This document shows positions 1 through 64,000 of a stretch of DNA of 64,000 nucleotides, piece by piece. Position 1 is the first letter of the stretch, and the number at the start of each line of letters is the position of its first letter. The notes under the pieces are model-generated. The model saw only the letters and a list, made by a program, of their open reading frames with translations. It had not been told where the DNA came from and searched no databases. Source of the stretch: Propioniciclava flava (GTDB lineage Bacteria; Actinomycetota; Actinomycetes; Propionibacteriales; Propionibacteriaceae); assembly GCF_004126535.1 (NCBI RefSeq), contig NZ_PPCV01000006.1, positions 1-64,000 on the forward strand. Direction: 5' to 3'. The translations under genes and the position numbers were made by a program.

Positions 1-126
1 ACAACCACCACCGCCGGCACTCCTCGCTCGGCTACCTAACCCCAGCCGAGTACGCTCGGCAGTGCACCCATCAAATGGAAACCGACGACTCACAGAACGT
101 CCGGACCGAATGAAGGGGGCGGCTCA
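1..126 (+). mobile_element. Right end of an IS3-family element (IS407-like group)
   Basis: The window opens inside an insertion sequence. The end of its transposase is followed by 13 bases finishing in GGGGGCGGCTCA at about 115-126. This resembles the right terminal repeat of IS407-group IS3 elements, which end in a G-run followed by a short GGTCA-like sequence. The left end lies outside the window, so the terminal repeats and target duplication cannot be compared. The element abuts a degraded ABC exporter operon. Confidence 0.6.
3..113 (+). CDS. IS3-family transposase OrfB, C-terminal end (partial)
   Basis: Reading from base 3 gives a 36-residue C-terminal tail beginning NHHRRHSSLGYLTPAEYA and ending in TGA. 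The HSSLGYLTPAEY block is the hallmark end of the rve integrase domain of IS3-family OrfB proteins, just after the catalytic glutamate region. The 5' part is outside the window, so intactness cannot be judged. It differs in sequence from the IS3-type OrfB at 53135-54037, so two distinct IS3-type elements are present. Confidence 0.8.
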   Translation, partial: NHHRRHSSLGYLTPAEYARQCTHQMETDDSQNVRTE

Positions 127-290
127 GGTTCACATGTTGGAATCTCTGCCCCAGATAAGCCCCAACTGACGGGTGAAATCGTCACATCTTGACTATAACA
201 CCTAGTCAGACGCCAGTTCGGCGCGCCCATCCCTCCGGTTCGAGTCCTGTGGCCCCGCCCAACACGATGCGCGCGTCATAGCGTCAACCG

Positions 291-888
291 CTAGGCGCGA
301 AGCGGAGAAATCCACGTGTCGAAGACGGGCCTTGTGCGGGTGAGGACGACATACACACCCGCAGCGGCCAGGCTGACCAACGCGTAAGCGGCGAAGGGGG
401 CAGTCGTCTGCGATACGGGTAGGGCCCACGGCTCGACTCCGTCGTATCTGATGCCGACGAGGCTGGCCACGATCCCCCACGCTGGTGGAAGGCAGGCGGC
501 GATTGTTGGGCCGACAAGGGGGCAGAGCACCATCGTCAGTGTTGCGGCGGCGATGATGTTGCGGAGGACGTTCTCGGTGGGGGCTGTGAGGCCCATGAGG
601 TGGGTGACGATGGTGGCGAGGAGGAGCGAACCGAGGACGAGCGCGGCGTCGAGGAGGTCGGTGGCGCGCGCTGGTTCGTTCCAGGGGTGATCGTCCGCTG
701 AGTTGGTAGGCGGTGACGCTGCCTGCGAGGAGCGCGACGAACAGGCCGAGCGCGTGGGGGTAGGTGCCGGGGGTGCGGAGGTTCGGGATGTCGATCATCG
801 TTTGGGCGAGGGACGCGGCCACCCAGGTGAGCAGGACCATGCCCACCAGCGATACCAGAACCCGTCTGCTGGAGGCCCACGCCTTCAT
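291..888 (-). pseudogene. ABC exporter permease, second subunit (frameshifted)
   Basis: This is probably an integral membrane permease of a drug/peptide-type exporter. The ATG at 886-888 overlaps the stop of the preceding gene (ATGA). The N-terminal part, starting MKAWASSRRVLVSLVGMVLL, has hydrophobic helices and runs to AYQLSG. The reading frame then shifts, and the protein resumes as WNEPARATDLLDAALVLGSL with further helices, ending at 291. The length of 598 nt fits one extra base; the four-base G-run at 684-687 (+ strand) is the likely site. It is the last gene of a three-gene operon with the permease at 885-2186 and the ATPase at 2183-2923. The shift could be true decay or a base-calling error, but the neighbouring permease is clearly broken, which favours decay. 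Confidence 0.7.
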
Positions 889-2186
889 CGCGGGCATTCC
901 GCGAACCAGGCGTTGACCATCGCTGCGGCGGCCTGGGGTGTGCTGGCTTGGAGGCGGTTCAGTTCGGCGACGGCAGAGTCCGGCAGTCCCAGTTCGGTGA
1001 CGAGCGCTTGGGGGTTGGCGACCCCGCCGCGCCTGATGAGCCATGCCTGGACGGTGAGGGCACGGTTGATGCCTCCGGGGAGGGGTTTCCCGTCAGGGCC
1101 ATCCCCATTCGTGACCCCGCAGGCCGCCCAGGTGGACACCGCCTCAGCCAGCGCCACGACCGCGTAGCGATCCCTGAGGTGGGTGTCGATCATCGCGGGT
1201 ACCGCGGACGAGGTGGATGTCGCCACTCCCTCGTCGATGGTCCGGGGAAGGTGAATGCCGTCTTGGGCCCACTGCTGCGCAGCCACAGCCAATGGTGGGC
1301 GTGTGAGGGTGCTGCTGCCCTCTGGCTACACGCACAACTGTGTCCCAGCACTGAGTTCGGCGCAGATGCGTGGGTCGGTACGCACGATGGTCGCAGACCG
1401 CCCCTACGGTGCCGCCGCGTCCAGTGCTCGACCAGCGGTGAGAACCACCAAGCAGGCGGCGAGCCCGACGCTGATGACCGCCAGTCGCCGCGGTGCCACG
1501 CGGTCCCACGCCCACACCGCCGCGAGGGCCGTGGCCAGAATGCTCGCCCACAACAACGCGGTCGCCGCCGCCATGCCGGGAGCCAGGGTCCGGTTCGCTT
1601 GGCAGCAACCGAACCAGGCACCCGTGAGGTGTCGCCATCGAGGGTCCGCCACACTGAGGGTTTGCGTGAGCAGGAGGAAAGGGCCCAGCAGAGCGATCGG
1701 CCAACCGATCAGCGGCCTCAATGACACACCGAGGAGGGCACCGATGGCACTCCATGCCACGGTAGCGATCAGCGTGGGGGCCAGGACGTACCACCACACG
1801 GTAGGGCTGCCTGCCCGCAGCCATGCCCCCAGGATGATCACGACGACCCCCACCAAAGCCGAAAGGCCGGTGCCAGGCAGCAACGTCGCCCACGCAGAAC
1901 GGGCACGGCTCGCCGCCAGGAACGGCGTGAGACGCCACGCGTTGACTGCGGACGAGACAGCGACCACGGGAGCGATCGCGATCAGGAAGGTGCTGACCTT
2001 GGCTGCTTCGCTGATTCCATAGATTTCACCCCACAAATCAGCGTTCACCACCCCCCACACGAGGAGGGGCGTCACAAAAGCCATTCCGCCCCGGGGACGC
2101 TGTCAGGCCACCCTCCACACCAGGAGGGGCGTCAACCACAACGCACCATTGTTTCGGAGCGTGGCCGGGATGCGGGTGAGGTTCAC
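885..2186 (-). pseudogene. ABC exporter permease, first subunit (three in-frame stops)
   Basis: One continuous frame runs from a GTG at 2184-2186, which overlaps the ATPase stop (GTGA), to the TGA at 885. It is broken by three stops and no frameshift: TGA at 2103-2105, TAG at 1404-1406 and TAG at 1326-1328. The middle section is a hydrophobic multi-helix permease of about 226 residues; a restart at ATG 2084 would give only this part. The section after the helices reads ICAELSAGTQLCV-stop-PEG and then a soluble domain. The second TAG sits where related permeases, as I recall them, carry Trp in a CVWPE motif, fitting TGG to TAG. The first stop lies in a 60-bp partial duplication. Family: ABC-2-like permease with an extracytoplasmic C-terminal domain. 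Confidence 0.75.
2048..2134. repeat. 27-bp imperfect direct repeat, 60 bp apart
   Basis: Bases 2048-2074 and 2108-2134 match at 25 of 27 positions; both contain caggaggggcgtca or gaggaggggcgtca. The 60-bp offset preserves the reading frame of the permease on the minus strand, and both copies encode LTPLLVW or VTPLLVW. The sequence between the copies brings in the TGA at 2103-2105. It therefore looks like a small duplication or insertion that disrupted the 5' end of the permease gene. Confidence 0.75.
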
Positions 2187-2923
2187 ATCAGCTCCGCGCA
2201 TGCTCGTTCGTAGCGGCGAGGCCCGGCAGCGACGAGCCCCGCCAACTCAGCCGGGGTGCCCGACCAAGGATCACGCCCAAGAACCACGCAATGGTCATAG
2301 TTTTCTGACAGGTCCTCGACGTCGTGGGTCGAAACAATCCACGACGGGATGGAGGAGGCCAACTCGCTGAGGAGTTCACGGAACTTCCACCGTTGCGCGG
2401 GATCCAGGCCCGCCGTCGGCTCATCCAAGATCGCAATATCGGGCGCGTGTACCAGCGCCGACGCCAACCCCATACGGCGGCGTTGCCCGCCAGAAAGCGC
2501 AGACGCGGGCCGTCGAGCGACGTCGTCGAGGTCCAGCCGCATCACCCACTCCGACGCCGCCGCCGCTGCCTGAGCCCGGCGCATGCCTTTCAGCCAACCG
2601 GCGAAAGCAATCTGCTCAACGACGGTGAGGCCCCTTACGGGGGTTACCGACTGAGGCAGGTGCCCCACGTGGCTGCGAGCCCAGCGACCCCGCGCGCTCT
2701 GTCCCCCAGTGAGACAGACGCGACCCCGGCGCGGGACGAGCGGCCCGGTCAGCAACCCCAACAAGGTTGTCTTGCCCGCACCGTTGGGGCCGAGCAAAAC
2801 GGTGCGACCACCAGGAATCTCCAGATCCAGCCCATCAAAAACACGAACGCCACGCCGGTAACCGAACAACACCCCCTCCAGGCGCGCACAAACGACGGGG
2901 TGGGGAGCATTATTGACGGCCAT
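2183..2923 (-). CDS. ABC transporter ATP-binding protein
   Basis: This is the ATPase subunit of an ABC exporter; it hydrolyses ATP at the inner face of the membrane. Visible motifs in order are Walker A GPNGAGKTT, a Q-loop (HLPQS), the signature LSGGQ, Walker B DIAILDEP and the switch histidine in STHD. At about 246 residues it is complete for a single nucleotide-binding domain. I chose the ATG at 2921-2923 (MAVNNAP); an upstream GTG at 2956 in the same frame would add 11 residues. It heads an operon with two permease genes that are both broken, so although intact it probably has no working partner. The stop overlaps the GTG of the next gene by four bases. Confidence 0.85.
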   Translation of the reverse strand: MAVNNAPHPVVCARLEGVLFGYRRGVRVFDGLDLEIPGGRTVLLGPNGAGKTTLLGLLTGPLVPRRGRVCLTGGQSARGRWARSHVGHLPQSVTPVRGLTVVEQIAFAGWLKGMRRAQAAAAASEWVMRLDLDDVARRPASALSGGQRRRMGLASALVHAPDIAILDEPTAGLDPAQRWKFRELLSELASSIPSWIVSTHDVEDLSENYDHCVVLGRDPWSGTPAELAGLVAAGPRRYERACAELM

Positions 2924-3066
2924 CAGGGTGGGTCGACTTTCGCCTATGAGTCGCACTACGGGGGCATTCCCCCAACCAGGTCAGGAACACCGCCCTGAGC
3001 ATACTGAAGAGAGAAACAATCGGGGAGAACAAAGGAACAGGCGTCACCCCACCGCTACTGCCTCGG

Positions 3067-4518
3067 TTAGCGCAGGGCTTCGCTCCACAACAGCCACGCC
3101 AAGCCGTCGTAGGTGGGCTGCAGGCCATCGACGTAGTCGGCGGCCAGTAGTGCCGCTGCCTTGTCGGACGCCGCGACGGCCTCCGGACGCAGCGCACTGC
3201 TTTCCGGGACGGCGCGCAACAGCGCGATGGCCAGCCCGGCATCGGTGACGCTCAACCCGATCGGCGCGCCCGGCAGATCGGCCCCCAGCCTGCGGATCAA
3301 TGCTTGCGTTCCGGTTGCGTAGGACGCCTCGGGGGCGTGCCCCACTAGTGCTGCCTCCCAGCGTTCAGCGGCCGTGGACGCCTTGCCCAGCACGGCGCTC
3401 AGATCCAGCGGTGCGAGCCCCAACTGCAGCCCACCCATCCACGCCCAGGACGCGATCAGCCCGTCCCCGGCACCGAATCGTCGGGAGGCCAGCGCGTCCA
3501 AGGCGGCCTCCCCCAAGGCCTCATCGTGGGTTTCCACGGCGACCGTCAAGGCGATCAGGGGCGCGAACTGGTCGCCGCGCGCCAGCCAGTCCTCCTGTTC
3601 CAGCCAGTCCAAGGCGGCGTTGGGGTCGGCGACCAGGCGGCGCGCCATCGCCGCCGCGACGACGGCACCCGAGGCGGTCGGGAGCCCGCCGGGGCGCCTC
3701 CCCAGCAGCGGGGACACCGCTTCGGCGGCGAGAAGGCCCGCCTCGGGCTCGAACGTGGGCCGCAGCCGGGTCACGCCGCGCGCACCATGCACCGCCACCT
3801 CCCGATGCCCCGCATTGCCCATCACCAGGCCCGCGATGTCGTCGCTGGTCACCGTGACGCCATGCCCCGGAACGAGGGCTTGATCCGGGGTGTCGAAGCG
3901 GATGATGTCGCCGGGGCGTGCGATCAGATCCGGAACCCAGGCGGGCATCGCCTCTCGCGCCTGGTCGATGCGGTCGATCGTCCCGAACTCCAGACGGGTC
4001 AGATGCCGGGAGAACGGGCGCAGCGACCCCGTCGGATTTCCCAAAAAGAACGCGGCCATGTTGAGTTCCAGTGCCTCAGTTCGACGCCCCGCCGGGACGA
4101 ACGCTGGCGCGGGGCTGCTCGCACGCAGGAACCCTTGCCGCAGCCGGATCAGCAACGCCGGCTGGTCACCTGTCTCGGGGGCCACCGCCACGAAACCGTC
4201 CGACTCGGCCGTCCACGACCAGCCCACCCAGCCCGGCAGGACGCGCACCACCATGCCCAGCGGCGGCATGGCCTGCACGTCAGCCGAATGGTTGTCGATC
4301 GCCAGTTCCACCATCCAGTCAGGGAGCGCGTCGCGGACGCTGAGCCGAACACCCAACTCCCCCACCGCGTAGGACACTTCGCCGTCGTCCTCGTGGAAGA
4401 CCATCCCCTCACCGGCCTGCGGGATCCCGAACGTGAGTTCGCACGCGTCCTCACCGCCCGCCATCAGCCGAACGGCCCGCCCGCCACCAGCCCAACGCCA
4501 GCCCCACGCCTCGCTCAC
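3067..4518 (-). CDS. Conserved hypothetical protein, coupled to nei-like gene
   Basis: I do not recognise a characterised family. The start chosen is a GTG at 4516-4518 (MSEAWGW) overlapping the stop of the Nei-like gene by four bases (GTGA), giving 483 residues. An earlier in-frame start would lie within the glycosylase gene. The protein is soluble, with no signal peptide or membrane helix. The first half is rich in beta-type segments (about residues 20-230) and the second half is Ala/Leu-rich and probably helical, with many WLEQEDWLAR-like amphipathic stretches. The tight coupling suggests co-expression with the glycosylase, but no function follows from that alone. Confidence 0.65.
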   Translation of the reverse strand: MSEAWGWRWAGGGRAVRLMAGGEDACELTFGIPQAGEGMVFHEDDGEVSYAVGELGVRLSVRDALPDWMVELAIDNHSADVQAMPPLGMVVRVLPGWVGWSWTAESDGFVAVAPETGDQPALLIRLRQGFLRASSPAPAFVPAGRRTEALELNMAAFFLGNPTGSLRPFSRHLTRLEFGTIDRIDQAREAMPAWVPDLIARPGDIIRFDTPDQALVPGHGVTVTSDDIAGLVMGNAGHREVAVHGARGVTRLRPTFEPEAGLLAAEAVSPLLGRRPGGLPTASGAVVAAAMARRLVADPNAALDWLEQEDWLARGDQFAPLIALTVAVETHDEALGEAALDALASRRFGAGDGLIASWAWMGGLQLGLAPLDLSAVLGKASTAAERWEAALVGHAPEASYATGTQALIRRLGADLPGAPIGLSVTDAGLAIALLRAVPESSALRPEAVAASDKAAALLAADYVDGLQPTYDGLAWLLWSEALR

Positions 4519-5365
4519 GACGCCCCCTGCGCGCCGACGACCTCCGGCAGGCCGCGCGTCCCCGGAGGTTGGCAGGTGGGACACCAATACAGGTGCCGAC
4601 CGACCAGTTCGGTGACCGCGATGGGCGTCCCGCAGACGTAACACGGCAAGCCAGCGCGGCGGTACACGTACACCTCGCCGCCGTGACGATCGACGCGCGG
4701 GTCACGGCCCATCGCCTCCGGGGTGTGCTCCTCCACGACCGTGTCAATGCGCCCCACCTGCACCGCTGCCTCCATGAGAAACACCAGATCAGCCCACACG
4801 GCGTCGAACACCACCTGGGGAAGATCCTGCGCAGGCAGCATCGGGTCGATGCCATGCCGAAAGAGCACTTCGGCACGGAAAATGTTGCCCACACCCGCAA
4901 ACACTGACTGGTCCATGAGCACGGCGGCGAACGGTTTGCGGCTGCGTCGGACCTTCGCCCATGCCCGCGACGGGTCCGCGTCGGGACGCAGCGGGTCGGG
5001 CCCGGCCGAGGCGATGACCTGCGCTCGCTCCTGGTTGGTGATCAGACGGCACCATTGCGGCCCACGCAGGTCGGCGGCGGTCACGCCGTCGCTGAGCCGT
5101 AACCGCAAGGTCTCCGGGTGTGGGGCCGGGAAGTCGTGGTTGAAGCGGAGCTTCCCGATCAGCCCCAGATGGATCCAGACCGTGGCGGGCGCGAAGTCCA
5201 CCAGCAGGTGTTTGCCCACCGCCTCCGCTCCGACCAGGGGCTCCCCGTCGAGTCATGGGACGCCTCCGCGAACCGGCCCTGCGGGCTGCTCACCTGGAGG
5301 TCCTCGTGCCCAAAAGCGTCGGTGAGGTTGCGGGCCAAGCGGTGGATCACATGGCCTTCGGGCAT
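4515..5365 (-). pseudogene. Fpg/Nei-family DNA glycosylase (frameshifted)
   Basis: This is a base-excision-repair glycosylase/AP-lyase of the Nei type, removing oxidised bases. It starts MPEGHVIHRLA, placing the catalytic Pro2 and Glu3 right after Met1. The catalytic-domain lysine lies in GKHLLVDF, and the C-terminus has a four-cysteine zinc finger (CYVC and CPTC). The N-terminal frame ends at ASHDSTG, while the expected continuation LDGEPLVGAEAVGKH is in the next frame. The total of 851 nt fits one missing base at about 5250-5256 (+ strand). The site is not a homopolymer. As it stands the protein would be truncated after about 40 residues; all other key residues are kept, so a recent mutation or an assembly error is possible. 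Confidence 0.8.
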
Positions 5366-5412
5366 GGGGCATCTCCTCACAGCAGTCGAAAAACCACTCT
5401 AGTCGCCACCGC

Positions 5413-5425
5413 TAAGATCGCCGCG
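5413..5425 (+). promoter_or_regulatory. Candidate -10 box for a leaderless transcript
   Basis: TAAGAT at 5413-5418 lies six bases upstream of the GTG at 5425. This spacing would start transcription at or next to the start codon, giving a leaderless mRNA, which is common in actinobacteria. There is no Shine-Dalgarno sequence before this GTG. No convincing -35 box is visible. Confidence 0.4.
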
Positions 5426-6123
5426 TGGCGGAACAGACCCCCCCCCGGCGCGCACTGGCTCCGACCGCGTCCGCCCCTGCGGCGCCCGGCAACGGCGCGC
5501 CACCATCCGCTCCTCGTCCCGCCCGCGCGGCGAGGCACCGGGTCGCACGCCGGGGCCGCTTCCTCACTGCGCCGCGCGCCGCGCTGACGCTGATCGCGCT
5601 TGCCGTCGCGCTCACCATCGCTTTGGGCGGGCTGAATCCCGTCGACGCGGACGACACCCCGCAGATCCCCACCGGCCAGGTGAACCAGCCGCTCTCGATA
5701 GGGCCCGCAACCGTGAGCCTGGCCCGCGTCCGCCACGCCGACGCGCTGCCGCCGATTGCCCCCGCCATCGCAGACACCACGTACTTCTTTGCCGTCATGA
5801 CGGTCAGCAACACCTCTGCCAAGCCCCTCGTCGTCACGCCGGTGGCGTCCGCGCTGGCTCTCGACGTGGCGGGCCCGGCCGCCGCACGGCCGTCCCTCTA
5901 TCGCCTCGACGATTCGCTGGCGGTGCGGGCCTTCCCGCCTGGCGTCCCGTTGACGGTGGTGGCGGTGTGGCCAGCACCGCGCGCCAGCCTCCCCCAGGAG
6001 GCCCGCCTCACTCTCAGCACACTCACCTGGTACGAGTACTTCTCCTCCGACGACGCCGAATGGCAGGTCAGCACCCCCGCCTACGCGATCACCGCCCCCA
6101 TCGAGGAGGTGCCACCCCGATGA
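5425..6123 (+). CDS. Membrane-anchored exported protein, unknown function (1 of 3)
   Basis: The protein has 232 residues. A Pro/Ala/Arg-rich cytoplasmic N-terminus of about 50 residues is followed by one membrane helix (about residues 53-73, AALTLIALAVALTIALGG) and an extracytoplasmic domain with a beta-sandwich look, including TTYFFAVMTVSN and the TWYEYF region near the end. It starts the series 5425, 6120, 6707, in which neighbours overlap by 1-4 bases and all have one N-terminal helix plus a single outer domain. This suggests one operon and a joint surface role. No enzymatic motif is seen and the family is not recognised. Confidence 0.65.
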   Translation: MAEQTPPRRALAPTASAPAAPGNGAPPSAPRPARAARHRVARRGRFLTAPRAALTLIALAVALTIALGGLNPVDADDTPQIPTGQVNQPLSIGPATVSLARVRHADALPPIAPAIADTTYFFAVMTVSNTSAKPLVVTPVASALALDVAGPAAARPSLYRLDDSLAVRAFPPGVPLTVVAVWPAPRASLPQEARLTLSTLTWYEYFSSDDAEWQVSTPAYAITAPIEEVPPR

Positions 6124-6707
6124 TCGCACTGACCCGCCAGGGCGTCGCGACCGCATTACTGGTCGTCGCGGCGCTCTTCGTCGGCTCGCTCGTGACCGCT
6201 CGACTCCCCCAACCGGACGCGCTCCTGGATCGTCCGTTCGAGCATCACGGAGCCCTCGGGGCACCCGTGATGCTACGCACCGGCACGGTGAGCGTGACCG
6301 GGCTCCGCTCCGGCACCCAGGCATCCGGCTACCTGGACGTGGCCGTCACCCGGGCGATCTGGCTGGTGACCGATCTGGAGTGGACGCCTGCACGCAATGC
6401 CGCCCCACTGAACAGCCTCGAGGCTCGGATCATCGCCCCCGATGGTCGACAGTTCGGTGGGGCCGCCGAAGTCACCCCCCTGTGCAGCCGGACCCAAACC
6501 GGTGTGACCTTCGTGTGCTCCATCGCCTTCGAGATGGATCCCGCCGCCGTGGCAGGGGCCAGCCTGCACGTCCCCGCCGCGGGCTCGATCGATGACGCCG
6601 ACGATGTGGCCGTCATCGATCTCGGTCTGGACGCCGAGCGAGCCGCCACCCTCACGAGCGCGACAGGCCGTGTCGCTCTCGCCGAAGCGCACGCGAAGGA
6701 GGGCTGA
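6120..6707 (+). CDS. Membrane-anchored exported protein, unknown function (2 of 3)
   Basis: The ATG at 6120 overlaps the previous stop (ATGA); the product has 195 residues. The N-terminal helix (about residues 9-26, VATALLVVAALFVGSLV) is followed by an outer domain with ARIIAPDGRQFGGA and two cysteines (in TPLCSR and TFVCS) about 11 residues apart that could form a disulfide. The sequence LRSGTQASGYLDVAVTRAIW resembles the beta-strand layout of the first protein. It is probably part of the same envelope complex; no function can be assigned. Confidence 0.65.
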   Translation: MIALTRQGVATALLVVAALFVGSLVTARLPQPDALLDRPFEHHGALGAPVMLRTGTVSVTGLRSGTQASGYLDVAVTRAIWLVTDLEWTPARNAAPLNSLEARIIAPDGRQFGGAAEVTPLCSRTQTGVTFVCSIAFEMDPAAVAGASLHVPAAGSIDDADDVAVIDLGLDAERAATLTSATGRVALAEAHAKEG

Positions 6708-7322
6708 TGCGCACCTCCGCGTGGTGGCGCAGCAACCGGCTGTGGGTACTGCTTGCCATACCGGCCCTGACCTTGGCGCTGGCGGCGTCCTCGTTTCGAC
6801 TGTCGGCACTGTATCTGCGCTGGGAATGGAGCCAGCCGACCCTGCTGCGAGGCCCCGGCACCTACACCCAAACCCTTCACCGCGGGCACGCGCACGCTCC
6901 AGCGCACCGTGCAGGTTGGTGTCGCGGGCGTCAACCGAACCGACCAGGTGGACGGTGAATTTCCGGCACCTGGCACCGTGTTGTGGCAGATCCGGTTGGA
7001 CTTCGCCGCAGCCCCCGACCAGATCCTGACTCCCTGCGACATCGAGTTGCAAGACGCTTCCGGTCGCCGCTACAGCGTCGAGGGAGCCAAGGTGGACGCG
7101 CGCGGACGACCCAACCCGCCCTGGGTGCATCGAGGATGCACACCCGCTGACGCCCCCGGGCCGACGCTCGACCTCGACGGTGGGATCCTGCCCTCCCCCA
7201 CACCCCGACCGCAGTCGTGGCAGGTCGTCACCTCGGTGGCGCTTCCTCCCGACGTTCAGCCCACGCTGGTCAGAGTGATGTGGGATCGTCCCGCCTACCT
7301 CACGCTGGCGATCCCGCAGTAG
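6707..7322 (+). pseudogene. Membrane-anchored exported protein (3 of 3), frameshifted
   Basis: The ATG at 6707 shares a base with the previous stop (TGATG). The first frame gives MRTSAWWRSNRLWVLLAIPA with an N-terminal membrane helix, then loses sense after TYTQTLHR. The next frame continues with GTRTLQRTVQVGVAGVNRT and an outer domain with two cysteines (in TPCDIE and HRGCTP), ending at 7322. The length of 616 nt fits one extra base between about 6860 and 6890, for example in the GGG at 6884-6886. The downstream frame is coherent and resembles its two neighbours, so the shift is recent or a sequencing error. Confidence 0.65.
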
Positions 7323-7356
7323 CCGCTGGGTTTTCGCACTCACGAGCGTCACGGGG

Positions 7357-7446
7357 AGCCGCCCCCTCACGAGCCGGATGCGCCATCAGCAAAACAACCA
7401 AATCCAGAACATGCTCAAGCCGCCCCCTCACGAGCCGGATGCGCCA
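7357..7446. repeat. 29-bp exact direct repeat, 61 bp apart
   Basis: The 29-bp sequence beginning agccgccccctcacgagcc occurs at 7357-7385 and again at 7418-7446. The second copy is the 3' coding end of the membrane protein at 7415-8680 (AHPAREGAA). The first copy lies beyond its stop codon, in the gap to the convergent upstream gene. The 32 bases between the copies are unrelated to either flank. It resembles the 60-bp-offset repeat at 2048-2134 in size and spacing. Confidence 0.85.
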
Positions 7447-8680
7447 CCACCGCATTCACGTCCGCCGCCAGCAGCGCGAGCGCCACCACGAAGTAGACGG
7501 CACGCCCTGCGAGTTGGACGTAGGGCGTCATCGCATACTGGCGCAAGGACTCCCCCGGCCCGAGGATCTGACGCAACCCCAGATACGTCAGCGATTGCAA
7601 CCCGGAAGCCAGGGAGAACGCAACGCAGAACATCGCCATCGACACGAGCCCGGCACCGGCGACCCGGCCGATCACGTGCACCGTGGTCTGGAGCGGTGTG
7701 GTGATCGGCTCCATGGCCTGGGCCACAACCCTGCGGACCGGCTGCGGGATCCTCCCCCACGAGCGGGCAGCATCCTCATGGGTGGCAAACGTCAGCCTGT
7801 CCGAGGACAGGGACGTCCCCAAGACGACAGCGCCGATAGCCAACCACGCCACCGGGGTGACGACGAGGCCCCCCAGACCGCGCCCCACCGACACGAGCGC
7901 GTCCAGGAGCGGGCCGATGGCCACGCCCCACGCAGCCAGCCAGGCCACCACGCCATCCCATCCCTGGAGCACGGCGGCCACCACCTGGCGCGATTGCACC
8001 CAGGCCACCACCTGATCGAACTGCTCGGCGAAGGCGTTGGCGAGCGTGATCATCCACAGCACTTCGAGATATGTGGCGGCTGCGGCCCAACCGAGATGAC
8101 GCTCGGTCAACTGCATGATGGCGATCACCTGACGCACCACCAAGGCGGCCACCACCAGCGCGACCAGCACCCAACCGTGGGCGTACGCCGTCCGGTCGAA
8201 GTTCATCGTCCCCCATGACGCGTTCATCGCCTCGTCAGCGGTGGCATCCACCACAAAAGTGCGGGCGTCGTCGCGGAGCAAACCGGCGGCCGCGTACACC
8301 GCCAAGAAGGGGATCATCACCTGGGCGGCCACGCTGAGATCCGTCTGCCAGCGTTCGTGGCGCGACACCAGCGCCGAAGCGCCGAAGGCCGACAACGTGG
8401 GCGCCGTCGCCCGCAGCATCAACACCAGCGACAGCAACGTGGACAGGGGCGCCAACGGCAACAGCAGCACAGCGAGCAGAGGGCTCACGTCGGAAACGAC
8501 CGTGGCGAGCCACAGGAATCCCGCACGCCCAGCCCACCCGAACAAGAACAGGCACACCAACTGGGGACCGTGGTTGACCACGACGCGTCCGCCGTCCACG
8601 AGCAGACGCAGGATCGAACGGTACGCGTCTTTCAGAAGGGCCACGGCGCGGAACGACGCCTCGCCGCCCCACCCGCGCAA
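7415..8680 (-). CDS. Polytopic membrane protein, unknown function
   Basis: The protein has up to 421 residues with about eight hydrophobic segments spread over the whole length, for example GPQLVCLFLFGWAGRAGFLW, LLAVLLLPLAPLSTLLSLVL and AVYFVVALALLAADV at the C-terminus. No transporter signature is recognisable. The start given is a TTG at 8678-8680. A GTG 12 codons later (VALLKDAYRS) is an alternative. The gene follows rpiB by about 10 bp on the same strand and converges on the three exported-protein genes. Its last codons form one copy of the 29-bp repeat. Confidence 0.6.
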   Translation of the reverse strand: MRGWGGEASFRAVALLKDAYRSILRLLVDGGRVVVNHGPQLVCLFLFGWAGRAGFLWLATVVSDVSPLLAVLLLPLAPLSTLLSLVLMLRATAPTLSAFGASALVSRHERWQTDLSVAAQVMIPFLAVYAAAGLLRDDARTFVVDATADEAMNASWGTMNFDRTAYAHGWVLVALVVAALVVRQVIAIMQLTERHLGWAAAATYLEVLWMITLANAFAEQFDQVVAWVQSRQVVAAVLQGWDGVVAWLAAWGVAIGPLLDALVSVGRGLGGLVVTPVAWLAIGAVVLGTSLSSDRLTFATHEDAARSWGRIPQPVRRVVAQAMEPITTPLQTTVHVIGRVAGAGLVSMAMFCVAFSLASGLQSLTYLGLRQILGPGESLRQYAMTPYVQLAGRAVYFVVALALLAADVNAVVAHPAREGAA

Positions 8681-8690
8681 GAACGCTGCG

Positions 8691-9146
8691 TCACGCGCGC
8701 GTCGCGTTCTCGTAGTCCTCCAACTCCTTGAGGCGGCGCACGTGGCGCGGATCCTCGGAAAAGGGGGTCTCCAGGAACACCTTCGCCATGGCGAGCGCGT
8801 CCTCCAGGCTTTGCATGCGTCCGCCCAGGCTCAGAACGTTCGCATCGTTGTGCTCACGGGCCAACCGGGCCATCACCGTGTTGTACGCAAGCGCTGCTCG
8901 CACGCCCCGTACCTTGTTCGCCGCGATCTGTTCCCCGTTGCCGGACCCGCCCAGCACGATGCCGAGCGACCCCGGATCGCGGACGACAGCCTCGGCGGCA
9001 GGGATCACGAACGTGGGGTAGTCGTCTTGCGCGTCATAGTGATCGGCACCGTGATCGACGACCTCATACCCCAACGCCGTGAGTTCCTTGACGAGGTACT
9101 GCTTGAGATCGAAGGCCGCATGGTCGGTCGCAATGTGAACGCGCAT
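8691..9146 (-). CDS. rpiB: Ribose-5-phosphate isomerase B
   Basis: The enzyme interconverts ribose 5-phosphate and ribulose 5-phosphate in the non-oxidative pentose phosphate pathway. The sequence begins MRVHIATDHAAFDLK, matching the RpiB/LacAB start with its Asp-His pair. It contains GSGNGEQIAANKVRGVRAAL, the phosphate/active-site loop, where actinobacterial and other RpiB proteins have GSGNGE rather than the active-site cysteine of E. coli RpiB. At 151 residues it has the usual length. The ATG at 9144-9146 gives the correct N-terminus. It may serve the Gnd reaction of the uronate cluster, which also produces ribulose 5-phosphate. Confidence 0.92.
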   Translation of the reverse strand: MRVHIATDHAAFDLKQYLVKELTALGYEVVDHGADHYDAQDDYPTFVIPAAEAVVRDPGSLGIVLGGSGNGEQIAANKVRGVRAALAYNTVMARLAREHNDANVLSLGGRMQSLEDALAMAKVFLETPFSEDPRHVRRLKELEDYENATRA

Positions 9147-9221
9147 ACCGCCAGTGTGGCCCAACCTGGCCGTGTCACGCATCCGTTCGCGCGCAGATGC
9201 CATGACCGGCGGCGGGTGAGA

Positions 9222-9824
9222 TCAGCCGAAGATCGGGCCGACCGTCCGGGTGCGCTTCAACTCGAAGAACCCGTCGTAGGCGGTCACCTTCACCACCCCG
9301 TCGAACAGGTCCCCCGCCTCCTCACCCTTCGGGGCCGGGGAGATCACCGGCCCGAAGAGCGATTTGCCGTTGATCCGGATGACTGGGGTTCCCACTTCGT
9401 CACCCACGGGGTCCATGCCTTCGTGATGGCTCCGGCGCAGGTCGTCGTCACGGGCATCGGTGTACCCGGCCTCGGCCAGATCGACCGGTAGCCCGGCGTC
9501 GGTCAACGCGGCCTCCAACGTCGCACGCTCCTTGGGCTGCCCACCGGGGTGATAGCGCGTCCCGATCGCGGTGTAGAAGGCACGCAAAGCCTCCTGCCCG
9601 TGGGTGCGCTCCACCTCCATGGCGACGCGGACCCCGGCCCAGGCCGCATCCAGCAGTTCGCGGTACCCGGGGGGCACGTCGCGCCCCTCGTTGAGCACCG
9701 CCAAGCTCATGACGTGGAACTCCACGTGCACGTCACGCACCTTCTCGACCTCCAGCAACCAACGCGAGGTCATCCACGCCCAGGGGCACACCGGGTCGAA
9801 CCACAGGTCAACGGTTTGCGTCAT
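9222..9824 (-). CDS. DsbA-family protein, mycothiol-dependent nitroreductase-like
   Basis: The protein has 200 residues with a thioredoxin fold and inserted helical domain, as in DsbA-like proteins. [20 protein letters not shown] carries a CPWAW motif with one active-site cysteine. This is typical of the Rv2466c-type mycothiol-dependent nitroreductases of actinobacteria rather than the CxxC of true disulfide oxidoreductases. The cis-proline region is [16 protein letters not shown]. The ATG at 9822-9824 is chosen over an upstream start because homologues begin right before the first strand. It is cytoplasmic and implies a mycothiol-producing host. Confidence 0.85.
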
Positions 9825-9928
9825 ACGCAAAACCCTACCCGGGAGCACGGGCGATCTCCCTGGCCAGCGCCGTCCAGGGCGCTAGTGTGGTCGCGTCATA
9901 ACGTCGAGCGCATTCGAGGATGAACCGC

Positions 9929-12511
9929 ATGTTCCGCGCCAACATCACCCGTGACGAGGCAAATCTCCGCAGCCGTCAACTCCGTGTCGCCTCTTACGAG
10001 GTCCTGGTAGACCTGTCCGGCAAGCGCCCTGACGCGACGCCGCTGGAGGCTCCCGAGAAGACCTTCGTCTCTACCACGACGGTGCGATTCAGTTCCATCG
10101 CCTGCGTCGCGAACGCCAACGTCATCGCTGAGGAGATTCTCTCGGCCACGCTCGACGGCGAGGCCGTCGGGCCCGAAGCCTTCGACGGTGAACATCTCAC
10201 GCTCAACCTGACCGAAGGCGATCACCTGCTGCAGGTCACCGCGGTGATGCGGTTTTCCCGCACGGGCGAGGGATTGCACCGGTTCATCGATCCGGCCGAC
10301 GACAAGACCTACCTCTACACACAGTTCGAGGTCGCTGACGCACGGCGCATGTATGTGACGTTCGAGCAGCCCGACCTCAAGGCGACCTTCCAGTTGTCGG
10401 TCCTCGCCCCGCAGAACTGGACTGTGCTGTCCAACGCGCCCGCCGTCGAGCCGGTGGCTCAAGCCGACGGCATCGCGCGCTGGGATTTCGCGGCCACACC
10501 GCGCATCAGCACCTACATCACGGCCCTGGTTGCGGGGGACTTCCATTCGGAGCACGACACCTACCAGCGTGCGGACGGCTCGACGATCCCGCTGTCGATC
10601 CATGTGCGCGATTCGGTCGCCCAGCACCTGGACGCGGACCGCATCTTCGAGACGACCAAGCGCGGGTTCGCGGTGTTCGAGGAGCACTTCGGGCGCCCCT
10701 ACCCGTTCGACGACTACGCGCAGATCTTCGTCCCTGAGTTCAACTTCGGTGCGATGGAGAACGCAGGCTGCATCACGTTCCGCGACGAGTACATCTTCCG
10801 TAGCCGCCAGACGGCCGCCAGCTACGAGTCGCGCGACAACACGATCCTGCACGAGATGGCCCACATGTGGTTCGGCGATCTGGTGACCATGACCTGGTGG
10901 GACGACCTGTGGCTGAACGAGTCCTTCGCCGAGTGGGCCTCCCACTTCGCGCAAGAAGAGATCCGGGCCCGCTATGGGGATCGCGCGAACCCGTGGGCGA
11001 CGTTCTCCAACAGCCGCAAGACGTGGGCGTACCGCCAAGATCAGCTTCCCTCCACGCACCCGATCGCCGCCGACATGGTCGATCTGGAGGCTGTCGAGTT
11101 GAACTTCGACGGCATCACGTACGCCAAGGGCGCCTCGGCGCTGCGGCAACTGGTCGCCTTCGTCGGTAAGGAAGACTTCCTGGCCGGGGTGCGCGCCTAC
11201 TTCGCCAAGCACGCCTTCGGCAACACGCAGTTGCCGGATCTGCTGGCCGAACTGGAGGTCGCCTCGGGCCGCGACCTGGGATTCTTCACCAGCCAGTGGC
11301 TCCAGACCGCGGGCGTCAACACCATCGCCGCCGATTGGGACGAGGAGGACGGCGAGTTCACCCGCTTCGCGATCCGTCAGTGGGCTTCCCCGCAGTGGCC
11401 GACCCTGCGTCGCCAGCGGATCGCCGTGGGCCTGTACAACCTCGTCGACGACTCGCTGGTGCGCACCGAGCGGTTCGAGTTCGACATCGACGGTGAGAGC
11501 ACTGCGGTGCCCGAGCTCCTTCACGCCCGGCGTCCCGATCTGCTGCTGCTCAACGACGACGACCTGTCCTACACCAAGATCCGGCTGGATCCCCGCTCGT
11601 TGGGGACCCTCGTTGCCCACATCCACCAACTGGATGACGAAGTGGCCCGGGCACTGGCCTGGGGCGCCACGTGGGATCTCACCCGTGACGGGGAGATGAC
11701 CGCCTCCGACTATGTGGATCTGGTGCTGCGCGGCGTCGGCGTCGAGACCGACCTGACGGCCGTCAACGCTTTGCTAGCTCAGGCTCGCCTCGCCATCGAC
11801 TACTACGCCCCCCGCGACGATCGGGCCGCGGTGGCGCGCCGGTTCACCGCCGGGCTCGCCCAACTGCTCAAGGAGGCCGAGCCGGGATCGGACCACCAGC
11901 TCGCGCTGGTGAGGGCCCTGGCGTTGTCGATCGATTCCGAGCCGGGGGCCGCCGTGCTGGCGGCCTGGCTGGCCGGTGAGGAGGTTCCCGAGGGCTTGGC
12001 GGTGGACGCCGACCTGCGGTGGCGCCTGCTGACGGAGTTGGCACGCGTCGGCGCTGCAGGCGAGGCGGAGATCGCCGCCGAACTGGATCGCGACCCCACC
12101 TCGACGGGGGCCGAGAAGGCTGCCGGAGCCCGCTCGGCGTCCAAGGACGCCGACGCGAAGGCGGCCGCCTGGGCTGCGGCCACGGAGCAGGACACTCCCA
12201 ACGAGACCCACTTCCAGATCACCTCCCAGTTCTGGCAGTTGGACCAAGACGAGATCCTGACCCCGTACGTGGACCGTTACCTCGAGGTCGTGGACGACAT
12301 CGGCAACCAGCGTGGCCGCTGGGCCACCGCCTCGACGACGATCCGCCAGCATGTCTTGGGGCTGCTGTTCCCGCGCCCGCTGGCTGATCGCGCGTTCATC
12401 GCCACGCTGGACGCCTTCCTCGCCGAGCGCGCGCTGCCGGATTCGGTCAAGCGGCTCGTCTTGGAGCGCCGCGACGACGCCTTGCGCGCCCTGCACAACC
12501 AGGGAGCCTGA
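9929..12511 (+). CDS. pepN: Aminopeptidase N (M1 family)
   Basis: This cytoplasmic zinc aminopeptidase removes N-terminal residues from peptides. The substrate-binding GAMEN motif is followed by HEMAH at about residues 308-312 and the third zinc ligand in NESFAEW, the classic HExxH-x18-E arrangement. At about 860 residues it matches the actinobacterial PepN size, with the ERAP1-like C-terminal helical domain complete. Two ATGs are near, at 9920 and 9929. The GAGG at 9915-9918 directly abuts the first but sits nine bases before the second, so 9929 (MFRANITRDEA) is preferred. It is a single gene, divergent from the nitroreductase. Confidence 0.95.
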   Translation: MFRANITRDEANLRSRQLRVASYEVLVDLSGKRPDATPLEAPEKTFVSTTTVRFSSIACVANANVIAEEILSATLDGEAVGPEAFDGEHLTLNLTEGDHLLQVTAVMRFSRTGEGLHRFIDPADDKTYLYTQFEVADARRMYVTFEQPDLKATFQLSVLAPQNWTVLSNAPAVEPVAQADGIARWDFAATPRISTYITALVAGDFHSEHDTYQRADGSTIPLSIHVRDSVAQHLDADRIFETTKRGFAVFEEHFGRPYPFDDYAQIFVPEFNFGAMENAGCITFRDEYIFRSRQTAASYESRDNTILHEMAHMWFGDLVTMTWWDDLWLNESFAEWASHFAQEEIRARYGDRANPWATFSNSRKTWAYRQDQLPSTHPIAADMVDLEAVELNFDGITYAKGASALRQLVAFVGKEDFLAGVRAYFAKHAFGNTQLPDLLAELEVASGRDLGFFTSQWLQTAGVNTIAADWDEEDGEFTRFAIRQWASPQWPTLRRQRIAVGLYNLVDDSLVRTERFEFDIDGESTAVPELLHARRPDLLLLNDDDLSYTKIRLDPRSLGTLVAHIHQLDDEVARALAWGATWDLTRDGEMTASDYVDLVLRGVGVETDLTAVNALLAQARLAIDYYAPRDDRAAVARRFTAGLAQLLKEAEPGSDHQLALVRALALSIDSEPGAAVLAAWLAGEEVPEGLAVDADLRWRLLTELARVGAAGEAEIAAELDRDPTSTGAEKAAGARSASKDADAKAAAWAAATEQDTPNETHFQITSQFWQLDQDEILTPYVDRYLEVVDDIGNQRGRWATASTTIRQHVLGLLFPRPLADRAFIATLDAFLAERALPDSVKRLVLERRDDALRALHNQGA

Positions 12512-12533
12512 CGGCTCGAAGCAAGGAGGGGAC

Positions 12534-13430
12534 ATGGGCGTGCTGCGTGTCCGCGACATCGCGGGCTGGTTGGAGGACGCCTACCCGTCCGCGCTGGCTG
12601 AAGACTGGGATCGCGTCGGCCTGAGCGTCGGTGACCCTGACGCTCAGGTGGACGCCGTCGTCCTGAGCGTGGATGTCACCGACGCGGTGCTGGCCGAGGC
12701 CAAGCGGGTGGGGGCTCAACTCATCGTGAGCCACCACCCGCTCCTGTTGCGGGGCGTGCATGCGGTGCGCGCGGACGACCCGAAGGGGCGCCTGCTCATC
12801 GAGGCGATCCGGTCGGGAATCGCTGTCGTCAGCACGCATACCAACGCTGATTCCGCCGCCGACGGGGTGGCGGACGCTCTCGCGGACGCCGTCGGCATGG
12901 GCCCCCGGCGTCCCATGCTCCCCCACGGCTCACCGGATTCCACCGAAGGGTTGGGCCGGGTGGGGCAGCTGTCTGAGCCCCTCACGGCTGCGGCGCTGGC
13001 CCAGCGTCTGGCCGCAGCGGTCCCGGCGACGGTGACCGGCGTTCGGCTGGGAGGCGACCCGAAGCGACGGATCGAGACGGTGGCGGTACTGGGTGGTGCG
13101 GGTGATTCCCTGCTTGAGGTGGCGCGTGAGCTGGAGGTCGACTGCTATGTAACCGGAGACCTGCGGCATCATCGCGCGCAGGACTTCCTCGCCTATGCCG
13201 ACGCTCCTTGCCTGATCGACGTGCCCCACTGGGCGGCCGAGTGGCTATGGCTGCCCCACGCCGAGGCGTTACTCCAAAGCCGAGCCAAGGATGCGGGACG
13301 ACCGGTGCAGACGCGAGTGTCGACGCTCGTGACCGATCCGTGGACGGGGATCTTTGGCTCCCATCCCGCCCTGCTCAGTCACGAGGGGACCGCCCACGCT
13401 GCGCGGGCCGAAGGAGGCCCGAGGGCTTAG
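12534..13430 (+). CDS. Nif3-like dinuclear metal centre protein
   Basis: The 298 residues match the Nif3/YbgI family, sometimes annotated as GTP cyclohydrolase I type 2, a hexameric protein with a two-metal centre. Metal-ligand motifs are visible: VSHHPLLLRGV near residue 65, STHTNADSA near residue 100, and the C-terminal GDLRHHRAQDF. The ATG at 12534 has a strong Shine-Dalgarno (aaggagggg). It lies 22 bp after pepN and may be co-transcribed. The cellular role of the family is unsettled. The stop overlaps the end of the convergent small membrane gene. Confidence 0.88.
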   Translation: MGVLRVRDIAGWLEDAYPSALAEDWDRVGLSVGDPDAQVDAVVLSVDVTDAVLAEAKRVGAQLIVSHHPLLLRGVHAVRADDPKGRLLIEAIRSGIAVVSTHTNADSAADGVADALADAVGMGPRRPMLPHGSPDSTEGLGRVGQLSEPLTAAALAQRLAAAVPATVTGVRLGGDPKRRIETVAVLGGAGDSLLEVARELEVDCYVTGDLRHHRAQDFLAYADAPCLIDVPHWAAEWLWLPHAEALLQSRAKDAGRPVQTRVSTLVTDPWTGIFGSHPALLSHEGTAHAARAEGGPRA

Positions 13431-13630
13431 GCCGCTTCGGACTCGGTTTCCTCACCCTTGCTGCGGCGCAGCCAGGCGGGGCCCATGACGGCGAGCGCGA
13501 TCGGCAACGCGATAGCGACGGGCAGCGCGACCGTGAACAGGAGGACGTCGTTGAGCGACGGGTTGTAGACCTCCGGCCAGCCGGGCACCGTGTGCGTTTC
13601 CAGCAAGGGGAACAACGTGAGATGCGGCAT
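13427..13630 (-). CDS. Small membrane protein, conserved hypothetical
   Basis: This is a 67-residue protein with one central membrane helix (about residues 28-50, LFTVALPVAIALPIALAVMG) and a charged C-terminal tail WLRRSKGEETESEAA. The N-terminal part HTVPGWPEVYNPSLND is likely outside or at the surface. The ATG at 13628-13630 (MPHLTLF) is preferred over one seven codons earlier. Its 3' end overlaps the Nif3-like gene on the other strand. Function unknown. Confidence 0.6.
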   Translation of the reverse strand: MPHLTLFPLLETHTVPGWPEVYNPSLNDVLLFTVALPVAIALPIALAVMGPAWLRRSKGEETESEAA

Positions 13631-13686
13631 GCGCGAAATGCTAGCGGACAACTGCGATAGATTGAGGCCCCGAGCGGCGCGGGTGA

Positions 13687-14267
<581 letters not shown>

Positions 14268-14268
<1 letters not shown>

Positions 14269-15203
14269 TGCGGCATCTGCTCAGTGCAGCCGACCTGACC
14301 CACGACGACATCACCTCGCTGTTGAATGTGGCCGAGGAGATGCACGAGGTGCAGCGCCGGCCCATTAAGAAGATCCCCGCCCTGCGCGGCCGGACGATCG
14401 TGAACATCTTCTTCGAGGACTCCACTCGCACCCGCTCGTCGTTTGAGATCGCGGGCAAGTGGATGAGCGCGGACACGATCAACGTGTCGGCCAAGGGTTC
14501 CAGCGTCAGCAAGGGCGAGTCGCTGCGCGACACCATGATGACGCTGGACGCGATGGGCGTGGACTGCTTCGTCATCCGGCACAACTCTTCCGGTGCTGTC
14601 GCCCAGGCGGCTGGCTGGGTCAACGCGCATGTGGTCAATGCGGGCGATGGGCAGCACGAACACCCGACCCAGGCCCTCCTGGACGCCTACACGATGCGTC
14701 AGCACTTCCGGGACGCGAAGGTGGCCGACACGTTCCGCGGCAAGCGGATCGCGATCGTCGGCGACCTGCTCCACAGCCGGGTGGTGCGCAGCAATGTGCT
14801 GCTGCAGCGGACCCTGGGCGGCTTGGTGACGCTGGTCGCTCCCCCGACGCTCATGCCGACCGGGGTCGAGCACTGGGGTGTGGCGACCACCCACGACTTC
14901 GACTCGGTCCTCGCGGACGCCGACGTCGTCATGATGCTGCGGGTCCAACGCGAACGCATGTCGGGTGGGTTCTTCCCCACGGCGCGCGAGTACGCCCACG
15001 AGTATGGGCTCACCGCGCAGCGACTCGCTCACCTCAAGCCGAGCGCCGCCATCCTCCACCCCGGCCCCATGAACCGGGGCGTGGAGATCTCTAGCGAAGC
15101 GGCCGATGCCGCCTCCTCCCGAGTTTTGAATCAGGTTTCTGCGGGCGTCGCCGTCCGCATGAGCGTGCTGTACCACCTGCTGGGTGGGGAAGGAGCGGCG
15201 TGA
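14268..15203 (+). CDS. pyrB: Aspartate carbamoyltransferase catalytic subunit
   Basis: The enzyme condenses carbamoyl phosphate with aspartate, the first committed step of pyrimidine synthesis. The carbamoyl-phosphate motif is [13 protein letters not shown] (about residues 49-61); the aspartate-loop lysine is in SSVSKGES and HPTQALLD follows. At 311 residues it is complete. The ATG shares a base with the pyrR stop, and the pyrB stop overlaps the pyrC start in the same TGATG manner, so the three genes are translationally coupled. Confidence 0.97.
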
Positions 15204-16465
15204 TGAGCCTGCTGATCAGCGGAGTGCGTCTGGCTGATGGCACCGTCACCGATGTGGCGGTCCACGAGGGCCTGATCGTTCCGGTCTCTGACCTGCCCGC
15301 GGACGCCGAACGCGTCGACGGCGACGGCCTGCTGGCGTTGCCCGGCCTGGTCGATCTCCACACTCACCTGCGCGAACCGGGCCGCGAGGACGCCGAGACC
15401 GTCGCCTCCGGGACGAGGGCCGCAGCACGAGGGGGCTTCACCGCCGTCTTCGCCATGCCGAACCTGACCCCCGCCACCGACACCGGGGAGGCGGTGGCCT
15501 ACCTCAACGAGTTGGCCGCCCGGGACGCACACTGCGAGGTGGTGCCCATCGGCGCAGTCACCAAGGGCCGCGACGGCACCGAACTCGCCGAACTCGGGAT
15601 GATGGCCGCTCAGGGCGTCACCGTGTTCTCCGACGACGGCGCCTGCATCCACGACTCGCTGATCATGCGGCGCGCCCTCACCTACCTCAAGCCGTTCGGC
15701 GGCGTCGTCGCCCAACACGCGCAAGATCCCCGCCTGGCCGGGCCATCGGCCTGCTGCCATGAGTCGGAGATTTCGGGGCGCCTCGGGCTGCCTGGGTGGC
15801 CGACCGTCGCCGAGTCGACGATCATCGCCCGCGACGTCCAACTCGCCGAGTTCACTGGCGGCCGCTACCACGCCTGCCACATCTCCACGGCCGAGAGCGT
15901 CGAGGTCATCCGCTGGGCCAAGAAGCGCGGCATCGACGTGACCGCCGAGGTCACCCCGCATCACCTGCTGCTGGACACTCCGCACGTGGAGGGGTACGAC
16001 ACGACGTTCAAGGTCAACCCGCCGCTGCGTACCTCCGAGCACATCGAGGCACTGCGGGAGGCCCTGGCCGATGGCACGATCGACGTCGTCGGCACCGACC
16101 ACGCCCCCCATGCGCGCCAGGACAAGGACCACCCCTTCGATGTGGCCTCCCCCGGCATGCTCGGGCTGGAGCAGGCGCTCGGTGTCGTCATCGACGTGAT
16201 GGTCAACACCGGACGCATGGACTGGGCCACACTCGTGGAGCGGATGTCTGCAGCACCGGCACGGATCGGACGTCTCCCCCATCAGGGGCGTCAGATCGCT
16301 GTCGGCGAACCCGCCAACCTCGTCCTGGTCGATCCGACCCGACGTGCGACCGTCGACCGTGCCGCCTCGGCATCCCGGTCACGGAACAACCCCTACCACG
16401 GCATTGATCTGCCCGATCCGGTCGAACTCACGCTGTGGCGGGGCGCCGTCACCTATCGCCGGTGA
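15203..16465 (+). CDS. pyrC: Dihydroorotase
   Basis: This zinc amidohydrolase makes dihydroorotate from carbamoyl aspartate. Metal ligands are visible in GLVDLHTHLREPG (HxH), then histidines in HACHIST and the aspartate in DVVGTDHAPH. At 420 residues it has the class I length found in Gram-positive bacteria. The ATG at 15203, sharing a base with the pyrB stop, is preferred over the GTG three bases earlier. The stop overlaps the next gene's GTG (GTGA), tying the PAP2-like gene to the operon. Confidence 0.96.
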   Translation: MSLLISGVRLADGTVTDVAVHEGLIVPVSDLPADAERVDGDGLLALPGLVDLHTHLREPGREDAETVASGTRAAARGGFTAVFAMPNLTPATDTGEAVAYLNELAARDAHCEVVPIGAVTKGRDGTELAELGMMAAQGVTVFSDDGACIHDSLIMRRALTYLKPFGGVVAQHAQDPRLAGPSACCHESEISGRLGLPGWPTVAESTIIARDVQLAEFTGGRYHACHISTAESVEVIRWAKKRGIDVTAEVTPHHLLLDTPHVEGYDTTFKVNPPLRTSEHIEALREALADGTIDVVGTDHAPHARQDKDHPFDVASPGMLGLEQALGVVIDVMVNTGRMDWATLVERMSAAPARIGRLPHQGRQIAVGEPANLVLVDPTRRATVDRAASASRSRNNPYHGIDLPDPVELTLWRGAVTYRR

Positions 16466-17139
16466 GCGCTCCTCGCTCGCCGCAGGGCACGCTTCCGCTG
16501 TGGGTGAAGCTGGCCCCGCTGGCCTACCTTCCCCTCTTCCTGGTGTGGTATTTCGCCTTGGAAGGACGCCCCGCGACCGGCATGGTGGTCGTCGAATCTA
16601 CCCTCGACGCCCTCATCCCGTTCGACGCGCGGTGGGCGATCGGCTATTTCGCCTGGTTCCCCTTCTTGCTGGGGTTCATCGGCTGGCTCCTGGTGCGCGA
16701 CTTCCGCAGCTACGCCGAGACGCCCCGGCTGGCGTTCTTGCTGATCGTGGGCATGACGGCATGCCTGGTGGGGTACACGGTGTGGCCGACCACGCAGACG
16801 CTGCGCCCGGCGGTGTACCCCGATCAGGGCTGGTTCACCGATGTGGTCGCGGGCCTGCAGGGCTTCGATGACCCGTCCAACGTCTTCCCCAGCCTGCACG
16901 TGTACACCTCGCTGGTGGTGGCCTACTGCCTGATCACCAGCCGCTACGTTCGTTCCGTCTGGGTCAAGGTGGCGGGGATCGTGCTGACCGTCGTCATCGC
17001 GCTGTCCACGGCCTTCCTGAAGCAGCACTCGATCGTGGACGCCTTCGGCTCGGCGGCCCTGTTCCTGCTGGTCCTCGCCGCCTGGTCCCTCCTGACACCG
17101 AAGGTAGGCACCACGCCCGGCGACGCCCACCCGGCATGA
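16462..17139 (+). CDS. PAP2-like integral membrane protein
   Basis: The 225-residue protein has about six membrane helices. It resembles the phosphatidic-acid-phosphatase-related/inositolphosphotransferase-type PAP2 proteins: FPSLHVYTSLVV matches the PSxH motif and LKQHSIVDAFGSA matches the HxxxD motif. A typical arginine-rich first motif is not obvious. The GTG at 16462 overlaps the pyrC stop, so it is probably co-transcribed with pyrRBC, although a metabolic link is unclear. A hairpin terminator follows at 17145. Confidence 0.75.
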   Translation: MSAPRSPQGTLPLWVKLAPLAYLPLFLVWYFALEGRPATGMVVVESTLDALIPFDARWAIGYFAWFPFLLGFIGWLLVRDFRSYAETPRLAFLLIVGMTACLVGYTVWPTTQTLRPAVYPDQGWFTDVVAGLQGFDDPSNVFPSLHVYTSLVVAYCLITSRYVRSVWVKVAGIVLTVVIALSTAFLKQHSIVDAFGSAALFLLVLAAWSLLTPKVGTTPGDAHPA

Positions 17140-17144
17140 CAACA

Positions 17145-17171
17145 CCGGCGGCTCCGTCCAGGAACCGCCGG
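17145..17171. terminator. Bidirectional hairpin terminator
   Basis: The stem ccggcggctcc (17145-17155) pairs with ggaaccgccgg (17161-17171) with one mismatch around a 5-base loop. It lies between the convergent PAP2-like and mannitol-dehydrogenase-family genes. No T-run follows on either strand, as is common for actinobacterial terminators. Confidence 0.65.
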
Positions 17172-17200
17172 CGCGTCAGATCAGGAAAGGTTGGGCCCGC

Positions 17201-18571
17201 TCAGGCGGCCTTGGCCTCCAGTTCTGTGGCCAAGGCGAGGAGGGAAGCCCGAGCCGCGGCGTCGTCGATGCCCAGGTAGTCGGCAGCCTTGGTGACGGAC
17301 TCGGCCAGGCTCCCCTGCCCGATCTCGGCTACGACGCCAGCTTTCGCATCGTTGATCGGGGCACCCAGACCGCGGGTGTGCAGCACCCAGGCGGCGACGG
17401 CACGCTCGGCACCGATCGGCTCGCGGCCTGCCGCCCGATCAGCGTTGAGCGCGGGCACGATGCGGATCGGGATCTTCACCGAGCCGTCGGCGGCGATCCG
17501 GGACAGTTGATCCTTCATGCGTGGGTTGCTGAAGCGCTCCAGCAGGGCCGCCCGGTAGGCGTCCACCTCGTCGGCGGGCAGCGGAAGGTGACGCGCCGCG
17601 ACATCCCACCAGTCGTTGACCCAGCCCGCCACCGTCGGATCGCTGATCGCCTCGAAGACCGTGGCATGGCCCACCACGGTCGCCGCGTAGGCCATGAGTG
17701 AGTGCGAGCCGTTCAGCAGCCACAGCTTGCGCAGTTCGTGAGGGGTGATGTCGTCAACGAACACGGCCCCCGCCGACTCCCAATCGGGGCGCCCGCCCGG
17801 GAACGATCCGGCGATCACCCATTCGGTGAACGGCTCGGTCGCCACCGCTGCGGGATCCTCGATGCCTTCGTCGTCGGCCAGCGCCTGCCGCGCCTCCGAA
17901 GAGATGCTGGGGGTGATGCGGTCAACCATCGTGGTGGCGAAGCTCACGTTGTCGTTCATCCACGCCACCAGGGTGGGATCCACAGCGGTGGCCAGCGACG
18001 ACAAGACCCCAGCGACCATGTGTCCGTTGTCGGGAACGTTGTCGCAGGGCAGGAACGTGATCGGGCCAGCGTCGGCAGCACGCCGGGCCAGCAGGCCCGC
18101 GATGAACTTACCGGGCGCGGTCGTGACGTCCAGGGTTCGCCCTGAGGCGAGTGCCTCGACATCGGCCTGGATTGCATCGTGGGCGAGATCGACGCCGCCG
18201 TCGGGCCCCGGGAGGTAGCCGGCCTCAGTGATCGTCGAACTCACGATGACGACGGCCGGATCGGCAAGGTAGCCGACGAACGCAGCCACGTCTTGGCCGC
18301 TGTGCGTCGCCGAGATGGAACTGATCACCTCGTACTCGTTGCCCTCGGGGTTCTGCACGATCAACTCGTACAGGCCGTCCTGGGCAGCCATCGCCTCGGC
18401 CATCGCCGTGGAGCGACCCGTGAACGCGGCGATGCCCCAGGCGTCGGCATCGGAGGCACGTTCGGTGTACATGGCCTCGTGGGCGCGGAAGAAGTTCCCC
18501 AGCCCCAGGTGGACGATCCGGATCGGTGCTGCGGGGCGGCCATCTTGGGCGCGGGTGAGTCGGCGGGTCAC
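17201..18571 (-). CDS. Mannitol dehydrogenase family, probable fructuronate reductase
   Basis: This is a long-chain polyol dehydrogenase of 456 residues. The N-terminal NAD-binding motif is HLGLGNFFRAHEA (residues 21-33). The catalytic K-x4-N-x2-H signature is K282, N287 and H290 in LRKLWLLNGSHS. The family includes mannitol dehydrogenase, fructuronate reductase (UxuB) and tagaturonate reductase. Linkage to uronate isomerase, a LacI regulator and gnd favours fructuronate to mannonate reduction. It is divergent from the LarA-like gene, with a candidate operator in the 137-bp gap. Sequence alone cannot decide between mannonate, altronate and mannitol as product. Confidence 0.85.
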   Translation of the reverse strand: MTRRLTRAQDGRPAAPIRIVHLGLGNFFRAHEAMYTERASDADAWGIAAFTGRSTAMAEAMAAQDGLYELIVQNPEGNEYEVISSISATHSGQDVAAFVGYLADPAVVIVSSTITEAGYLPGPDGGVDLAHDAIQADVEALASGRTLDVTTAPGKFIAGLLARRAADAGPITFLPCDNVPDNGHMVAGVLSSLATAVDPTLVAWMNDNVSFATTMVDRITPSISSEARQALADDEGIEDPAAVATEPFTEWVIAGSFPGGRPDWESAGAVFVDDITPHELRKLWLLNGSHSLMAYAATVVGHATVFEAISDPTVAGWVNDWWDVAARHLPLPADEVDAYRAALLERFSNPRMKDQLSRIAADGSVKIPIRIVPALNADRAAGREPIGAERAVAAWVLHTRGLGAPINDAKAGVVAEIGQGSLAESVTKAADYLGIDDAAARASLLALATELEAKAA

Positions 18572-18653
18572 GTCATGGACCTTTCTTGTGCGTGCAACAA
18601 CACAGGCAGCCTAGGGCTGACGCCCGGGCAACAGGGCAATTCAGGCCATTGTT

Positions 18654-18667
18654 GGCAACCGGTGGCC
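18654..18667. promoter_or_regulatory. Candidate LacI-family operator (uxuB-like/larA-like)
   Basis: GGCAACCGGTGGCC is a near-perfect 14-bp palindrome centred between 18660 and 18661, in the divergent promoter region of the dehydrogenase and LarA-like genes. It shares GCAACCGGT with the perfect palindrome upstream of lacI (21117-21128). LacI-family operators usually have such a central CG. Confidence 0.6.
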
Positions 18668-18708
18668 CTAGCATTGCCATCACTGCAATCCCGCTCCAGG
18701 AGGACGCC

Positions 18709-19992
18709 GTGTCCCAATCCGCCACCCTCGAAGCCGTGACCATCGGAGGCCCGCATCTCACGGTGGCCGACGCCGAGTTGGACGCCTTCATCCTCGATCA
18801 GTTCGCGGGTGTCGACTTCGATGACAAGTCCGTCGTCCTCGTCGTTCCCGACGGCACACGCAGTTGCCCCCTGCCGCTGCTGCTGCGCACCGTGCACCGG
18901 CACCTCATTGATCGGGTTGCGTCGCTGACGACGGTCATCGCGCTGGGCACCCATTCCTACATGGAGCCCGCCGAGATCGACGCCTGGTTCGGGGTACCGC
19001 AGGGCAGCACGCTCGCCGAGACCTACCCGGGCATGACGGTGGTCAACCACGAGTTCCTCGACCCCGACAAGATCGTGACGCTGGGCACGCTGAGCGCCGA
19101 AGAGGTGTCGCAGCTCAGCGGCGGCCTGGTCAGCGAAGAGGTCGTCGTCGAGATGAACCGCTACGTCGCCGAGGCCGACATCAACCTCGTCATCGGGCCC
19201 GTATTCCCGCATGAGGTCATCGGCATCTCCGGTGGCAACAAGTACTTCATCCCGGGCTGCAGCACCCACGACGCCATCGACTTGTCCCACTGGGTCGGTG
19301 CCCTCATCGGCATCGAAACGATGATCGGGACGACCGGCGTCACGCCCGTGCGCGCCATCGTCGACGCAGGCTCGGCGATGATCCCAGGGTTGCGGCTGGC
19401 GTTGTGCCTGGTCGTCCAGTCGGGCACGGGGGAAATCGAATCCATCTCGTTTGGCAGCAGCGAAGAATCGTGGGCGGCGGCCGCCGCGGTGGCCTCCCAA
19501 ACGCATGTCGTCTACGTCGATGAGCCCTTCACGAAGGTCATCGCGATGATGCCGACCCGCTACGACGACATCTGGACTGCCGCCAAGGGGTGCTACAAGA
19601 TGCAGCCCGCGATGGCGGACGGCGGCGAGGTGGTCATCTACGCCCCGCACGTCACCGAGGTGTCGGAGCAGCACCCTGAGATCTACGACATCGGCTACCA
19701 CAGCATCGAGTACTTCACGAAGCAGTGGGATCAGTTCCAAGGCGTCCCCAAGGGTGTTTTGGCTCACTCCACTCACGTGCGGGGGGCGGGCACGTTCGAC
19801 CCCGAGACAGGCGTCGAGACGAACCGGATCAAGGTGACGCTGTGCACGCAGATCCCGCAAGAGATCTGCGAGCAGGTCAACCTCGGCTACCTCGCTTTGG
19901 AGGACGCCGACTTCGACGCCTGGAACGCCGACCCGACGGTCTTCGTCCAGGAGAACGCCGGCGAGGTGCTGTACCGCCTCACGCCGCGCTGA
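18709..19992 (+). CDS. LarA-family nickel-dependent racemase/epimerase (possible D-gluconate 2-epimerase)
   Basis: LarA-type enzymes invert the C2 hydroxyl of 2-hydroxyacids with a nickel-pincer nucleotide bound to a lysine. All signature residues are present: D48 and R51 in PDGTR, H82 in LGTHSYM, H168 in FPHEVIGISGGNK, the cofactor lysine K178, and H194 exactly 16 residues later, as in lactate racemase K184/H200. At 427 residues the length fits. The GTG at 18709 has a good Shine-Dalgarno (ccaggagg). Its cluster is uronate catabolism, not lactate. Mannonate and gluconate are C2 epimers, so a mannonate/gluconate 2-epimerase role is inferred. Cofactor genes larB, larC and larE are not in the window. 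Confidence 0.85.
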   Translation: MSQSATLEAVTIGGPHLTVADAELDAFILDQFAGVDFDDKSVVLVVPDGTRSCPLPLLLRTVHRHLIDRVASLTTVIALGTHSYMEPAEIDAWFGVPQGSTLAETYPGMTVVNHEFLDPDKIVTLGTLSAEEVSQLSGGLVSEEVVVEMNRYVAEADINLVIGPVFPHEVIGISGGNKYFIPGCSTHDAIDLSHWVGALIGIETMIGTTGVTPVRAIVDAGSAMIPGLRLALCLVVQSGTGEIESISFGSSEESWAAAAAVASQTHVVYVDEPFTKVIAMMPTRYDDIWTAAKGCYKMQPAMADGGEVVIYAPHVTEVSEQHPEIYDIGYHSIEYFTKQWDQFQGVPKGVLAHSTHVRGAGTFDPETGVETNRIKVTLCTQIPQEICEQVNLGYLALEDADFDAWNADPTVFVQENAGEVLYRLTPR

Positions 19993-20006
19993 GCCCCTTC
20001 ACACAG

Positions 20007-20042
20007 CGAACGCGCCGCGGATCTGCATCCGTGGCGCGTTCG
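20007..20042. terminator. Bidirectional hairpin terminator
   Basis: The stem cgaacgcgccgcgga (20007-20021) pairs with tccgtggcgcgttcg (20028-20042) at 14 of 15 positions around a 6-base loop. It separates the convergent LarA-like and LacI genes. Confidence 0.75.
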
Positions 20043-20087
20043 TCCTCCGTTGGCTGCCTAGCTGAGGAACACCTCCGGTGCTGCCCG

Positions 20088-21095
20088 TTAGGCCGCGGGG
20101 GCGGTGGACTGACGCACGATCAGGCGCACCGGCACCAGGACCGGACCCGTTTCGGGTGAGGTATGCCCGGTGAGCGTCGCGGTGATGTAGCGCACCGCCG
20201 AATCGCCCAGCATCGTCAGCGGGGCGGCGACCGTGGTCAGCCCGGGAGAGACCAGCGCGGACGCGAAGATGTTGTCGAAGCCCACGACACTGACCTGCTC
20301 GGGAACCTTCACCCCGCGTTCGGCCAGCCCCTGCATGAGCCCGATCGCCATCAAGTCGTTGAAGCACACGACCGCTTTGAGGCGGCGCGCTGCGATCACC
20401 TCGGCGGCACCCCGCCCGCCTTGGAGCGTGGGCGCGAACGGCCCGACCCGGTGCTCGGTGAAGCCGAGTTCGCGAGCCGACTCGCGGACGGCACGCCAGC
20501 GCATCCCATCGGCCCAGGACGCCTCGGGGCCCGCGAGATAGGTGATGTTGCGGTGCCCCAGCGCCAGGAGATGCTCGGCGGCCTTCCGGACGCCGTGGGC
20601 CATGTCCGGCACGATGCAATGCAAGCCCGACACGCGCCGGTTCAAGATGACGACCGGAAGGGACTTGGCGAGGGTGCGCAGTTCAGTGTCGGACAGGCGC
20701 GAACTGGCGATGATCAAGCCGTCCAGCAGGGGCAGCGAACGGCGCAGCATTTCGCGCTCCAGCGCCTCCGACTCCTGCGCGTCGTTCAAAGTGACGACGA
20801 ACCCTGCCTCCGCGGCAGCGGCCTGACAGCCGCGGATCACGCGGAAGTTGAACGGGTTGGTGATGTCTGCGACAGCCAGGCCCAAGACCTTCGTCGTCGT
20901 CTTAGCGGCCGCACGGGTGACCTCACGGCTGCGGTAGCCGAGTTCCTCTGCCACCTGGCGAATGCGCTCCGCAGTCTGCGCACTCACCCGCCCGGGTCGC
21001 GAGAAGGCCCGTGACACCGTCGACGGGCTCACTCCCGCGACACGTGCCACGTCATAGATCGTCGCGTCCGACCCCGTGCCCGCCTCGTTGACCAT
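20088..21095 (-). CDS. LacI-family transcriptional regulator
   Basis: The 335-residue repressor has an N-terminal helix-turn-helix (ATIYDVARVAGVSPSTVSRA, about residues 10-29), a hinge region and a periplasmic-binding-protein-like effector domain with GLAVADITNPF, VPEQVSVVGFDN and a C-terminal dimer region. The ATG at 21093-21095 places the HTH at the usual distance from the N-terminus. A perfect palindrome 22 bp upstream (21117-21128) suggests autorepression. Similar sites lie in the promoters of the dehydrogenase/larA-like and uxaC/gnd gene pairs. The likely effector is a uronate or a derivative. Confidence 0.92.
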   Translation of the reverse strand: MVNEAGTGSDATIYDVARVAGVSPSTVSRAFSRPGRVSAQTAERIRQVAEELGYRSREVTRAAAKTTTKVLGLAVADITNPFNFRVIRGCQAAAAEAGFVVTLNDAQESEALEREMLRRSLPLLDGLIIASSRLSDTELRTLAKSLPVVILNRRVSGLHCIVPDMAHGVRKAAEHLLALGHRNITYLAGPEASWADGMRWRAVRESARELGFTEHRVGPFAPTLQGGRGAAEVIAARRLKAVVCFNDLMAIGLMQGLAERGVKVPEQVSVVGFDNIFASALVSPGLTTVAAPLTMLGDSAVRYITATLTGHTSPETGPVLVPVRLIVRQSTAPAA

Positions 21096-21116
21096 GCCTG
21101 CGAGCCTAGCAACCCT

Positions 21117-21128
21117 GCAACCGGTTGC
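21117..21128. promoter_or_regulatory. Candidate LacI-family operator (lacI promoter)
   Basis: GCAACCGGTTGC is a perfect 12-bp palindrome with a central CG, the typical layout of a LacI-family operator. It lies 22 bp upstream of the regulator's start codon, between it and uxaC. Confidence 0.7.
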
Positions 21129-21237
21129 CACCCTGTTCTGGCAAGATCCCCACCCCCACTTTGGCAGCGCGACACGCGGCGCGAGCACGTCGAATAGTGC
21201 GACCCCAACCGGAGCCGCCCTGTTCGATGAGACGTCC

Positions 21238-22662
21238 TTACACGGTGATGTTGAAGGCCTTCTTGGGGAGATCCGCCACGAACGCGTTGGCCAACTCCTG
21301 CGCCTCATCCAGCGCCAGACGATGCTGGACGACCAGGGTGGCCAGATAGGAGGAATCCACGCGGCGAGCCAGGTCGTGACGGGCCGGGATCGACATGAAC
21401 GCGCGAGTGTCGTCGACGAAACCGGTCGTCTTGTAGAAGGTGCCGTACTCGGTCACCGAGGAACGCCAACGCATGATGGCGTCGGGGGCGTCGATGAACC
21501 ACCACGGCGGGCCGACGTACACCGATGGGTAGAAGCCCGCGAGCGGACCCACCTCACGGCTGTAGACCGTCTCGTCTTGACCGAAGATGATCACCCGGAA
21601 GTTCGGGTTCGTCCCGAACGCGTTCAGCATCGGATGCAGCGCGTGAACCGCCTCAATCGCGATGGGGATGTCCCCGCCGACGTCGGCCCCGAACTTCTCG
21701 AAGGTCGCCTGGTGGTGGTTGCGGTAGACCGCCGGGTGCAGCGTCATGACGAGGCCGTCTTCGGACGCCATCCGGGCCATCTCGAACATGAAGGTCCGAC
21801 GCAGCGCGTCGGTGGCCTCCGTGGTCGCCTCACCGCGTCGGGCTGCCGCGTACACCGCTTCGGCTTCCTCCCGCGGCAGCGGTTCGGTGCCCAGATCGAT
21901 GTGGGCGTGGTCGGAGGACACCGCCCCCATGCTCTTGAAGAACTGGCGGCGGTTCTCCATGGCGGCGATCCATCCGCCGAACGTGTCGGTGGCGATGCCG
22001 GTCTTCGCACCCAGGGCGTCGATCAGCTCGTTCCAGCCCGCACGCCCTGCCTCCAGGTACTTGTCGGGGCGGAAGGTGGGCACGACGGTGGTGGCCACGC
22101 TGTCGTCGGCGGCCAGCTTGGCGTGGTGCTCCAGGTCGTCCAGCGGGTCATCGGTGGTGGCCAGGAACGCAATGTTGAAGGTGTCGAGCAGGGCACGCGG
22201 CTTGAAGGCGTCCGTGGCGAGCTTGGCATTGATGGCGTCGTAGATGTCGTCGGCGGTCTCCGCGCTGGGCCGCACGTCGATCCCGAAGATGTCGACGAGT
22301 TCCATCTCCATCCAGTACTTCATCGGGGTGCCGCGGAACAGTTCGTAGTGGGAGCAGAAGATCCGCCACGCCTCCCGAGCCTGCTCGTCGGTGAAGTCCG
22401 TCCGGCCCACCGGGACGCCAAGCGCGCCCAGATCGACGCCTTGCCCGTGAAGGATCCGGTTCACGTAGTGGTCGGGGGTCAACAGGAGGTCGGTCGCGTT
22501 CTTGAACGGGATGTCGTCGGCGATCCAGGCGGGCGGGACGTGTCCGTGAGGCGAGATGATCGGCAGATCTTTGACCTGCTCGTACAGCTTGCGGGCCACT
22601 GCGCGTGTCTGCGGCTCTGCAGGGAACAGGCGATCAGGGTGAATGGTCAACGGCTGGGTCAT
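21238..22662 (-). CDS. uxaC: Uronate (glucuronate) isomerase
   Basis: The enzyme interconverts D-glucuronate and D-fructuronate, or D-galacturonate and D-tagaturonate. The 474 residues match the UxaC amidohydrolase-fold family: LPIISPHGHVPP carries the HxH motif, and KYWMEMELVDIFG, WNELIDALG and PPWWFIDAPDAIMRWR are typical blocks. The ATG at 22660-22662 (MTQPLTIHPDRLFP) matches the family start. It is divergent from gnd and upstream of the regulator on the same strand. Whether glucuronate or galacturonate is the main substrate is not visible. Confidence 0.95.
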   Translation of the reverse strand: MTQPLTIHPDRLFPAEPQTRAVARKLYEQVKDLPIISPHGHVPPAWIADDIPFKNATDLLLTPDHYVNRILHGQGVDLGALGVPVGRTDFTDEQAREAWRIFCSHYELFRGTPMKYWMEMELVDIFGIDVRPSAETADDIYDAINAKLATDAFKPRALLDTFNIAFLATTDDPLDDLEHHAKLAADDSVATTVVPTFRPDKYLEAGRAGWNELIDALGAKTGIATDTFGGWIAAMENRRQFFKSMGAVSSDHAHIDLGTEPLPREEAEAVYAAARRGEATTEATDALRRTFMFEMARMASEDGLVMTLHPAVYRNHHQATFEKFGADVGGDIPIAIEAVHALHPMLNAFGTNPNFRVIIFGQDETVYSREVGPLAGFYPSVYVGPPWWFIDAPDAIMRWRSSVTEYGTFYKTTGFVDDTRAFMSIPARHDLARRVDSSYLATLVVQHRLALDEAQELANAFVADLPKKAFNITV

Positions 22663-22730
22663 GGCGTCATTGTGGCGGTCGCGCGCGACCATGTCAGGCA
22701 AAAAGCCGTCGTTGCGCCAGTTTGGCGCCA

Positions 22731-22742
22731 GGTTGCGCAACC
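22731..22742. promoter_or_regulatory. Candidate operator between uxaC and gnd
   Basis: GGTTGCGCAACC is a perfect 12-bp palindrome in the 217-bp divergent promoter region of uxaC and gnd. Its half-sites are those of the lacI operator in swapped order (GGTTGC/GCAACC instead of GCAACC/GGTTGC). A further GTTGGCAA at 22753-22760 matches GTTGGCAA at 18651-18658 in the other divergent region. Either element could be the bound site. Confidence 0.5.
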
Positions 22743-22879
22743 ACTTTCCACGGTTGGCAATCAGTGTCTTGCCGCCGTCGAATCGGGCAAGATGGTATGG
22801 GTATGGTCGCTCGCGCGGCATCGACGCCGGTGCTCCACTCAGCGGCTCACCATCATCTCCGACGAAAGGGCACCACCAC

Positions 22880-24328
22880 ATGAGCGACAAGACGGGAACC
22901 GCCCAGATCGGCGTGATCGGCATGGCCGTCATGGGATCCAACCTGGCACGCAACTTCGCCAACCACGGCTACCGGACCGCGATCTTCAACCGCACCTGGT
23001 CCAAGACTGAGGCCGTCAACGAGGCCCACCCCGAAGCGCACTTCATCGCTTCCGAATCTCTGCCCGAGTTCGTCGACTCCCTGGAGAAGCCGCGCCGCAT
23101 CGTCATCATGGTCAAGGCCGGCGCCGGAACCGACGCCACCATTGACGCCCTGGTGCCCCTGCTGGAGCCGGGCGACATCATCGTCGACGGCGGCAACGCC
23201 TACTTCCAGGACACCCGCCGCCGCGAGAAGGCGCTGCGGGAGCACGACCTCCACTTCGTGGGCGCCGGCATTTCCGGCGGCGAGACCGGCGCACTGGAGG
23301 GTCCCTCCATCATGCCCGGCGGGTCCCCGCACTCCTACCAGTACGTCGGCAAGATGCTGGAAGACATCTCGGCCAAGGTTCAGGGCCCCAACGGCGAAGA
23401 ACCGTGCTGCACCTACATCGGTACCGATGGCGCCGGACACTTCGTCAAGATGGTCCACAACGGCATCGAGTACGCCGACATGCAGTTCATCGGTGAGGCC
23501 TACGACCTGCTCAAGGGCGCTGGCCTGAGCGCCGCCGAGGCAGCCGACGAGTTCGCCCAGTGGAACACCGGCGACCTCGACTCCTACCTGATCGAGATCA
23601 CCTCCGAGGTGCTGCGCCAGGTCGACGCCGAGACGGGCAAGCCGCTGGTCGACGTCATCGTCGACGCCGCCGGGATGAAGGGCACCGGCACGTGGACGGT
23701 GCAGGAGGCGCTGAACCTGGGCGTCCCCGCCGCTGCCATCGCCGAAGCCGTGTTCGCGCGCGCCGCGTCCTCGAGCCCCGAACTCCGCAAGGCCGCCCAG
23801 GCCGCGCTCCAGGGCCCCGATGGCACGGTGGACGTCGAGGATCGTGCCGCTTTCATCGAGGACGTGCGCCAGGCGCTGTGGGCCTCGAAGGTCGTCGCCT
23901 ACGCCCAGGGCCTGAACCTGATCAAGATCGGCGCTCGCGACTACGGCTGGGACATCGACGTTGCCGCGGTGGCCCGCATCTGGCGTGCCGGGTGCATCAT
24001 CCGCGCCAAGCTGCTGGATCGCATCGCCAATGAGTACGCGGCCGGGAACCTGGAAACCCTGCTGGAGGCGCCGTCCATCGCCGCCGGGCTCGCCGACTCC
24101 AACCCTGCGTGGCGTCGTGTCGTGGGCAAGGCCGCCGCTGCAGGCGTCCCGATCCCCGGGTTCAGTTCGGCGTTGTCCTACTACGACCTGGTCCGTGCCC
24201 CGCGCACGAATGCCGCGTTGACCCAAGGCCTGCGGGACTTCTTCGGCTCGCACACCTACCAGCGGATCGACAAGGAAGGCACCTTCCACACGCTGTGGTC
24301 CGGCGATCGCACCGAGGTGCAAGAGTGA
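22880..24328 (+). CDS. gnd: 6-phosphogluconate dehydrogenase, decarboxylating
   Basis: The enzyme oxidises 6-phosphogluconate to ribulose 5-phosphate and CO2 with NADP. Motifs: GVIGMAVMGSNLARN (residues 11-25, dinucleotide binding), NRTW (2'-phosphate side), the substrate-binding GISGGETGALEGPSIMPGG and the catalytic FVKMVHNGIEYADMQ. At 482 residues it is the long, homodimeric form. The ATG at 22880 is supported by the family start. Its divergent pairing with uxaC, rather than with zwf, is notable and suggests use in aldonate/uronate breakdown. A strong terminator follows. Confidence 0.96.
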   Translation: MSDKTGTAQIGVIGMAVMGSNLARNFANHGYRTAIFNRTWSKTEAVNEAHPEAHFIASESLPEFVDSLEKPRRIVIMVKAGAGTDATIDALVPLLEPGDIIVDGGNAYFQDTRRREKALREHDLHFVGAGISGGETGALEGPSIMPGGSPHSYQYVGKMLEDISAKVQGPNGEEPCCTYIGTDGAGHFVKMVHNGIEYADMQFIGEAYDLLKGAGLSAAEAADEFAQWNTGDLDSYLIEITSEVLRQVDAETGKPLVDVIVDAAGMKGTGTWTVQEALNLGVPAAAIAEAVFARAASSSPELRKAAQAALQGPDGTVDVEDRAAFIEDVRQALWASKVVAYAQGLNLIKIGARDYGWDIDVAAVARIWRAGCIIRAKLLDRIANEYAAGNLETLLEAPSIAAGLADSNPAWRRVVGKAAAAGVPIPGFSSALSYYDLVRAPRTNAALTQGLRDFFGSHTYQRIDKEGTFHTLWSGDRTEVQE

Positions 24329-24350
24329 CGCAGCGCTGAACGCGTAGCCG

Positions 24351-24386
24351 GTGTGGCGGGTCCGGGAATCCCCGGGCCCGCCACAC
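24351..24386 (+). terminator. Strong hairpin terminator after gnd
   Basis: gtgtggcgggtccggg (24351-24366) pairs with cccgggcccgccacac (24371-24386) over 16 bp with one G-U pair and a 4-base loop. A mixed tract starting cgttgtaa follows, just ahead of the next gene. Confidence 0.8.
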
Positions 24387-24399
24387 CGTTGTAAGGACT

Positions 24400-25125
24400 A
24401 TGAAGATCGACATCTGGTCCGACATCGCCTGCCCGTGGTGCTACATCGGCTTGACCCGCTTCGAGCGCGCGCTGGCCGAGTTCCCTCACCGTGACGAGGT
24501 CAAGGTGACGGTCCACAGTTTCCAGTTGGATCCCTCGCTCCCCGACTCCTACCCGGGCACCGAGGCCGAGTACCTGTCCGGCCGCAAGGGCATCAGCGTC
24601 CCCGAGGTGGAGGCCATGTTCGAGCATGTCGCTGCCGCGGCGGCGTCCGAGGGTCTCACCATGCGCTTCGACACCCTGGCGGTGGCCAACTCCCGGCGCG
24701 CCCATCGAGTGCTGCATGCCGCCGTGGCCGCCGATCCCAGCGGAGCGACGCAGCGACGCCTGGAAGATTCGCTGTTTCGGGCACACTTCACCGACGGCGA
24801 GTCGATCGCGGATCCGGACGTCCTGGTCCGCCTGGCGACCACGGCAGGCATGAACGCTGCTGAGGCTGCGGCAGCCGTGGACGACGAGACCCGCGACGCC
24901 GAGGTGGCCGCCGACATCACCCGCGCCGCCCAGTTGGGCATCTCCGGGGTGCCTTTCTTCGTCCTCGATGAGCGCTACGGCATCTCGGGAGCGCAGCCAC
25001 GTGAGGTGTTCGACCAGGCCCTGACCCGTGTGTGGGACGAACTGCACCCCCGCATCGAACCGTTGAAGGTCCCCGGGCTGGAAGGGTTCTCGGGTGGTCC
25101 GGCGTGCGGACCTGACGGCTGCTGA
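24400..25125 (+). CDS. DsbA-family oxidoreductase (FrnE-like)
   Basis: The 241-residue thioredoxin-fold protein of the FrnE subfamily starts MKIDIWSDIACPWCYIG, with the CPWC redox motif at residues 11-14. It has the typical inserted helical domain and the cis-Pro loop ISGVPFFVLDERYGISGAQP. There is no signal peptide, so it acts in the cytoplasm. The C-terminal GGPACGPDGC carries two extra cysteines, seen in many actinobacterial members. It is separated from gnd by a terminator and is probably monocistronic. Confidence 0.9.
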   Translation: MKIDIWSDIACPWCYIGLTRFERALAEFPHRDEVKVTVHSFQLDPSLPDSYPGTEAEYLSGRKGISVPEVEAMFEHVAAAAASEGLTMRFDTLAVANSRRAHRVLHAAVAADPSGATQRRLEDSLFRAHFTDGESIADPDVLVRLATTAGMNAAEAAAAVDDETRDAEVAADITRAAQLGISGVPFFVLDERYGISGAQPREVFDQALTRVWDELHPRIEPLKVPGLEGFSGGPACGPDGC

Positions 25126-25184
25126 GCGGTCAGGGGCGGGCGTGCACTAATCTCGCAAGCGCCCACTCCATCTGAGGATCTTTG

Positions 25185-25916
25185 ATGTCATCACCGATGT
25201 CCCCCACGGTTCCTTCACCGGACGCGAGTGTCCCTCCGGCGCATTCCACCGTGGGGGCATCCCCCGGACTCCCCGCAGGACGCACCCGTACGTCGGGGCA
25301 CCTGCTGTCCTCGTGGCAGTGGGCTCACGTGACGTGCTGGCTTTTGGCACTGGCCGCCGCCACGTCGCTGTATGCCGTCGTCGTGGAGGGGTGGGGGCAG
25401 CTGACCATCGACGCCTATGCGCGTCACGTTCCCGGGATGGCCATCCCCGTGCACACCTACGTGAAGCATCAGGCCCTCGCGGCGATGCTCGGCGCGCTCA
25501 GCGTGGTGGCCTCGGGGGGGAGTTGGCTGCTGTGGCAGTATCGCGTCGCCCGTGAGGTTCCCCGCGACGCGCTGCGCTTTGGGCCCCCCTGGCATGTCGC
25601 GGCCTGGTTGATTCCCGTGGTCGCCCTGGTCGCCCCTCCCCTGACGGTCGCCGATGTGGCACGGGCGTCTGGTGCCATCGTGCCTCGCGGCGTTCTCGCA
25701 GCGTGGTGGGCGTGCTGGATCGGAGCCTGCCTCGCGTGCCCGTTGGGCCTGAACCTGGCCGACCAAGCTGCCGACACCGACGCGGCCCTGTTCGCGGCGC
25801 GGGTGTCGTTGACGGGACACCTGCTCCTCATCGCGGCCGCCGCCCTCGCGTGGAACCTCGTGCAGAGAATCTCTCGTGCCCTGGGCGGGGCGTCGCCTCA
25901 GGGAAGCGCCGCGTAG
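25185..25916 (+). CDS. Membrane protein with DUF4328-like domain
   Basis: The 243 residues comprise a Pro/Ser-rich cytoplasmic N-terminus of about 45 residues followed by about five membrane helices. The block LWQYRVAREVPRDAL, then WHVAAWLIPVVALVAPPLTVADVARAS, matches the W-x-W-x-x-P...D-x-W-R-A-S pattern of DUF4328 proteins. The start is the ATG at 25185, just after a TTG. The 3' end overlaps the end of aroE on the other strand by 19 bp. Function unknown. Confidence 0.65.
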   Translation: MSSPMSPTVPSPDASVPPAHSTVGASPGLPAGRTRTSGHLLSSWQWAHVTCWLLALAAATSLYAVVVEGWGQLTIDAYARHVPGMAIPVHTYVKHQALAAMLGALSVVASGGSWLLWQYRVAREVPRDALRFGPPWHVAAWLIPVVALVAPPLTVADVARASGAIVPRGVLAAWWACWIGACLACPLGLNLADQAADTDAALFAARVSLTGHLLLIAAAALAWNLVQRISRALGGASPQGSAA

Positions 25917-26713
25917 GCCGCCTCCAGGAGCGGCTCAGCGGGGCAGTCACGGCCTGTGAACAGGCGGATCTGGTCCAGGGCTTGGCCGACAAGCAGGTCA
26001 ATGCCCGACAACTGCACGATCCCCGCCGCGCGGGCCGCCCGATCCAGAACGGTCGGGTAGTGGTTGTACGTGGCGTCGAAGCACACCGGGACGCGCGCCA
26101 CCAGCGCCTCGGCGGCTGCGGTGGGCAGCGGCGCGCTGACGGTGGAAAGCGCCAGGTCGGCGGGCTCCCCCGCTTCCGTCGTCCCCCAGGGGCCGTGCTC
26201 CACGGCGATGCCCAGTTGCCCGGCCAGGTCACCGAGGCTGGCGTGGGCGTTCGCTTGTGAGCGGGCCAGGACCTGGACGCGGGTCACGCCGAGTTCTGCC
26301 AGTGCGGCTAGCGCCGACCGGGCGGTCGCCCCGTTCCCCACCACGACAGCCCGTTCGGCTTGCGTGACGCCGGCCCGCGCCAGCGCCCCCAGCAGCCCGG
26401 TGACGTCGGTGTTCTCCACGCGCGCCGGGCGGCCATCACGGGCGAAGATGAGCGTGTTGCCCGCATTCAGGAGGGCCGCCCGCGACGAGGGCACCCCTAA
26501 GGCTAGGACGGCGCTCTTGAGGGGGGCCGTACACGACAATCCCACCCACTCGGGCCCGCACTCGGCGACGAATCCCGGCAACGCGGCAGCGTCGAGTTCG
26601 TGGCGACCGTAGTCCCACGCATCGGCTATGCCCAGGACGCGGTAGGCGGTCGTGTGAATCAGCGGGCTGAGCGAATGCGTGATCGGTGAGCCCGCGACGG
26701 CGCACCGCCACAT
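25898..26713 (-). CDS. aroE: Shikimate dehydrogenase
   Basis: The enzyme reduces 3-dehydroshikimate to shikimate in aromatic amino acid synthesis. The N-terminal substrate motif is AVAGSPITHSLSPLIH (residues 5-20) and the dinucleotide-binding region is AVVVGNGATARSAL. The usual catalytic lysine motif (NVTxPxK) appears as SCTAPLKSA, a variant that keeps the lysine. At 271 residues the length is normal. The ATG at 26711-26713 overlaps the stop of the upstream thioesterase (ATGA). Confidence 0.88.
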   Translation of the reverse strand: MWRCAVAGSPITHSLSPLIHTTAYRVLGIADAWDYGRHELDAAALPGFVAECGPEWVGLSCTAPLKSAVLALGVPSSRAALLNAGNTLIFARDGRPARVENTDVTGLLGALARAGVTQAERAVVVGNGATARSALAALAELGVTRVQVLARSQANAHASLGDLAGQLGIAVEHGPWGTTEAGEPADLALSTVSAPLPTAAAEALVARVPVCFDATYNHYPTVLDRAARAAGIVQLSGIDLLVGQALDQIRLFTGRDCPAEPLLEAAYAALP

Positions 26714-27588
26714 CAGGCGGCCCCGTCCGCACCCCGCGCAGCCCAACGTCTGGACGCCGCCACGATCGCCTCGGGCAGCGGAACCGGCTTGCCCTCAGCA
26801 TCGCCGTGTACCAGGACCGAGGTGGCGGTGGCAGCCACACTGTCGTCGCGGGGGTCGACGATGTCGGCCACCAACGTCAGGGAGGTGCGCCCAACCTTCC
26901 CGATCGCGGTGCGGACAACGTAGGGGGCGAGGCGGTGGCGTATTTGTCCTCGGTACCGCAGATCCTGCCGGGCGACCATCCAGGTGTGCTCGGAGTCCCC
27001 GTCCCCGTAGCCGCTGATCGATCCGGCGAGCAGGGACTCACGCAAGGCAATGCGCGCTTCGGCGACATAGTCGAAGAAGCGGACGTTGTTGACGTGGCCA
27101 TAACTGTCCAGGTCGGACCACCGCACCGTCAGGGGGTGCTCGTGGTAACCCTCCCCCACCGCATAGCTGCCCAGCGGCCTGAACTCGTCCAGCACCGTGG
27201 AGCGTTCAGCGAACCAGGCCCGCTCCGTGGCGGAGAAGCGGGCCGGACGCCCCGCCTCGAAGTCGAAGTTGGCCAACTGCGTCCGCGCCCGCGCCACCGT
27301 GACGCCGCCTTGCCGCACGTCGTAGCCCAGCCAAAACTGTGCAGCGCCTACCGCCCCCACCCACAGATCCACATCGACGTCGTCGCTGCCGAACCGGGCT
27401 TGGCCGAGATACTCGACGCGGTGCTCCACGACGATGATCCCGTCCCCCAGCAGATGCGCGTGGGGGCTGTTGAGCAGGAAGTCGACACGCGCCTCCTGCA
27501 GGTAGTCCACGATCTGGGCGTTGTTGATGTGCGCCTGGGCGTCCAGATCGACCCAGCGCAGCGGCACGCGGACGCGGTATGCCTCCAA
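26713..27588 (-). CDS. Acyl-CoA thioesterase with two hotdog domains
   Basis: The 291-residue protein has two 4HBT hotdog domains in tandem. The first, near residues 5-120, has VPLRWVDLDAQAHINNAQIVDYLQ; the second, from about 150, has LTVRWSDLDSYGHVNNVRFFDYVAEAR. The D-x-x-x-H-x-N-N pattern is the YbgC-like active-site signature and occurs in both halves, so both may be catalytic. It lies 1 bp after the acyl-CoA ligase gene on the same strand, fitting fatty-acyl-CoA turnover. Confidence 0.88.
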   Translation of the reverse strand: MEAYRVRVPLRWVDLDAQAHINNAQIVDYLQEARVDFLLNSPHAHLLGDGIIVVEHRVEYLGQARFGSDDVDVDLWVGAVGAAQFWLGYDVRQGGVTVARARTQLANFDFEAGRPARFSATERAWFAERSTVLDEFRPLGSYAVGEGYHEHPLTVRWSDLDSYGHVNNVRFFDYVAEARIALRESLLAGSISGYGDGDSEHTWMVARQDLRYRGQIRHRLAPYVVRTAIGKVGRTSLTLVADIVDPRDDSVAATATSVLVHGDAEGKPVPLPEAIVAASRRWAARGADGAA

Positions 27589-27589
27589 G

Positions 27590-29402
27590 TCAGTCTTCGA
27601 TCTCGTACATGGAATCGATGACGTCGGCGTAGTCCTTGTCGATGGCTGCGCGACGCAACTTCATGTTGGCGGTCACCCCACCTCGCTCGACCGAGAACTC
27701 ATGATCCAGAATGCGGTACTTCTTGACCGTCTCCCAGCGCTCCAACTTGCGGTTGGCGCGCGCCATGAGCCGATCGATGGAGACCCGCATCTCGGGCAAC
27801 TGGGTCAGTTCGGCGTAGCTGAGGCCCTCTCGACCGTGCCGCTTGGCCCAACTCTCGACCGCGGCAGGATCCAGCGTCAGCAGGGCGGAGATGTACTTGC
27901 GGCCATCCCCGACCGCCACCGCCTGCGACACGTAGGGAATGTTGGCGGCCAGGGCGCCCTCGACCTTCTGCGGGGCGACGTACTTGCCGCCGGAGGTCTT
28001 CATCAGGTCCTTCTTGCGATCGGTGATGCGCAGGTAGCCCTCGTCGTCCAACTCGCCGATGTCGCCGGTGTGGAACCAGCCGTCCGGCTCCAGCACCTCG
28101 GCGGTCTGCTCGGGATCCTTGTGGTAGCCGCGCATGACGCCAGGCCCCCGCAGCAGCACTTCGCCGTCCTCGGCAATGCGGAACTCCGAGCCGGGCAATG
28201 CGGGCCCCACCGTCCCGAACTTGGGGGATCCCGGCACGTTGACCGCAGCCACCGCGGACGTCTCGGTCAGGCCGTAGCCCTCAACGATGACGATCCCCGC
28301 CGAGTAGAACCATTCCTGGACCTGCTCACTGAGCTTCGCCGAGCCCGAGATGAAGAACTCGACGTTGCCGCCCATCTTCGCTTTCAGGGAGGAGAACACC
28401 AGCTTGTCGGCGATCGCATACGCGATACCCATCGCGAAGGGCAGCTTGCGACCGGCCAGCCGGTAGGGACGCGACTCGCGACCCACGGCGAACGCCCACC
28501 GGGCGATCTTGGCCTTCACCCCGGTGGCCGTGTTGGCCTTCACCGCGTTGCGCACCTTTCTCGAAGATGCGCGGCGCACCGCACATGAACCGCGGATGCG
28601 TCGCACCCAGCCCCGGCACGATCTGGTCGAGGCGGCCGTCCACGACGGACGCGAACCCGATCTGCAACTGGATCATCATGACGGCCTTACCGAACACGTG
28701 GCTGAGCGGGAGCCAGAAATACTGCAGGGAGTCCGGTCCGATGATGCCCAAGGCATCCACACCGGCGCCCTCGTACGTCCAGTTGCTGTGGACCAGTTCC
28801 ACGCCCTTGGGCATCCCGGTGGTCCCCGAGGTGTAAATCAAAGTGGCGAGCGTGTCGGCGGTGGTGGCCGCAACGGTGTCGTCGACCGCGCTGGGGTGCT
28901 GGGCCAGGTGTGCGCGCCCGGCCTCTCGCAGAGCATCGAGGGTGAGGGTGTCCGGATCGGACCCGTCGAGCAGGACGACGGCGAGCATGTTCTGGGTGCC
29001 GACGAGGTCGCGCAGCTTGGCGAGTTGGCCAGCGTTCTCCGCGATGAAGATGCGCGAATCGGAATGGGTGATGATGTGGGCGAACTCTTCACCTTGCGTG
29101 TTGGGGTAGACCGTCGTGGTCGCCCCGCCGGCGCAGTTGATCGCCAGATCCAGCAGGACCCACTCGATGCGCGTGCTGGACGCGATCGCGACGCGCTCTT
29201 CTGGGCCGAGCCCCAAGGACAGGAGTCCCGCGGCGATCTCCCACACGATCTCGCGGGTCCGCGTCCACGTCAGGCTCACCCACGCCCCCTGGTCGTCGGG
29301 GTAGCGGAATGCCTCCTCGTTCGGTGAGGCCGAGACGCGGTTGTTGAACATGGCCCCGACCGTGGGTGGCCGCGAATCAAGCTTGTGCTGGATGTCGGTC
29401 AT
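27590..29402 (-). pseudogene. Long-chain acyl-CoA synthetase (frameshifted)
   Basis: This AMP-forming fatty acid-CoA ligase of the FadD15 type would have about 604 residues. The N-terminal frame from ATG 29402 carries LIYTSGTTGMPKGVE (P-loop) and ends in CGAPRIFEK. The C-terminal frame continues as VRNAVKANTATGVKAK and contains GYGLTETSAVAAV, GWFHTGDIGEL and a final SGGKYVAPQKVE. The frames meet at a TTT on the plus strand (28557-28559): GAGAAAGGTG is read where GAGAAGGTG is expected, one extra base. All motifs are kept, so the shift is either very recent or a homopolymer base-calling error. It is divergent from a MarR gene. Confidence 0.8.
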
Positions 29403-29493
29403 CGTCGATCCTTTCCAGGGCCACCTCGGTCCGCCCCCGTTCCGTCCGGTCAGTCTAAGGGCACCAGCACCGATTGAAACTGCAAGCGATGGC

Positions 29494-29506
29494 TAGAATG
29501 TCCCTA
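29494..29506 (+). promoter_or_regulatory. Candidate -10 box for leaderless marR transcript
   Basis: TAGAAT at 29494-29499 sits six bases before the ATG of the MarR gene, so the transcript would start near the start codon. No Shine-Dalgarno is present. TTGAAA at 29474-29479 is only 14 bases upstream and is therefore an uncertain -35. Confidence 0.4.
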
Positions 29507-29964
29507 TGCCCGATTCCGCGCCGACCCAGTGGCTCAGCACCGAGCAGCAGGAGATATGGCGGGCCTACCTGGATGCGGTAGCCCTCATCGACCGTCACCT
29601 CGATGAGCGCCTGCGCCCGTTCGGGCTCGATTTGGGTGAGTACGAGATCCTCGTGCGGCTCTCAGAGTCCGAGGATCGCACGATGCGCATGTCCGATCTC
29701 GCGGCCGCCGCACGCCAGTCCCGTTCCCGGCTGACGCACACCGTTTCCCGCATGGAGAAGAAGGGTCTCATTGAGCGGGCACCCTGCCCCGAGGACCGGC
29801 GCGGGGTGACCGCCACGCTGACCCCAGAGGGGATGGATCTCCTGGTGGCGGCGGCCCCCGATCACGTCGCCTCCGTGCGTGAGATTCTCATCGATGTCGT
29901 CTCCCCCGACGACTTCGCAGCGCTGGGACGCGCCATGCACGCGATCAACGCGGTGGCACACTGA
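29506..29964 (+). CDS. MarR-family transcriptional regulator
   Basis: The 152-residue winged-helix regulator has a recognition region MRMSDLAAAARQSRSRLTHTVSRMEKKGLIER followed by the wing PEDRRGVTATLT, a textbook MarR pattern. It is divergent from the acyl-CoA ligase and five bases upstream of a large FAD/Fe-S oxidoreductase, with which it is likely co-transcribed. A phenolic or acyl ligand is plausible but not shown by the sequence. Confidence 0.92.
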   Translation: MPDSAPTQWLSTEQQEIWRAYLDAVALIDRHLDERLRPFGLDLGEYEILVRLSESEDRTMRMSDLAAAARQSRSRLTHTVSRMEKKGLIERAPCPEDRRGVTATLTPEGMDLLVAAAPDHVASVREILIDVVSPDDFAALGRAMHAINAVAH

Positions 29965-29968
29965 CGGC

Positions 29969-32785
29969 GTGACCGTGACCAGCCGCAGCCGTGAGAGGGT
30001 CGCGGCGCCTTCCTCTTTGCCCGGTGTCGATGTCAGCACCTTGACCCGAGGCTTGTATTCGACCGATGCGTCGCTGTACCGCGTCGTCCCCGAGGGTGTG
30101 GCGGTGCCCCGCGACACCGACGAACTCGCTGCACTCGTGGACGCCGCCCTTGCGGCGCATATGCCGATCACGCTCCGCGGCGCGGGCACGTCGTGCGCGG
30201 GCAACGCGATCGGGCCGGGCATCGTCATCGACGTGGCCCGCCACCTCACCGCCATCGATCACCTGGACGCCGACGCGCGCACCGCAGTCGTCCAGCCGGG
30301 CGTCGTCCAGGACGTCTTGTCGCGGCAAGCGCAACGCGACGGCTTGCGGTTCGGCCCCGACCCGTCCACGTTCAGCCGCTGCACCATCGGCGGCATGATC
30401 GGCAACAACGCCTGCGGGCCTCGCGCGTTGGGCTATGGCCGCACGTCGGACAACGTTCTTGCCCTCGACATCATCACGGGCACGGGTGAACGCCTCACCG
30501 TCGATTCACGACGCGACGCCCGCGCGTCCGACTCCCCCACACTGCGGGCGCTGCACACCCTCGTCATGGCCAACCTGGGCTTGATCCGCACCCAGTTCGG
30601 GCGCTTTGGCCGTCAAGTGTCGGGCTATTCGCTGGAGTGGCTGCTGCCCGAGAACGGCTTCGACGTGGCGAAGTTCCTCGCCGGAACCGAAGGCACGCTG
30701 GGCATCATCACGGGTGCGACGGTCCGGCTCGTGGCCGACGCGCCCGCCAAGACGATGCTGGCCTTGGGCTATCCGACGATGCCCGAAGCCGCCGACGCCA
30801 TGCCCGCGATCCTCCCGTTCCACCCCACCGCCGTGGAGGGGATGGATGCGCGCATCGTCGACGTGGTGCGCCGCAGCCTCGGGGAGGACGCCGTCCCGCC
30901 GCTGCCCCAGGGCGCGGGGTGGGTGTTCGTCGAACTCGTCGGCGATGACCCTCAGGAGATCGCCGCCCGCGCCGCGGCCCTCGTCACAGCTTCTGGATGC
31001 CTCGAGGGCTGGATCGTGGAAGATCCGGCGATCGCGACCTCCTTGTGGAAGATCCGCTCCGACGGCGCGGGCCTGGCCGGTGTCAGCCTGGAGCGTCCCG
31101 CCTACGCGGGCTGGGAGGACGCCGCGGTACCCCCGGAGAAGCTGGGCGCCTACCTTCGCGACTTCGACGCGTTGCTGGAACGCCATGGGCTGCACGGCCT
31201 GCCGTATGGGCACTTCGGTGACGGCTGCGTCCACTGCCGCATCGACTTCCCGCTCACCCAGGAGGACGACGGGGCGGCCCGCTACCGCGCCTTCATCGAG
31301 GATGCCGCCGACCTGGCCGCGTCCTTTGGTGGCTCCATGTCCGGCGAGCACGGGGATGGGCGGGCCCGCTCCGAACTGCTGGGGCGGATGTACTCCCCCG
31401 AGGCGCTGGCGCTGTTCGCGGCCATCAAGCATCTCTTCGACCCCGACAACCTGCTCAATCCTGGCGTCCTGGTTGATCCCCGTCCGCTGGACGCCGACCT
31501 GCGCGCACCGCAGGTGCGCCGGTCACCGCTGTTTCGCGCCGATCCGCAGTTCGTCGAGGACGTGCATCGCTGCACCGGCGTCGGCAAGTGCGTCTCGGCG
31601 TCCCTGTCCGGCGTCATGTGCCCCAGCTGGCAGGCGACCCACGAGGAGAAGGACTCCACACGCGGACGGGCTCGGATCCTGCAGGAGATGATCAACGGCA
31701 CGCTGGTCACCGACGGCTGGCGCAGCGCCGAGGTGCATGAGGCGCTCGACTTGTGCCTGTCGTGCAAGGGATGCTCCCGCGACTGCCCCACGGGGACCGA
31801 CATGGCCGCCTACAAGTCGCGCGTCCAGTACGAATCGTTCAAGGGACGCCTGCGCCCCCTGGATCACTACTCGATGGGATGGCTGCCGCGCTGGGGTCGC
31901 CTGGTCAGCAGCATTCCGCTCCTGCCGCACCTCGCGAACTTCTTCATGCAAACCCCCGGGCTCTCGACGCTGGTGAAGAAGGCTGCGGGCGTGGACACGC
32001 ACCGGGGCATGCCGCGCTTCGCGTCGGGATCGCGTCGAGCGGCCGCCCGCAAGGAGTTCGATGGCCGCCCCGGCACCAAGGGCGAGGTCGTGTTGTGGGT
32101 CGACTCGTTCTCCGACGCGTTCGCTGGGGATCACGTCGCCACCATGGCAGCAGTGCTGATCGCCAACGGGTGGACGCCGCGCCTGCTGGAGCGCAAGGCC
32201 TGCTGCGGCCTGACGTGGATCACCACGGGCCAACTGGATGGGGCCGCCCGCGAACTCCGCAACGCCACCGACGTCCTGCACCCCTATGCGGCGCGCGGCA
32301 TCAAGATCGTCGGCACTGAGCCCAGCTGCCTGGCGGTGTGGAAGTCCGACGCCGCCGAACTGGTGCCTGACGACCCGCGCGTCGGCGAGGTCGCCGCCGC
32401 GGTGATGACGCTGGCCGAGTTCCTGGCCCACGACCCCACCTTCGAGGTGCCGGATCTGAGCGGGCACACCATCGTCGCCCAGCCGCACTGCCACGAGGCG
32501 TCGGTGATGGGCTGGGACGCCGAAGCGAAGCTGCTGGCCGCCACCGGCGCCACCGTGGTGAAGGTCAAGGGTTGCTGTGGGCTGGCGGGTAATCACGGCA
32601 TGATCGCTGGCCACTACGACTTCTCCAAGGCTGTCTTCGCGACGAACCTGGAACCGGCCCTGGATGCTGCCGGGCCCGACGCCATCGTCTTGGCGGACGG
32701 GTTCTCGTGCCGTACCCAGCTGGAAGACTTGCGCGGCCTGCAGGCACTCACCTTCGCTCAAGTCCTGGCTGCACACACCCACTAG
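29969..32785 (+). CDS. FAD-linked oxidase with Fe-S and CCG domains (D-2-hydroxyacid dehydrogenase type)
   Basis: The 938-residue fusion has an N-terminal FAD-binding PCMH domain (RGAGTSCAGNAIGPG, IGGMIGNNACGPRALGYGRTSD), an FAD-oxidase C domain (YGHFGDGCVHCRIDF), a ferredoxin-like region with CLSCKGCSRDCP, and C-terminal CCG domains (CCGLTWITTG and GCCGLAGNHG) as in heterodisulfide-reductase-like subunits. This is the architecture of YdiJ-type D-2-hydroxyglutarate/D-lactate dehydrogenases, passing electrons from a D-2-hydroxyacid to a membrane or soluble acceptor. The GTG at 29969 is chosen; a second GTG follows two codons later. The substrate cannot be told from the sequence. Confidence 0.88.
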   Translation: MTVTSRSRERVAAPSSLPGVDVSTLTRGLYSTDASLYRVVPEGVAVPRDTDELAALVDAALAAHMPITLRGAGTSCAGNAIGPGIVIDVARHLTAIDHLDADARTAVVQPGVVQDVLSRQAQRDGLRFGPDPSTFSRCTIGGMIGNNACGPRALGYGRTSDNVLALDIITGTGERLTVDSRRDARASDSPTLRALHTLVMANLGLIRTQFGRFGRQVSGYSLEWLLPENGFDVAKFLAGTEGTLGIITGATVRLVADAPAKTMLALGYPTMPEAADAMPAILPFHPTAVEGMDARIVDVVRRSLGEDAVPPLPQGAGWVFVELVGDDPQEIAARAAALVTASGCLEGWIVEDPAIATSLWKIRSDGAGLAGVSLERPAYAGWEDAAVPPEKLGAYLRDFDALLERHGLHGLPYGHFGDGCVHCRIDFPLTQEDDGAARYRAFIEDAADLAASFGGSMSGEHGDGRARSELLGRMYSPEALALFAAIKHLFDPDNLLNPGVLVDPRPLDADLRAPQVRRSPLFRADPQFVEDVHRCTGVGKCVSASLSGVMCPSWQATHEEKDSTRGRARILQEMINGTLVTDGWRSAEVHEALDLCLSCKGCSRDCPTGTDMAAYKSRVQYESFKGRLRPLDHYSMGWLPRWGRLVSSIPLLPHLANFFMQTPGLSTLVKKAAGVDTHRGMPRFASGSRRAAARKEFDGRPGTKGEVVLWVDSFSDAFAGDHVATMAAVLIANGWTPRLLERKACCGLTWITTGQLDGAARELRNATDVLHPYAARGIKIVGTEPSCLAVWKSDAAELVPDDPRVGEVAAAVMTLAEFLAHDPTFEVPDLSGHTIVAQPHCHEASVMGWDAEAKLLAATGATVVKVKGCCGLAGNHGMIAGHYDFSKAVFATNLEPALDAAGPDAIVLADGFSCRTQLEDLRGLQALTFAQVLAAHTH

Positions 32786-32979
32786 ACCGCTGTTCGCGGG
32801 CCTGGTGGCGCCTGTCGTGGCGCGGTCCAGGAGCACGTGTCGTCCCGGACCCCCCAAAATACCGCCCACGCCTCCGCCCAAAGTACGGTTACGCGCTGCC
32901 CCCGTGGCGAGACGCCTCGCGCCCGGCTAGGTTTTGCTCATCTGGCACCGCCAGCGGGAGTTCGAAGGAGTGGATCGCC

Positions 32980-33222
32980 GTGGAAACTCTGGCCTGGGTC
33001 CTCGTCGTCGCCTGCCTTGCTGGCCTCATCGTGGTGTGCGCCGTTCGCGGAACGCTCTCTTGGCCACAGTGGTTCCTCTATGCGGCCCTCTCACTGGCCA
33101 TCGTGGTGTGGACGTTTTCGGTCATTCCCCCGGCACAAGGGCCAGCGCTGACCGGCATCATCGCCTTGGGAGGCGCTCTCGCCTGGCTGGTGAAGAAGAA
33201 ACCCGCAGCGAGACCCCAGTAG
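32980..33222 (+). CDS. Small two-helix membrane protein
   Basis: The 80-residue protein starts at a GTG at 32980 (METLAWVLVVACLAGLIVVC) with GAAGGAG nine bases upstream. Three short hydrophobic stretches, at about residues 4-22, 28-46 and 54-70, end in the basic tail VKKKPAARPQ. The 194-bp stretch before it, after the Fe-S oxidoreductase, shows no gene. Function unknown. Confidence 0.55.
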   Translation: METLAWVLVVACLAGLIVVCAVRGTLSWPQWFLYAALSLAIVVWTFSVIPPAQGPALTGIIALGGALAWLVKKKPAARPQ

Positions 33223-33307
33223 GCATCGGGGGCCCGACAGCGAGTGTGCGCCTGTTGCCGGGTCTCCCTTCCGCGCCGGGTCTTGCGGTCAGCTACCCTG
33301 CCCGTTC

Positions 33308-33868
33308 ATGAGCACCGGAGTTTCCCTCACCCATGCCGACGCCGAACGTGTCCTCTCCGAGTGGGATGCTCCGGGCCCCTCCCAGGAAGGCCTCGCGCAG
33401 GCTTACCTCGGCTTTCTGGCTGCTCGCCCCGATGCGACCGACCGCAGCTGCACGCCCGGCCACCTCACCGCGTCGGCGCTGGTCTTCGACCATGACCTGA
33501 CCCACATCGCGTTGGTGTTGCACGGCCGCTTCGGCATCTGGATCCAGGCGGGCGGCCACATCGAACGCACCGACGTGACCCTCCGCGAGGCCGCGACCCG
33601 CGAGGTGCGTGAGGAACTCGGGCTGGAGGTGGATCTGATCGGCCCGGCCACCCTCAACGTGCACCCGGTGATCTGCCGCGGGTACACCGAGGTGACCCGT
33701 CACTTCGACGTCCGCTTCGTCGGCCGGGCAGCCCCGGGCGCAGAATTGACGTGCTCGTCGGAATCCCGGGATGTCGCCTGGTGGCCGCTGGACGCCCTCC
33801 CCGAGGGGCTCCGCGACGAGTTGCACGAGTTGATCACGCTCGGGCGCGCCCGGCTCGCCGCCCAGTAG
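33308..33868 (+). CDS. Nudix hydrolase
   Basis: The 186-residue protein contains the Nudix box GGHIERTDVTLREAATREV continuing REELGLEV, matching Gx5Ex7REUxEExGU with all acidic metal ligands. It hydrolyses a nucleoside diphosphate linked to some group X. The region before the box (LVFDHDLTHIALVLHGRFG) is typical of actinobacterial Nudix proteins of unknown substrate. ATG at 33308. Confidence 0.9.
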   Translation: MSTGVSLTHADAERVLSEWDAPGPSQEGLAQAYLGFLAARPDATDRSCTPGHLTASALVFDHDLTHIALVLHGRFGIWIQAGGHIERTDVTLREAATREVREELGLEVDLIGPATLNVHPVICRGYTEVTRHFDVRFVGRAAPGAELTCSSESRDVAWWPLDALPEGLRDELHELITLGRARLAAQ

Positions 33869-33891
33869 CGGGGCAGGGGGCCCGCGCGGCC

Positions 33892-33897
33892 TATACT
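33892..33897 (+). promoter_or_regulatory. Candidate -10 box for ettA
   Basis: TATACT lies 39 bases upstream of the ettA start in an otherwise very GC-rich gap. No clear -35 element is visible. Confidence 0.4.
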
Positions 33898-33936
33898 GGG
33901 CGCCGATTCCAACCCCTTCGTTTCCAAGGACGGTTC

Positions 33937-35619
33937 ATGCCCGAGTTCGTGTTCACCATGCACAACGTGCGCAAGACACTGGGTGAGAAACTCATCCTCG
34001 ACAACGTCACCCTGTCGTTCTACGAGGGCGCCAAGATCGGCGTCGTCGGCCCGAACGGCGCGGGCAAGTCGACCATGCTGAAGATCATGGCCGGGCTGGA
34101 GAAGCCCAACAACGGCGAGGCGATGCTCGGCAAGGGCAAGACCGTCGGCCTGCTGCAGCAGGAGCCGCCCCTGACCGAAGACAAGACGGTCATGGAGAAC
34201 ATTGAGGAGGCCGTCGCCGAGACCAAAGGCATGCTCGACCGCTTCAACGCGATCGGCATGGAGATGGCCGAACCGGACGCCGACTTCGACGCGCTGATGG
34301 AGGAGATGGGCACCCTCCAAACCGAACTGGATCACCGCAACGCTTGGGATCTGGAAAGCCAACTCGAGCAGGCGATGGACGCGCTGCAGTGCCCGCCCGG
34401 GGACACGCCCGTCAACGTGCTGTCGGGTGGTGAGCGTCGCCGCGTCGCGTTGTGCAAGCTCCTGCTCGAACAGCCCGACCTGCTGCTGCTCGATGAGCCC
34501 ACCAACCACTTGGACGCCGAAAGCGTCAACTGGTTGGAAGGTCACCTCAAGACTTACCCGGGTGCCGTGCTTGCCGTCACCCACGATCGGTACTTCCTCG
34601 ACAATGTCGCCCAGTGGATCTGCGAGATCGACCGGGGCCATCTGCACCCGTATGAGGGCAACTACTCCACCTACCTGGAGACGAAGAAGTCCCGCTTGCA
34701 GATCGAGGGCAAGAAGGACGCCAAGCGCGCCAAGATCTTGGAGCGCGAACTGGAATGGGTGCGCGCCAACCCGAAGGCCCGTCAGGCCAAGAACCGCGCC
34801 CGTCTGGCCCGCTACGAGGAACTCGCCGCTGAGGCGGAGCGTACGCGCGCACTCGACCTGGCCGAGATCAACATTCCCCCGGGCCCGCGCCTGGGCGCCG
34901 AGGTGTTGGAGGCCTCGCACCTCACCAAGGGGTTCGGCGATCGGGTGCTGATCAAGGATCTGAGCTTCTCGTTGCCGCGCGCCGGGATCGTGGGCATCAT
35001 CGGCCCCAACGGTGTCGGCAAGACGACCCTGTTCAAGATGGTCACCGGCAGCGAAGAGCCCGACGCGGGCGAGTTGCGTGTCGGCCAAACCGTCTCCTTC
35101 AGCTACGTGGACCAGAACCGGGCGGGCATCGACCCCAAGAAGAACGTCTGGGAGGTCGTCTCCGACGGCCTGGACTTCATCAAGGTCGCCAACTTTGAGA
35201 TGCCGAGCCGCGCCTACGTCGCCTCCTTCGGTTTCAAGGGCCCCGACCAGCAAAAGCTCGCGGGGGTGCTGTCGGGTGGTGAACGCAACCGGTTGAACCT
35301 GGCGTTGACCCTCAAGCAGGGTGGCAACGTGCTCCTGCTGGATGAGCCCACCAACGACCTGGACGTGGAGACCCTCCAGAGCTTGGAAGACGCCTTGTTG
35401 GAGTTCCCCGGCTGTGCCGTGGTGATCTCCCACGATCGCTGGTTCCTGGACCGGGTGGCCACCCACATCCTGGCGTGGGAGGGCAGCGACGACAACGAAG
35501 CGAACTGGTTCTGGTTCGAGGGCAACTTCGCCGACTACGAGCAGAACAAGATCGCCCGTCTGGGCGCCGACGCCGCACGCCCGCACGCCAGCAAGCATCG
35601 CCGCCTCACCCGCGGCTGA
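33937..35619 (+). CDS. ettA: Energy-dependent translational throttle protein EttA (ABC-F)
   Basis: This soluble ABC-F protein binds the ribosomal E site and gates the first elongation step according to ATP/ADP. It has two nucleotide-binding domains: GPNGAGKST (residues 38-46), LSGGERRR, LLLLDEPTNHLD; then GPNGVGKTT, LSGGERNR, LLLDEPTNDLD. The linker between them is charged and helical. The 560 residues and the ending FEGNFADYEQNK match EttA rather than Uup or other ABC-F members. ATG at 33937. A terminator separates it from the convergent ssb-like gene. Confidence 0.95.
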   Translation: MPEFVFTMHNVRKTLGEKLILDNVTLSFYEGAKIGVVGPNGAGKSTMLKIMAGLEKPNNGEAMLGKGKTVGLLQQEPPLTEDKTVMENIEEAVAETKGMLDRFNAIGMEMAEPDADFDALMEEMGTLQTELDHRNAWDLESQLEQAMDALQCPPGDTPVNVLSGGERRRVALCKLLLEQPDLLLLDEPTNHLDAESVNWLEGHLKTYPGAVLAVTHDRYFLDNVAQWICEIDRGHLHPYEGNYSTYLETKKSRLQIEGKKDAKRAKILERELEWVRANPKARQAKNRARLARYEELAAEAERTRALDLAEINIPPGPRLGAEVLEASHLTKGFGDRVLIKDLSFSLPRAGIVGIIGPNGVGKTTLFKMVTGSEEPDAGELRVGQTVSFSYVDQNRAGIDPKKNVWEVVSDGLDFIKVANFEMPSRAYVASFGFKGPDQQKLAGVLSGGERNRLNLALTLKQGGNVLLLDEPTNDLDVETLQSLEDALLEFPGCAVVISHDRWFLDRVATHILAWEGSDDNEANWFWFEGNFADYEQNKIARLGADAARPHASKHRRLTRG

Positions 35620-35630
35620 GATCCGCGTGG

Positions 35631-35665
35631 GCAGCCGGGGTTCGCATCGCGCGGACCCCGGCTGC
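35631..35665. terminator. Hairpin terminator after ettA
   Basis: gcagccggggt (35631-35641) pairs perfectly with accccggctgc (35655-35665) around a 13-base loop, followed on the plus strand by a T-containing tract (tgcgtttct). It can serve both convergent genes. Confidence 0.75.
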
Positions 35666-35672
35666 TGCGTTT

Positions 35673-36221
35673 CTAGGCAGGAATCGGCTCTCTCTCCCCC
35701 AGGCCACGCTCGCCGTCTGCGGCCGGCGTCGCCGCCGCAATCGCGACCGTGATCGGCGCCTCGCCCCCGTTCCGTGGGGCGTCCCCGTCCACGCTGCCGA
35801 CGTGGTTCGAGCCGTCGACACGGTTCAGGTCATCGGGCGTGACGTCCTGCGCCGGGACACTCGAACGCACCGCAGACCGACGAAAGGTACTGGCGCCGCG
35901 GCGCAGGTCATGGGCGACCCACGCCGCCTCCACTGTGTACCCCTCCCGCGAGTGCCCCGCCTCGTCGCTCCAGCGTTCCAGGCGCAAACGCCCGCCGACG
36001 ATCACCGCATCGCCTTTGGCGACGCTGTCGCGCACGTTTGCCGCGAGCCGCCGCCAGCAGACCACCCGGTACCAGGCCGTCGGCAGATCGACCCACAGCC
36101 CGTCACGCTGCACGGCGGGGGTGCACGCCAGCGAGAACGTTGCTCGGCCCCCGTATTCGCCGTGATCGCGCCAGGCAACGTCAGCCCCGACGTTGCCGTT
36201 GATGATGATCTCCGCTTCCAT
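35673..36221 (-). CDS. Single-stranded DNA-binding protein paralogue
   Basis: The 182-residue protein has an OB-fold of the SSB family: MEAEIIINGNVGADVAWR, then LWVDLPTAWYRVVCWRRLAANV and GDAVIVGGRLRLERW. The C-terminal half is low-complexity and ends GLGEREPIPA, without the acidic DDDIPF-type tip that replicative SSB uses to recruit partners. It therefore looks like a secondary SSB. The ATG at 36219-36221 is chosen over an earlier in-frame start because the family begins at this strand. It lies 144 bp downstream of the GTPase pair on the same strand. Confidence 0.88.
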   Translation of the reverse strand: MEAEIIINGNVGADVAWRDHGEYGGRATFSLACTPAVQRDGLWVDLPTAWYRVVCWRRLAANVRDSVAKGDAVIVGGRLRLERWSDEAGHSREGYTVEAAWVAHDLRRGASTFRRSAVRSSVPAQDVTPDDLNRVDGSNHVGSVDGDAPRNGGEAPITVAIAAATPAADGERGLGEREPIPA

Positions 36222-36365
36222 GTCCGCCCCTCCTGATCGAGTTGCCCACACGTTAGGCAGGCCGCGTCACAGCACACGAGGAGACGTGAGGGGCAGCAGA
36301 AGAGGCGTGCGTGATCGCGGGAAACGGGCTTGATCGTGAGAGAGGCGGACGGGGAAGCGCGATCG

Positions 36366-37964
36366 TCAGCGGGCGCGTTCCAGCGCGGCCCGCGCCTCAG
36401 CGAGCCGTTCCAACTCCGCACGGATCGGATCGATGACCTCGGCGTCCACCACAGCCCCCACGGCTGCGGTGAGCGCGTGGGACGCCTGCCGCTGCTTGAC
36501 GCGGGCTCCCGCCTCAACGAACACGCGGCTCAAAAGCCCGAACACGATGCCCAAGCCCACCCCGCCGAGGAGCAGCATCGTCGGCACCGGCCATCCTTGC
36601 CAGGTGATCGTGGGCACCACGAGCGGCACCTGCAATGCGGCCACGACGAGCGGCGCCAGCAGCCACCCGCCCCCGATGAGCACGGCCGCGATCCCCAGCC
36701 ATTGCAGGAAGGTGACCACGCCCCACCAGCCGTGTCCGGCGTCCATGCGCAGATCGGTCGCCCCGATGGCGGCGTCGATCCGGTCGGCCAGCACAGCGCG
36801 GTCCGAGCGGGCCACTGCCTTCAATCGTTCGGCCCACGCGCGGGGCACATGAGCGACGCTCGCATCGATGACCTGACGCAAGGACGCATCGAGTCGGGCG
36901 CGCTGCACGGGAGTGGCTTTCGGCAGTGACGCGTGCACCACGTCGGTCGCCCCGGCGCCCTGACCGATACGCAGTCGCCGCAACGGGTCGGGCTTGAGCC
37001 TGCGCAGCCACGTGACCAGCGGCCATCCGGTCGCCAGCGCTCCACGGTGACGCCAGGCGTTCAAGACCCCTTCGGTGACCACGGGGACGCCGGACGCCTC
37101 CGCCACACTGGCGTGCAGCGCCGCCAGATCGCTACGCGACAACACGGGGACCGGGCCCGTGCCCAGCGCGTCCCGCAACGTGGCTGCTTCTGCGGCGATG
37201 TCGGCGGCGAACCGGCGCGCGGTGATCTCTTTGTCGCGGGCCGCCTGGGCCATGAGTTCCCGCAACTGTCCCAAGCCCTCCCCGCGCAGCGCGGAGACGG
37301 CCACGAGCGGGGTAGCAGACAGGCCCTCGCTGTCGAGCAGCCGTCGCAGATCGGCCAAGGTGGCGTGCCGTTGTTCCGGGTTGAGCCGGTCGACCTGGTT
37401 CAAGGCGACCACCATCAGGTCGGCGTGCCCGGCCAACGGGATGAGGTAGCCGTCGTGGAGGGCGGCGTCCGCGTACTTTTGCGGATCGACCACCCACACC
37501 AGCATGTCGACGACCTTGACGAGGCGATCCACCGTAATCCGGTGCGCCGCCTCAGTCGAATCATGATCGGGCAGATCCAGCAGCACCAGCCCTGCGGGAA
37601 TCTCCTCCCGAGGCGCCACCACGTGCCGCCCGCCGACCTTCAACCAGTCCAGCAGCGCGGTGGGGGCTTCGCTACCCCAGGCCACAGCCATGGCCTCGCT
37701 CGTCGTGGGACGCGTGACGCCGGGGCGGGCGAACTCCGTCCCGGAGACCGCGTTGAACAGGCTGGACTTTCCCGATCCGGTCGCTCCTGCCAGGGCTACG
37801 ACCGTGTGATCGCCAGCCAGGGCCAGGCGCTGCCCGGCTCGCTCGATCAATGCGTCCGCGGGTGCCAGCACCGCGTCCGGCACCCGGCCGCGGCTCAACT
37901 CGATGGCTCGATCCAGCGCGGTCAGCCGGGAGGCCAGGCTCCGGGTGTCCTTCTCAGCCTTCAT
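36366..37964 (-). CDS. Dynamin-like GTPase, second of a pair (YfjP-type)
   Basis: The 532-residue membrane-associated GTPase has a P-loop GATGSGKS (residues 60-67), a G3-like DLPDHDS and G4 NQVD. A helical region follows, then two or three hydrophobic segments (about residues 415-490, including LQWLGIAAVLIGGGWLL and MLLLGGVGLGIVFGLLSRVF) and a C-terminal helix. The layout matches bacterial dynamin-like proteins such as Streptomyces DynA/DynB, which act in membrane remodelling at division. Its start overlaps the upstream GTPase gene by 11 bp, so the pair is coupled. Confidence 0.85.
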   Translation of the reverse strand: MKAEKDTRSLASRLTALDRAIELSRGRVPDAVLAPADALIERAGQRLALAGDHTVVALAGATGSGKSSLFNAVSGTEFARPGVTRPTTSEAMAVAWGSEAPTALLDWLKVGGRHVVAPREEIPAGLVLLDLPDHDSTEAAHRITVDRLVKVVDMLVWVVDPQKYADAALHDGYLIPLAGHADLMVVALNQVDRLNPEQRHATLADLRRLLDSEGLSATPLVAVSALRGEGLGQLRELMAQAARDKEITARRFAADIAAEAATLRDALGTGPVPVLSRSDLAALHASVAEASGVPVVTEGVLNAWRHRGALATGWPLVTWLRRLKPDPLRRLRIGQGAGATDVVHASLPKATPVQRARLDASLRQVIDASVAHVPRAWAERLKAVARSDRAVLADRIDAAIGATDLRMDAGHGWWGVVTFLQWLGIAAVLIGGGWLLAPLVVAALQVPLVVPTITWQGWPVPTMLLLGGVGLGIVFGLLSRVFVEAGARVKQRQASHALTAAVGAVVDAEVIDPIRAELERLAEARAALERAR

Positions 37965-39807
37965 GAGGCACCTCGACGCGGACGCCGTCGGCCTCCTCGA
38001 CCGGATCCAGCACCTCTCCGCTGAGGATCGCCTCCGATGCGCCCGTCTCCAGGGCGGGAGTCTGTGCTGCCGGGTTCAGCCCGTCCACGCTCCCCGCCTG
38101 AGCCAGGGCCGGCATGTCGGTGACGCACGCGTGCACCGCGGCGACTGCGTCCCGCACGGCGGAGGCGGCGGACGCGTCGACTCCGGTGCTGCTCAGCGCC
38201 CGGTCGTAGCGGGCCAGTTCCAGCGCCAGCACCCCCTCGATGCGGGCGTCCAACTGGGCCTTGGCCTGGCGGGTGAGCCGCCTGACGGTGTCCTCCCCGA
38301 AGACCGCCTCCAAGAGGCGCTGCGCGAGCACAGCCGTGCCCCCTGCCACGCCGACCTCGGCCCCGGTGAGCCCGCCGGTCTGGGTAAAGACCACGATCAT
38401 GAGGGCGACGCCGACCCCGTTGACGCCGAGGGCGAGGTAGCGGGCCTTGGCGCGCTTGGACGCGCCCACCTCACTGACCAAGGCCAACACATCGCCTTGC
38501 CACGAGCGAATCGCGGCGCTCACCGCTGCCGGGAACTCCGGCGAGGTGTGCTGCAGGTCATCGCGCGTGGCGGCCAGGATGGTGCGGCCCGCCGGGTGCG
38601 CGCCCCACGCGGCTTCGGCGCGTTCGGCCGCCGCGTCGCCTTCTTCGCGGACGAACACTTCCAGCCCTGACTCCACCGCCAGCTTCACCTCGTTGACCTG
38701 GGGCGGCTCCCCACGCAACGTGGCGCGCAGCTTGTCGCGCAGCCAGCCGATTTTCTGCTCGACGGTCCGCATGAACTCGCCGGTGCCGACGAAGTCCTGC
38801 CACCGCGACAGCACCTCTCCTCGCAGGAGCGAGCCGTCCGACGTCTGCACGGCGATGGTCCGCACCGCCTCCGCGAAGCTGCGGTCGGCGTCCCCGCGCA
38901 GCTGCGCGACCGCCTCCACCTCGGCGTCCACGGCGTCCGCTATTGCGGGGGCCGAACGCACCAGGGCGCCGATAGCGCCGTCGAGGGTCTGCAGGACGAC
39001 CGCCTGCCTGCTCGCCTGGTCCGCGGCCAGCGTGGCCAACCAGGTGCGGATCGGGGCGACGGCCGAATCGGGCAGCATGCCGGACGCGTCGGTTGCCGTC
39101 TCGGGGACCGCGAACAGGGGCGAGCGGCCCAGCCCGCGCTCGACCATGAGGCGACCCAGATGTGGGGGGACCTCCAACATGGCGGCGGGCGGGACGCGAT
39201 CGAGCACGACGGCGACCGCGGCGGAGCGGTCAGCGGCGGAGCGAAGGTACTCCCACGGGACGGCGTCGGCGTAGCGGGCGGCCGAGGTGACGAACAGCCA
39301 CAGGTCGGCAGCCGACAGCAACTGGGCCGCCAGCGCACGGTTCTCCTGCACGACCGAGTCCACGTCGGGGGCGTCGAGCAGGGCGAGCCCGCGCGGCAGC
39401 GACGCGTCGGGAACCAACTGCAGAGTGTGCGTGTCGTCGGCCTGGTCGAGGCTGCGCGCCAACCCGGGAAGGATCCGATCGGAGGTGAAGTAGTCGGCCT
39501 CGTCGGGGTGATGCACCAAGACGGGGCTGCGGGTCGTGGGCCGGATGACGCCAGGGCGCGAGACCACACGCCCCAGCAACGAGTTCACCAAGGTCGACTT
39601 GCCCGCGCCCGTGGAGCCGCCGATGACGGCCAGCAGGGGGGCGTCCAGGCTGGCGAGCCTGGGGAGCACGTAGTCGTCCAGTTGAGTCACGATCGCTCGC
39701 GCCGACTCGGCGGCGGCGTCAGAACCGGGCAACGAGAGGGGCAGGCGGACCTCCGCCACAGCCGACCTCAGTCGGCTCAGCGCCTGCGTCAGCGCGACTG
39801 TGCTCAT
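37954..39807 (-). CDS. Dynamin-like GTPase, first of a pair
   Basis: The 617-residue protein has a P-loop GGSTGAGKSTL near residue 62 and a G3-like DAPDVDS. The G4 position reads VLDRVP rather than NKxD, so base recognition may differ from its partner. A long helical middle part and one hydrophobic segment (ALGVNGVGVALMIVVF) with an adjacent Gly/Ala-rich stretch follow. The ATG at 39805-39807 (MSTVALTQAL) is chosen. It lies seven bases after prsW on the same strand and overlaps the second GTPase gene. Paired dynamins of this kind form hetero-oligomers in other bacteria. Confidence 0.85.
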   Translation of the reverse strand: MSTVALTQALSRLRSAVAEVRLPLSLPGSDAAAESARAIVTQLDDYVLPRLASLDAPLLAVIGGSTGAGKSTLVNSLLGRVVSRPGVIRPTTRSPVLVHHPDEADYFTSDRILPGLARSLDQADDTHTLQLVPDASLPRGLALLDAPDVDSVVQENRALAAQLLSAADLWLFVTSAARYADAVPWEYLRSAADRSAAVAVVLDRVPPAAMLEVPPHLGRLMVERGLGRSPLFAVPETATDASGMLPDSAVAPIRTWLATLAADQASRQAVVLQTLDGAIGALVRSAPAIADAVDAEVEAVAQLRGDADRSFAEAVRTIAVQTSDGSLLRGEVLSRWQDFVGTGEFMRTVEQKIGWLRDKLRATLRGEPPQVNEVKLAVESGLEVFVREEGDAAAERAEAAWGAHPAGRTILAATRDDLQHTSPEFPAAVSAAIRSWQGDVLALVSEVGASKRAKARYLALGVNGVGVALMIVVFTQTGGLTGAEVGVAGGTAVLAQRLLEAVFGEDTVRRLTRQAKAQLDARIEGVLALELARYDRALSSTGVDASAASAVRDAVAAVHACVTDMPALAQAGSVDGLNPAAQTPALETGASEAILSGEVLDPVEEADGVRVEVPHEG

Positions 39808-39814
39808 CGACTCC

Positions 39815-41224
39815 CTACCCCTTTGGCGGCCCCCAGCGCGGATCAACCGGCGAGTACCCCGGTGAGCTTACCGTTCCGGGCAAAAATGACGCAGGCACGG
39901 GAGAAGGAGGCGCCCAGGGACCAACTGCGGTGCGACGACGGCGCAGCCGCAGCCAGGCGGGGAACTGCGGCAGTTGGATCTTCTGCACCGCCGGATCGGT
40001 GATCGCCACCGGCGCGAGGGCCCGGGCCTCATCAAGCAGGGTTCGTGCGCGCAGCGCCCCCGCCTCGTCCACCGTCCCGTGCAACTCGGCGTCACGCAGG
40101 TAGGCGAGTTCGCTCATCGTGCGCTGGATTCGCACGGTGGCGAGCATGGCACGCCAGCCGTGCGTCACGGAGATGAAGAAGCACGCCCACCGCGTCCGCT
40201 GTCGAGTGAAGAGTGTCACCACGGAGGGGGGAAGCCAACCCATGTCGACGTAGTCGCCCAAGCGGTCCCGCTGACGCCGGCCTTCAGCCAGGATGCGGCG
40301 GATGAGATAGATCACCAGGGTGAGGGCGATCCCCCAACCCATGATCGCCATCATCGTGTCGTCGGCGCCGATGCTGGCGAAGAAGTTGAACAGCATGTGG
40401 CCCAGCGCGGCGGCGAGGTAGCCCACCAGCGGGGCGATGATCCGCACGATCTTGCTGTGCGCCCGCAGGCCAACGATGAACCCCAACGCCATCAGCGAGG
40501 TGAACAGCGGGTGCCCGAACGCGGTCTTGACGCCCCGCAAGAACACGATCGAGTTGAGGGCCTGTTCCGGGTTCCCTGTGCCGATGGTGACCGAGGAATA
40601 CACGATGACGCGGCTGTAATAAAGGATGTTCTCGGTGAAGGCGAACCCCGCCGCAGAGAGGCCAGCCAGGGTGACCGCCTGCAGCGTCGACACGATCCGG
40701 TAGCGCACGGCGATCGCGATGAAGAACACGACGGTCGCCTTCGTCGCCTCCTCCACGAAAGGGGCCACGAACACGGCGGCACGGGCGCCCGTGGCGGGGT
40801 CAGCACCGACGATGGCCATCTGGCGGCTCGCCCAGGTGTTGATCACCATCGACAGCGCCGTCGAGACGGCCGCGCCCCACCCCAACGCGAGGTACCAGAA
40901 CCCGAGCCGCATCGGCCGGAAGCGATCCAGGGCCACGAAGGCCACAACCCACACGGCCAAGGTCGGTAGCGCGAGCGTTGCGGAGCGACGAATAGCGCTC
41001 AAGTTGAGCCCCGGCACCTCACCGCCGCCCTCGGCGGGTGTTGGCGTCACCGAGGTGACGTACATCCACCCGAGGCAGGCCGCATAGAGCACGGTCGCCC
41101 CCAGGATGATCCACAGCCAGCGGCTCCGTAGGAGCGCGATCGCCCAGTGGCGCTTCTGCTTCTCCTTGGTCACCGGGAGCCCGTTGGCGCGCAGCGACCG
41201 CACCGCTGTGAGCTCCGAAGTCAT
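39815..41224 (-). CDS. PrsW-family intramembrane metalloprotease
   Basis: The 469-residue protein has about eight membrane helices. Key PrsW motifs are VEEATK (E158 and E159), FAFTENILYY, GHPLFTSLMALGF and GHMLFNFFAS. These correspond to the conserved glutamates and histidines of the site-1 protease that cuts the anti-sigma factor RsiW in Bacillus. The last 150 residues are cytoplasmic and end in a Pro-rich tail. The ATG at 41222-41224 is chosen. It is the first gene of a probable operon with two dynamin-like GTPases and perhaps ssb, so it may process or regulate a membrane partner of these. Confidence 0.88.
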   Translation of the reverse strand: MTSELTAVRSLRANGLPVTKEKQKRHWAIALLRSRWLWIILGATVLYAACLGWMYVTSVTPTPAEGGGEVPGLNLSAIRRSATLALPTLAVWVVAFVALDRFRPMRLGFWYLALGWGAAVSTALSMVINTWASRQMAIVGADPATGARAAVFVAPFVEEATKATVVFFIAIAVRYRIVSTLQAVTLAGLSAAGFAFTENILYYSRVIVYSSVTIGTGNPEQALNSIVFLRGVKTAFGHPLFTSLMALGFIVGLRAHSKIVRIIAPLVGYLAAALGHMLFNFFASIGADDTMMAIMGWGIALTLVIYLIRRILAEGRRQRDRLGDYVDMGWLPPSVVTLFTRQRTRWACFFISVTHGWRAMLATVRIQRTMSELAYLRDAELHGTVDEAGALRARTLLDEARALAPVAITDPAVQKIQLPQFPAWLRLRRRRTAVGPWAPPSPVPASFLPGTVSSPGYSPVDPRWGPPKG

Positions 41225-41332
41225 GGCCCCCAGGGTAGCGGCGTCACCAACCCCGTCGTCCAACCGCGGCACCGACGAAACGGCAACCCCTCGGAGCACC
41301 CCGACCTGCGGCTGCCCTTACAATCTCCTCGG

Positions 41333-41405
41333 GCCCCCGTAGCTCAGGGGATAGAGCAGCGGCCTTCTAATCCGACGGTCGGAGGTTCGAATCCTCCCGG
41401 GGGCG
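41333..41405 (+). tRNA. tRNA-Arg (TCT anticodon)
   Basis: The acceptor stem GCCCCCG (41333-41339) pairs with CGGGGGC (41398-41404), discriminator G. The D arm is GCTC...GAGC, the anticodon loop is CTTCTAA and the T arm is GGAGGTTCGAATCCTCC. CCA is not encoded. The anticodon stem GCGGC/TCCGA has non-Watson-Crick positions at both ends, so covariance scoring is advisable, but the other arms are ideal. Confidence 0.9.
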
Positions 41406-41470
41406 CCCGCCCGATCCTGCCTAGCGGATCACCGCATCACTGGTTCACCAGGGGTGTAGGTTCCCGGGGC

Positions 41471-42673
41471 GTGGTCGGTGAGCAGATGAATTCCCAGCAT
41501 TGGCGCACGTTGGCGGTGTCGGTGTACTTGCCGACGACGCTCGCTTTGGTGGGGCTGGGCGCCGTGACGCCGCTCATCGCCCTCACCGCGCAGGATCTGG
41601 GCGCATCATTGGCCGAGTCGGCCTTCGTCGTCTCGCTCTTGGGGATCGGAGCGCTGGTCGGGGCACTGCCCGCGGGCATCGTCGCGGATCGCCTCGGCGA
41701 ACAGCGCGCCCTCGTCGTCTCGTTGGTCGTGGACGCCGCCTGCATGGCCGTGGCCGCCTTCGCCCCCACGTTCGTCGTGCTGGGTCTGGCCGTGTTCGCG
41801 CTGGGGGTCTCCGAGGCGGTCGTCACCATTGCGCGGCAGTCGTTCGTCACCGAGTTCGTCCCGCTGACGCACCGGGCCCGCGCTCTTTCCACGCTCGGGG
41901 GCGTGTTCCGGATCGGTTCGTTCATCGGCCCCTTGGCTGGGGCGGCGGTCGTCACGCTGGGCGGGTTACGGGCGGCCTACTGGCTGGCGATCGCGACCTC
42001 GCTGGCTGCCGCGATCATCAGCGCCTGGCTGCCCGATGTCGAGCGTGAAGCTCCCCGGGGCGCCACCCCGGTCCACACGGCTGAGGTGCTGCGCGCCCAT
42101 CTGCGGACCTTCCTCACGATCGGCGTCGGGGCGGCGGCACTCATGCTGGTGCGCGCCTCCCGCGACGCACTGCTGCCGCTGTGGGCGACCGCCATCGGAT
42201 TGGACGCCGCCCAAACAAGCCTGGTCTTCGCCGCGAGTTCGTTCGTCGACCTCACCTTGTTCTACCTGGGCGGCTCGATCATGGACCGGTTGGGACGCAG
42301 GGCCGTCGCCGTGCCCGCCATGGTCATCATGGGCACCTGCTTTGGGTTGTTGCCTCTGGCCGCGACCGGCATCGGCCTGGGCGCGGTCGCGTTGGGCCTC
42401 GGGCTGGGCAACGGCATCAGTGCGGGGGTGGTGATGACCTTGGGGTCGGACGCCTCCCCCGCGGTCGGGCGCACGCAGTTCCTGGCGGGATGGCGCCTCA
42501 CCACCGGCATCGGGGGCGCGCTGGGACCGGTGATGATCAGTGCGCTGGCAGCAACGGCGTCCTTGTCGGTGGCCGCGATCGCCGTGGCCGCACTCGGCTG
42601 GCTGGGCGCAGCATGGTTGTGGCACTGGGGTGGGCCCTCCCGTACCGGAGCCGCGACCAATCAGGTGGGCTGA
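41471..42673 (+). CDS. MFS transporter
   Basis: The major facilitator protein of about 400 residues has 12 predicted helices. The loop 2-3 motif GIVADRLGEQRAL resembles the family A-motif GxxxDRxGrR, and it recurs as GGSIMDRLGRRAV in the second half. Substrate unknown; many such proteins are drug or sugar effluxers. The start is uncertain: GTG at 41471 or ATG at 41486 (MNSQHWRTL), the latter with a weak GGTGAG upstream. Confidence 0.8.
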   Translation: MVGEQMNSQHWRTLAVSVYLPTTLALVGLGAVTPLIALTAQDLGASLAESAFVVSLLGIGALVGALPAGIVADRLGEQRALVVSLVVDAACMAVAAFAPTFVVLGLAVFALGVSEAVVTIARQSFVTEFVPLTHRARALSTLGGVFRIGSFIGPLAGAAVVTLGGLRAAYWLAIATSLAAAIISAWLPDVEREAPRGATPVHTAEVLRAHLRTFLTIGVGAAALMLVRASRDALLPLWATAIGLDAAQTSLVFAASSFVDLTLFYLGGSIMDRLGRRAVAVPAMVIMGTCFGLLPLAATGIGLGAVALGLGLGNGISAGVVMTLGSDASPAVGRTQFLAGWRLTTGIGGALGPVMISALAATASLSVAAIAVAALGWLGAAWLWHWGGPSRTGAATNQVG

Positions 42674-42680
42674 CGCTCAC

Positions 42681-43922
42681 CTAGCCCCGTGCGGGCCGCT
42701 CCGCTGACACGTCGGATCCGGGGCGCGCATCCTTAGCTCCAGGTGGCGAGGGACGGACGCCGACCCCCTGAATCCAGGCGACGACGCAGCCCGCAGCCAA
42801 CGACCAGAACGCGGAACCGATCCCCGCGACCACGATCCCGGAGGTCGCCACCACGACGGTGACGAGCGCCGCGACGCGATGATGTGGGTCGGCGAGCGCC
42901 TGTTGGAGCGAGCCGAGCAGGCTGCCGATCAGCCCGACCGCCGCCACAGCCGTGAACACCCCCAGCGGGGCCGCCCCGGCGACGGCGACGATCACCCCGG
43001 CACCCAACCCCACCAAGAGGTAGACCACGCCTGCGCTGACGCCCGCTACCCACCGTGCCTTACGGTCCTCCCCAGCCTCGGGGCCGGCAGCCAGCGCGGC
43101 AGAGATGGCGGCCAGATTGATCGCGTGACCACCGAACAGCGCTCCGAGCATGCTCCCCAGTCCCGTTCCTCCGATGGCCGCCCGCCAAGGGGTGGTGTAG
43201 CCAAAACTGGCCAGCACCGCTACGCCAGGGATGTTCTGGCTGGTCATCGTGACCAGGTAGAGCGGCAGGCCGATCGCGATGGCGGTGGCGACGTCGAACG
43301 TCGGGGTCACCCACACGAGCGCAGGCAGCGCCCCCGACCAGTCCGCCTGCGCGAAGGCCCCGGAGAATCCCAGGGCAACCAGTGCCGCCACCAGCGCACC
43401 GCGCACCGCCCAGCGCGGCGCGAACCGTGCCAGGACCACCCAGGTCACCAGCACGACGCCGATCGCGGCGGGACTGGTGGGGATGTCTCGGAAGGGCGCT
43501 GCGCACAGGGAGAGCAGGACGCCCGCCAGCATGGCGCTGGCGATGCTCGTCGGAATGGCGCGAACAAGCCGGGCCAGGGCAGGGACGAGGCCGGTCAACG
43601 TCAGCAGCGCACCGCACACCACGAACGCCCCGACGGCGGACGCGAACCCGTGCGCCGGGGTGGGCGCGGACGCCAGGAGCGCGGCCCCGGGGGTGGACCA
43701 GGCGACGGTGATCGGGCTGCGGCTCCACCAGGACAGCCCGATGCACGCCACCCCCATCGTCACGCACAAGGCGATGAGGCCGGACGCCGACTGCGCCGGG
43801 CTCGCGCCCATCGCGGCCAGCCCCGCCAAGACGACAGCAAACGACGACGTGAAACCCACGACCGCCGTGACCACGCCCGCCATCACCGGGGTGACCCGGT
43901 CGGCACGTCTTGATGAGTCCAT
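42681..43922 (-). CDS. benE: Benzoate/H+ symporter, BenE family
   Basis: The 413-residue membrane protein has about 12 helices. It starts VTPVMAGVVTAVVGFTSSFA and has WSTPGAALLA, YLVTMTSQNIPGVAVLASFGY and GGHAINLAAISAAL, which are characteristic BenE blocks. Members import benzoate and related acids, but no benzoate catabolic genes lie nearby, so the substrate is open. The ATG at 43920-43922 is chosen. Confidence 0.87.
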   Translation of the reverse strand: MDSSRRADRVTPVMAGVVTAVVGFTSSFAVVLAGLAAMGASPAQSASGLIALCVTMGVACIGLSWWSRSPITVAWSTPGAALLASAPTPAHGFASAVGAFVVCGALLTLTGLVPALARLVRAIPTSIASAMLAGVLLSLCAAPFRDIPTSPAAIGVVLVTWVVLARFAPRWAVRGALVAALVALGFSGAFAQADWSGALPALVWVTPTFDVATAIAIGLPLYLVTMTSQNIPGVAVLASFGYTTPWRAAIGGTGLGSMLGALFGGHAINLAAISAALAAGPEAGEDRKARWVAGVSAGVVYLLVGLGAGVIVAVAGAAPLGVFTAVAAVGLIGSLLGSLQQALADPHHRVAALVTVVVATSGIVVAGIGSAFWSLAAGCVVAWIQGVGVRPSPPGAKDARPGSDVSAERPARG

Positions 43923-44004
43923 GGGGCGTGACTTTAGGGTCACAACCACGCATGCGTGTGCGGTGTCCGCCGTGGACCGTTACCCGTTCACGGCGGCGTC
44001 GGCG

Positions 44005-44940
44005 TCAGTCCCCGACGGTGTCGATCCCCCGGGACACGATCAGCGGATCGGGCGGCGTCACGACCGAATCGTCGCGTCCCTCGTAGTCGAACTGGTTAAG
44101 GAAGGCCCGCATCGCGTTGAGGCGGGCGCGCTTCTTGTCGTTGGACCGGATGGTGATCCACGGCGCATGGTCGGTGTCGGTGCGCTCGAACATCGCTTCC
44201 TTGGCGGCCGTGTAGTCCTCCCAGCGATCCAGCGACTCCAGATCCATCGGGGACAGCTTCCAGCGCCGCACCGGGTCAATTTGCCGGATGGCGAACCGGG
44301 TGCGCTGCTCGCGTTGCGTCACCGAGAACCAGAACTTAGTCAGGTGAATCCCAGCGTCGACGATCATCCGTTCGAACTCGGGCGCCTGCCCCATGAAGAT
44401 CTCGTACTGCTCGTCGGTGCAAAACCCCATCACCCGTTCGACGCCCGCCCGGTTGTACCAGGAGCGGTCGAAGAGGACGATCTCGCCGAATGTCGGGAAG
44501 TGCTCGATGTAGCGCTGGAAGTACCACTGCCCCAGTTCGGTGGTCGTCGGCTTGGTCAGCGCCACCACGCGCGCAGCCCGAGGGTTGAGGTGCTCGGTGA
44601 ACCGCTTGATGGTGCCACCCTTGCCCGCGGCGTCGCGGCCCTCGAACAAGATGATGTGGCGCACGTCGTGATCTTGGCTCCAGTACTGGAGCTTGAGGAG
44701 TTCGACCTGAAGCTTGTATTTCTCGGCCTCGTACTCGTCTCGCGTCAGCAACGTGTCGTAGGGGTAGTCCTCCCGCCACGTCTCCACAGCGCGCCCGCCG
44801 GGATCGACCAGCATGGGATCGGGGCCCTCGGCGTCCCCCACGGTGTAGCCCTCGTGCACGAGCTTGTCGATGAACTGGCGCAGATTCTCACGTTGACCAG
44901 GGCCTTCGTCGATCATGTCTTGAAGGCTGTGCTGGTCCAT
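44005..44940 (-). CDS. ppk2: Polyphosphate kinase 2
   Basis: The 311-residue PPK2 protein uses polyphosphate to phosphorylate nucleotides. Walker A is GRDAAGKGG (residues 101-109), followed by LFDRSWYNRAGVERVMGFC, the DRSWYNR motif of the family, and the lid region with arginines (TQREQRTRF). The N-terminal extension of about 70 residues and the WREDYPYD block match the actinobacterial class. Whether it makes diphosphates or triphosphates cannot be read with certainty. Confidence 0.93.
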   Translation of the reverse strand: MDQHSLQDMIDEGPGQRENLRQFIDKLVHEGYTVGDAEGPDPMLVDPGGRAVETWREDYPYDTLLTRDEYEAEKYKLQVELLKLQYWSQDHDVRHIILFEGRDAAGKGGTIKRFTEHLNPRAARVVALTKPTTTELGQWYFQRYIEHFPTFGEIVLFDRSWYNRAGVERVMGFCTDEQYEIFMGQAPEFERMIVDAGIHLTKFWFSVTQREQRTRFAIRQIDPVRRWKLSPMDLESLDRWEDYTAAKEAMFERTDTDHAPWITIRSNDKKRARLNAMRAFLNQFDYEGRDDSVVTPPDPLIVSRGIDTVGD

Positions 44941-45010
44941 GACTCTCCTGATGTGGCCGCGGCGGTGATGCCTGACAGCCTAACAAGCGCAGTCGTCCTA
45001 CAGTGGAACT

Positions 45011-45673
45011 GTGAATGACGCATTGGTGTGGATCGACTGCGAGATGACCGGGCTGAACTTGGAGTCCGACGCCCTGATCGAGGTCGCAGCCCTGGTGACC
45101 GACGGCAACCTCAACGTTTTGGGTGAGGGTATCGACGTCTTGATCACTCCCCCGGCGGAGGCCCTCGAGGCGATGGGCGACTTCGTCCGGAACATGCACA
45201 CCACCTCGGGCCTGCTGGATGAACTGGCCACCGGCACCACCTTGGAGGACGCCGAAGCGCAAGTGCTGGCCTACATCCGTGAATGGGTTCCGGAGCCTCG
45301 GCAGGCGCCGCTGGCAGGCAACACGGTCAGCACGGACCGCAGCTTCCTCGCCCGCGACATGCCCACCTTGGAAGGGCACCTCCACTACCGCAACGTCGAC
45401 GTGTCCACGATCAAGGAACTGTCGCACCGCTGGTTCCCCCGCGCCTACTTCAACACCCCGACCAAGTCGGGCAACCATCGTGCGCTCGCCGATATCCAAG
45501 AGTCGATCGAGGAACTGCGCTACTACCGGGAGGCCGTGTTCGTCCCCGCTCCCGGGCCGGACGCCGCCGCGCTGCGCCGCATCGCCCGCACCCATCGGGG
45601 CGCCCTCACCGGCCACCGCCACCCGAAAGCTCCCGCCAGCGTGCCCGCCAGCGCCGAGTCCCCCACGGCCTGA
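45011..45673 (+). CDS. orn: Oligoribonuclease
   Basis: This 3'-5' exoribonuclease clears short RNAs and pGpG. The DEDDh acidic residues are visible: WIDCEMTGL (D and E), GNTVSTDRSF (D), and NHRALADIQES (H and D). The family core ends near residue 180. A further 40-residue basic Ala/Pro tail (THRGALTGHRHPKAP) is an actinobacterial feature. The GTG start at 45011 follows TACAGT (44999-45004) by six bases, suggesting a leaderless mRNA. Confidence 0.95.
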   Translation: MNDALVWIDCEMTGLNLESDALIEVAALVTDGNLNVLGEGIDVLITPPAEALEAMGDFVRNMHTTSGLLDELATGTTLEDAEAQVLAYIREWVPEPRQAPLAGNTVSTDRSFLARDMPTLEGHLHYRNVDVSTIKELSHRWFPRAYFNTPTKSGNHRALADIQESIEELRYYREAVFVPAPGPDAAALRRIARTHRGALTGHRHPKAPASVPASAESPTA

Positions 45674-45752
45674 TCTGGCAGCGGCGCAGTGGCGGCGATT
45701 TCACGTCGCCGCCACGAACCCGCTATGCTGACGCTCGCTGTTCTCAGCGATG

Positions 45753-45828
45753 GTGGGTATAGCTCAGCTGGTAGAGCACCTGGTTGTGGTCCAGGATGTC
45801 GCGGGTTCGAGTCCCGTTACTCACCCCA
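45753..45828 (+). tRNA. tRNA-His (GTG anticodon)
   Basis: The acceptor GTGGGTA (45753-45759) pairs with TACTCAC (45818-45824) with one G-U pair. The base before the gene is G and the discriminator is C, giving the histidine-specific G-1:C73 pair. The anticodon loop is TTGTGGT and the T arm GCGGGTTCGAGTCCCGT. CCA is encoded. The 3' end from 45821 is also the 3' end of a recombinase pseudogene on the other strand, so it marks the left edge of the accessory island. Confidence 0.95.
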
Positions 45829-47402
45829 AACGGGTCAGGTGTGAACTCGCGACCAAGGGTCCGCCCTTGGTCGCGGTTCCCGCCTGGCCCATCTTCTTTG
45901 CCTCGGCGGCCCAGCTCAGGGCGTCGGCATGGAGGCCGGACAGGCTCAGCCCGTCGTACGGGTTCCGGTAGCCGACGCGCACGTCGTTGTCCTCGTCGAT
46001 GTAGATCGCCTTGAACAGCGCTTGGTTGCACAGGCGGCGGTTCGGGTCGTCGGCGTGCTCGTAGAGGTCGGCGGCGTTGGACAGCAGCTTCAGCGAGTCA
46101 TCGAGGTTCGCTCGGGCGTCGGCATAGTGGCCGTGGTGCGCTGTGATCCGGTGCTCGATGGTCTCCAGCGACGCGGTGATCCGGTCCTGCTCCTTCTTGA
46201 GGAGGTCGAGTGGGATGGCTCCGGCGTAGTGCGCTTAGAGCAGCTTCTGCTGCTCGCCTTCGAGCTGGGTCCTCCGGGACGCGAGGTCGGCAAGTTCGGC
46301 GGCTCCTTCGGCCATCATCTCGTCGAACCGGGCATGGATCATCGCCGAGACCGCCTGCGTCGTCTCGGGATCGAGCTGCACCTTGGCATAGAAGCGCTCG
46401 ATGAGCCGTTCGACCTGCTCGATGAGCATCGCCTGCCGGGTGCAGTCGCCCCTGCCGCCATGCCTGCTCGCGCACACGAAGTACGGGTAGATCGTGCCCT
46501 GGCTGCTCTTCGCGTTGCACACCAGTAGCCGCGAGCCGCACTGGCCGCAGAACACCGTCCCCTTCAAGTAGTGCTCGTGGACTTGCGTCGCATCTGCTGC
46601 CGAGCGGTGCGTGCCGAGCACGGTCTGCACCTGGTCCCACACCTCGTTGGGGACGATCGCCTCGTGCGCTCCGGCATAGGTCACGCCCTGGTAGCGGACG
46701 CTGCCCTTGTAGTACGGGTTCGTCAACATCCGATGCACCGACGACTTCCCGATGGGTCGGGACGGTCGCCGCGGCGAAGCCGCTGTCGTGAGCCCGCGCG
46801 CTACGAGCTCCTGGTGAAGCTGGCTCGTCGTCCAGTCGCCGGATGCGAACACCTGGAACGCCCACCGCACCAACGGGGCTCGCTCCTCGTCGATCTCGAC
46901 GGTACGTACCTCCCGCCCGAACTCGTCGCGCACGCCGACATTGCGGTAGCCGATGGGTGCCTTCGTCACCGTGCCGCCCTGCGCGGCCTTCTGCGACAGA
47001 CCCTTGACGACCTCGGTGGCGAGATTGCGGGAGTAGAACTCCGCGATCGAGGACATGATGCCGTGCAGCAGCATCCCCGACGGGGTCTCGTCGATGTTCT
47101 CCGTGGCCGACACCAGCGTGACGCCGGCGTCCTTGAGGGCGAGGTGGATGGTCACGTCGTCGGCTCGGTTGCGGGCGAGCCGGTCGACCTTGTGGACGAT
47201 GCAGTAGTTCGTCTTGTGCTTCGCGACGTACTGGATCATCCGCATCAGTTCGGGCCGGTCGGCCTTGCGCGCGGACTCGCCCGCGTCGACGAACTCCTCG
47301 ATGATCGTTGCTCCGAGCTGGTCGGCCTTGCGCTGGTTCGCCTCGCGCTGGGCCGGGATCGAGAAGCCCTCCGCCTGGCCGCCCTTCTCCGCCTGCTCCT
47401 TC
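45821..47402 (-). pseudogene. Large serine recombinase (5'-truncated, internal stop)
   Basis: This site-specific integrase of the large serine recombinase type is broken at two places. Reading on the minus strand, it begins abruptly at SKEQAEKGGQAEGFSIPAQR, so the first roughly 15 residues and the catalytic serine of the YxRVS motif are missing. It continues with VHKVDRLARNRADD, the recombinase domain (YRNVGVRDEFG, SVHRMLTNPYYKGS), the zinc-ribbon (VFCGQCGSRL, FVCASRHGG) and a coiled coil. A TAA at 46235-46237 interrupts it after EGEQQKLL; the same frame then continues AHYAGAIPLDLLKKEQ to a TGA at 45821-45823, inside the 3' end of tRNA-His. It is very probably inactive. Confidence 0.88.
45848..45875. 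repeat. Perfect 12-bp inverted repeat next to tRNA-His
   Basis: cgcgaccaaggg (45848-45859) pairs perfectly with cccttggtcgcg (45864-45875) around a 4-base loop. It lies 19 bases past the tRNA-His 3' end and inside the last codons of the recombinase. On the plus strand it could terminate the tRNA-His transcript. It could also be part of the recombinase attachment region. Confidence 0.6.
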
Positions 47403-47705
47403 GAACCGGGAGAAGGCGTAGGCCATCATAGAGCTGATGAGCACCGAGAGCGCGGTGGAGATCACCGCCACGATGAACGAGTTCAGGGCGTAGCGCGCGA
47501 AGTCCTGCGTGGTCCACGCCTGCACGTAGTTGTCGAAGGTGAACGGGTCGGGGATGAACTGCGGGGGCGTCGTCAGCACGTACGCCTGCGGCTTGAACGA
47601 CGTCGACAGCATGTAGGCGAACGGCGTCACCATGACGACCGCGCCGACGATGAGCACGACGACGCGCAGGGCGGTGAGCGCCCGGCGGGATGCGACGGGG
47701 GTCAT
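47403..47705 (-). pseudogene. Sugar ABC permease, second subunit (3'-truncated)
   Basis: This CUT1-type carbohydrate permease keeps only its N-terminal third. The ATG at 47703-47705 overlaps the stop of the first permease (ATGA). The visible part has an N-terminal helix (LRVVVLIVGAVVMVTPFAYM), then TSFKPQ and ALNSFIVAVISTALSVLISS. It breaks off at MMAYAFSRF, where normal proteins go on to the EAA loop. From TTCGAAGGAG onward the bases belong to the recombinase gene. The frame stays open into the recombinase region, so a long hybrid protein might be made, but its second part is out of frame and meaningless. Confidence 0.85.
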
Positions 47706-48652
47706 CGGTTCTCCTCCTTCTCGCGGAACACCCGCAGCTGGATCGCCGAGGCGAAGAAGACGATGATCGTAAGGATGACGGCGAGCGCCGAGCCGTAGCT
47801 GGAATCGAGATCGGAGAAGGCCTGCCGGTACATGTAGGTCAGCAGCACCTCGGTCTGCCCTCCTGGCCCGCCGCCGGTCATGAGCAGCACGGAGGTGAAC
47901 ACGTTGAAGCCGCCGATCACGAGCATCACGATGACGAAGATCATGGCCGGCCAGATCGCCGGCAGCGTGACGACGCGGAAGCGCTGCCACCACCCGGCTC
48001 CGTCGACCGTCGGCGCCTCCTCGAGCGACTTCGGCACGCCCTGGAGGGCCGCGAGGAAGATCATCATCGACCAGCCGACGCCCTTCCACACGCCGAGGGC
48101 GCAGATCGCGATCATCGCGGTCCAGCGCTCGGAGAGCCAGGAGGTGCTCCCGTCGGTGAGGTGTAGGAGGTCGCCGAGCGTGAAGTTGATGAGTCCCTCG
48201 TCGGCGAACAGGTGTTTGAACAGCAGCGAGACGACGACCCAGCTGGTTACGACGGGCAGGTAGTACAGCACGCGGAAGAGCGGCTGCGCCGGTGCCTTCG
48301 AGCGCAGCAGCATCGCGACGGCGAGGCCGAGCACGATCTGCGGGGGCACCGTGAAAAGCATGTAGATGCCGCTGTTGCCGAGGCTCAGCCAGAAGCGGTC
48401 GTCCTGCATCGCGCAGAGGTAGTTGTCGAGGCCGACGAACTCGCTGGCGGCGCCGCGCAGGATGTTCCAGTCGTAGAAGCTGATCTGCACGGCCTGCGCG
48501 ATCGGGTACAGGATGAACAGCCCGAACAGCAGCACGCCGGGGAGCAAGAAGAGGTAGGGGGTGAGGGAGACCCGGCGCCGGCGGCGCGGCGGAGGGGACT
48601 GCGGGCGCGGGACGGCCGGAGCTGCCCCGCGGTCATGCTGCAGAAGGGCCAT
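47702..48652 (-). CDS. Sugar ABC transporter permease, first subunit
   Basis: The 316-residue CUT1-family permease (LacF/MalF-like) has six helices: SLTPYLFLLPGVLLFGLFIL at the start, then PQIVLGLAVAMLL, LYYLPVVTSWVVVSLL, and the EAA-loop EEAPTVDGAGWWQRFRVVTLP that contacts the ATPase. The gene itself is complete, with ATG at 48650-48652 sharing a base with the binding-protein stop (TGATG). Both neighbours in its operon are truncated and no ATPase is present, so it is an orphan remnant. Confidence 0.88.
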   Translation of the reverse strand: MALLQHDRGAAPAVPRPQSPPPRRRRRVSLTPYLFLLPGVLLFGLFILYPIAQAVQISFYDWNILRGAASEFVGLDNYLCAMQDDRFWLSLGNSGIYMLFTVPPQIVLGLAVAMLLRSKAPAQPLFRVLYYLPVVTSWVVVSLLFKHLFADEGLINFTLGDLLHLTDGSTSWLSERWTAMIAICALGVWKGVGWSMMIFLAALQGVPKSLEEAPTVDGAGWWQRFRVVTLPAIWPAMIFVIVMLVIGGFNVFTSVLLMTGGGPGGQTEVLLTYMYRQAFSDLDSSYGSALAVILTIIVFFASAIQLRVFREKEENR

Positions 48653-48981
48653 CACTTGTTCTCGGCGAGGAGGGCGTCGATCTGCTTCGCGGCGGAGCTC
48701 AGCGCCTCCTTGACGCCGACCTTCCCCTCGAACGCGGGCACGAGCTCGGTGCTGAGGATGGCGTCCACTTCGCCGGCCTGCGGGATGGGGAGGCGGGCGC
48801 GTGCGGTCTCGAGCTGATCCGAGAACGACTGGAAGTAGGGGTCGATCTTCGCCTGCGCGTCGGCGAACTCCGGCTTGACCGTCATCTGGCCGACCTTCGC
48901 CATGCCCAGCTGGTAGGCCTCGGACTGCGTGAACTCGACGAACTTGAAGGCGGCGTCCGCGTGCTCCGTCGCCTCGGTGAA
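48652..48981 (-). pseudogene. Sugar ABC substrate-binding protein (5'-truncated)
   Basis: Only the C-terminal roughly 110 residues of a family 1 extracellular sugar-binding protein remain. They begin FTEATEHADAAFKFVEFTQS, then EAYQLGMAKVGQMTV and the final helix VGVKEALSSAAKQIDALLAE. The usual signal peptide and first domain are absent. A TAG in the same frame lies at 48982-48984, in the sequence upstream of gadB, marking a sharp junction near 48980. With the truncated second permease it shows that a block of an ABC operon was cut at both ends. Confidence 0.85.
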
Positions 48982-49040
48982 CTACACTGGAATTGGGTGT
49001 TGGCAACCCCGCCTGCGCTGCACGGTGAAGGAGGAAAATC

Positions 49041-50444
49041 ATGTCGAACACGCAACGCATCACGCGGCACGAGGATGGACTCGACCGGGTCGAGCTCAAC
49101 CCGATCTTCTCCAGGCCGGGAGAGGCTACGATGCTGCCGAAGTTTCTCTTCCCCGAGGAGGAATCGCTGCAGGAAACCGCTTATCAGATCGTCCACGACG
49201 AGATGATGCTCGACGGGAATGCCCGACTCAATCTCGCGACTTTCGTCGGCACCTGGATGGACGATCACGCGTCTCGGCTTTATCTCGAAGCCGCCGATAA
49301 GAACATGATCGACAAGGACGAGTATCCGCAGACGGCAGCCATCGAGACGCGGTGTTGGCGTATGCTCGCCGATCTCTGGCACGCTCCGGACCCCGCCAAT
49401 AGCATCGGGACATCCACGATCGGCTCGTCCGAAGCATGCATGCTAGGTGGCCTCGCCCTCAAGCGCCGCTGGCAGCATGCGCGCCGCAGTGCTGGAGAAC
49501 CCACCGAGAAGCCGAACATCGTGCTCTCCAGCGCGGTGCAAGTGTGCTGGGAGAAATTCTGCAACTACTTCGAGGTCGAACCAAGGTATGTTCCCATCTC
49601 CGAGGAACATAAGGTTCTCGACGGTCACGGCCTCGAGAAGTATGTCGACGAGAACACTATCGGCGTTGTCGCGATCCTGGGCGTCACCTACACAGGGATG
49701 TACGAGCCCGTCGCGGCCATCGCCGCGGCGCTCGATCGCATCCAGGAGGCCACCGGAATCGACGTGCCCATCCACGTTGACGGCGCGTCTGGTGCCATGA
49801 TCGCTCCCTTCTTGCAGCCGGATCTGGAATGGGACTTCCGCATCGAGCGCGTCGCCTCGATCAATACATCGGGACACAAGTACGGCCTCGTCTACCCGGG
49901 GCTCGGTTGGGTCGTTTGGCGGGACATCACCGCGCTCCCCGACGACCTGATCTTCCGCGTCAGCTATCTCGGCGGCAACATGCCGACATTCGCTCTGAAC
50001 TTCTCCCGCCCCGGCGCGCAGGTCCTCCTGCAGTACTACCTATTCTTGCGACTGGGACGCACAGGTTTCCACGCCGTGCAGCAGTCGACCCAAGACGTTG
50101 CGCTGTACCTCTCGAGCGAGATCGCGAAGATTCCGGCCTTCGAGCTCTGGAACGACGGCTCGGACATCCCCGTATTCGCGTGGCGCCTACGAGATGGTTA
50201 CACACAGAACTGGAATCTGTACCACCTGTCGGAACGGCTCCGCATGAAGGGTTGGCTCGTGCCCGCGTACCCGATGCCGGCCGACCTCGTGGACATCACC
50301 GTCCAGCGCATCGTCGTCCGCAACGGGTTCAGCCACGACCTCGCCTTCTCGTTCCTCGCAGACCTCCGGGAAGCAGTCGCCTACCTCGATGCCCTCGAAG
50401 GCCCGCTGCCCGCAGAAGGCCAACACTCCGGATTCCACCACTGA
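49041..50444 (+). CDS. gadB: Glutamate decarboxylase
   Basis: This PLP enzyme converts glutamate to GABA and consumes a proton, giving acid resistance with the GadC antiporter. The 467 residues match GadA/GadB: NLATFVGTWMD, IGTSTIGSSEACMLGGLALK, HVDGASGAM (D247 binds the PLP nitrogen) and INTSGHKYG with the PLP lysine at K280. The C-terminal SGFHH carries the histidine that plugs the active site at neutral pH in E. coli GadB. A strong Shine-Dalgarno (aaggagga, 49028-49035) and a possible TACACT -10 at 48983 lie at the edge of the truncated ABC block. A/T-ending codons are more common than in core genes, suggesting acquisition. Confidence 0.96.
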   Translation: MSNTQRITRHEDGLDRVELNPIFSRPGEATMLPKFLFPEEESLQETAYQIVHDEMMLDGNARLNLATFVGTWMDDHASRLYLEAADKNMIDKDEYPQTAAIETRCWRMLADLWHAPDPANSIGTSTIGSSEACMLGGLALKRRWQHARRSAGEPTEKPNIVLSSAVQVCWEKFCNYFEVEPRYVPISEEHKVLDGHGLEKYVDENTIGVVAILGVTYTGMYEPVAAIAAALDRIQEATGIDVPIHVDGASGAMIAPFLQPDLEWDFRIERVASINTSGHKYGLVYPGLGWVVWRDITALPDDLIFRVSYLGGNMPTFALNFSRPGAQVLLQYYLFLRLGRTGFHAVQQSTQDVALYLSSEIAKIPAFELWNDGSDIPVFAWRLRDGYTQNWNLYHLSERLRMKGWLVPAYPMPADLVDITVQRIVVRNGFSHDLAFSFLADLREAVAYLDALEGPLPAEGQHSGFHH

Positions 50445-50471
50445 CCCAGAGCACAAGGAAGGGACGAGCTG

Positions 50472-52124
50472 ATGTCTCACCACGGGTCCGCAGGACCGGA
50501 CGAGCGCGCGGACGGCACTCAGGCCCCTACGGCGGAGCACGTCAAACCTCATCCGTACGGCCGATCGGGTAACCGCCGCCCAAGAAACCACACAGGGCCG
50601 GCGATTGGCGCCCCCGCGGCAGGAGCGACGGCCTACATGTCGGTCGTGCAGCTGTCAATGCTCACGGTGGTAGTGGTGGCGTCGCTGCGATCCCTGCCCG
50701 CAATGGCCACCTATGGCCTGGGCTCCATCACGCTCTTCGTCATCCCCGCGATTCTGTTCCTCGTGCCGACCGCGCTCGTGGCAGCGGAGCTGGCAACGGG
50801 GTGGAAAGGCGGCATCTTCACCTGGGTGCGTGAGGCCTTCGGCGAACGCGCAGGGTTCGTCGCGATCTGGCTCCAGTGGGTTCAGAACGTCGTGTGGTAT
50901 CCCACGCAGATCGCCTTCATCGCGGCAAGCTTGTCGTTCGTCGTCGGAAAGCCCGATCTCGTACACAGCGGGATCTACACCGCCATCGTCATCCTCGTCC
51001 TCTACTGGGGATCGACTCTCATCACTCTCGCCGGCGGCAACCTCTTCGCCAAAGTCGGCAGCTGGAGCGGGATCTTCGGCACGATCCTCCCCGCGGTTCT
51101 CCTGATCGCGCTCGGAGCGCTCTGGCTGGGCACGGGAGAACATTCCGAGACCTCACTACAGCCTTCAGCGGTCATACCGCCCTGGACCGGGATCGCCGCG
51201 ATCGTCCTCGTGGTCTCGAACGTTCTCGCCTATGCAGGCATGGAAGTCAATGCGGTGCACGCGAACGATCTGAAGAACCCGGGACGCGACTTTCCCCGAT
51301 CGATAGCCTTCGCCACGATCCTCATCCTGGGTGTGTTCATCCTCCCCACAATCGCGATCGCCGTGGCCGTGCCGCAAACCGACCTCGGGGTGACCAACGG
51401 CATCAACCTGGCCTTCCAGACCTTCTTCGACCACTGGGGCATCTCGTGGGGCACACCGGTGATCTCGCTGCTCGTCGCACTCGGTGCTTTCGCCTCGGTG
51501 GTGACGTGGATTGCCGGGCCCTCACGCGGCCTGCTCGCCGCCGCGCGGACGGGACTGCTTCCGCCGTTGCTCCAGCGCCGGAACAAGGCAGGGGTGCAGG
51601 TGGGCATCCTCGCGGTGCAAGGAGTGATCGTGACGTTGCTCGCACTGCTCTTCGTCCTCGTCCCCAATGGCAACACAGCATTCGTCGCCCTGGTGGACAT
51701 GGCAGCAGCGCTCTACCTCATCATGTACATGCTGATGTTCGCCGCCGCGATCCGGCTGCGCCGGACGCAACCAAGGGTTGTTCGTAGCTACCGGACGCCT
51801 GTGATGCCCCTGGTGGCAGGCTTGGGTTTCATCTCCTGCGCCGCAGCCTTCATTCTCGCCTTCATCCGCCCTACCGGGTTCTCTGGGCTCTCCGATGCCA
51901 CCTACCCCCTGGTCGTCGCCGTCGTCGTGCTGCTACTGGGCGGCCCTCCGCTGGTCTTTTACGCCGTGCGCCGCCCAACCTGGGACCGACGGAGCACGGC
52001 GGAGAAATCGAGCTCCGACATCGTTCTGGTGAATCCGATCATGGGTGCTGAGGCGGACTCGGGCACGCCCGACAGCGGTAGCGAGCCCACTGGGAGGAAG
52101 CCGCAGGAACGTCACGAGGACTGA
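50472..52124 (+). CDS. gadC: Glutamate/GABA antiporter
   Basis: The 550-residue APC-superfamily transporter has 12 helices flanked by hydrophilic tails (N-terminal about 50 residues, C-terminal about 45). The helix 1 region MSVVQLSMLTVVVVASLRSLP and the block WKGGIFTWVREAFGERAGF with LQWVQNVVWYPTQIAFIAA match the glutamate:GABA antiporter family. It starts 27 bp after gadB and is surely in the same operon. Together they export GABA and import glutamate in the cytoplasmic membrane. The E. coli C-plug sequence is not obviously conserved. Confidence 0.93.
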   Translation: MSHHGSAGPDERADGTQAPTAEHVKPHPYGRSGNRRPRNHTGPAIGAPAAGATAYMSVVQLSMLTVVVVASLRSLPAMATYGLGSITLFVIPAILFLVPTALVAAELATGWKGGIFTWVREAFGERAGFVAIWLQWVQNVVWYPTQIAFIAASLSFVVGKPDLVHSGIYTAIVILVLYWGSTLITLAGGNLFAKVGSWSGIFGTILPAVLLIALGALWLGTGEHSETSLQPSAVIPPWTGIAAIVLVVSNVLAYAGMEVNAVHANDLKNPGRDFPRSIAFATILILGVFILPTIAIAVAVPQTDLGVTNGINLAFQTFFDHWGISWGTPVISLLVALGAFASVVTWIAGPSRGLLAAARTGLLPPLLQRRNKAGVQVGILAVQGVIVTLLALLFVLVPNGNTAFVALVDMAAALYLIMYMLMFAAAIRLRRTQPRVVRSYRTPVMPLVAGLGFISCAAAFILAFIRPTGFSGLSDATYPLVVAVVVLLLGGPPLVFYAVRRPTWDRRSTAEKSSSDIVLVNPIMGAEADSGTPDSGSEPTGRKPQERHED

Positions 52125-52342
52125 ACGCCTCCAGGCGCCGCATAATGACATAGCCCGTTGCGGACGACGGACTAGCCTCGATCTTTCATAGGGCCCGGCT
52201 GACCGACGGTCCAGCGTCGCTGCCGGTCTCGTAGTCATGATTCTGGCATGGGGGTGTGACAAGGTCCCGCATGCGCTGCGGGTAGGCGTCGGTTCCACTG
52301 CCGAAGAGGTGTTGCTGATCGTCGGGTCGGATGGCGGCGTGG

Positions 52343-53102
52343 TCAGGGTGGCGTGAGGGCTGCGAGCCGGTTCCAGCCGTCGAGGATGGTTGTGGACCAG
52401 GGGTTGTTCCGCTTGAGGTGCAGGATGGTGCGCCTTCCCATGTGGGCCAACGTGGCGGCGATCGTGAACAGGCGGTGGCGCAGGGTCTTGGGTTCCCATC
52501 GCCTGGCGGGGCCGTCGAGGCAGAGCATGGCCATCCAGGCGAGCACGTCGCTGGCCAAGCCAACGATGAGCAGCCAGATGCGGTTCTGCGCGAAGCCCTG
52601 CAAGGGCAGGCTCGACAGGCCAGTGTCCTTGGCGGTGCGGATGCGGTCCTCGCAGCGGGCCCGGCGCCGGTGCCGCATCTCCAAGTCAGCCAACTGACCG
52701 GTGCGGGTGTTGGTGACGAAGGCGGTAAGCCGGTAGCCATCGACATCATCAAAACGGAGCTGAGCGCCGGGGTGGGGGCGTTCCCGGCGGACGATCACTC
52801 GCATCCCTGAGGGATACCCGCTCAACGATCCCTTGCTCTGGAGGAGGTCGGTGAACTCGACCACTGCTGCGCCGTCGCGGACCTGGCCGTCGGCGTTGTA
52901 GGCGTCCTGCCACGCGGTCTCGGGGATGAGGTGGTAGAGCTCCGGGGTGCTCATGGGCAGCGTGAAGCCGATCGAGTACGACACCCCCTTGCTGGAGAGG
53001 AAGCCGAGAAGCTGTTTGGAACCACCAGCCCCGTCGGTACGGATCAACACCTTGCGGCCGGGCCTGTTCGGGTTGATCCCGGGCACCTGTTTCAACGCGG
53101 AG
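52343..53102 (-). pseudogene. IS1380-family transposase (5'-truncated)
   Basis: About 250 C-terminal residues of a DDE transposase of the IS1380 group are present: VLIRTDGAGGSKQLLGFL near the start, then RVIVRRERPHPGAQLRFDD, RTGQLADLEMRHRRRARCED and IRTAKDTGLSSLP, where the ED of RARCED marks the catalytic glutamate region. The N-terminal part with the first aspartate is cut off at the left end of the IS3-type element at about 53103 and does not reappear on its far side. The roughly 210 bp between gadC and this fragment hold no gene; a catagggcccggctga at about 52189 may be the IS terminus. Confidence 0.82.
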
Positions 53103-53134
53103 GGGACTGCTGCACGATCGGGTGACAGGTGGGG

Positions 53135-54037
53135 TCACGCAGCCTGAGTGGCTGGCGTGGTCATGATTGCTTCGTATTCGACGGGGGTCAATCGTCCGAG
53201 GGCGGACTGCCTGCGGCGTCGGTGGTAGGTCCTCTCGATCCAGGTCACGATCGCGATCCGGAGCTCTTCGCGAGTGGCCCAGGCACGGCGGTTGAGGACG
53301 TTCTTCTGGAGTAGGGCGAAGAAGCTCTCCATGGCGGCGTTGTCACCCGCGGCGCCGACCCGGCCCATCGATCCGACCATGCCGTGACGGTTGAGTGCAC
53401 GGACGAATTTCCTGGAACGAAATTGCGATCCTCTGTCCGTGTGGACCACGCATCCGGCCACGTCACCGCGCCGCGCGACGGCATTGTTGAGCGCCGCGAC
53501 CGCGAGCCGGGACTTCATCCTCGAGTCGATGGAGCAGCCCACGATCCGGTTGGAGTAGACGTCCTTGAACGCGCACATGTAGAGCTTGCCTTCACCGGTC
53601 CAGTGCTCCGTGATGTCGCCGACCCAGAGCTGGTTCGGACCCTCCGCGTTGAACTCGTGACGGGTCACGCCGTGCGTGTCAACGAAGGCGCACAGGTCGT
53701 CGTGGACCGGCGGGCCGGGCTTCTTCGCCTTGCCCTTCTTGGGCTTGCCGAACACGCTCCACCAGCCGTTGGCGGAGTAGATCCGCCACGCGGTCCGCTC
53801 CGCCATCGCTTGGCCGGCATCGCGGGCCTCGTCGACGAGGAACCGATAACCGAACTCCGGGTCGTCGTCGTAGGCGTCGAACAAGGCGTTCGCGCGGTAG
53901 GCCTCGACCAGTTCGGCATCGGTGACCGGTTGGGCGAGCCAGCGGTAGTAGGGCTGGCGAGCGATCTTGAGCACCCGGCACGTCACCGAGACGGGGATCC
54001 CGTCCTCGGCCAGCTCGCGGACGAGCGGGTACATCAT
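53135..54037 (-). CDS. IS3-type transposase OrfB
   Basis: The 300-residue integrase-core protein has an HTH_21-like start (VSVTCRVLKIARQPYYRWL), then the DDE triad: D in WVGDITEHWTGEG, D in VVHTDRGSQFRSR and E in AAMESFFALLQKNVL. It ends RRRQSALGRLTPVEYEAIM. The start overlaps OrfA by ATGA (54034-54037), so re-initiation or frameshifting could produce a fusion protein. It looks intact and potentially active. Confidence 0.92.
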   Translation of the reverse strand: MMYPLVRELAEDGIPVSVTCRVLKIARQPYYRWLAQPVTDAELVEAYRANALFDAYDDDPEFGYRFLVDEARDAGQAMAERTAWRIYSANGWWSVFGKPKKGKAKKPGPPVHDDLCAFVDTHGVTRHEFNAEGPNQLWVGDITEHWTGEGKLYMCAFKDVYSNRIVGCSIDSRMKSRLAVAALNNAVARRGDVAGCVVHTDRGSQFRSRKFVRALNRHGMVGSMGRVGAAGDNAAMESFFALLQKNVLNRRAWATREELRIAIVTWIERTYHRRRRQSALGRLTPVEYEAIMTTPATQAA

Positions 54038-54327
54038 TTTCCCGGAAGGTTCGCCTGCGACAGATAGGCGGCCGCCCTGCGGAGGACTTCCACTTCTTGC
54101 TCGAGCAGCCGGTTGCGGCGCTTGAGCTCACGCAGTTCGGCGTTCTGGTCCTCGGTCATCCCAGGCTTCACGCCGTCCTCGACATCGGCGCGGCGCATCC
54201 ACGAGTTCAGCGTGGTCTGGTGGATCCCGAAGTCCTTCGCGATCTGGTCGAGCGGGGTCTTCGGGTCCCGGCTCCTGGCGACACGAACCACGTCGTCACG
54301 GAACTCGCGGGGGTAGGGCTTGGGCAC
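54034..54327 (-). CDS. IS3-type transposase OrfA
   Basis: The 97-residue protein has an N-terminal helix-turn-helix (REFRDDVVRVARSRD, DQIAKDFGIHQTTLNSWMRR) and a C-terminal leucine-zipper coiled coil (LRELKRRNRLLEQEVEVLRR). It binds the IS ends. ATG at 54325-54327, 69 bp inside the right end of the element. Confidence 0.92.
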   Translation of the reverse strand: MPKPYPREFRDDVVRVARSRDPKTPLDQIAKDFGIHQTTLNSWMRRADVEDGVKPGMTEDQNAELRELKRRNRLLEQEVEVLRRAAAYLSQANLPGK

Positions 54328-54395
54328 AGCGACATCCTCTCAAGCCTGCCCATCGGGCAAGCCAGGTCAGTTGTCACCTATCCGTGCAGCAGTCC

Positions 54396-54725
54396 CTAGG
54401 GAGCGAGATCGCCAAGGTCGTTGGGGGCGACGTGCCAGTCGGCGTCGCCTGGGACGAGAACATGGATGCCTGACTGCTGAGCCTGTTCGAGACGGGCGGC
54501 GATGTCCTTCGCCACAGGTGCGTCGAAGTGGTCGCGCCAGACCTGCGCGTCGATGGCGCTGAGACCCACCACCGCGCCGTCACGCTCAGCAAGCCGGAGC
54601 GTCTCCATCGCTCCGAGACCATTCAGGACTCGGCCCGTCACCGGATCATTGGGCTCGACAAGCATGGACAACACCATCCGCGCGGTTCGCTCGTCACCTG
54701 CAACATCACTCAAGCCAGCCATCAT
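54396..54725 (-). pseudogene. DprA/Smf N-terminal fragment cut by the IS3-type element
   Basis: The 109 residues end in SGIHVLVPGDADWHVAPNDLGDLAP, which resembles the PGD-x-x-WP...LxDLGxxAP segment just before the Rossmann domain of DprA, the protein that loads RecA on incoming ssDNA. The stop TAG (54396-54398) is formed exactly at the IS boundary, so the C-terminal Rossmann domain is gone. It is not found on the other side of the IS. dprA copies are common on actinobacterial mobile regions; this is a dead fragment. Confidence 0.72.
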
Positions 54726-54808
54726 CGGTTCTTCTCGGCGTTCGATGCCGATGAGGTACGCACGCGCTCCCAGGCCTGAACCGTGGAATCGAGTCCGTCG
54801 GAAGGTGT

Positions 54809-55273
54809 CTATGACCGTTCGCTGGGGTCGTCCGCGATGAGCCCCGCTTCGACGAGGGACACACGCACCGCCTTGCGACCAACTCCCATCCGACGGCCGA
54901 TCGCACGCATCGAGACGCCCGCTCGCGCCAGCCGCACGGCCTCCGCCTTCTCGTCGACTCCCAGCCCCGGTCGGCGGCTTGGGACGTTGCGACGGCGAAG
55001 GTGGGAGAACACTGTGGCGCGGTGGATGCCGTACCTCTCAGCGAGAGCCTTCACACCCATCCCGGCCAGGTGATCGCCGACGAGCGCGTCCACCTCGGAG
55101 GCGGTGAGAAAAGTTTGAGCCGTCTCGACAGTCCTCACCACAGGGCCGCGATCGTCCCTCGGAGCGGTGCTTTCGGGCCGTCGGGAGACCGCGTAGACCC
55201 CGCGGTTCAGGCGGTTGACCAGGGTTTTCGTCTTGGGGGCGGAGTTGCCAAGCGTGCTACTCAGGCACCCCAT
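54809..55273 (-). CDS. Helix-turn-helix protein with two HTH motifs
   Basis: The protein has up to 154 residues. Two helix-turn-helix units are visible: ALAERYGIHRATVFSHLRRR (about residues 78-97) and AGVSMRAIGRRMGVGRKAVR (about 119-138), resembling the DNA-binding domain of serine invertases/resolvases without a catalytic domain. The ATG at 55271-55273 is nominal. A GTG at about residue 45 (VVRTVETAQ) may be the real start, as the first 44 residues look unordered. It lies 83 bp upstream of the dprA fragment on the same strand. It may be a regulator carried by the island; function unknown. Confidence 0.6.
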   Translation of the reverse strand: MGCLSSTLGNSAPKTKTLVNRLNRGVYAVSRRPESTAPRDDRGPVVRTVETAQTFLTASEVDALVGDHLAGMGVKALAERYGIHRATVFSHLRRRNVPSRRPGLGVDEKAEAVRLARAGVSMRAIGRRMGVGRKAVRVSLVEAGLIADDPSERS

Positions 55274-55275
55274 CG

Positions 55276-55307
55276 AAGGCCCGCTCCGTATCGTCGGAGC
55301 GGGCCTT
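55276..55307 (+). terminator. Strong hairpin with T-tract at the island's right edge
   Basis: aaggcccgctccg (55276-55288) pairs perfectly over 13 bp with cggagcgggcctt (55295-55307), followed by ttcctt on the plus strand, a classical intrinsic terminator. No plus-strand gene precedes it closely, so its own gene was probably lost or lies far upstream. The 100 bp beyond, to the isomerase stop, hold nothing recognisable. Confidence 0.7.
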
Positions 55308-55410
55308 TTCCTTCAGGGCTAGGCGCCATTCTCCGCAGCGCCACCGTTCGACACAGGTGGGCGCAGACCCCGCTACCGGGCCAGCCGCGTCGGATTCAGC
55401 GCGTGAACGA

Positions 55411-56286
55411 TCAGCGCGGCGTCTCTGGGTCGAGCAACTCGTTGAGCAAGTCGGCCTCCGCGACGGCCCGCAGTGCCTCCCCAAGCGTGGGAACGTCGGG
55501 ATACCAGGTGCGTTCCCATTCTAGGGAGACGGGCCCGGAGTATCCCCCGCGGCGCAGGATGCGCAGCGCTTCCCTCAAGGGCACCTGCCCTGTTCCGGGC
55601 AGGACAGGGGTGAGGTCGCGCGGGTGGGTGACGTCTTTGATCTGCACGTAGCCTCGCCCCTCGCGCAGCCACGGCCCCAGCATCCGCCACGTGTCGGCGG
55701 GTGATTCACCGACGCGCCACGGGTGCAGCAGGTCCCAGATGACGCCCACGCTGGCGGGCACCCCTCCGGGGATGGCGTCCAGGAGGCGAACGATGTCGCT
55801 CCCGCGCAGGTGGGAGTCGTGGGTTTCCACGAGGATGCCGACACCCAGGTCAGCGGCGAGCAGGCTGGCCATGCCGAGCCGCTCCCCCATCTCCGCGTTG
55901 ACGCCCGCTCGGTCTCTCACAAGGTCTGGGACGTGATCGGTGGGGCCGGGCTGGGTCGCGGCGCCAGGAAAGACCCGCACGAAGGGTGCGCCCAGATCCA
56001 CGGCCAGGTGCAGGTGCGCGGACAGGTCGGCGACGACGACATCCGTCGGAACGGGGGCGCCGAGCCGAACGCCTGACGCGATAGCGAGCGTGGTGATTCC
56101 TGAGGCGGCCAGCCGGGCGCGCACCGCGGATCGCTCGGCGGCGGTCAGGCCGGTGTGGACGAGAGCATCCGGGGCTGCCCTCACCTCCAGCCAGGTGGCC
56201 CCGACGGCGTGCAGGGCCGCGATGATCGCGTCCCACGACTCGCCGGGCACCCCGAAGACACCCACCTGCGCCGAGGTTCGCCCCAC
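55411..56286 (-). CDS. Sugar phosphate isomerase/epimerase (AP-endonuclease-2 fold)
   Basis: This is a 291-residue TIM-barrel protein of the xylose-isomerase-like group. Metal-site motifs are ILVETHDSHLRGSD (E and H), WDLLHPWRVGESP (D and H), VQIKDVTHP (K and D) and the C-terminal VSLEWERTWYP glutamate. Members include hydroxypyruvate isomerase, myo-inosose dehydratase (IolE) and tagatose epimerases; the exact substrate is not visible. It lies 84 bp downstream of an MFS transporter and a GntR regulator on the same strand, suggesting a small carbohydrate uptake/catabolic operon. Confidence 0.82.
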   Translation of the reverse strand: MGRTSAQVGVFGVPGESWDAIIAALHAVGATWLEVRAAPDALVHTGLTAAERSAVRARLAASGITTLAIASGVRLGAPVPTDVVVADLSAHLHLAVDLGAPFVRVFPGAATQPGPTDHVPDLVRDRAGVNAEMGERLGMASLLAADLGVGILVETHDSHLRGSDIVRLLDAIPGGVPASVGVIWDLLHPWRVGESPADTWRMLGPWLREGRGYVQIKDVTHPRDLTPVLPGTGQVPLREALRILRRGGYSGPVSLEWERTWYPDVPTLGEALRAVAEADLLNELLDPETPR

Positions 56287-56370
56287 TCATACGAACCAGC
56301 CTAAGGCGGCTCGCCCTGCGCGTCGGAGTGAACACCCATCTCCGGCTCAAAGGGGTGGAGAGCGTCGGCG

Positions 56371-57678
56371 TCAGACCTCGGCGACCACCCCAGGACGCGG
56401 GGCGCTGCTGGCGGGCAGGTGCGAGCGCCACGCGCAGGCCACCACGATGAGGCAGCAGATCGCGACCGCCACTCCCCCCGTGAACAGGGCCGAGTAGGTG
56501 ACGTACTTCGACAGCACAGCCAAGATCGCCGGAATGAAGAAGCCGGTGTAGGCGATGGCGTAGTAGACCGCGGTCAGCCCCGCCAGGTCGTCGGGACCAG
56601 CGATGCGCTGCACCTCACTCAGCCCAGCGACGAGCGCCAGACCGTACCCGACACCCAGCACGCAGGCCGCCACGAGGACCAGCGGCAGCGAGAGTACCGT
56701 CGTCGCCAGGGCCGCCAAACCCATGCCCACGGCCAGGAACGCCATCGCGATCACCGACGCACGCGCCGAATGCCGGGTGTCGATGACCTTGCCGACCAGT
56801 TGTGCTGCGACGCCGAATGCCAGGGTCAACGCGGTCACGAGCGCGGACAACGCGATCGGCATGCCCCCTGAATGGTCACGCATCAGGCCCGGCAGGACGG
56901 CATAGGCACTCCCGACGCTTCCGAACACCCACGGCGCCAACGGGACGACGACCCGCAGGAAGCGTCGGTGACCGATCGGCGGGACGCGCAGGTCATCCCG
57001 CAGCTTCGGGCGCGACCCGGCAGGCTCCACGGCGCGCGTCTCCGGGACGCCGAACAGCCAGGCGCCCGTGACGAGGGTCAGCGCGATGTGCAAGACGTAC
57101 GTCGTCGCGGTCGGCCAGGGGCCCCATTGGGCGAGCGCCCCGGCCAGCCCCGCCCCCACGAGGAAGCCGACGGTGAGCGACATGGATGCGCGCCCGGCTC
57201 CGGCGTCCGGCTTGCCCTCGCGCACAGACAGTTCCTTGATCCACGTGGTGCCCACCGCCATGACCAGGCCGAGCGCGATGCCGCAGAACACTCGCCCGAG
57301 CGCGAGCAGGAACGACGAATCGGGCCCCACAGCCAGGATCAGGGACCCCAGCAGGCTGAGCGGTGCGGCGGGCAGCATGAGAGGGCGTCGCCCGTAGCGA
57401 TCCGACAGTGGCCCACCGGCCAGTAGCGCCGGGACGATGCCGACCACGTAGGCGCCTAGCAGCACGTCCACGGTGACGGTCGAGAACTTCGATACCTCCC
57501 GGTACATCACCAGCAGTGGGGTGAATTCGTTGCCGCCCCAGGCGACCGCGAACATCGAACCACCCACCGCCAGCCAGGCACCGGCGAAGCGGGATGCGTC
57601 GGCGTCGGGTTTCCCCTTGGACGCGTCGGGAGAGGGCGCGCCGGTCGCGCTTGCGGGTGGTGTCGCCATCGCGCTCAT
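56371..57678 (-). CDS. MFS transporter
   Basis: The 435-residue transporter has 12 helices. After a hydrophilic N-terminus of about 30 residues it shows GGPLSDRYGRRPLMLPA, the loop 2-3 A-motif, and GRVFCGIALGLVMAVGTTW. The central loop is long and cytoplasmic (PETRAVEPAGSRPKLRDD). The start overlaps the stop of the GntR gene (ATGA), so GntR very likely controls it together with the downstream isomerase. Confidence 0.85.
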   Translation of the reverse strand: MSAMATPPASATGAPSPDASKGKPDADASRFAGAWLAVGGSMFAVAWGGNEFTPLLVMYREVSKFSTVTVDVLLGAYVVGIVPALLAGGPLSDRYGRRPLMLPAAPLSLLGSLILAVGPDSSFLLALGRVFCGIALGLVMAVGTTWIKELSVREGKPDAGAGRASMSLTVGFLVGAGLAGALAQWGPWPTATTYVLHIALTLVTGAWLFGVPETRAVEPAGSRPKLRDDLRVPPIGHRRFLRVVVPLAPWVFGSVGSAYAVLPGLMRDHSGGMPIALSALVTALTLAFGVAAQLVGKVIDTRHSARASVIAMAFLAVGMGLAALATTVLSLPLVLVAACVLGVGYGLALVAGLSEVQRIAGPDDLAGLTAVYYAIAYTGFFIPAILAVLSKYVTYSALFTGGVAVAICCLIVVACAWRSHLPASSAPRPGVVAEV

Positions 57679-58352
57679 CGGGCCGCCACCTCGCCGATCC
57701 CGTGGGCGCGATGCAGGTGGGCGCGCAGGGCGTCGTGAAACCCGGCCGCGTCACCGGACTCGATGAGGGCGATGAGGGCGGCATGCTCGGCGACGAATCC
57801 GCGTCCGCGGCTCTCGTCTTCCAGCATGGACAGCGCGATCATCCGCTGCTGCCGCTCCCGCAGCGTGACGTAGAAGTCCAGCAGGAGGCTGTTGGCTCCC
57901 GCCGCCACCAACTCGAGGTGGAACTGGGAGTCTTCGCGGGCGTACTCGTCCAGATCGCCCGCATCCAAGGCGGTGACCTGACGTTCGACGATGGCGCTCA
58001 GCCGGGCGGCGAGGCCCTGACGTGCCGCTTCGGGGCGCGTCAAGAGCGCCTCGACCGCATGGGATTCGAGCAGGAGCCGCGCCTCGATGACGGCCTCGGC
58101 TTCCCCAGGCGCGACGGGCACGACCAGCGCACCCCGCTTGGGGTAGAGCCGCAGCCACCCTTCGGTCTCCAGCCGCAGGAATGCCTCGCGCACGGGCGTC
58201 CGGCTCAAACCCAGCTGTCCGGCGATGTCGCCTTCGCTGAGCATCATCCCGGTGGGCAGTTCGCCCGTCAGGATGCGTTGTTTCGTGTGTTGGTAGGCGG
58301 TCTCCGCGGCGGCGGGGCGATCCGTCGCTCGGGTGGGATTCAACATAGACAC
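57675..58352 (-). CDS. GntR-family regulator (FCD subfamily)
   Basis: The 225-residue regulator has an N-terminal winged helix (MLSEGDIAGQLGLSRTPVREAFLRLETEGW, with the GntR hallmark LGLSRTPVREA) and a C-terminal all-helical FCD ligand domain (EARLLLESHAVEAL, the metal-site histidine in FHLELVAAGAN, and HRAHGIG at the end). Starts are GTG at 58352 or ATG at 58346. A palindrome covers this start region, suggesting autorepression. FCD regulators usually sense sugar acids or other organic acids. Confidence 0.92.
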   Translation of the reverse strand: MSMLNPTRATDRPAAAETAYQHTKQRILTGELPTGMMLSEGDIAGQLGLSRTPVREAFLRLETEGWLRLYPKRGALVVPVAPGEAEAVIEARLLLESHAVEALLTRPEAARQGLAARLSAIVERQVTALDAGDLDEYAREDSQFHLELVAAGANSLLLDFYVTLRERQQRMIALSMLEDESRGRGFVAEHAALIALIESGDAAGFHDALRAHLHRAHGIGEVAAR

Positions 58353-58364
58353 AAGATGAGTCTA
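58346..58364. promoter_or_regulatory. Candidate GntR operator
   Basis: The inverted repeat TAGAC-N9-GTCTA spans 58346-58364 and overlaps the GntR start codons. A protein bound here would block transcription or initiation of its own operon. Confidence 0.45.
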
Positions 58365-58464
58365 AGGAGTGGCGTTGGCCTCCCTCGCGCTGTCTCAGAC
58401 TCCGTGAAGGCAGCGGGGGGCGCCGCCCAGCCGAACAGCAGGCGCCCGCACCCCGCCCGCGCCG

Positions 58465-58821
58465 TCAGGACGCGGTGCGCTGGATCCTCTCCACCGCACG
58501 GCCCCGCGCCAACTCGTCGACCACCTTGTCCAAGACGCGGATCTGACGCATCAGCGGATCCTCGATCTGCTCGACCCGATGCCCGCAGATGACGCCAGTG
58601 ACCAAGGCGGCGGCCGGGTTGAGCCGCGGAGCGGAGGCGAAGAACTCCGCCAGGCTGCGCTCATCCTCCAGGCAGGACGCCAGCCCCATCACGTCATAGC
58701 CGGTCAGCCACCCCAGCACGGCGTCCAACTCTTCCTTCGTGCGCCCCTTCTTGGTCACCTTCGCGACGTAGAGCGGGTAAATGCTGGCGAAGCTGACCTG
58801 AAAGATCCGATGACCGGCCAT
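58465..58821 (-). CDS. DUF2200 family protein
   Basis: The 118 residues match DUF2200 throughout: HRIFQVSFASIYPLYVAKV, KKGRTKEELDAVLGWLTGYD, FFASAPRLNPAAALVTGVIC and VEQIEDPLMRQIRVLDKVVD. It is a small cytoplasmic protein of unknown function that, from the family pattern, should be mainly helical. ATG at 58819-58821. It stands alone: upstream is a 156-bp gap with no recognisable feature, and downstream is the GntR promoter region. Confidence 0.9.
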   Translation of the reverse strand: MAGHRIFQVSFASIYPLYVAKVTKKGRTKEELDAVLGWLTGYDVMGLASCLEDERSLAEFFASAPRLNPAAALVTGVICGHRVEQIEDPLMRQIRVLDKVVDELARGRAVERIQRTAS

Positions 58822-58977
58822 GCAGCCTCCTACGGGGCCTCGTTCGACGCTCGGGACTTGTGTACCGCCCCACCCTGACCGGTCGCGGGCGCCAGTTCAA
58901 GCCCTCCCGGTTCCCCTCCCCACGCAACCGGCGGGGCGCAACGGGATCTGCCACTCGCGGCTGCCCCCCCGTGCGGG

Positions 58978-59847
58978 TCAGGCGAGGAGCGCCAGCGTCC
59001 CTGCGACGACCAGGGACAGCCCCACCCAACCCCGCATCGAGACACGTTCACGAAACACCACAACCCCGGCGGCGACCGATACCAGGATGCTCAGCTTGTC
59101 GATCGGCACCACCACGCTGGCAGGGCCTTCTTGCAGCGCCCGGTAGTAGCACAGCCACGACAGCCCGGTCGTCACGCCCGAGACCACCAGGAAGACCCAA
59201 CTGCGCGCATCAATGGTGCGGATGCCTCGCTGACTGCCGGTCACCGCCACCACTCCCCACGCGGCGAGGAGCACCACCCCGGTGCGGATCGCGGTTCCAA
59301 GCGTCGACTCGACGCCTTCGATACCGACCTTGCCCAGGATGGCCGTCAGCGCCGCAAACAGCGCGGAGCCACCCGCGTAGGCGAGCCACGACCAACTCCC
59401 CCGCCCTCGCTCCGCACGTGCTGCAGGGGCGCGCAGTTCGATCATGAGATAGGTCCCCAGCCCGATCGCGACCATCCCACCCGCCACGAAGGCGTCCACG
59501 CGCTCGCCCAGGAAGGTGATCGCGAGCACCATCGTGACGACGGTGCTCGTCTTGTCCACCGGCACCACCTTGGTGACGTCGCCCAGTTGCAGGGCCCGGA
59601 AGTAGCACAACCAGGATGCGCCCGTGGCGAGCCCCGACAGGATCAAAAACACCCAGGTGTGGCCGTCGATGGTGCCCAGGGTCGTCTGGGAGCCAACCAG
59701 GAAGACCAGCCCCCACGCCAGCACAAGGACAACACCCGCCCGCAACGCGGTCGCCAGGTTCGCGTCCACATCGCGGATGCCGAGTTTTGCCAGCACCGCG
59801 GTCACTCCAGCAAAGAACGCCGACCCCACCGCGAACGCCATCCACAT
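58978..59847 (-). CDS. EamA/DMT-family transporter
   Basis: The 289-residue protein has ten helices in two homologous EamA halves. The duplication is easy to see: ATALRAGVVLVLAWGLVFLV with GASWLCYFRALQLG in the first half, AIRTGVVLLAAWGVVAVTGS with GLSWLCYYRALQEG in the second; each half ends in a VVPVDK or VVPIDK motif. Members export amino acids or metabolites; substrate unknown. The 237 bp upstream, before dedA, contain no gene. Confidence 0.9.
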   Translation of the reverse strand: MWMAFAVGSAFFAGVTAVLAKLGIRDVDANLATALRAGVVLVLAWGLVFLVGSQTTLGTIDGHTWVFLILSGLATGASWLCYFRALQLGDVTKVVPVDKTSTVVTMVLAITFLGERVDAFVAGGMVAIGLGTYLMIELRAPAARAERGRGSWSWLAYAGGSALFAALTAILGKVGIEGVESTLGTAIRTGVVLLAAWGVVAVTGSQRGIRTIDARSWVFLVVSGVTTGLSWLCYYRALQEGPASVVVPIDKLSILVSVAAGVVVFRERVSMRGWVGLSLVVAGTLALLA

Positions 59848-60084
59848 CAGCTCGTCACTCCCCCCGCAGCGATGCTATGCCGAGACGACGCACCGCCGAC
59901 CTCGCATTCCACAAGGAGACACCCCACGCGAAGCTCCTGGATTCCGCTGCCGCACCGGCCCCCACCGGGGCCCCAACAGAGCGCCGAACCAGACCATCCA
60001 GGGGCGGTGGTCCCGAGCCTGCACGAAAGGGCAGCACAATGGAGGGCGGAAACAGCACCACGGACCACCCCTGAAGGAGACACG

Positions 60085-60738
60085 ATGGACATCCTCGGCT
60101 GGCTGAGCAACCTCACGAACGCGGGGGCCCTGCTCGCCTCCTTCGGGCCCTGGGTGCTCGTGGGCATGGGAGTGGTGGTCTTCATCGAGTCGGGTCTCCT
60201 GTTCCCGTTCCTGCCCGGTGATTCCCTCCTAGTGACCGCGGCCATCCTGCGCGACTCGCTCAACATCAGCATCTGGCAGATCCTGATCGTCGCCATCGCA
60301 GCAGCCATCGCGGGCGACCAGGCAGGGTTTTGGCTCGGGCGCCGGTTTGGGCGGGGCCTGTTCAAGCCCAACGCACGCGTCCTGCGCACCGACCGCTTGG
60401 AGGCGGCTGAGGCGTTCTTCGATCGTCACGGGCCCCTGGCCTTGGTCTTGGGCCGCTTCGTCCCGATCGTGCGGACCTATGTTCCGCTCGTCGCGGGTAC
60501 CGCCAACATGCGTTACCGGCACTTCGTCATGTGGAACATCCTGGGCGCCATCGGCTGGGTGGTCAGCATGACCCTCGTCGGCGTCCTTCTCGGTGGAATC
60601 CCGGGGATCACGCGCAACATCGAGGCCATCATGCTGGTCATCGTCGGGGTGTCGGTCGCGCCGCTGATCATCTCGGCCATCCGCACCCGCCTGGCCGCCC
60701 GTAAGGCGACCTCGAACCAGGAGACCGAGAACGCATGA
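60085..60738 (+). CDS. DedA-family membrane protein
   Basis: The 217-residue DedA/SNARE-associated protein has about five or six helices. Signature blocks are FIESGLLFPFLPGDSLL (E and the PGD motif) and FFDRHGPLALVLGRFVPIVRTYVPLVAGTANM (GRF-x-PxxR...P-x-x-AG). Family members are thought to flip phospholipids or carrier lipids and to maintain membrane potential. ATG at 60085 with an aaggaga Shine-Dalgarno. Its stop overlaps the next gene (ATGA), coupling it to the IIB-like protein. Confidence 0.93.
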   Translation: MDILGWLSNLTNAGALLASFGPWVLVGMGVVVFIESGLLFPFLPGDSLLVTAAILRDSLNISIWQILIVAIAAAIAGDQAGFWLGRRFGRGLFKPNARVLRTDRLEAAEAFFDRHGPLALVLGRFVPIVRTYVPLVAGTANMRYRHFVMWNILGAIGWVVSMTLVGVLLGGIPGITRNIEAIMLVIVGVSVAPLIISAIRTRLAARKATSNQETENA

Positions 60739-61097
60739 CGCAGCCCCCACTCACCAGCACCTCGACGCCTGAGACGGGGGCCCCGACCACGCCGCCAAGC
60801 CCGGCTGTGCGCATCATCACCGTCGGGCCGTCCGGTTTGGGCGTCTCCTTGCTGATCGAGATGACGGCCCGCTGCGCCACACCCCCGCTAGGGATCTCCG
60901 CCGACATTGAGGCGCTCGACCTGGCGTCTGCCCAGCAAGCCGCTCCCCGTGCGGATCTGCTGCTCGCTAGCCCAGAACTCGTGGACGCGCTGGCGTCGGT
61001 CGCGCCGATCGTGCGCCCCATCCGCGATCCCCTGGATGTCGCCGACGTGACGCGGCAGATTTCCCTGGCCCTGGGTCAACGCGACGCCATAGCCTGA
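60735..61097 (+). CDS. PTS EIIB-like domain protein lacking the phospho-cysteine
   Basis: The 120-residue protein has a Thr/Pro-rich N-terminal extension of about 24 residues, then RIITVGPSGLGVSLLIEMTA and DLLLASPELVDALASVAPIV. This follows the layout of ascorbate/galactitol/lactose-type PTS IIB domains, which start with a CxSGLGTS phosphorylation loop, then D...DLIV-x-S-x-x-L and a final amphipathic helix. Here the cysteine position is Gly or Pro, so it cannot be phosphorylated in the usual way. The ATG overlaps the dedA stop. No EIIA or EIIC genes are near. A regulatory or scaffold role is possible; the assignment rests on pattern only. Confidence 0.5.
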   Translation: MTQPPLTSTSTPETGAPTTPPSPAVRIITVGPSGLGVSLLIEMTARCATPPLGISADIEALDLASAQQAAPRADLLLASPELVDALASVAPIVRPIRDPLDVADVTRQISLALGQRDAIA

Positions 61098-61224
61098 ATC
61101 TTTCCCCGTTGAGGGGCTCCGCGACGTGGCCGCGGACGCCCTCAGCAGGGCTGTCGGTGGCTCGGGGTAGGCTGTCCGCCACAGCGTGGCACCTGGACCA
61201 ATAACTCGACATTAAGGCTCACCC

Positions 61225-62037
61225 ATGATCGAGCTGACCGGCGTGACCAAGACCTACCCAGACGGCACCGTTGCGGTAGACGACTTCAGCGCCCAGTTCC
61301 CACCCCACAAAACCACCGTGCTCCTGGGTTCCTCCGGCAGCGGCAAGACGACCATCCTGCGCATGGTCAACCGCATGGTGGACGCCACTTCGGGCACGAT
61401 CACCATTGACGGCGACGACATCGCCGACCGCGATCCCGTGAAACTGCGCCGCAGCATCGGCTACGTCATGCAAAACGGTGGGCTGCTGCCTCACCGCAGC
61501 GTCCTGGACAACATCGCGACCGTCCCCCTCCTCAACGGGGTCAGCAAGGCGTCCGCTCATGCGCGAGCGCGCGAGCTCATGGACTTGGTCGGCTTGGACG
61601 CCAAAATGGCCAAGCGCTACCCGGCCCAGCTCTCTGGTGGGCAGCAACAACGCGTCGGGGTCGCCCGAGGCTTGGCCGCCGACCCCAACATCTTGCTGAT
61701 GGACGAGCCCTTCGGCGCCGTCGACCCGCTGGTACGAGCCGAACTGCAAGACGAACTCCTGCGCATCCAGCACACCTTGGCCAAGACGATCGTCTTCGTC
61801 ACCCACGACGTCGAGGAGGCCCTGCGCCTCGGCGACCAGATCATCCTGCTAGCCGAGGGCGGCCACATCGCCCAGCGCGGCACCGGGCCCGAACTTCTTG
61901 GGGCTCCAGCCAGCCCGTTCGTGGCCGATTTCTTGGGCCTGGATCGCGGCTCCCGCGCCCTGTTCGACCACGACGGGGTGCTCGTGGACGCCTTCGGGCG
62001 CGCGGCCGGCGTGCTGACTCAGGACGCGTCCGCGTGA
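61225..62037 (+). CDS. opuCA: Osmoprotectant ABC transporter, ATP-binding protein
   Basis: The 270-residue ATPase of a glycine betaine/carnitine/choline importer has Walker A GSSGSGKTT (about residues 36-44), Q-loop VMQNGGLLPHRSV, signature LSGGQQQR, Walker B ILLMDEPFGAVDP and switch THD. The HRS-V-x-x-N-I-A-T-V-P region is typical of OpuCA/ProV. The C-terminus ends soon after the core, without tandem CBS domains. The ATG at 61225 begins an operon CA-CB-CD-CC whose genes overlap by 4 bp. The 127-bp upstream gap has GC-rich inverted segments but no clear riboswitch. Confidence 0.92.
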   Translation: MIELTGVTKTYPDGTVAVDDFSAQFPPHKTTVLLGSSGSGKTTILRMVNRMVDATSGTITIDGDDIADRDPVKLRRSIGYVMQNGGLLPHRSVLDNIATVPLLNGVSKASAHARARELMDLVGLDAKMAKRYPAQLSGGQQQRVGVARGLAADPNILLMDEPFGAVDPLVRAELQDELLRIQHTLAKTIVFVTHDVEEALRLGDQIILLAEGGHIAQRGTGPELLGAPASPFVADFLGLDRGSRALFDHDGVLVDAFGRAAGVLTQDASA

Positions 62038-62714
62038 CCTGGCTGTTCGACAACCTCGCCATGGTGGGCGAGTACTTGGTCAGTCATCTGGCCCTGGCGA
62101 TTCCACCGATCGTGGCGAGCTTCGTGCTCGCCGTCCCGATCGCATGGCTGGCTAACCGGGTCGGTTGGCTGCGCACCCCCTTGTTGACCGGCGCAGGGCT
62201 CACCTACGCGATTCCGTCCCTGCCGCTGTTCATCGTGCTCCCGATCATCATCGGCACTTCGGCCCGTGACCCGCTGAACATCATCGTGGCCCTGACGCTG
62301 TACGGGCTGGCCCTGATGGTGCCGCTGACGGCTGATGGGCTGCGGCAGGTCAACCCTTTGGCCTTGGATGCCGCGAAGGCCATGGGGTACACCTCGACGC
62401 GCAGGTTCCTCACCGTGGAACTGCCGCTGGCAGGGCCGACCCTCGTCGCGGGGCTACGGGTCGTCGCGGTGAGCACTGTGTCGCTGGTCACGGTCGGCGC
62501 CGTGCTCGGCATCCCCAGCCTCGGATCCTTGTTCACTGAGGGCTTCCAGCGCGGCATCGTCGCCGAGATCGTGACGGGCATCGTCCTGACCGTGGCGCTC
62601 GCGCTGCTGGTGGACGCCGTCGTGGTGCTCGGTGGGCGCCTGCTGCTCCCCTGGACGCGTCCCGCACGTGAGGAACGCGACCACGCCTCCACCCCTGAGG
62701 CGGTGACGGCATGA
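62034..62714 (+). CDS. opuCB: Osmoprotectant ABC transporter, permease
   Basis: The 226-residue permease has five or six helices: MVGEYLVSHLALAIPPIVAS at the N-terminus, TYAIPSLPLFIVLPIIIGTS, and the cytoplasmic loop LDAAKAMGYTSTRRFLTVELPLAGP with the EAA-type interaction motif. The start is a GTG at 62034 overlapping the ATPase stop. It pairs with the next permease. Confidence 0.92.
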   Translation: MTWLFDNLAMVGEYLVSHLALAIPPIVASFVLAVPIAWLANRVGWLRTPLLTGAGLTYAIPSLPLFIVLPIIIGTSARDPLNIIVALTLYGLALMVPLTADGLRQVNPLALDAAKAMGYTSTRRFLTVELPLAGPTLVAGLRVVAVSTVSLVTVGAVLGIPSLGSLFTEGFQRGIVAEIVTGIVLTVALALLVDAVVVLGGRLLLPWTRPAREERDHASTPEAVTA

Positions 62715-63370
62715 ACTTCCTCATCGAGGCGTTCGCCTGGCTCGCCGACCCCACGCATTGGGGCGGCCCGAACGGCATCGGCGTGCGGTTGGGTGAACAC
62801 CTGGCCTACTCGGTCGCGGGCGTCGCGCTCGCCTGCGTGATCGCCATTCCGGCCGGGTGGTGGGTGGGTCACAGCGGACGCCTCCGCGGCCTGGCCGTCG
62901 GTATCTCCGGGGGCGCCCGTGCCCTACCCACCCTCGGCCTTGTGACGCTGCTGGGGATCCTGTTTGGGATCGGACTGATCGGCCCGATGGTCGCCTTCGT
63001 CATCTTGGCCCTGCCCTCGGTGCTTGCGGGCGCCTATTCGGGGGTCGAGGCCGCCGACCGTCAGGCCGTCGACGGGGCACGGGCTTCGGGGATGACCGAG
63101 TTCCAGGTCCTGACGAAGGTCGAAGTCCCGTTGGGCTTCCCGCTGCTCGTCGGAGGCATCCGGTCCGCCTTCCTCCAGGTCATCGCCACCGCGACCCTGG
63201 CCGCCTACGTCGGATCGGGTGGCCTGGGGCGCTTCCTGTTCCTGGGCCTGAAGACGCAGGATTACGCCCAGATGCTCGCAGCGTCGCTTCTGGTCGTCGC
63301 CCTCGCTTTGGTTATTGACGTCACGTTTGCCGCTATCCAACGCCTCACCTCCCCCGCCCGCTTTCGCTGA
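62711..63370 (+). CDS. opuCD: Osmoprotectant ABC transporter, permease
   Basis: The 219-residue second permease has HLAYSVAGVALACVIAIPAG, GARALPTLGLVTLLGILFG and the EAA loop VDGARASGMTEFQVLTKVEVPLGFP, ending with FLFLGLKTQDYAQMLAASLL. ATG at 62711 overlaps the opuCB stop (ATGA). The two permeases probably form a heterodimer. Confidence 0.92.
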   Translation: MNFLIEAFAWLADPTHWGGPNGIGVRLGEHLAYSVAGVALACVIAIPAGWWVGHSGRLRGLAVGISGGARALPTLGLVTLLGILFGIGLIGPMVAFVILALPSVLAGAYSGVEAADRQAVDGARASGMTEFQVLTKVEVPLGFPLLVGGIRSAFLQVIATATLAAYVGSGGLGRFLFLGLKTQDYAQMLAASLLVVALALVIDVTFAAIQRLTSPARFR

Positions 63371-63412
63371 CCCACGGAGGGTCCGACCTCCACCCATTGA
63401 AAGGAACCGCCC

Positions 63413-64000
63413 ATGTCCCCCATCTCTCGCCGACGTCTCGGCGCCCTCACCGCCCTCGCCGGCCTCGGCGTGGTCGCCGCCGGGTGCTCGACTGGAAACC
63501 CCTTGGCACCGTCCTCCGCGCCGGCGACGGGCAAGGGGTCCGGGGCCACTGTGGTGATCGGCTCGCAGCAGTACTACTCCAACGAGATCATCGCCGAGTT
63601 GTACGCGCAGGCCCTGGAAGCGTCCGGGTTCACCGTCACACGCCAGTATCAGATCGGCCAGCGGGAGATCTATCTCCCCGAACTCGAAGCCGGGAAGATC
63701 GACGTCATTCCTGAGTACAGCGGCAACCTGCTGCAGTACTACGACAAGAAGGCGACGGCCACCGACGCGGCACAGATCGCGACCGCACTGGGCCAGGCCC
63801 TCCCGAAGGGGCTGCGCGCGTTGACCGCGGCAGCGGCGTCCGATCAGGATTCCTACACCGTCACCAAGGCGCTGGCCGACCAGTACGGGCTGGCGGCCAT
63901 CGCCGATCTCACCAAGGCCCCTCAGCCGGTGAAGATCGCGGCCAACAGCGAGTTCGCGACGCGTCCCTACGGCCCCGCGGGCGTCAAGACCGCCTACGGC
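63413..64000 (+). CDS. opuCC: Osmoprotectant ABC transporter, substrate-binding lipoprotein (partial)
   Basis: The first 196 residues of the binding protein are present; the gene runs off the window. A twin-arginine-like SRRRLG and hydrophobic stretch lead to a lipobox VVAAGCS, with the lipidated cysteine at residue 25. The mature part VVIGSQQYYSNEIIAELYAQ, then ELEAGKIDVIPEYSGN, matches the OpuAC/glycine betaine-binding fold. The ATG at 63413 has aaggaa nine bases upstream and follows opuCD by 42 bp. Confidence 0.9.
   Translation, partial: MSPISRRRLGALTALAGLGVVAAGCSTGNPLAPSSAPATGKGSGATVVIGSQQYYSNEIIAELYAQALEASGFTVTRQYQIGQREIYLPELEAGKIDVIPEYSGNLLQYYDKKATATDAAQIATALGQALPKGLRALTAAAASDQDSYTVTKALADQYGLAAIADLTKAPQPVKIAANSEFATRPYGPAGVKTAYG

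Follow-up and report, generated by a model that had tools for sequence, protein, structure and literature searches.

A cysteine-less IIB-like gene between dedA and opuC in Propioniciclava flava: a probable vestige of an ascorbate-type PTS operon

Why does a PTS IIB-like gene devoid of the catalytic cysteine lie between a DedA gene and an osmoprotectant transporter in Propioniciclava flava? In the 64,000-nucleotide stretch of DNA that we analysed (hereafter, the window), this open reading frame occupies positions 60735..61097 of the plus strand and encodes 120 residues. Its ATG overlaps the stop codon of a DedA gene (60085..60738, plus strand; a membrane protein of 217 residues with a VTT domain scoring 81.6 bits) in the motif ATGA at 60735-60738. 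The opuC operon (61225..64000, plus strand), with genes for an ATPase, two permeases and a binding protein that runs past the window end, starts 127 bp 3' of it. Both the overlap and the transporter had been rightly noted in the original prediction, which saw here a repurposed IIB fold acting as a sensor or regulator of membrane or osmotic functions. Our own reading is that the gene is probably a vestigial IIB of the ascorbate (UlaB/SgaB, GAT) type, left after loss of its operon.

The IIB-like domain pattern is confirmed by profile and by fold. The Pfam PTS_IIB model (PF02302) covers residues 26-106 with 26.1 bits for a cut-off of 23.6 (E = 1.3e-5), a weak match at the sequence level, yet one over the curated threshold. 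The only NCBIfam model to respond is that of the ascorbate IIBC, below threshold at 13 bits, and sequence matches in the PDB are marginal, the best being 3czc (E = 0.014). Given an alignment of 26 rows (the protein and 25 relatives), AlphaFold2 predicts an IIB fold with a mean pLDDT of 82.6, and a Foldseek search with this model returns as best PDB match the same 3czc entry, the PtxB IIB of S. mutans (E = 1.7e-7, target TM-score 0.83); PtxB is part of an ascorbate PTS according to an excerpt of PMC4802650. Folded without relatives the protein reaches a pLDDT of 39.8, so that the fold assignment leans on homology.

The predicted IIB domain spans residues ~25-110 and is preceded by a Thr/Pro-rich N-terminal extension of 24 residues; the start that aligns with other IIBs is the GTG at 60807. 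An AGGAG motif can be read in the sequence 11 nt 5' of the ATG at 60735. Codon usage was of no help as a discriminator: the frame scores higher than the other five frames of its stretch and lower than its neighbours (0.19 versus 0.49-0.65 per codon), and from GTG 60807 the score is 0.31, within the range of the window's larger genes (0.19-0.68). Genome and viral contigs scanned with this protein alone gave no match, an outcome of the short exact patterns used, as relatives do exist. A plasmid search retrieved nine records with an IIB-like match at 30-36% identity, all from Enterococcus, of which seven are annotated as PTS IIB.

The loop was said to contain no cysteine, and this stands. The stretch VGPSGLGVS (60822..60848, plus strand; residues 30-38) takes the place of VCG(M/V)G(I/M)G(T/S)S in most relatives, and Gly31 falls in the alignment column of their catalytic cysteine. 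Compared with the forms VCGMGIGTS and VCGVGMGSS, the changes are Cys to Gly, then Gly to Pro and Met or Val to Ser. The only cysteine of the protein, Cys47, is aligned with Lys in most relatives. What the protein shares with the ascorbate/GAT EIIBs (UlaB/SgaB/PtxB; PF02302) is their fold and length, an ungapped IIB-domain alignment with the IIB of a same-genus genome (G123, below) and the conserved residues Gly34, Gly36, Ser38, Asp62 and Ala66; it differs from them in the catalytic Cys-to-Gly change, in having no cognate IIC that we could find, and in lying outside a PTS operon.

Is the altered loop found elsewhere? The catalytic cysteine is kept in 36 of 37 distinct IIB sequences, the sole exception being that of the window, and in 80 of 80 loci retained from 182 named relatives; the two sets overlap in part, and the pattern behind the 80-locus scan left the cysteine out while requiring G[ILM]G[TS]S. 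No second Cys-less relative appeared in these 80 loci or among the matches with sequence in overlapping samples of 198 family, 391 order and 394 class genomes, where 25 of the 45 matches listed by the class search came without locus sequence (one of the 25 had it from the order search) and where a limited number of candidates was scored per genome, such that a second Cys-less copy could escape. In the portions available to us, publications on Cys-less IIBs, ascorbate-PTS/transketolase operons and EIIB-Gat regulators held no description of this gene, which is not proof of absence.

The absence of a PTS membrane component, also part of the original prediction, holds for the neighbourhood, where no PTS membrane gene adjoins the frame. 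In the genome as a whole, EIIC-GAT, the UlaA-type IIC, has no match at E<=1. Contig C20 has two open frames, of 834 and 714 aa, each with one further IIB domain that passes the cut-off and one IIA-2 domain, and there is one frame in the genome with two PRD matches. Without its cysteine the protein would be unable to serve as a phosphoryl carrier at the canonical site, and a cognate partner in the membrane was not found in the genome.

The origin of the gene becomes clearer when the same interval is viewed in a congeneric species, G123. Among the 10 other genomes of the genus with an opuC match, G123 is the closest by its opuC ATPase (89%), a closeness judged by this protein alone, without a species tree; the opuC proteins of the two are 71-89% identical. 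The two genomes share a left flank, the gene for a DUF2200 protein (58465..58821, minus strand; 70% identical, in the same order and orientation), and a right flank, opuC. Between them, G123 has an intact ascorbate-type PTS operon, the order being DUF2200 (minus strand), ROK (minus strand), IIA, IIB, IIC, transketolase and opuC. The G123 IIA matches PF00359 with 105.5 bits, its IIB, with cysteine, PF02302 with 58.4 bits, and its IIC both EIIC-GAT with 456.6 bits and the ascorbate IIC equivalog with 554 bits for a cut-off of 380.

In the window the same interval reads DUF2200, EamA (minus strand), DedA (plus strand), the IIB-like gene (plus strand) and opuC. The EamA-family transporter gene (58978..59847, minus strand) is divergent from that of DedA, and no EamA match at E<=1e-15 was obtained in the fetched G123 stretches. 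The best match of the G123 IIB within 40000-64000 is precisely the IIB-like frame, at 43% identity over 86 residues and without a gap, whereas tblastn gave no trace of ROK, IIA, IIC or transketolase in this range (best E 0.19). At the nucleotide level, a search of the G123 operon against 57500-62000 returned DUF2200 and opuC together with short matches at E 0.006-0.83. One of these, at 60951-60981, lies within the IIB-like gene and in register; the remaining ones are taken as chance.

Judged from gene order and sequence likeness, partial loss of the operon would be the simplest history of this interval. An ancestor would have carried ROK - IIA - IIB - IIC - transketolase between DUF2200 and opuC, as G123 does now; in the lineage of the window the repressor, IIA, IIC and transketolase would have been lost, EamA and DedA would have arrived, and a single IIB-derived frame would have remained. 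The window thus differs from the full operon in having this frame alone left, while the operon copy of another genome, G170, has the same domains as that of G123 and is located elsewhere. Translation of the remaining frame, if any, would occur by coupling to DedA, and its selection would probably be relaxed. The DedA overlap and the vicinity of opuC would then be results of rearrangement, forming no functional module. We infer the order of these events, the relaxed selection and the lack of function.

Is there, on the contrary, a functional link between the gene and its neighbours? At E<=1e-35, a DedA relative is present in 69 of the 198 genomes of the family, including that of the window. We compared 33 DedA-bearing loci (29 from the family search and 4 from a genus search, with flanks of ~1.5 kb), using both the window IIB-like protein and the G123 IIB as queries, and no match was better than E 0.07, which means that the DedA-IIB pairing is not conserved in these loci, an outcome that the original prediction itself had named as refuting it. 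On the opuC side, we examined 7 of the 10 other genus genomes with an opuC match; only G123 has an IIB before opuC, with its cysteine and inside the full PTS operon. The window and G123 can be aligned over the ~60 bp that precede opuC (61165..61224, plus strand), although in G123 the gene before this leader encodes transketolase; leaders of other species are less alike. Since this leader aligns despite differing upstream genes, opuC is probably independent of the IIB-like gene for its leader. A consensus scan of 59800-61300 found neither a promoter nor a terminator.

In the light of these comparisons we consider it highly improbable that the protein is a sensor of membrane or osmotic state linked to DedA or OpuC. 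The idea draws on the DedA overlap and on the position before opuC; against it, neither neighbour is conserved with the gene in the loci checked, the opuC leader aligns with one that in G123 follows a transketolase gene, and the interval before opuC differs in length and content across the genus. The proposed tie to membrane or osmotic functions accordingly finds no support, and we reject a special DedA-IIB or osmotic module for want of conservation in the loci checked.

The variability of this interval can be measured from a point further upstream. The window contains at 45011-45673 an exonuclease gene with an RNase_T domain, which we take to be Orn, and from there to opuC (45674-61224) the distance is 15.6 kb, versus 1.3, 2.5 and 3.4 kb in three other species of the genus (G131, G125 and G129, respectively). 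In G123 the 32.7 kb that precede opuC gave no Orn match, and neither did the shorter stretches examined in G126, G130 and G132. The segment 45674-61224 looks like a variable insertion region.

Several other genes in this segment deserve mention. It includes a serine recombinase gene at 46235-47239, which seems to lack part of the resolvase domain (of the 145 profile positions, the match starts at the 57th), and a transposase pair at 53135-54327 with rve and HTH_Tnp_1 domains, presumably of the IS3-like type. A pyridoxal-dependent decarboxylase gene adjoins that of an amino-acid permease at 49131-52124, a layout that we assume to be an acid-resistance pair based on amino-acid decarboxylation. 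A short helix-turn-helix-like fragment is common to the variable regions of the window (54809-55093) and G123 (L197:12116-12400); by eye, the two agree at 56 of their first 60 residues.

Could the IIB-like gene have come in together with DedA, from an unsampled lineage that pairs a Cys-less IIB with DedA? G123 yields no DedA match at E<=1e-20, and the DedA of the window is closer to DedAs of other genera (up to 58% identity over most of the protein) than to the four found in the same genus (39-43%); the window also has recombinase and transposase genes at a distance of ~6-15 kb upstream, and the terminal branch of the IIB-like protein (see below) is long. All this would suit a joint horizontal arrival. 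However, none of the 33 DedA-bearing loci has an IIB nearby, and a chance co-location is made less likely by the presence of an IIB at the same place in G123. We hold such an arrival to be decidedly unlikely.

If the gene descends from an operon of the G123 type, which IIB is its parent? A tree of 65 rows (101 sequences thinned at 85% identity) and 94 columns places it in a group of seven rows with support 97/94, comprising the window protein, the G123 IIB, two Austwickia sequences, UBA1383 and both IIBs of Actinotalea lenta. The nearest row is the second, non-operonic IIB of A. lenta (support 89/77), and the terminal branch of the IIB-like protein measures 3.99 changes per column versus a median of 0.19. 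Forcing the G123 IIB as sister lowers the log-likelihood by 7.9 units, an arrangement that the AU test does not reject (p 0.288), and a codon model with hand-set topologies favours the second A. lenta copy as sister by 12 units. A search of G123 with the IIB-like protein gives a single match. As far as the sequences go, the parent may have been either the operon's IIB or an accompanying second copy such as those of G170 and A. lenta, and the remaining frame would derive from one or the other.

Second, separate IIB genes of this kind are found beside the ROK gene of an IIA-IIB-IIC-transketolase operon in G170 (L083:7941-8216) and in A. lenta (L117:6004-6294), both outside the IIA-IIB-IIC order; the latter is the only one of the 80 named loci with two IIB frames within its flanks. 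These second copies may have a regulatory role. The window protein resembles them in that the A. lenta copy is its nearest neighbour in the tree; they differ from it in keeping the cysteine (VCTMGIGTS and VCGMGIGTS).

Is the gene a relic or is it still constrained? Its divergence at the amino-acid level is raised: pairwise with the G123 IIB, dN is 0.61 and dS 1.0, versus 0.08-0.26 and 0.66-0.80 in five flanking genes. In codon models, fits with both branch length and omega free on the window branch ran to the limit; because the two parameters are confounded, omega is reported as a profile and not as a test result. At a clock-like length of ~1 neutral change per site, which is half of what pairwise fits give for opuCA, opuCB and DUF2200 (1.6-2.4; the values for opuCC and opuCD, 4.6 and 20, are poorly bounded, and of the six fits those for opuCD and the IIB ran to their bound), omega on the window branch is 0.43-0.53, for a background of 0.09 on the better tree and of 0.04, the fit's lower bound, on the other. 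Over branch lengths from 1.5 to 0.6 on the better tree omega goes from 0.28 to 0.73; the likelihoods along this profile lie within 5 units of each other and increase gradually as the branch lengthens and omega falls. With branch length free and the G123 IIB as sister, equal omega is not rejected (lnL -1985.80 versus -1985.72); fixing omega at 1 is 2-5 units worse than leaving it free under three topologies. These results point to relaxed selection, short of formal rejection. GC content by codon position is also flatter than in the G123 IIB (0.75/0.51/0.81 versus 0.60/0.41/0.91), a weak sign given that third-position GC is 0.74 in one Austwickia IIB and goes down to 0.78 in the window's larger genes.

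The fit to the family weighs in the opposite direction. The protein scores 68.4 bits against the family profile, versus 123-137 for eight relatives. This score was reached in none of 2000 neutral, stop-free simulations that started from the G123 IIB or the second A. lenta IIB and evolved to 38-46% identity with their start (maximum 56.8 bits), and in 17 of 1200 that started from the UBA1383, A. lenta operon-copy and Austwickia IIBs, 78-79% identical to the G123 IIB, and evolved to 40-44% identity with the latter. When decay was made recent, that is, when it began after functional divergence, from sequences 55-63% identical to the G123 IIB, 209 of 600 simulations from the second A. lenta copy and 560 and 495 of 600 from the two G170 copies attained it. 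The simulations thus disfavour a long neutral decay and allow a recent one, which suggests constraint on much of the branch, perhaps followed by recent decay. The more conserved a column, the more often it is kept: 8 of 14 columns conserved at >=90%, 17 of 35 at 70-90%, 7 of 19 at 50-70% and 6 of 21 below.

The 91-codon alignment with the G123 IIB contains no stop and no gap. An open frame alone is weak evidence, since, depending on the start and GC, between 24 and 40% of sequences evolved neutrally in simulation to 0.47 changes per site remain open. The lack of indels is a stronger sign than that of stops and argues against long neutrality: an excerpt of a mutation accumulation study in Mycobacterium smegmatis gives 207 indels to 856 substitutions, with 78.74% of the indels in simple repeats (PMC4938668), a ratio from which we calculate ~2-20 indels for 38-83 substitutions (simulation means; the range goes from indels outside repeats only to all indels), and none is observed.

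These marks of constraint bear directly on a reading in which the IIB fold was kept after loss of the transporter, as a repurposed pseudo-IIB that acts by binding and is coupled translationally to DedA, for example by mimicking unphosphorylated IIB toward an IIA or a PRD-type regulator. This is possible, if short of probable. The gap-free frame agrees with it, as do the preferential retention of conserved columns, the AGGAG ahead of the ATG, and a profile score above all neutral simulations from the G123 and second A. lenta IIBs and nearly all those from close operon-type IIBs. The two IIA-2 domains and the two-PRD frame of the genome would be possible partners, and regulatory IIB-like domains are known in PRD regulators, as described in the consulted part of PMC8560693. 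According to the same excerpt, the EIIB-Gat-like domains of MtlR and others likewise employ the IIB fold for regulation and not transport; they differ in being parts of large regulators, those of MtlR, AtxA and RivR having the cysteine, whereas the window protein is free-standing. On the other hand, no Cys-less relative appears among the sampled matches or the 80 loci, the pairing with DedA is absent from 33 loci, amino-acid divergence is raised, and simulated recent decay is sufficient to give the observed score. The more specific picture of a locked 'unphosphorylated IIB', a pure-binding pseudo-IIB that titrates an IIA or PRD regulator and whose synthesis is tied to DedA, seems to us unlikely.

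Of the first proposal, then, the IIB fold and the missing cysteine stand. The intact frame and the family fit give repurposing some probability, but a vestige explains more at once. We prefer the vestige to a new function by a moderate margin, because cysteine, UlaA-type IIC and the other operon genes have all disappeared and the altered form is unique among the relatives examined. A remnant of a lost operon accounts jointly for the position of the gene, its absent partners and its lost cysteine; even so, the gene need not be dead.

A comparison between congeners thus explains an otherwise odd trio of genes, and it carries a warning: in a variable stretch of the chromosome, an operon-like overlap is no proof of function. 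If the repurposed reading were true after all, a PTS phosphocarrier would here clearly have become a protein that works by binding alone, and another species would still show, at this very locus, an intact relative of the operon from which it came.
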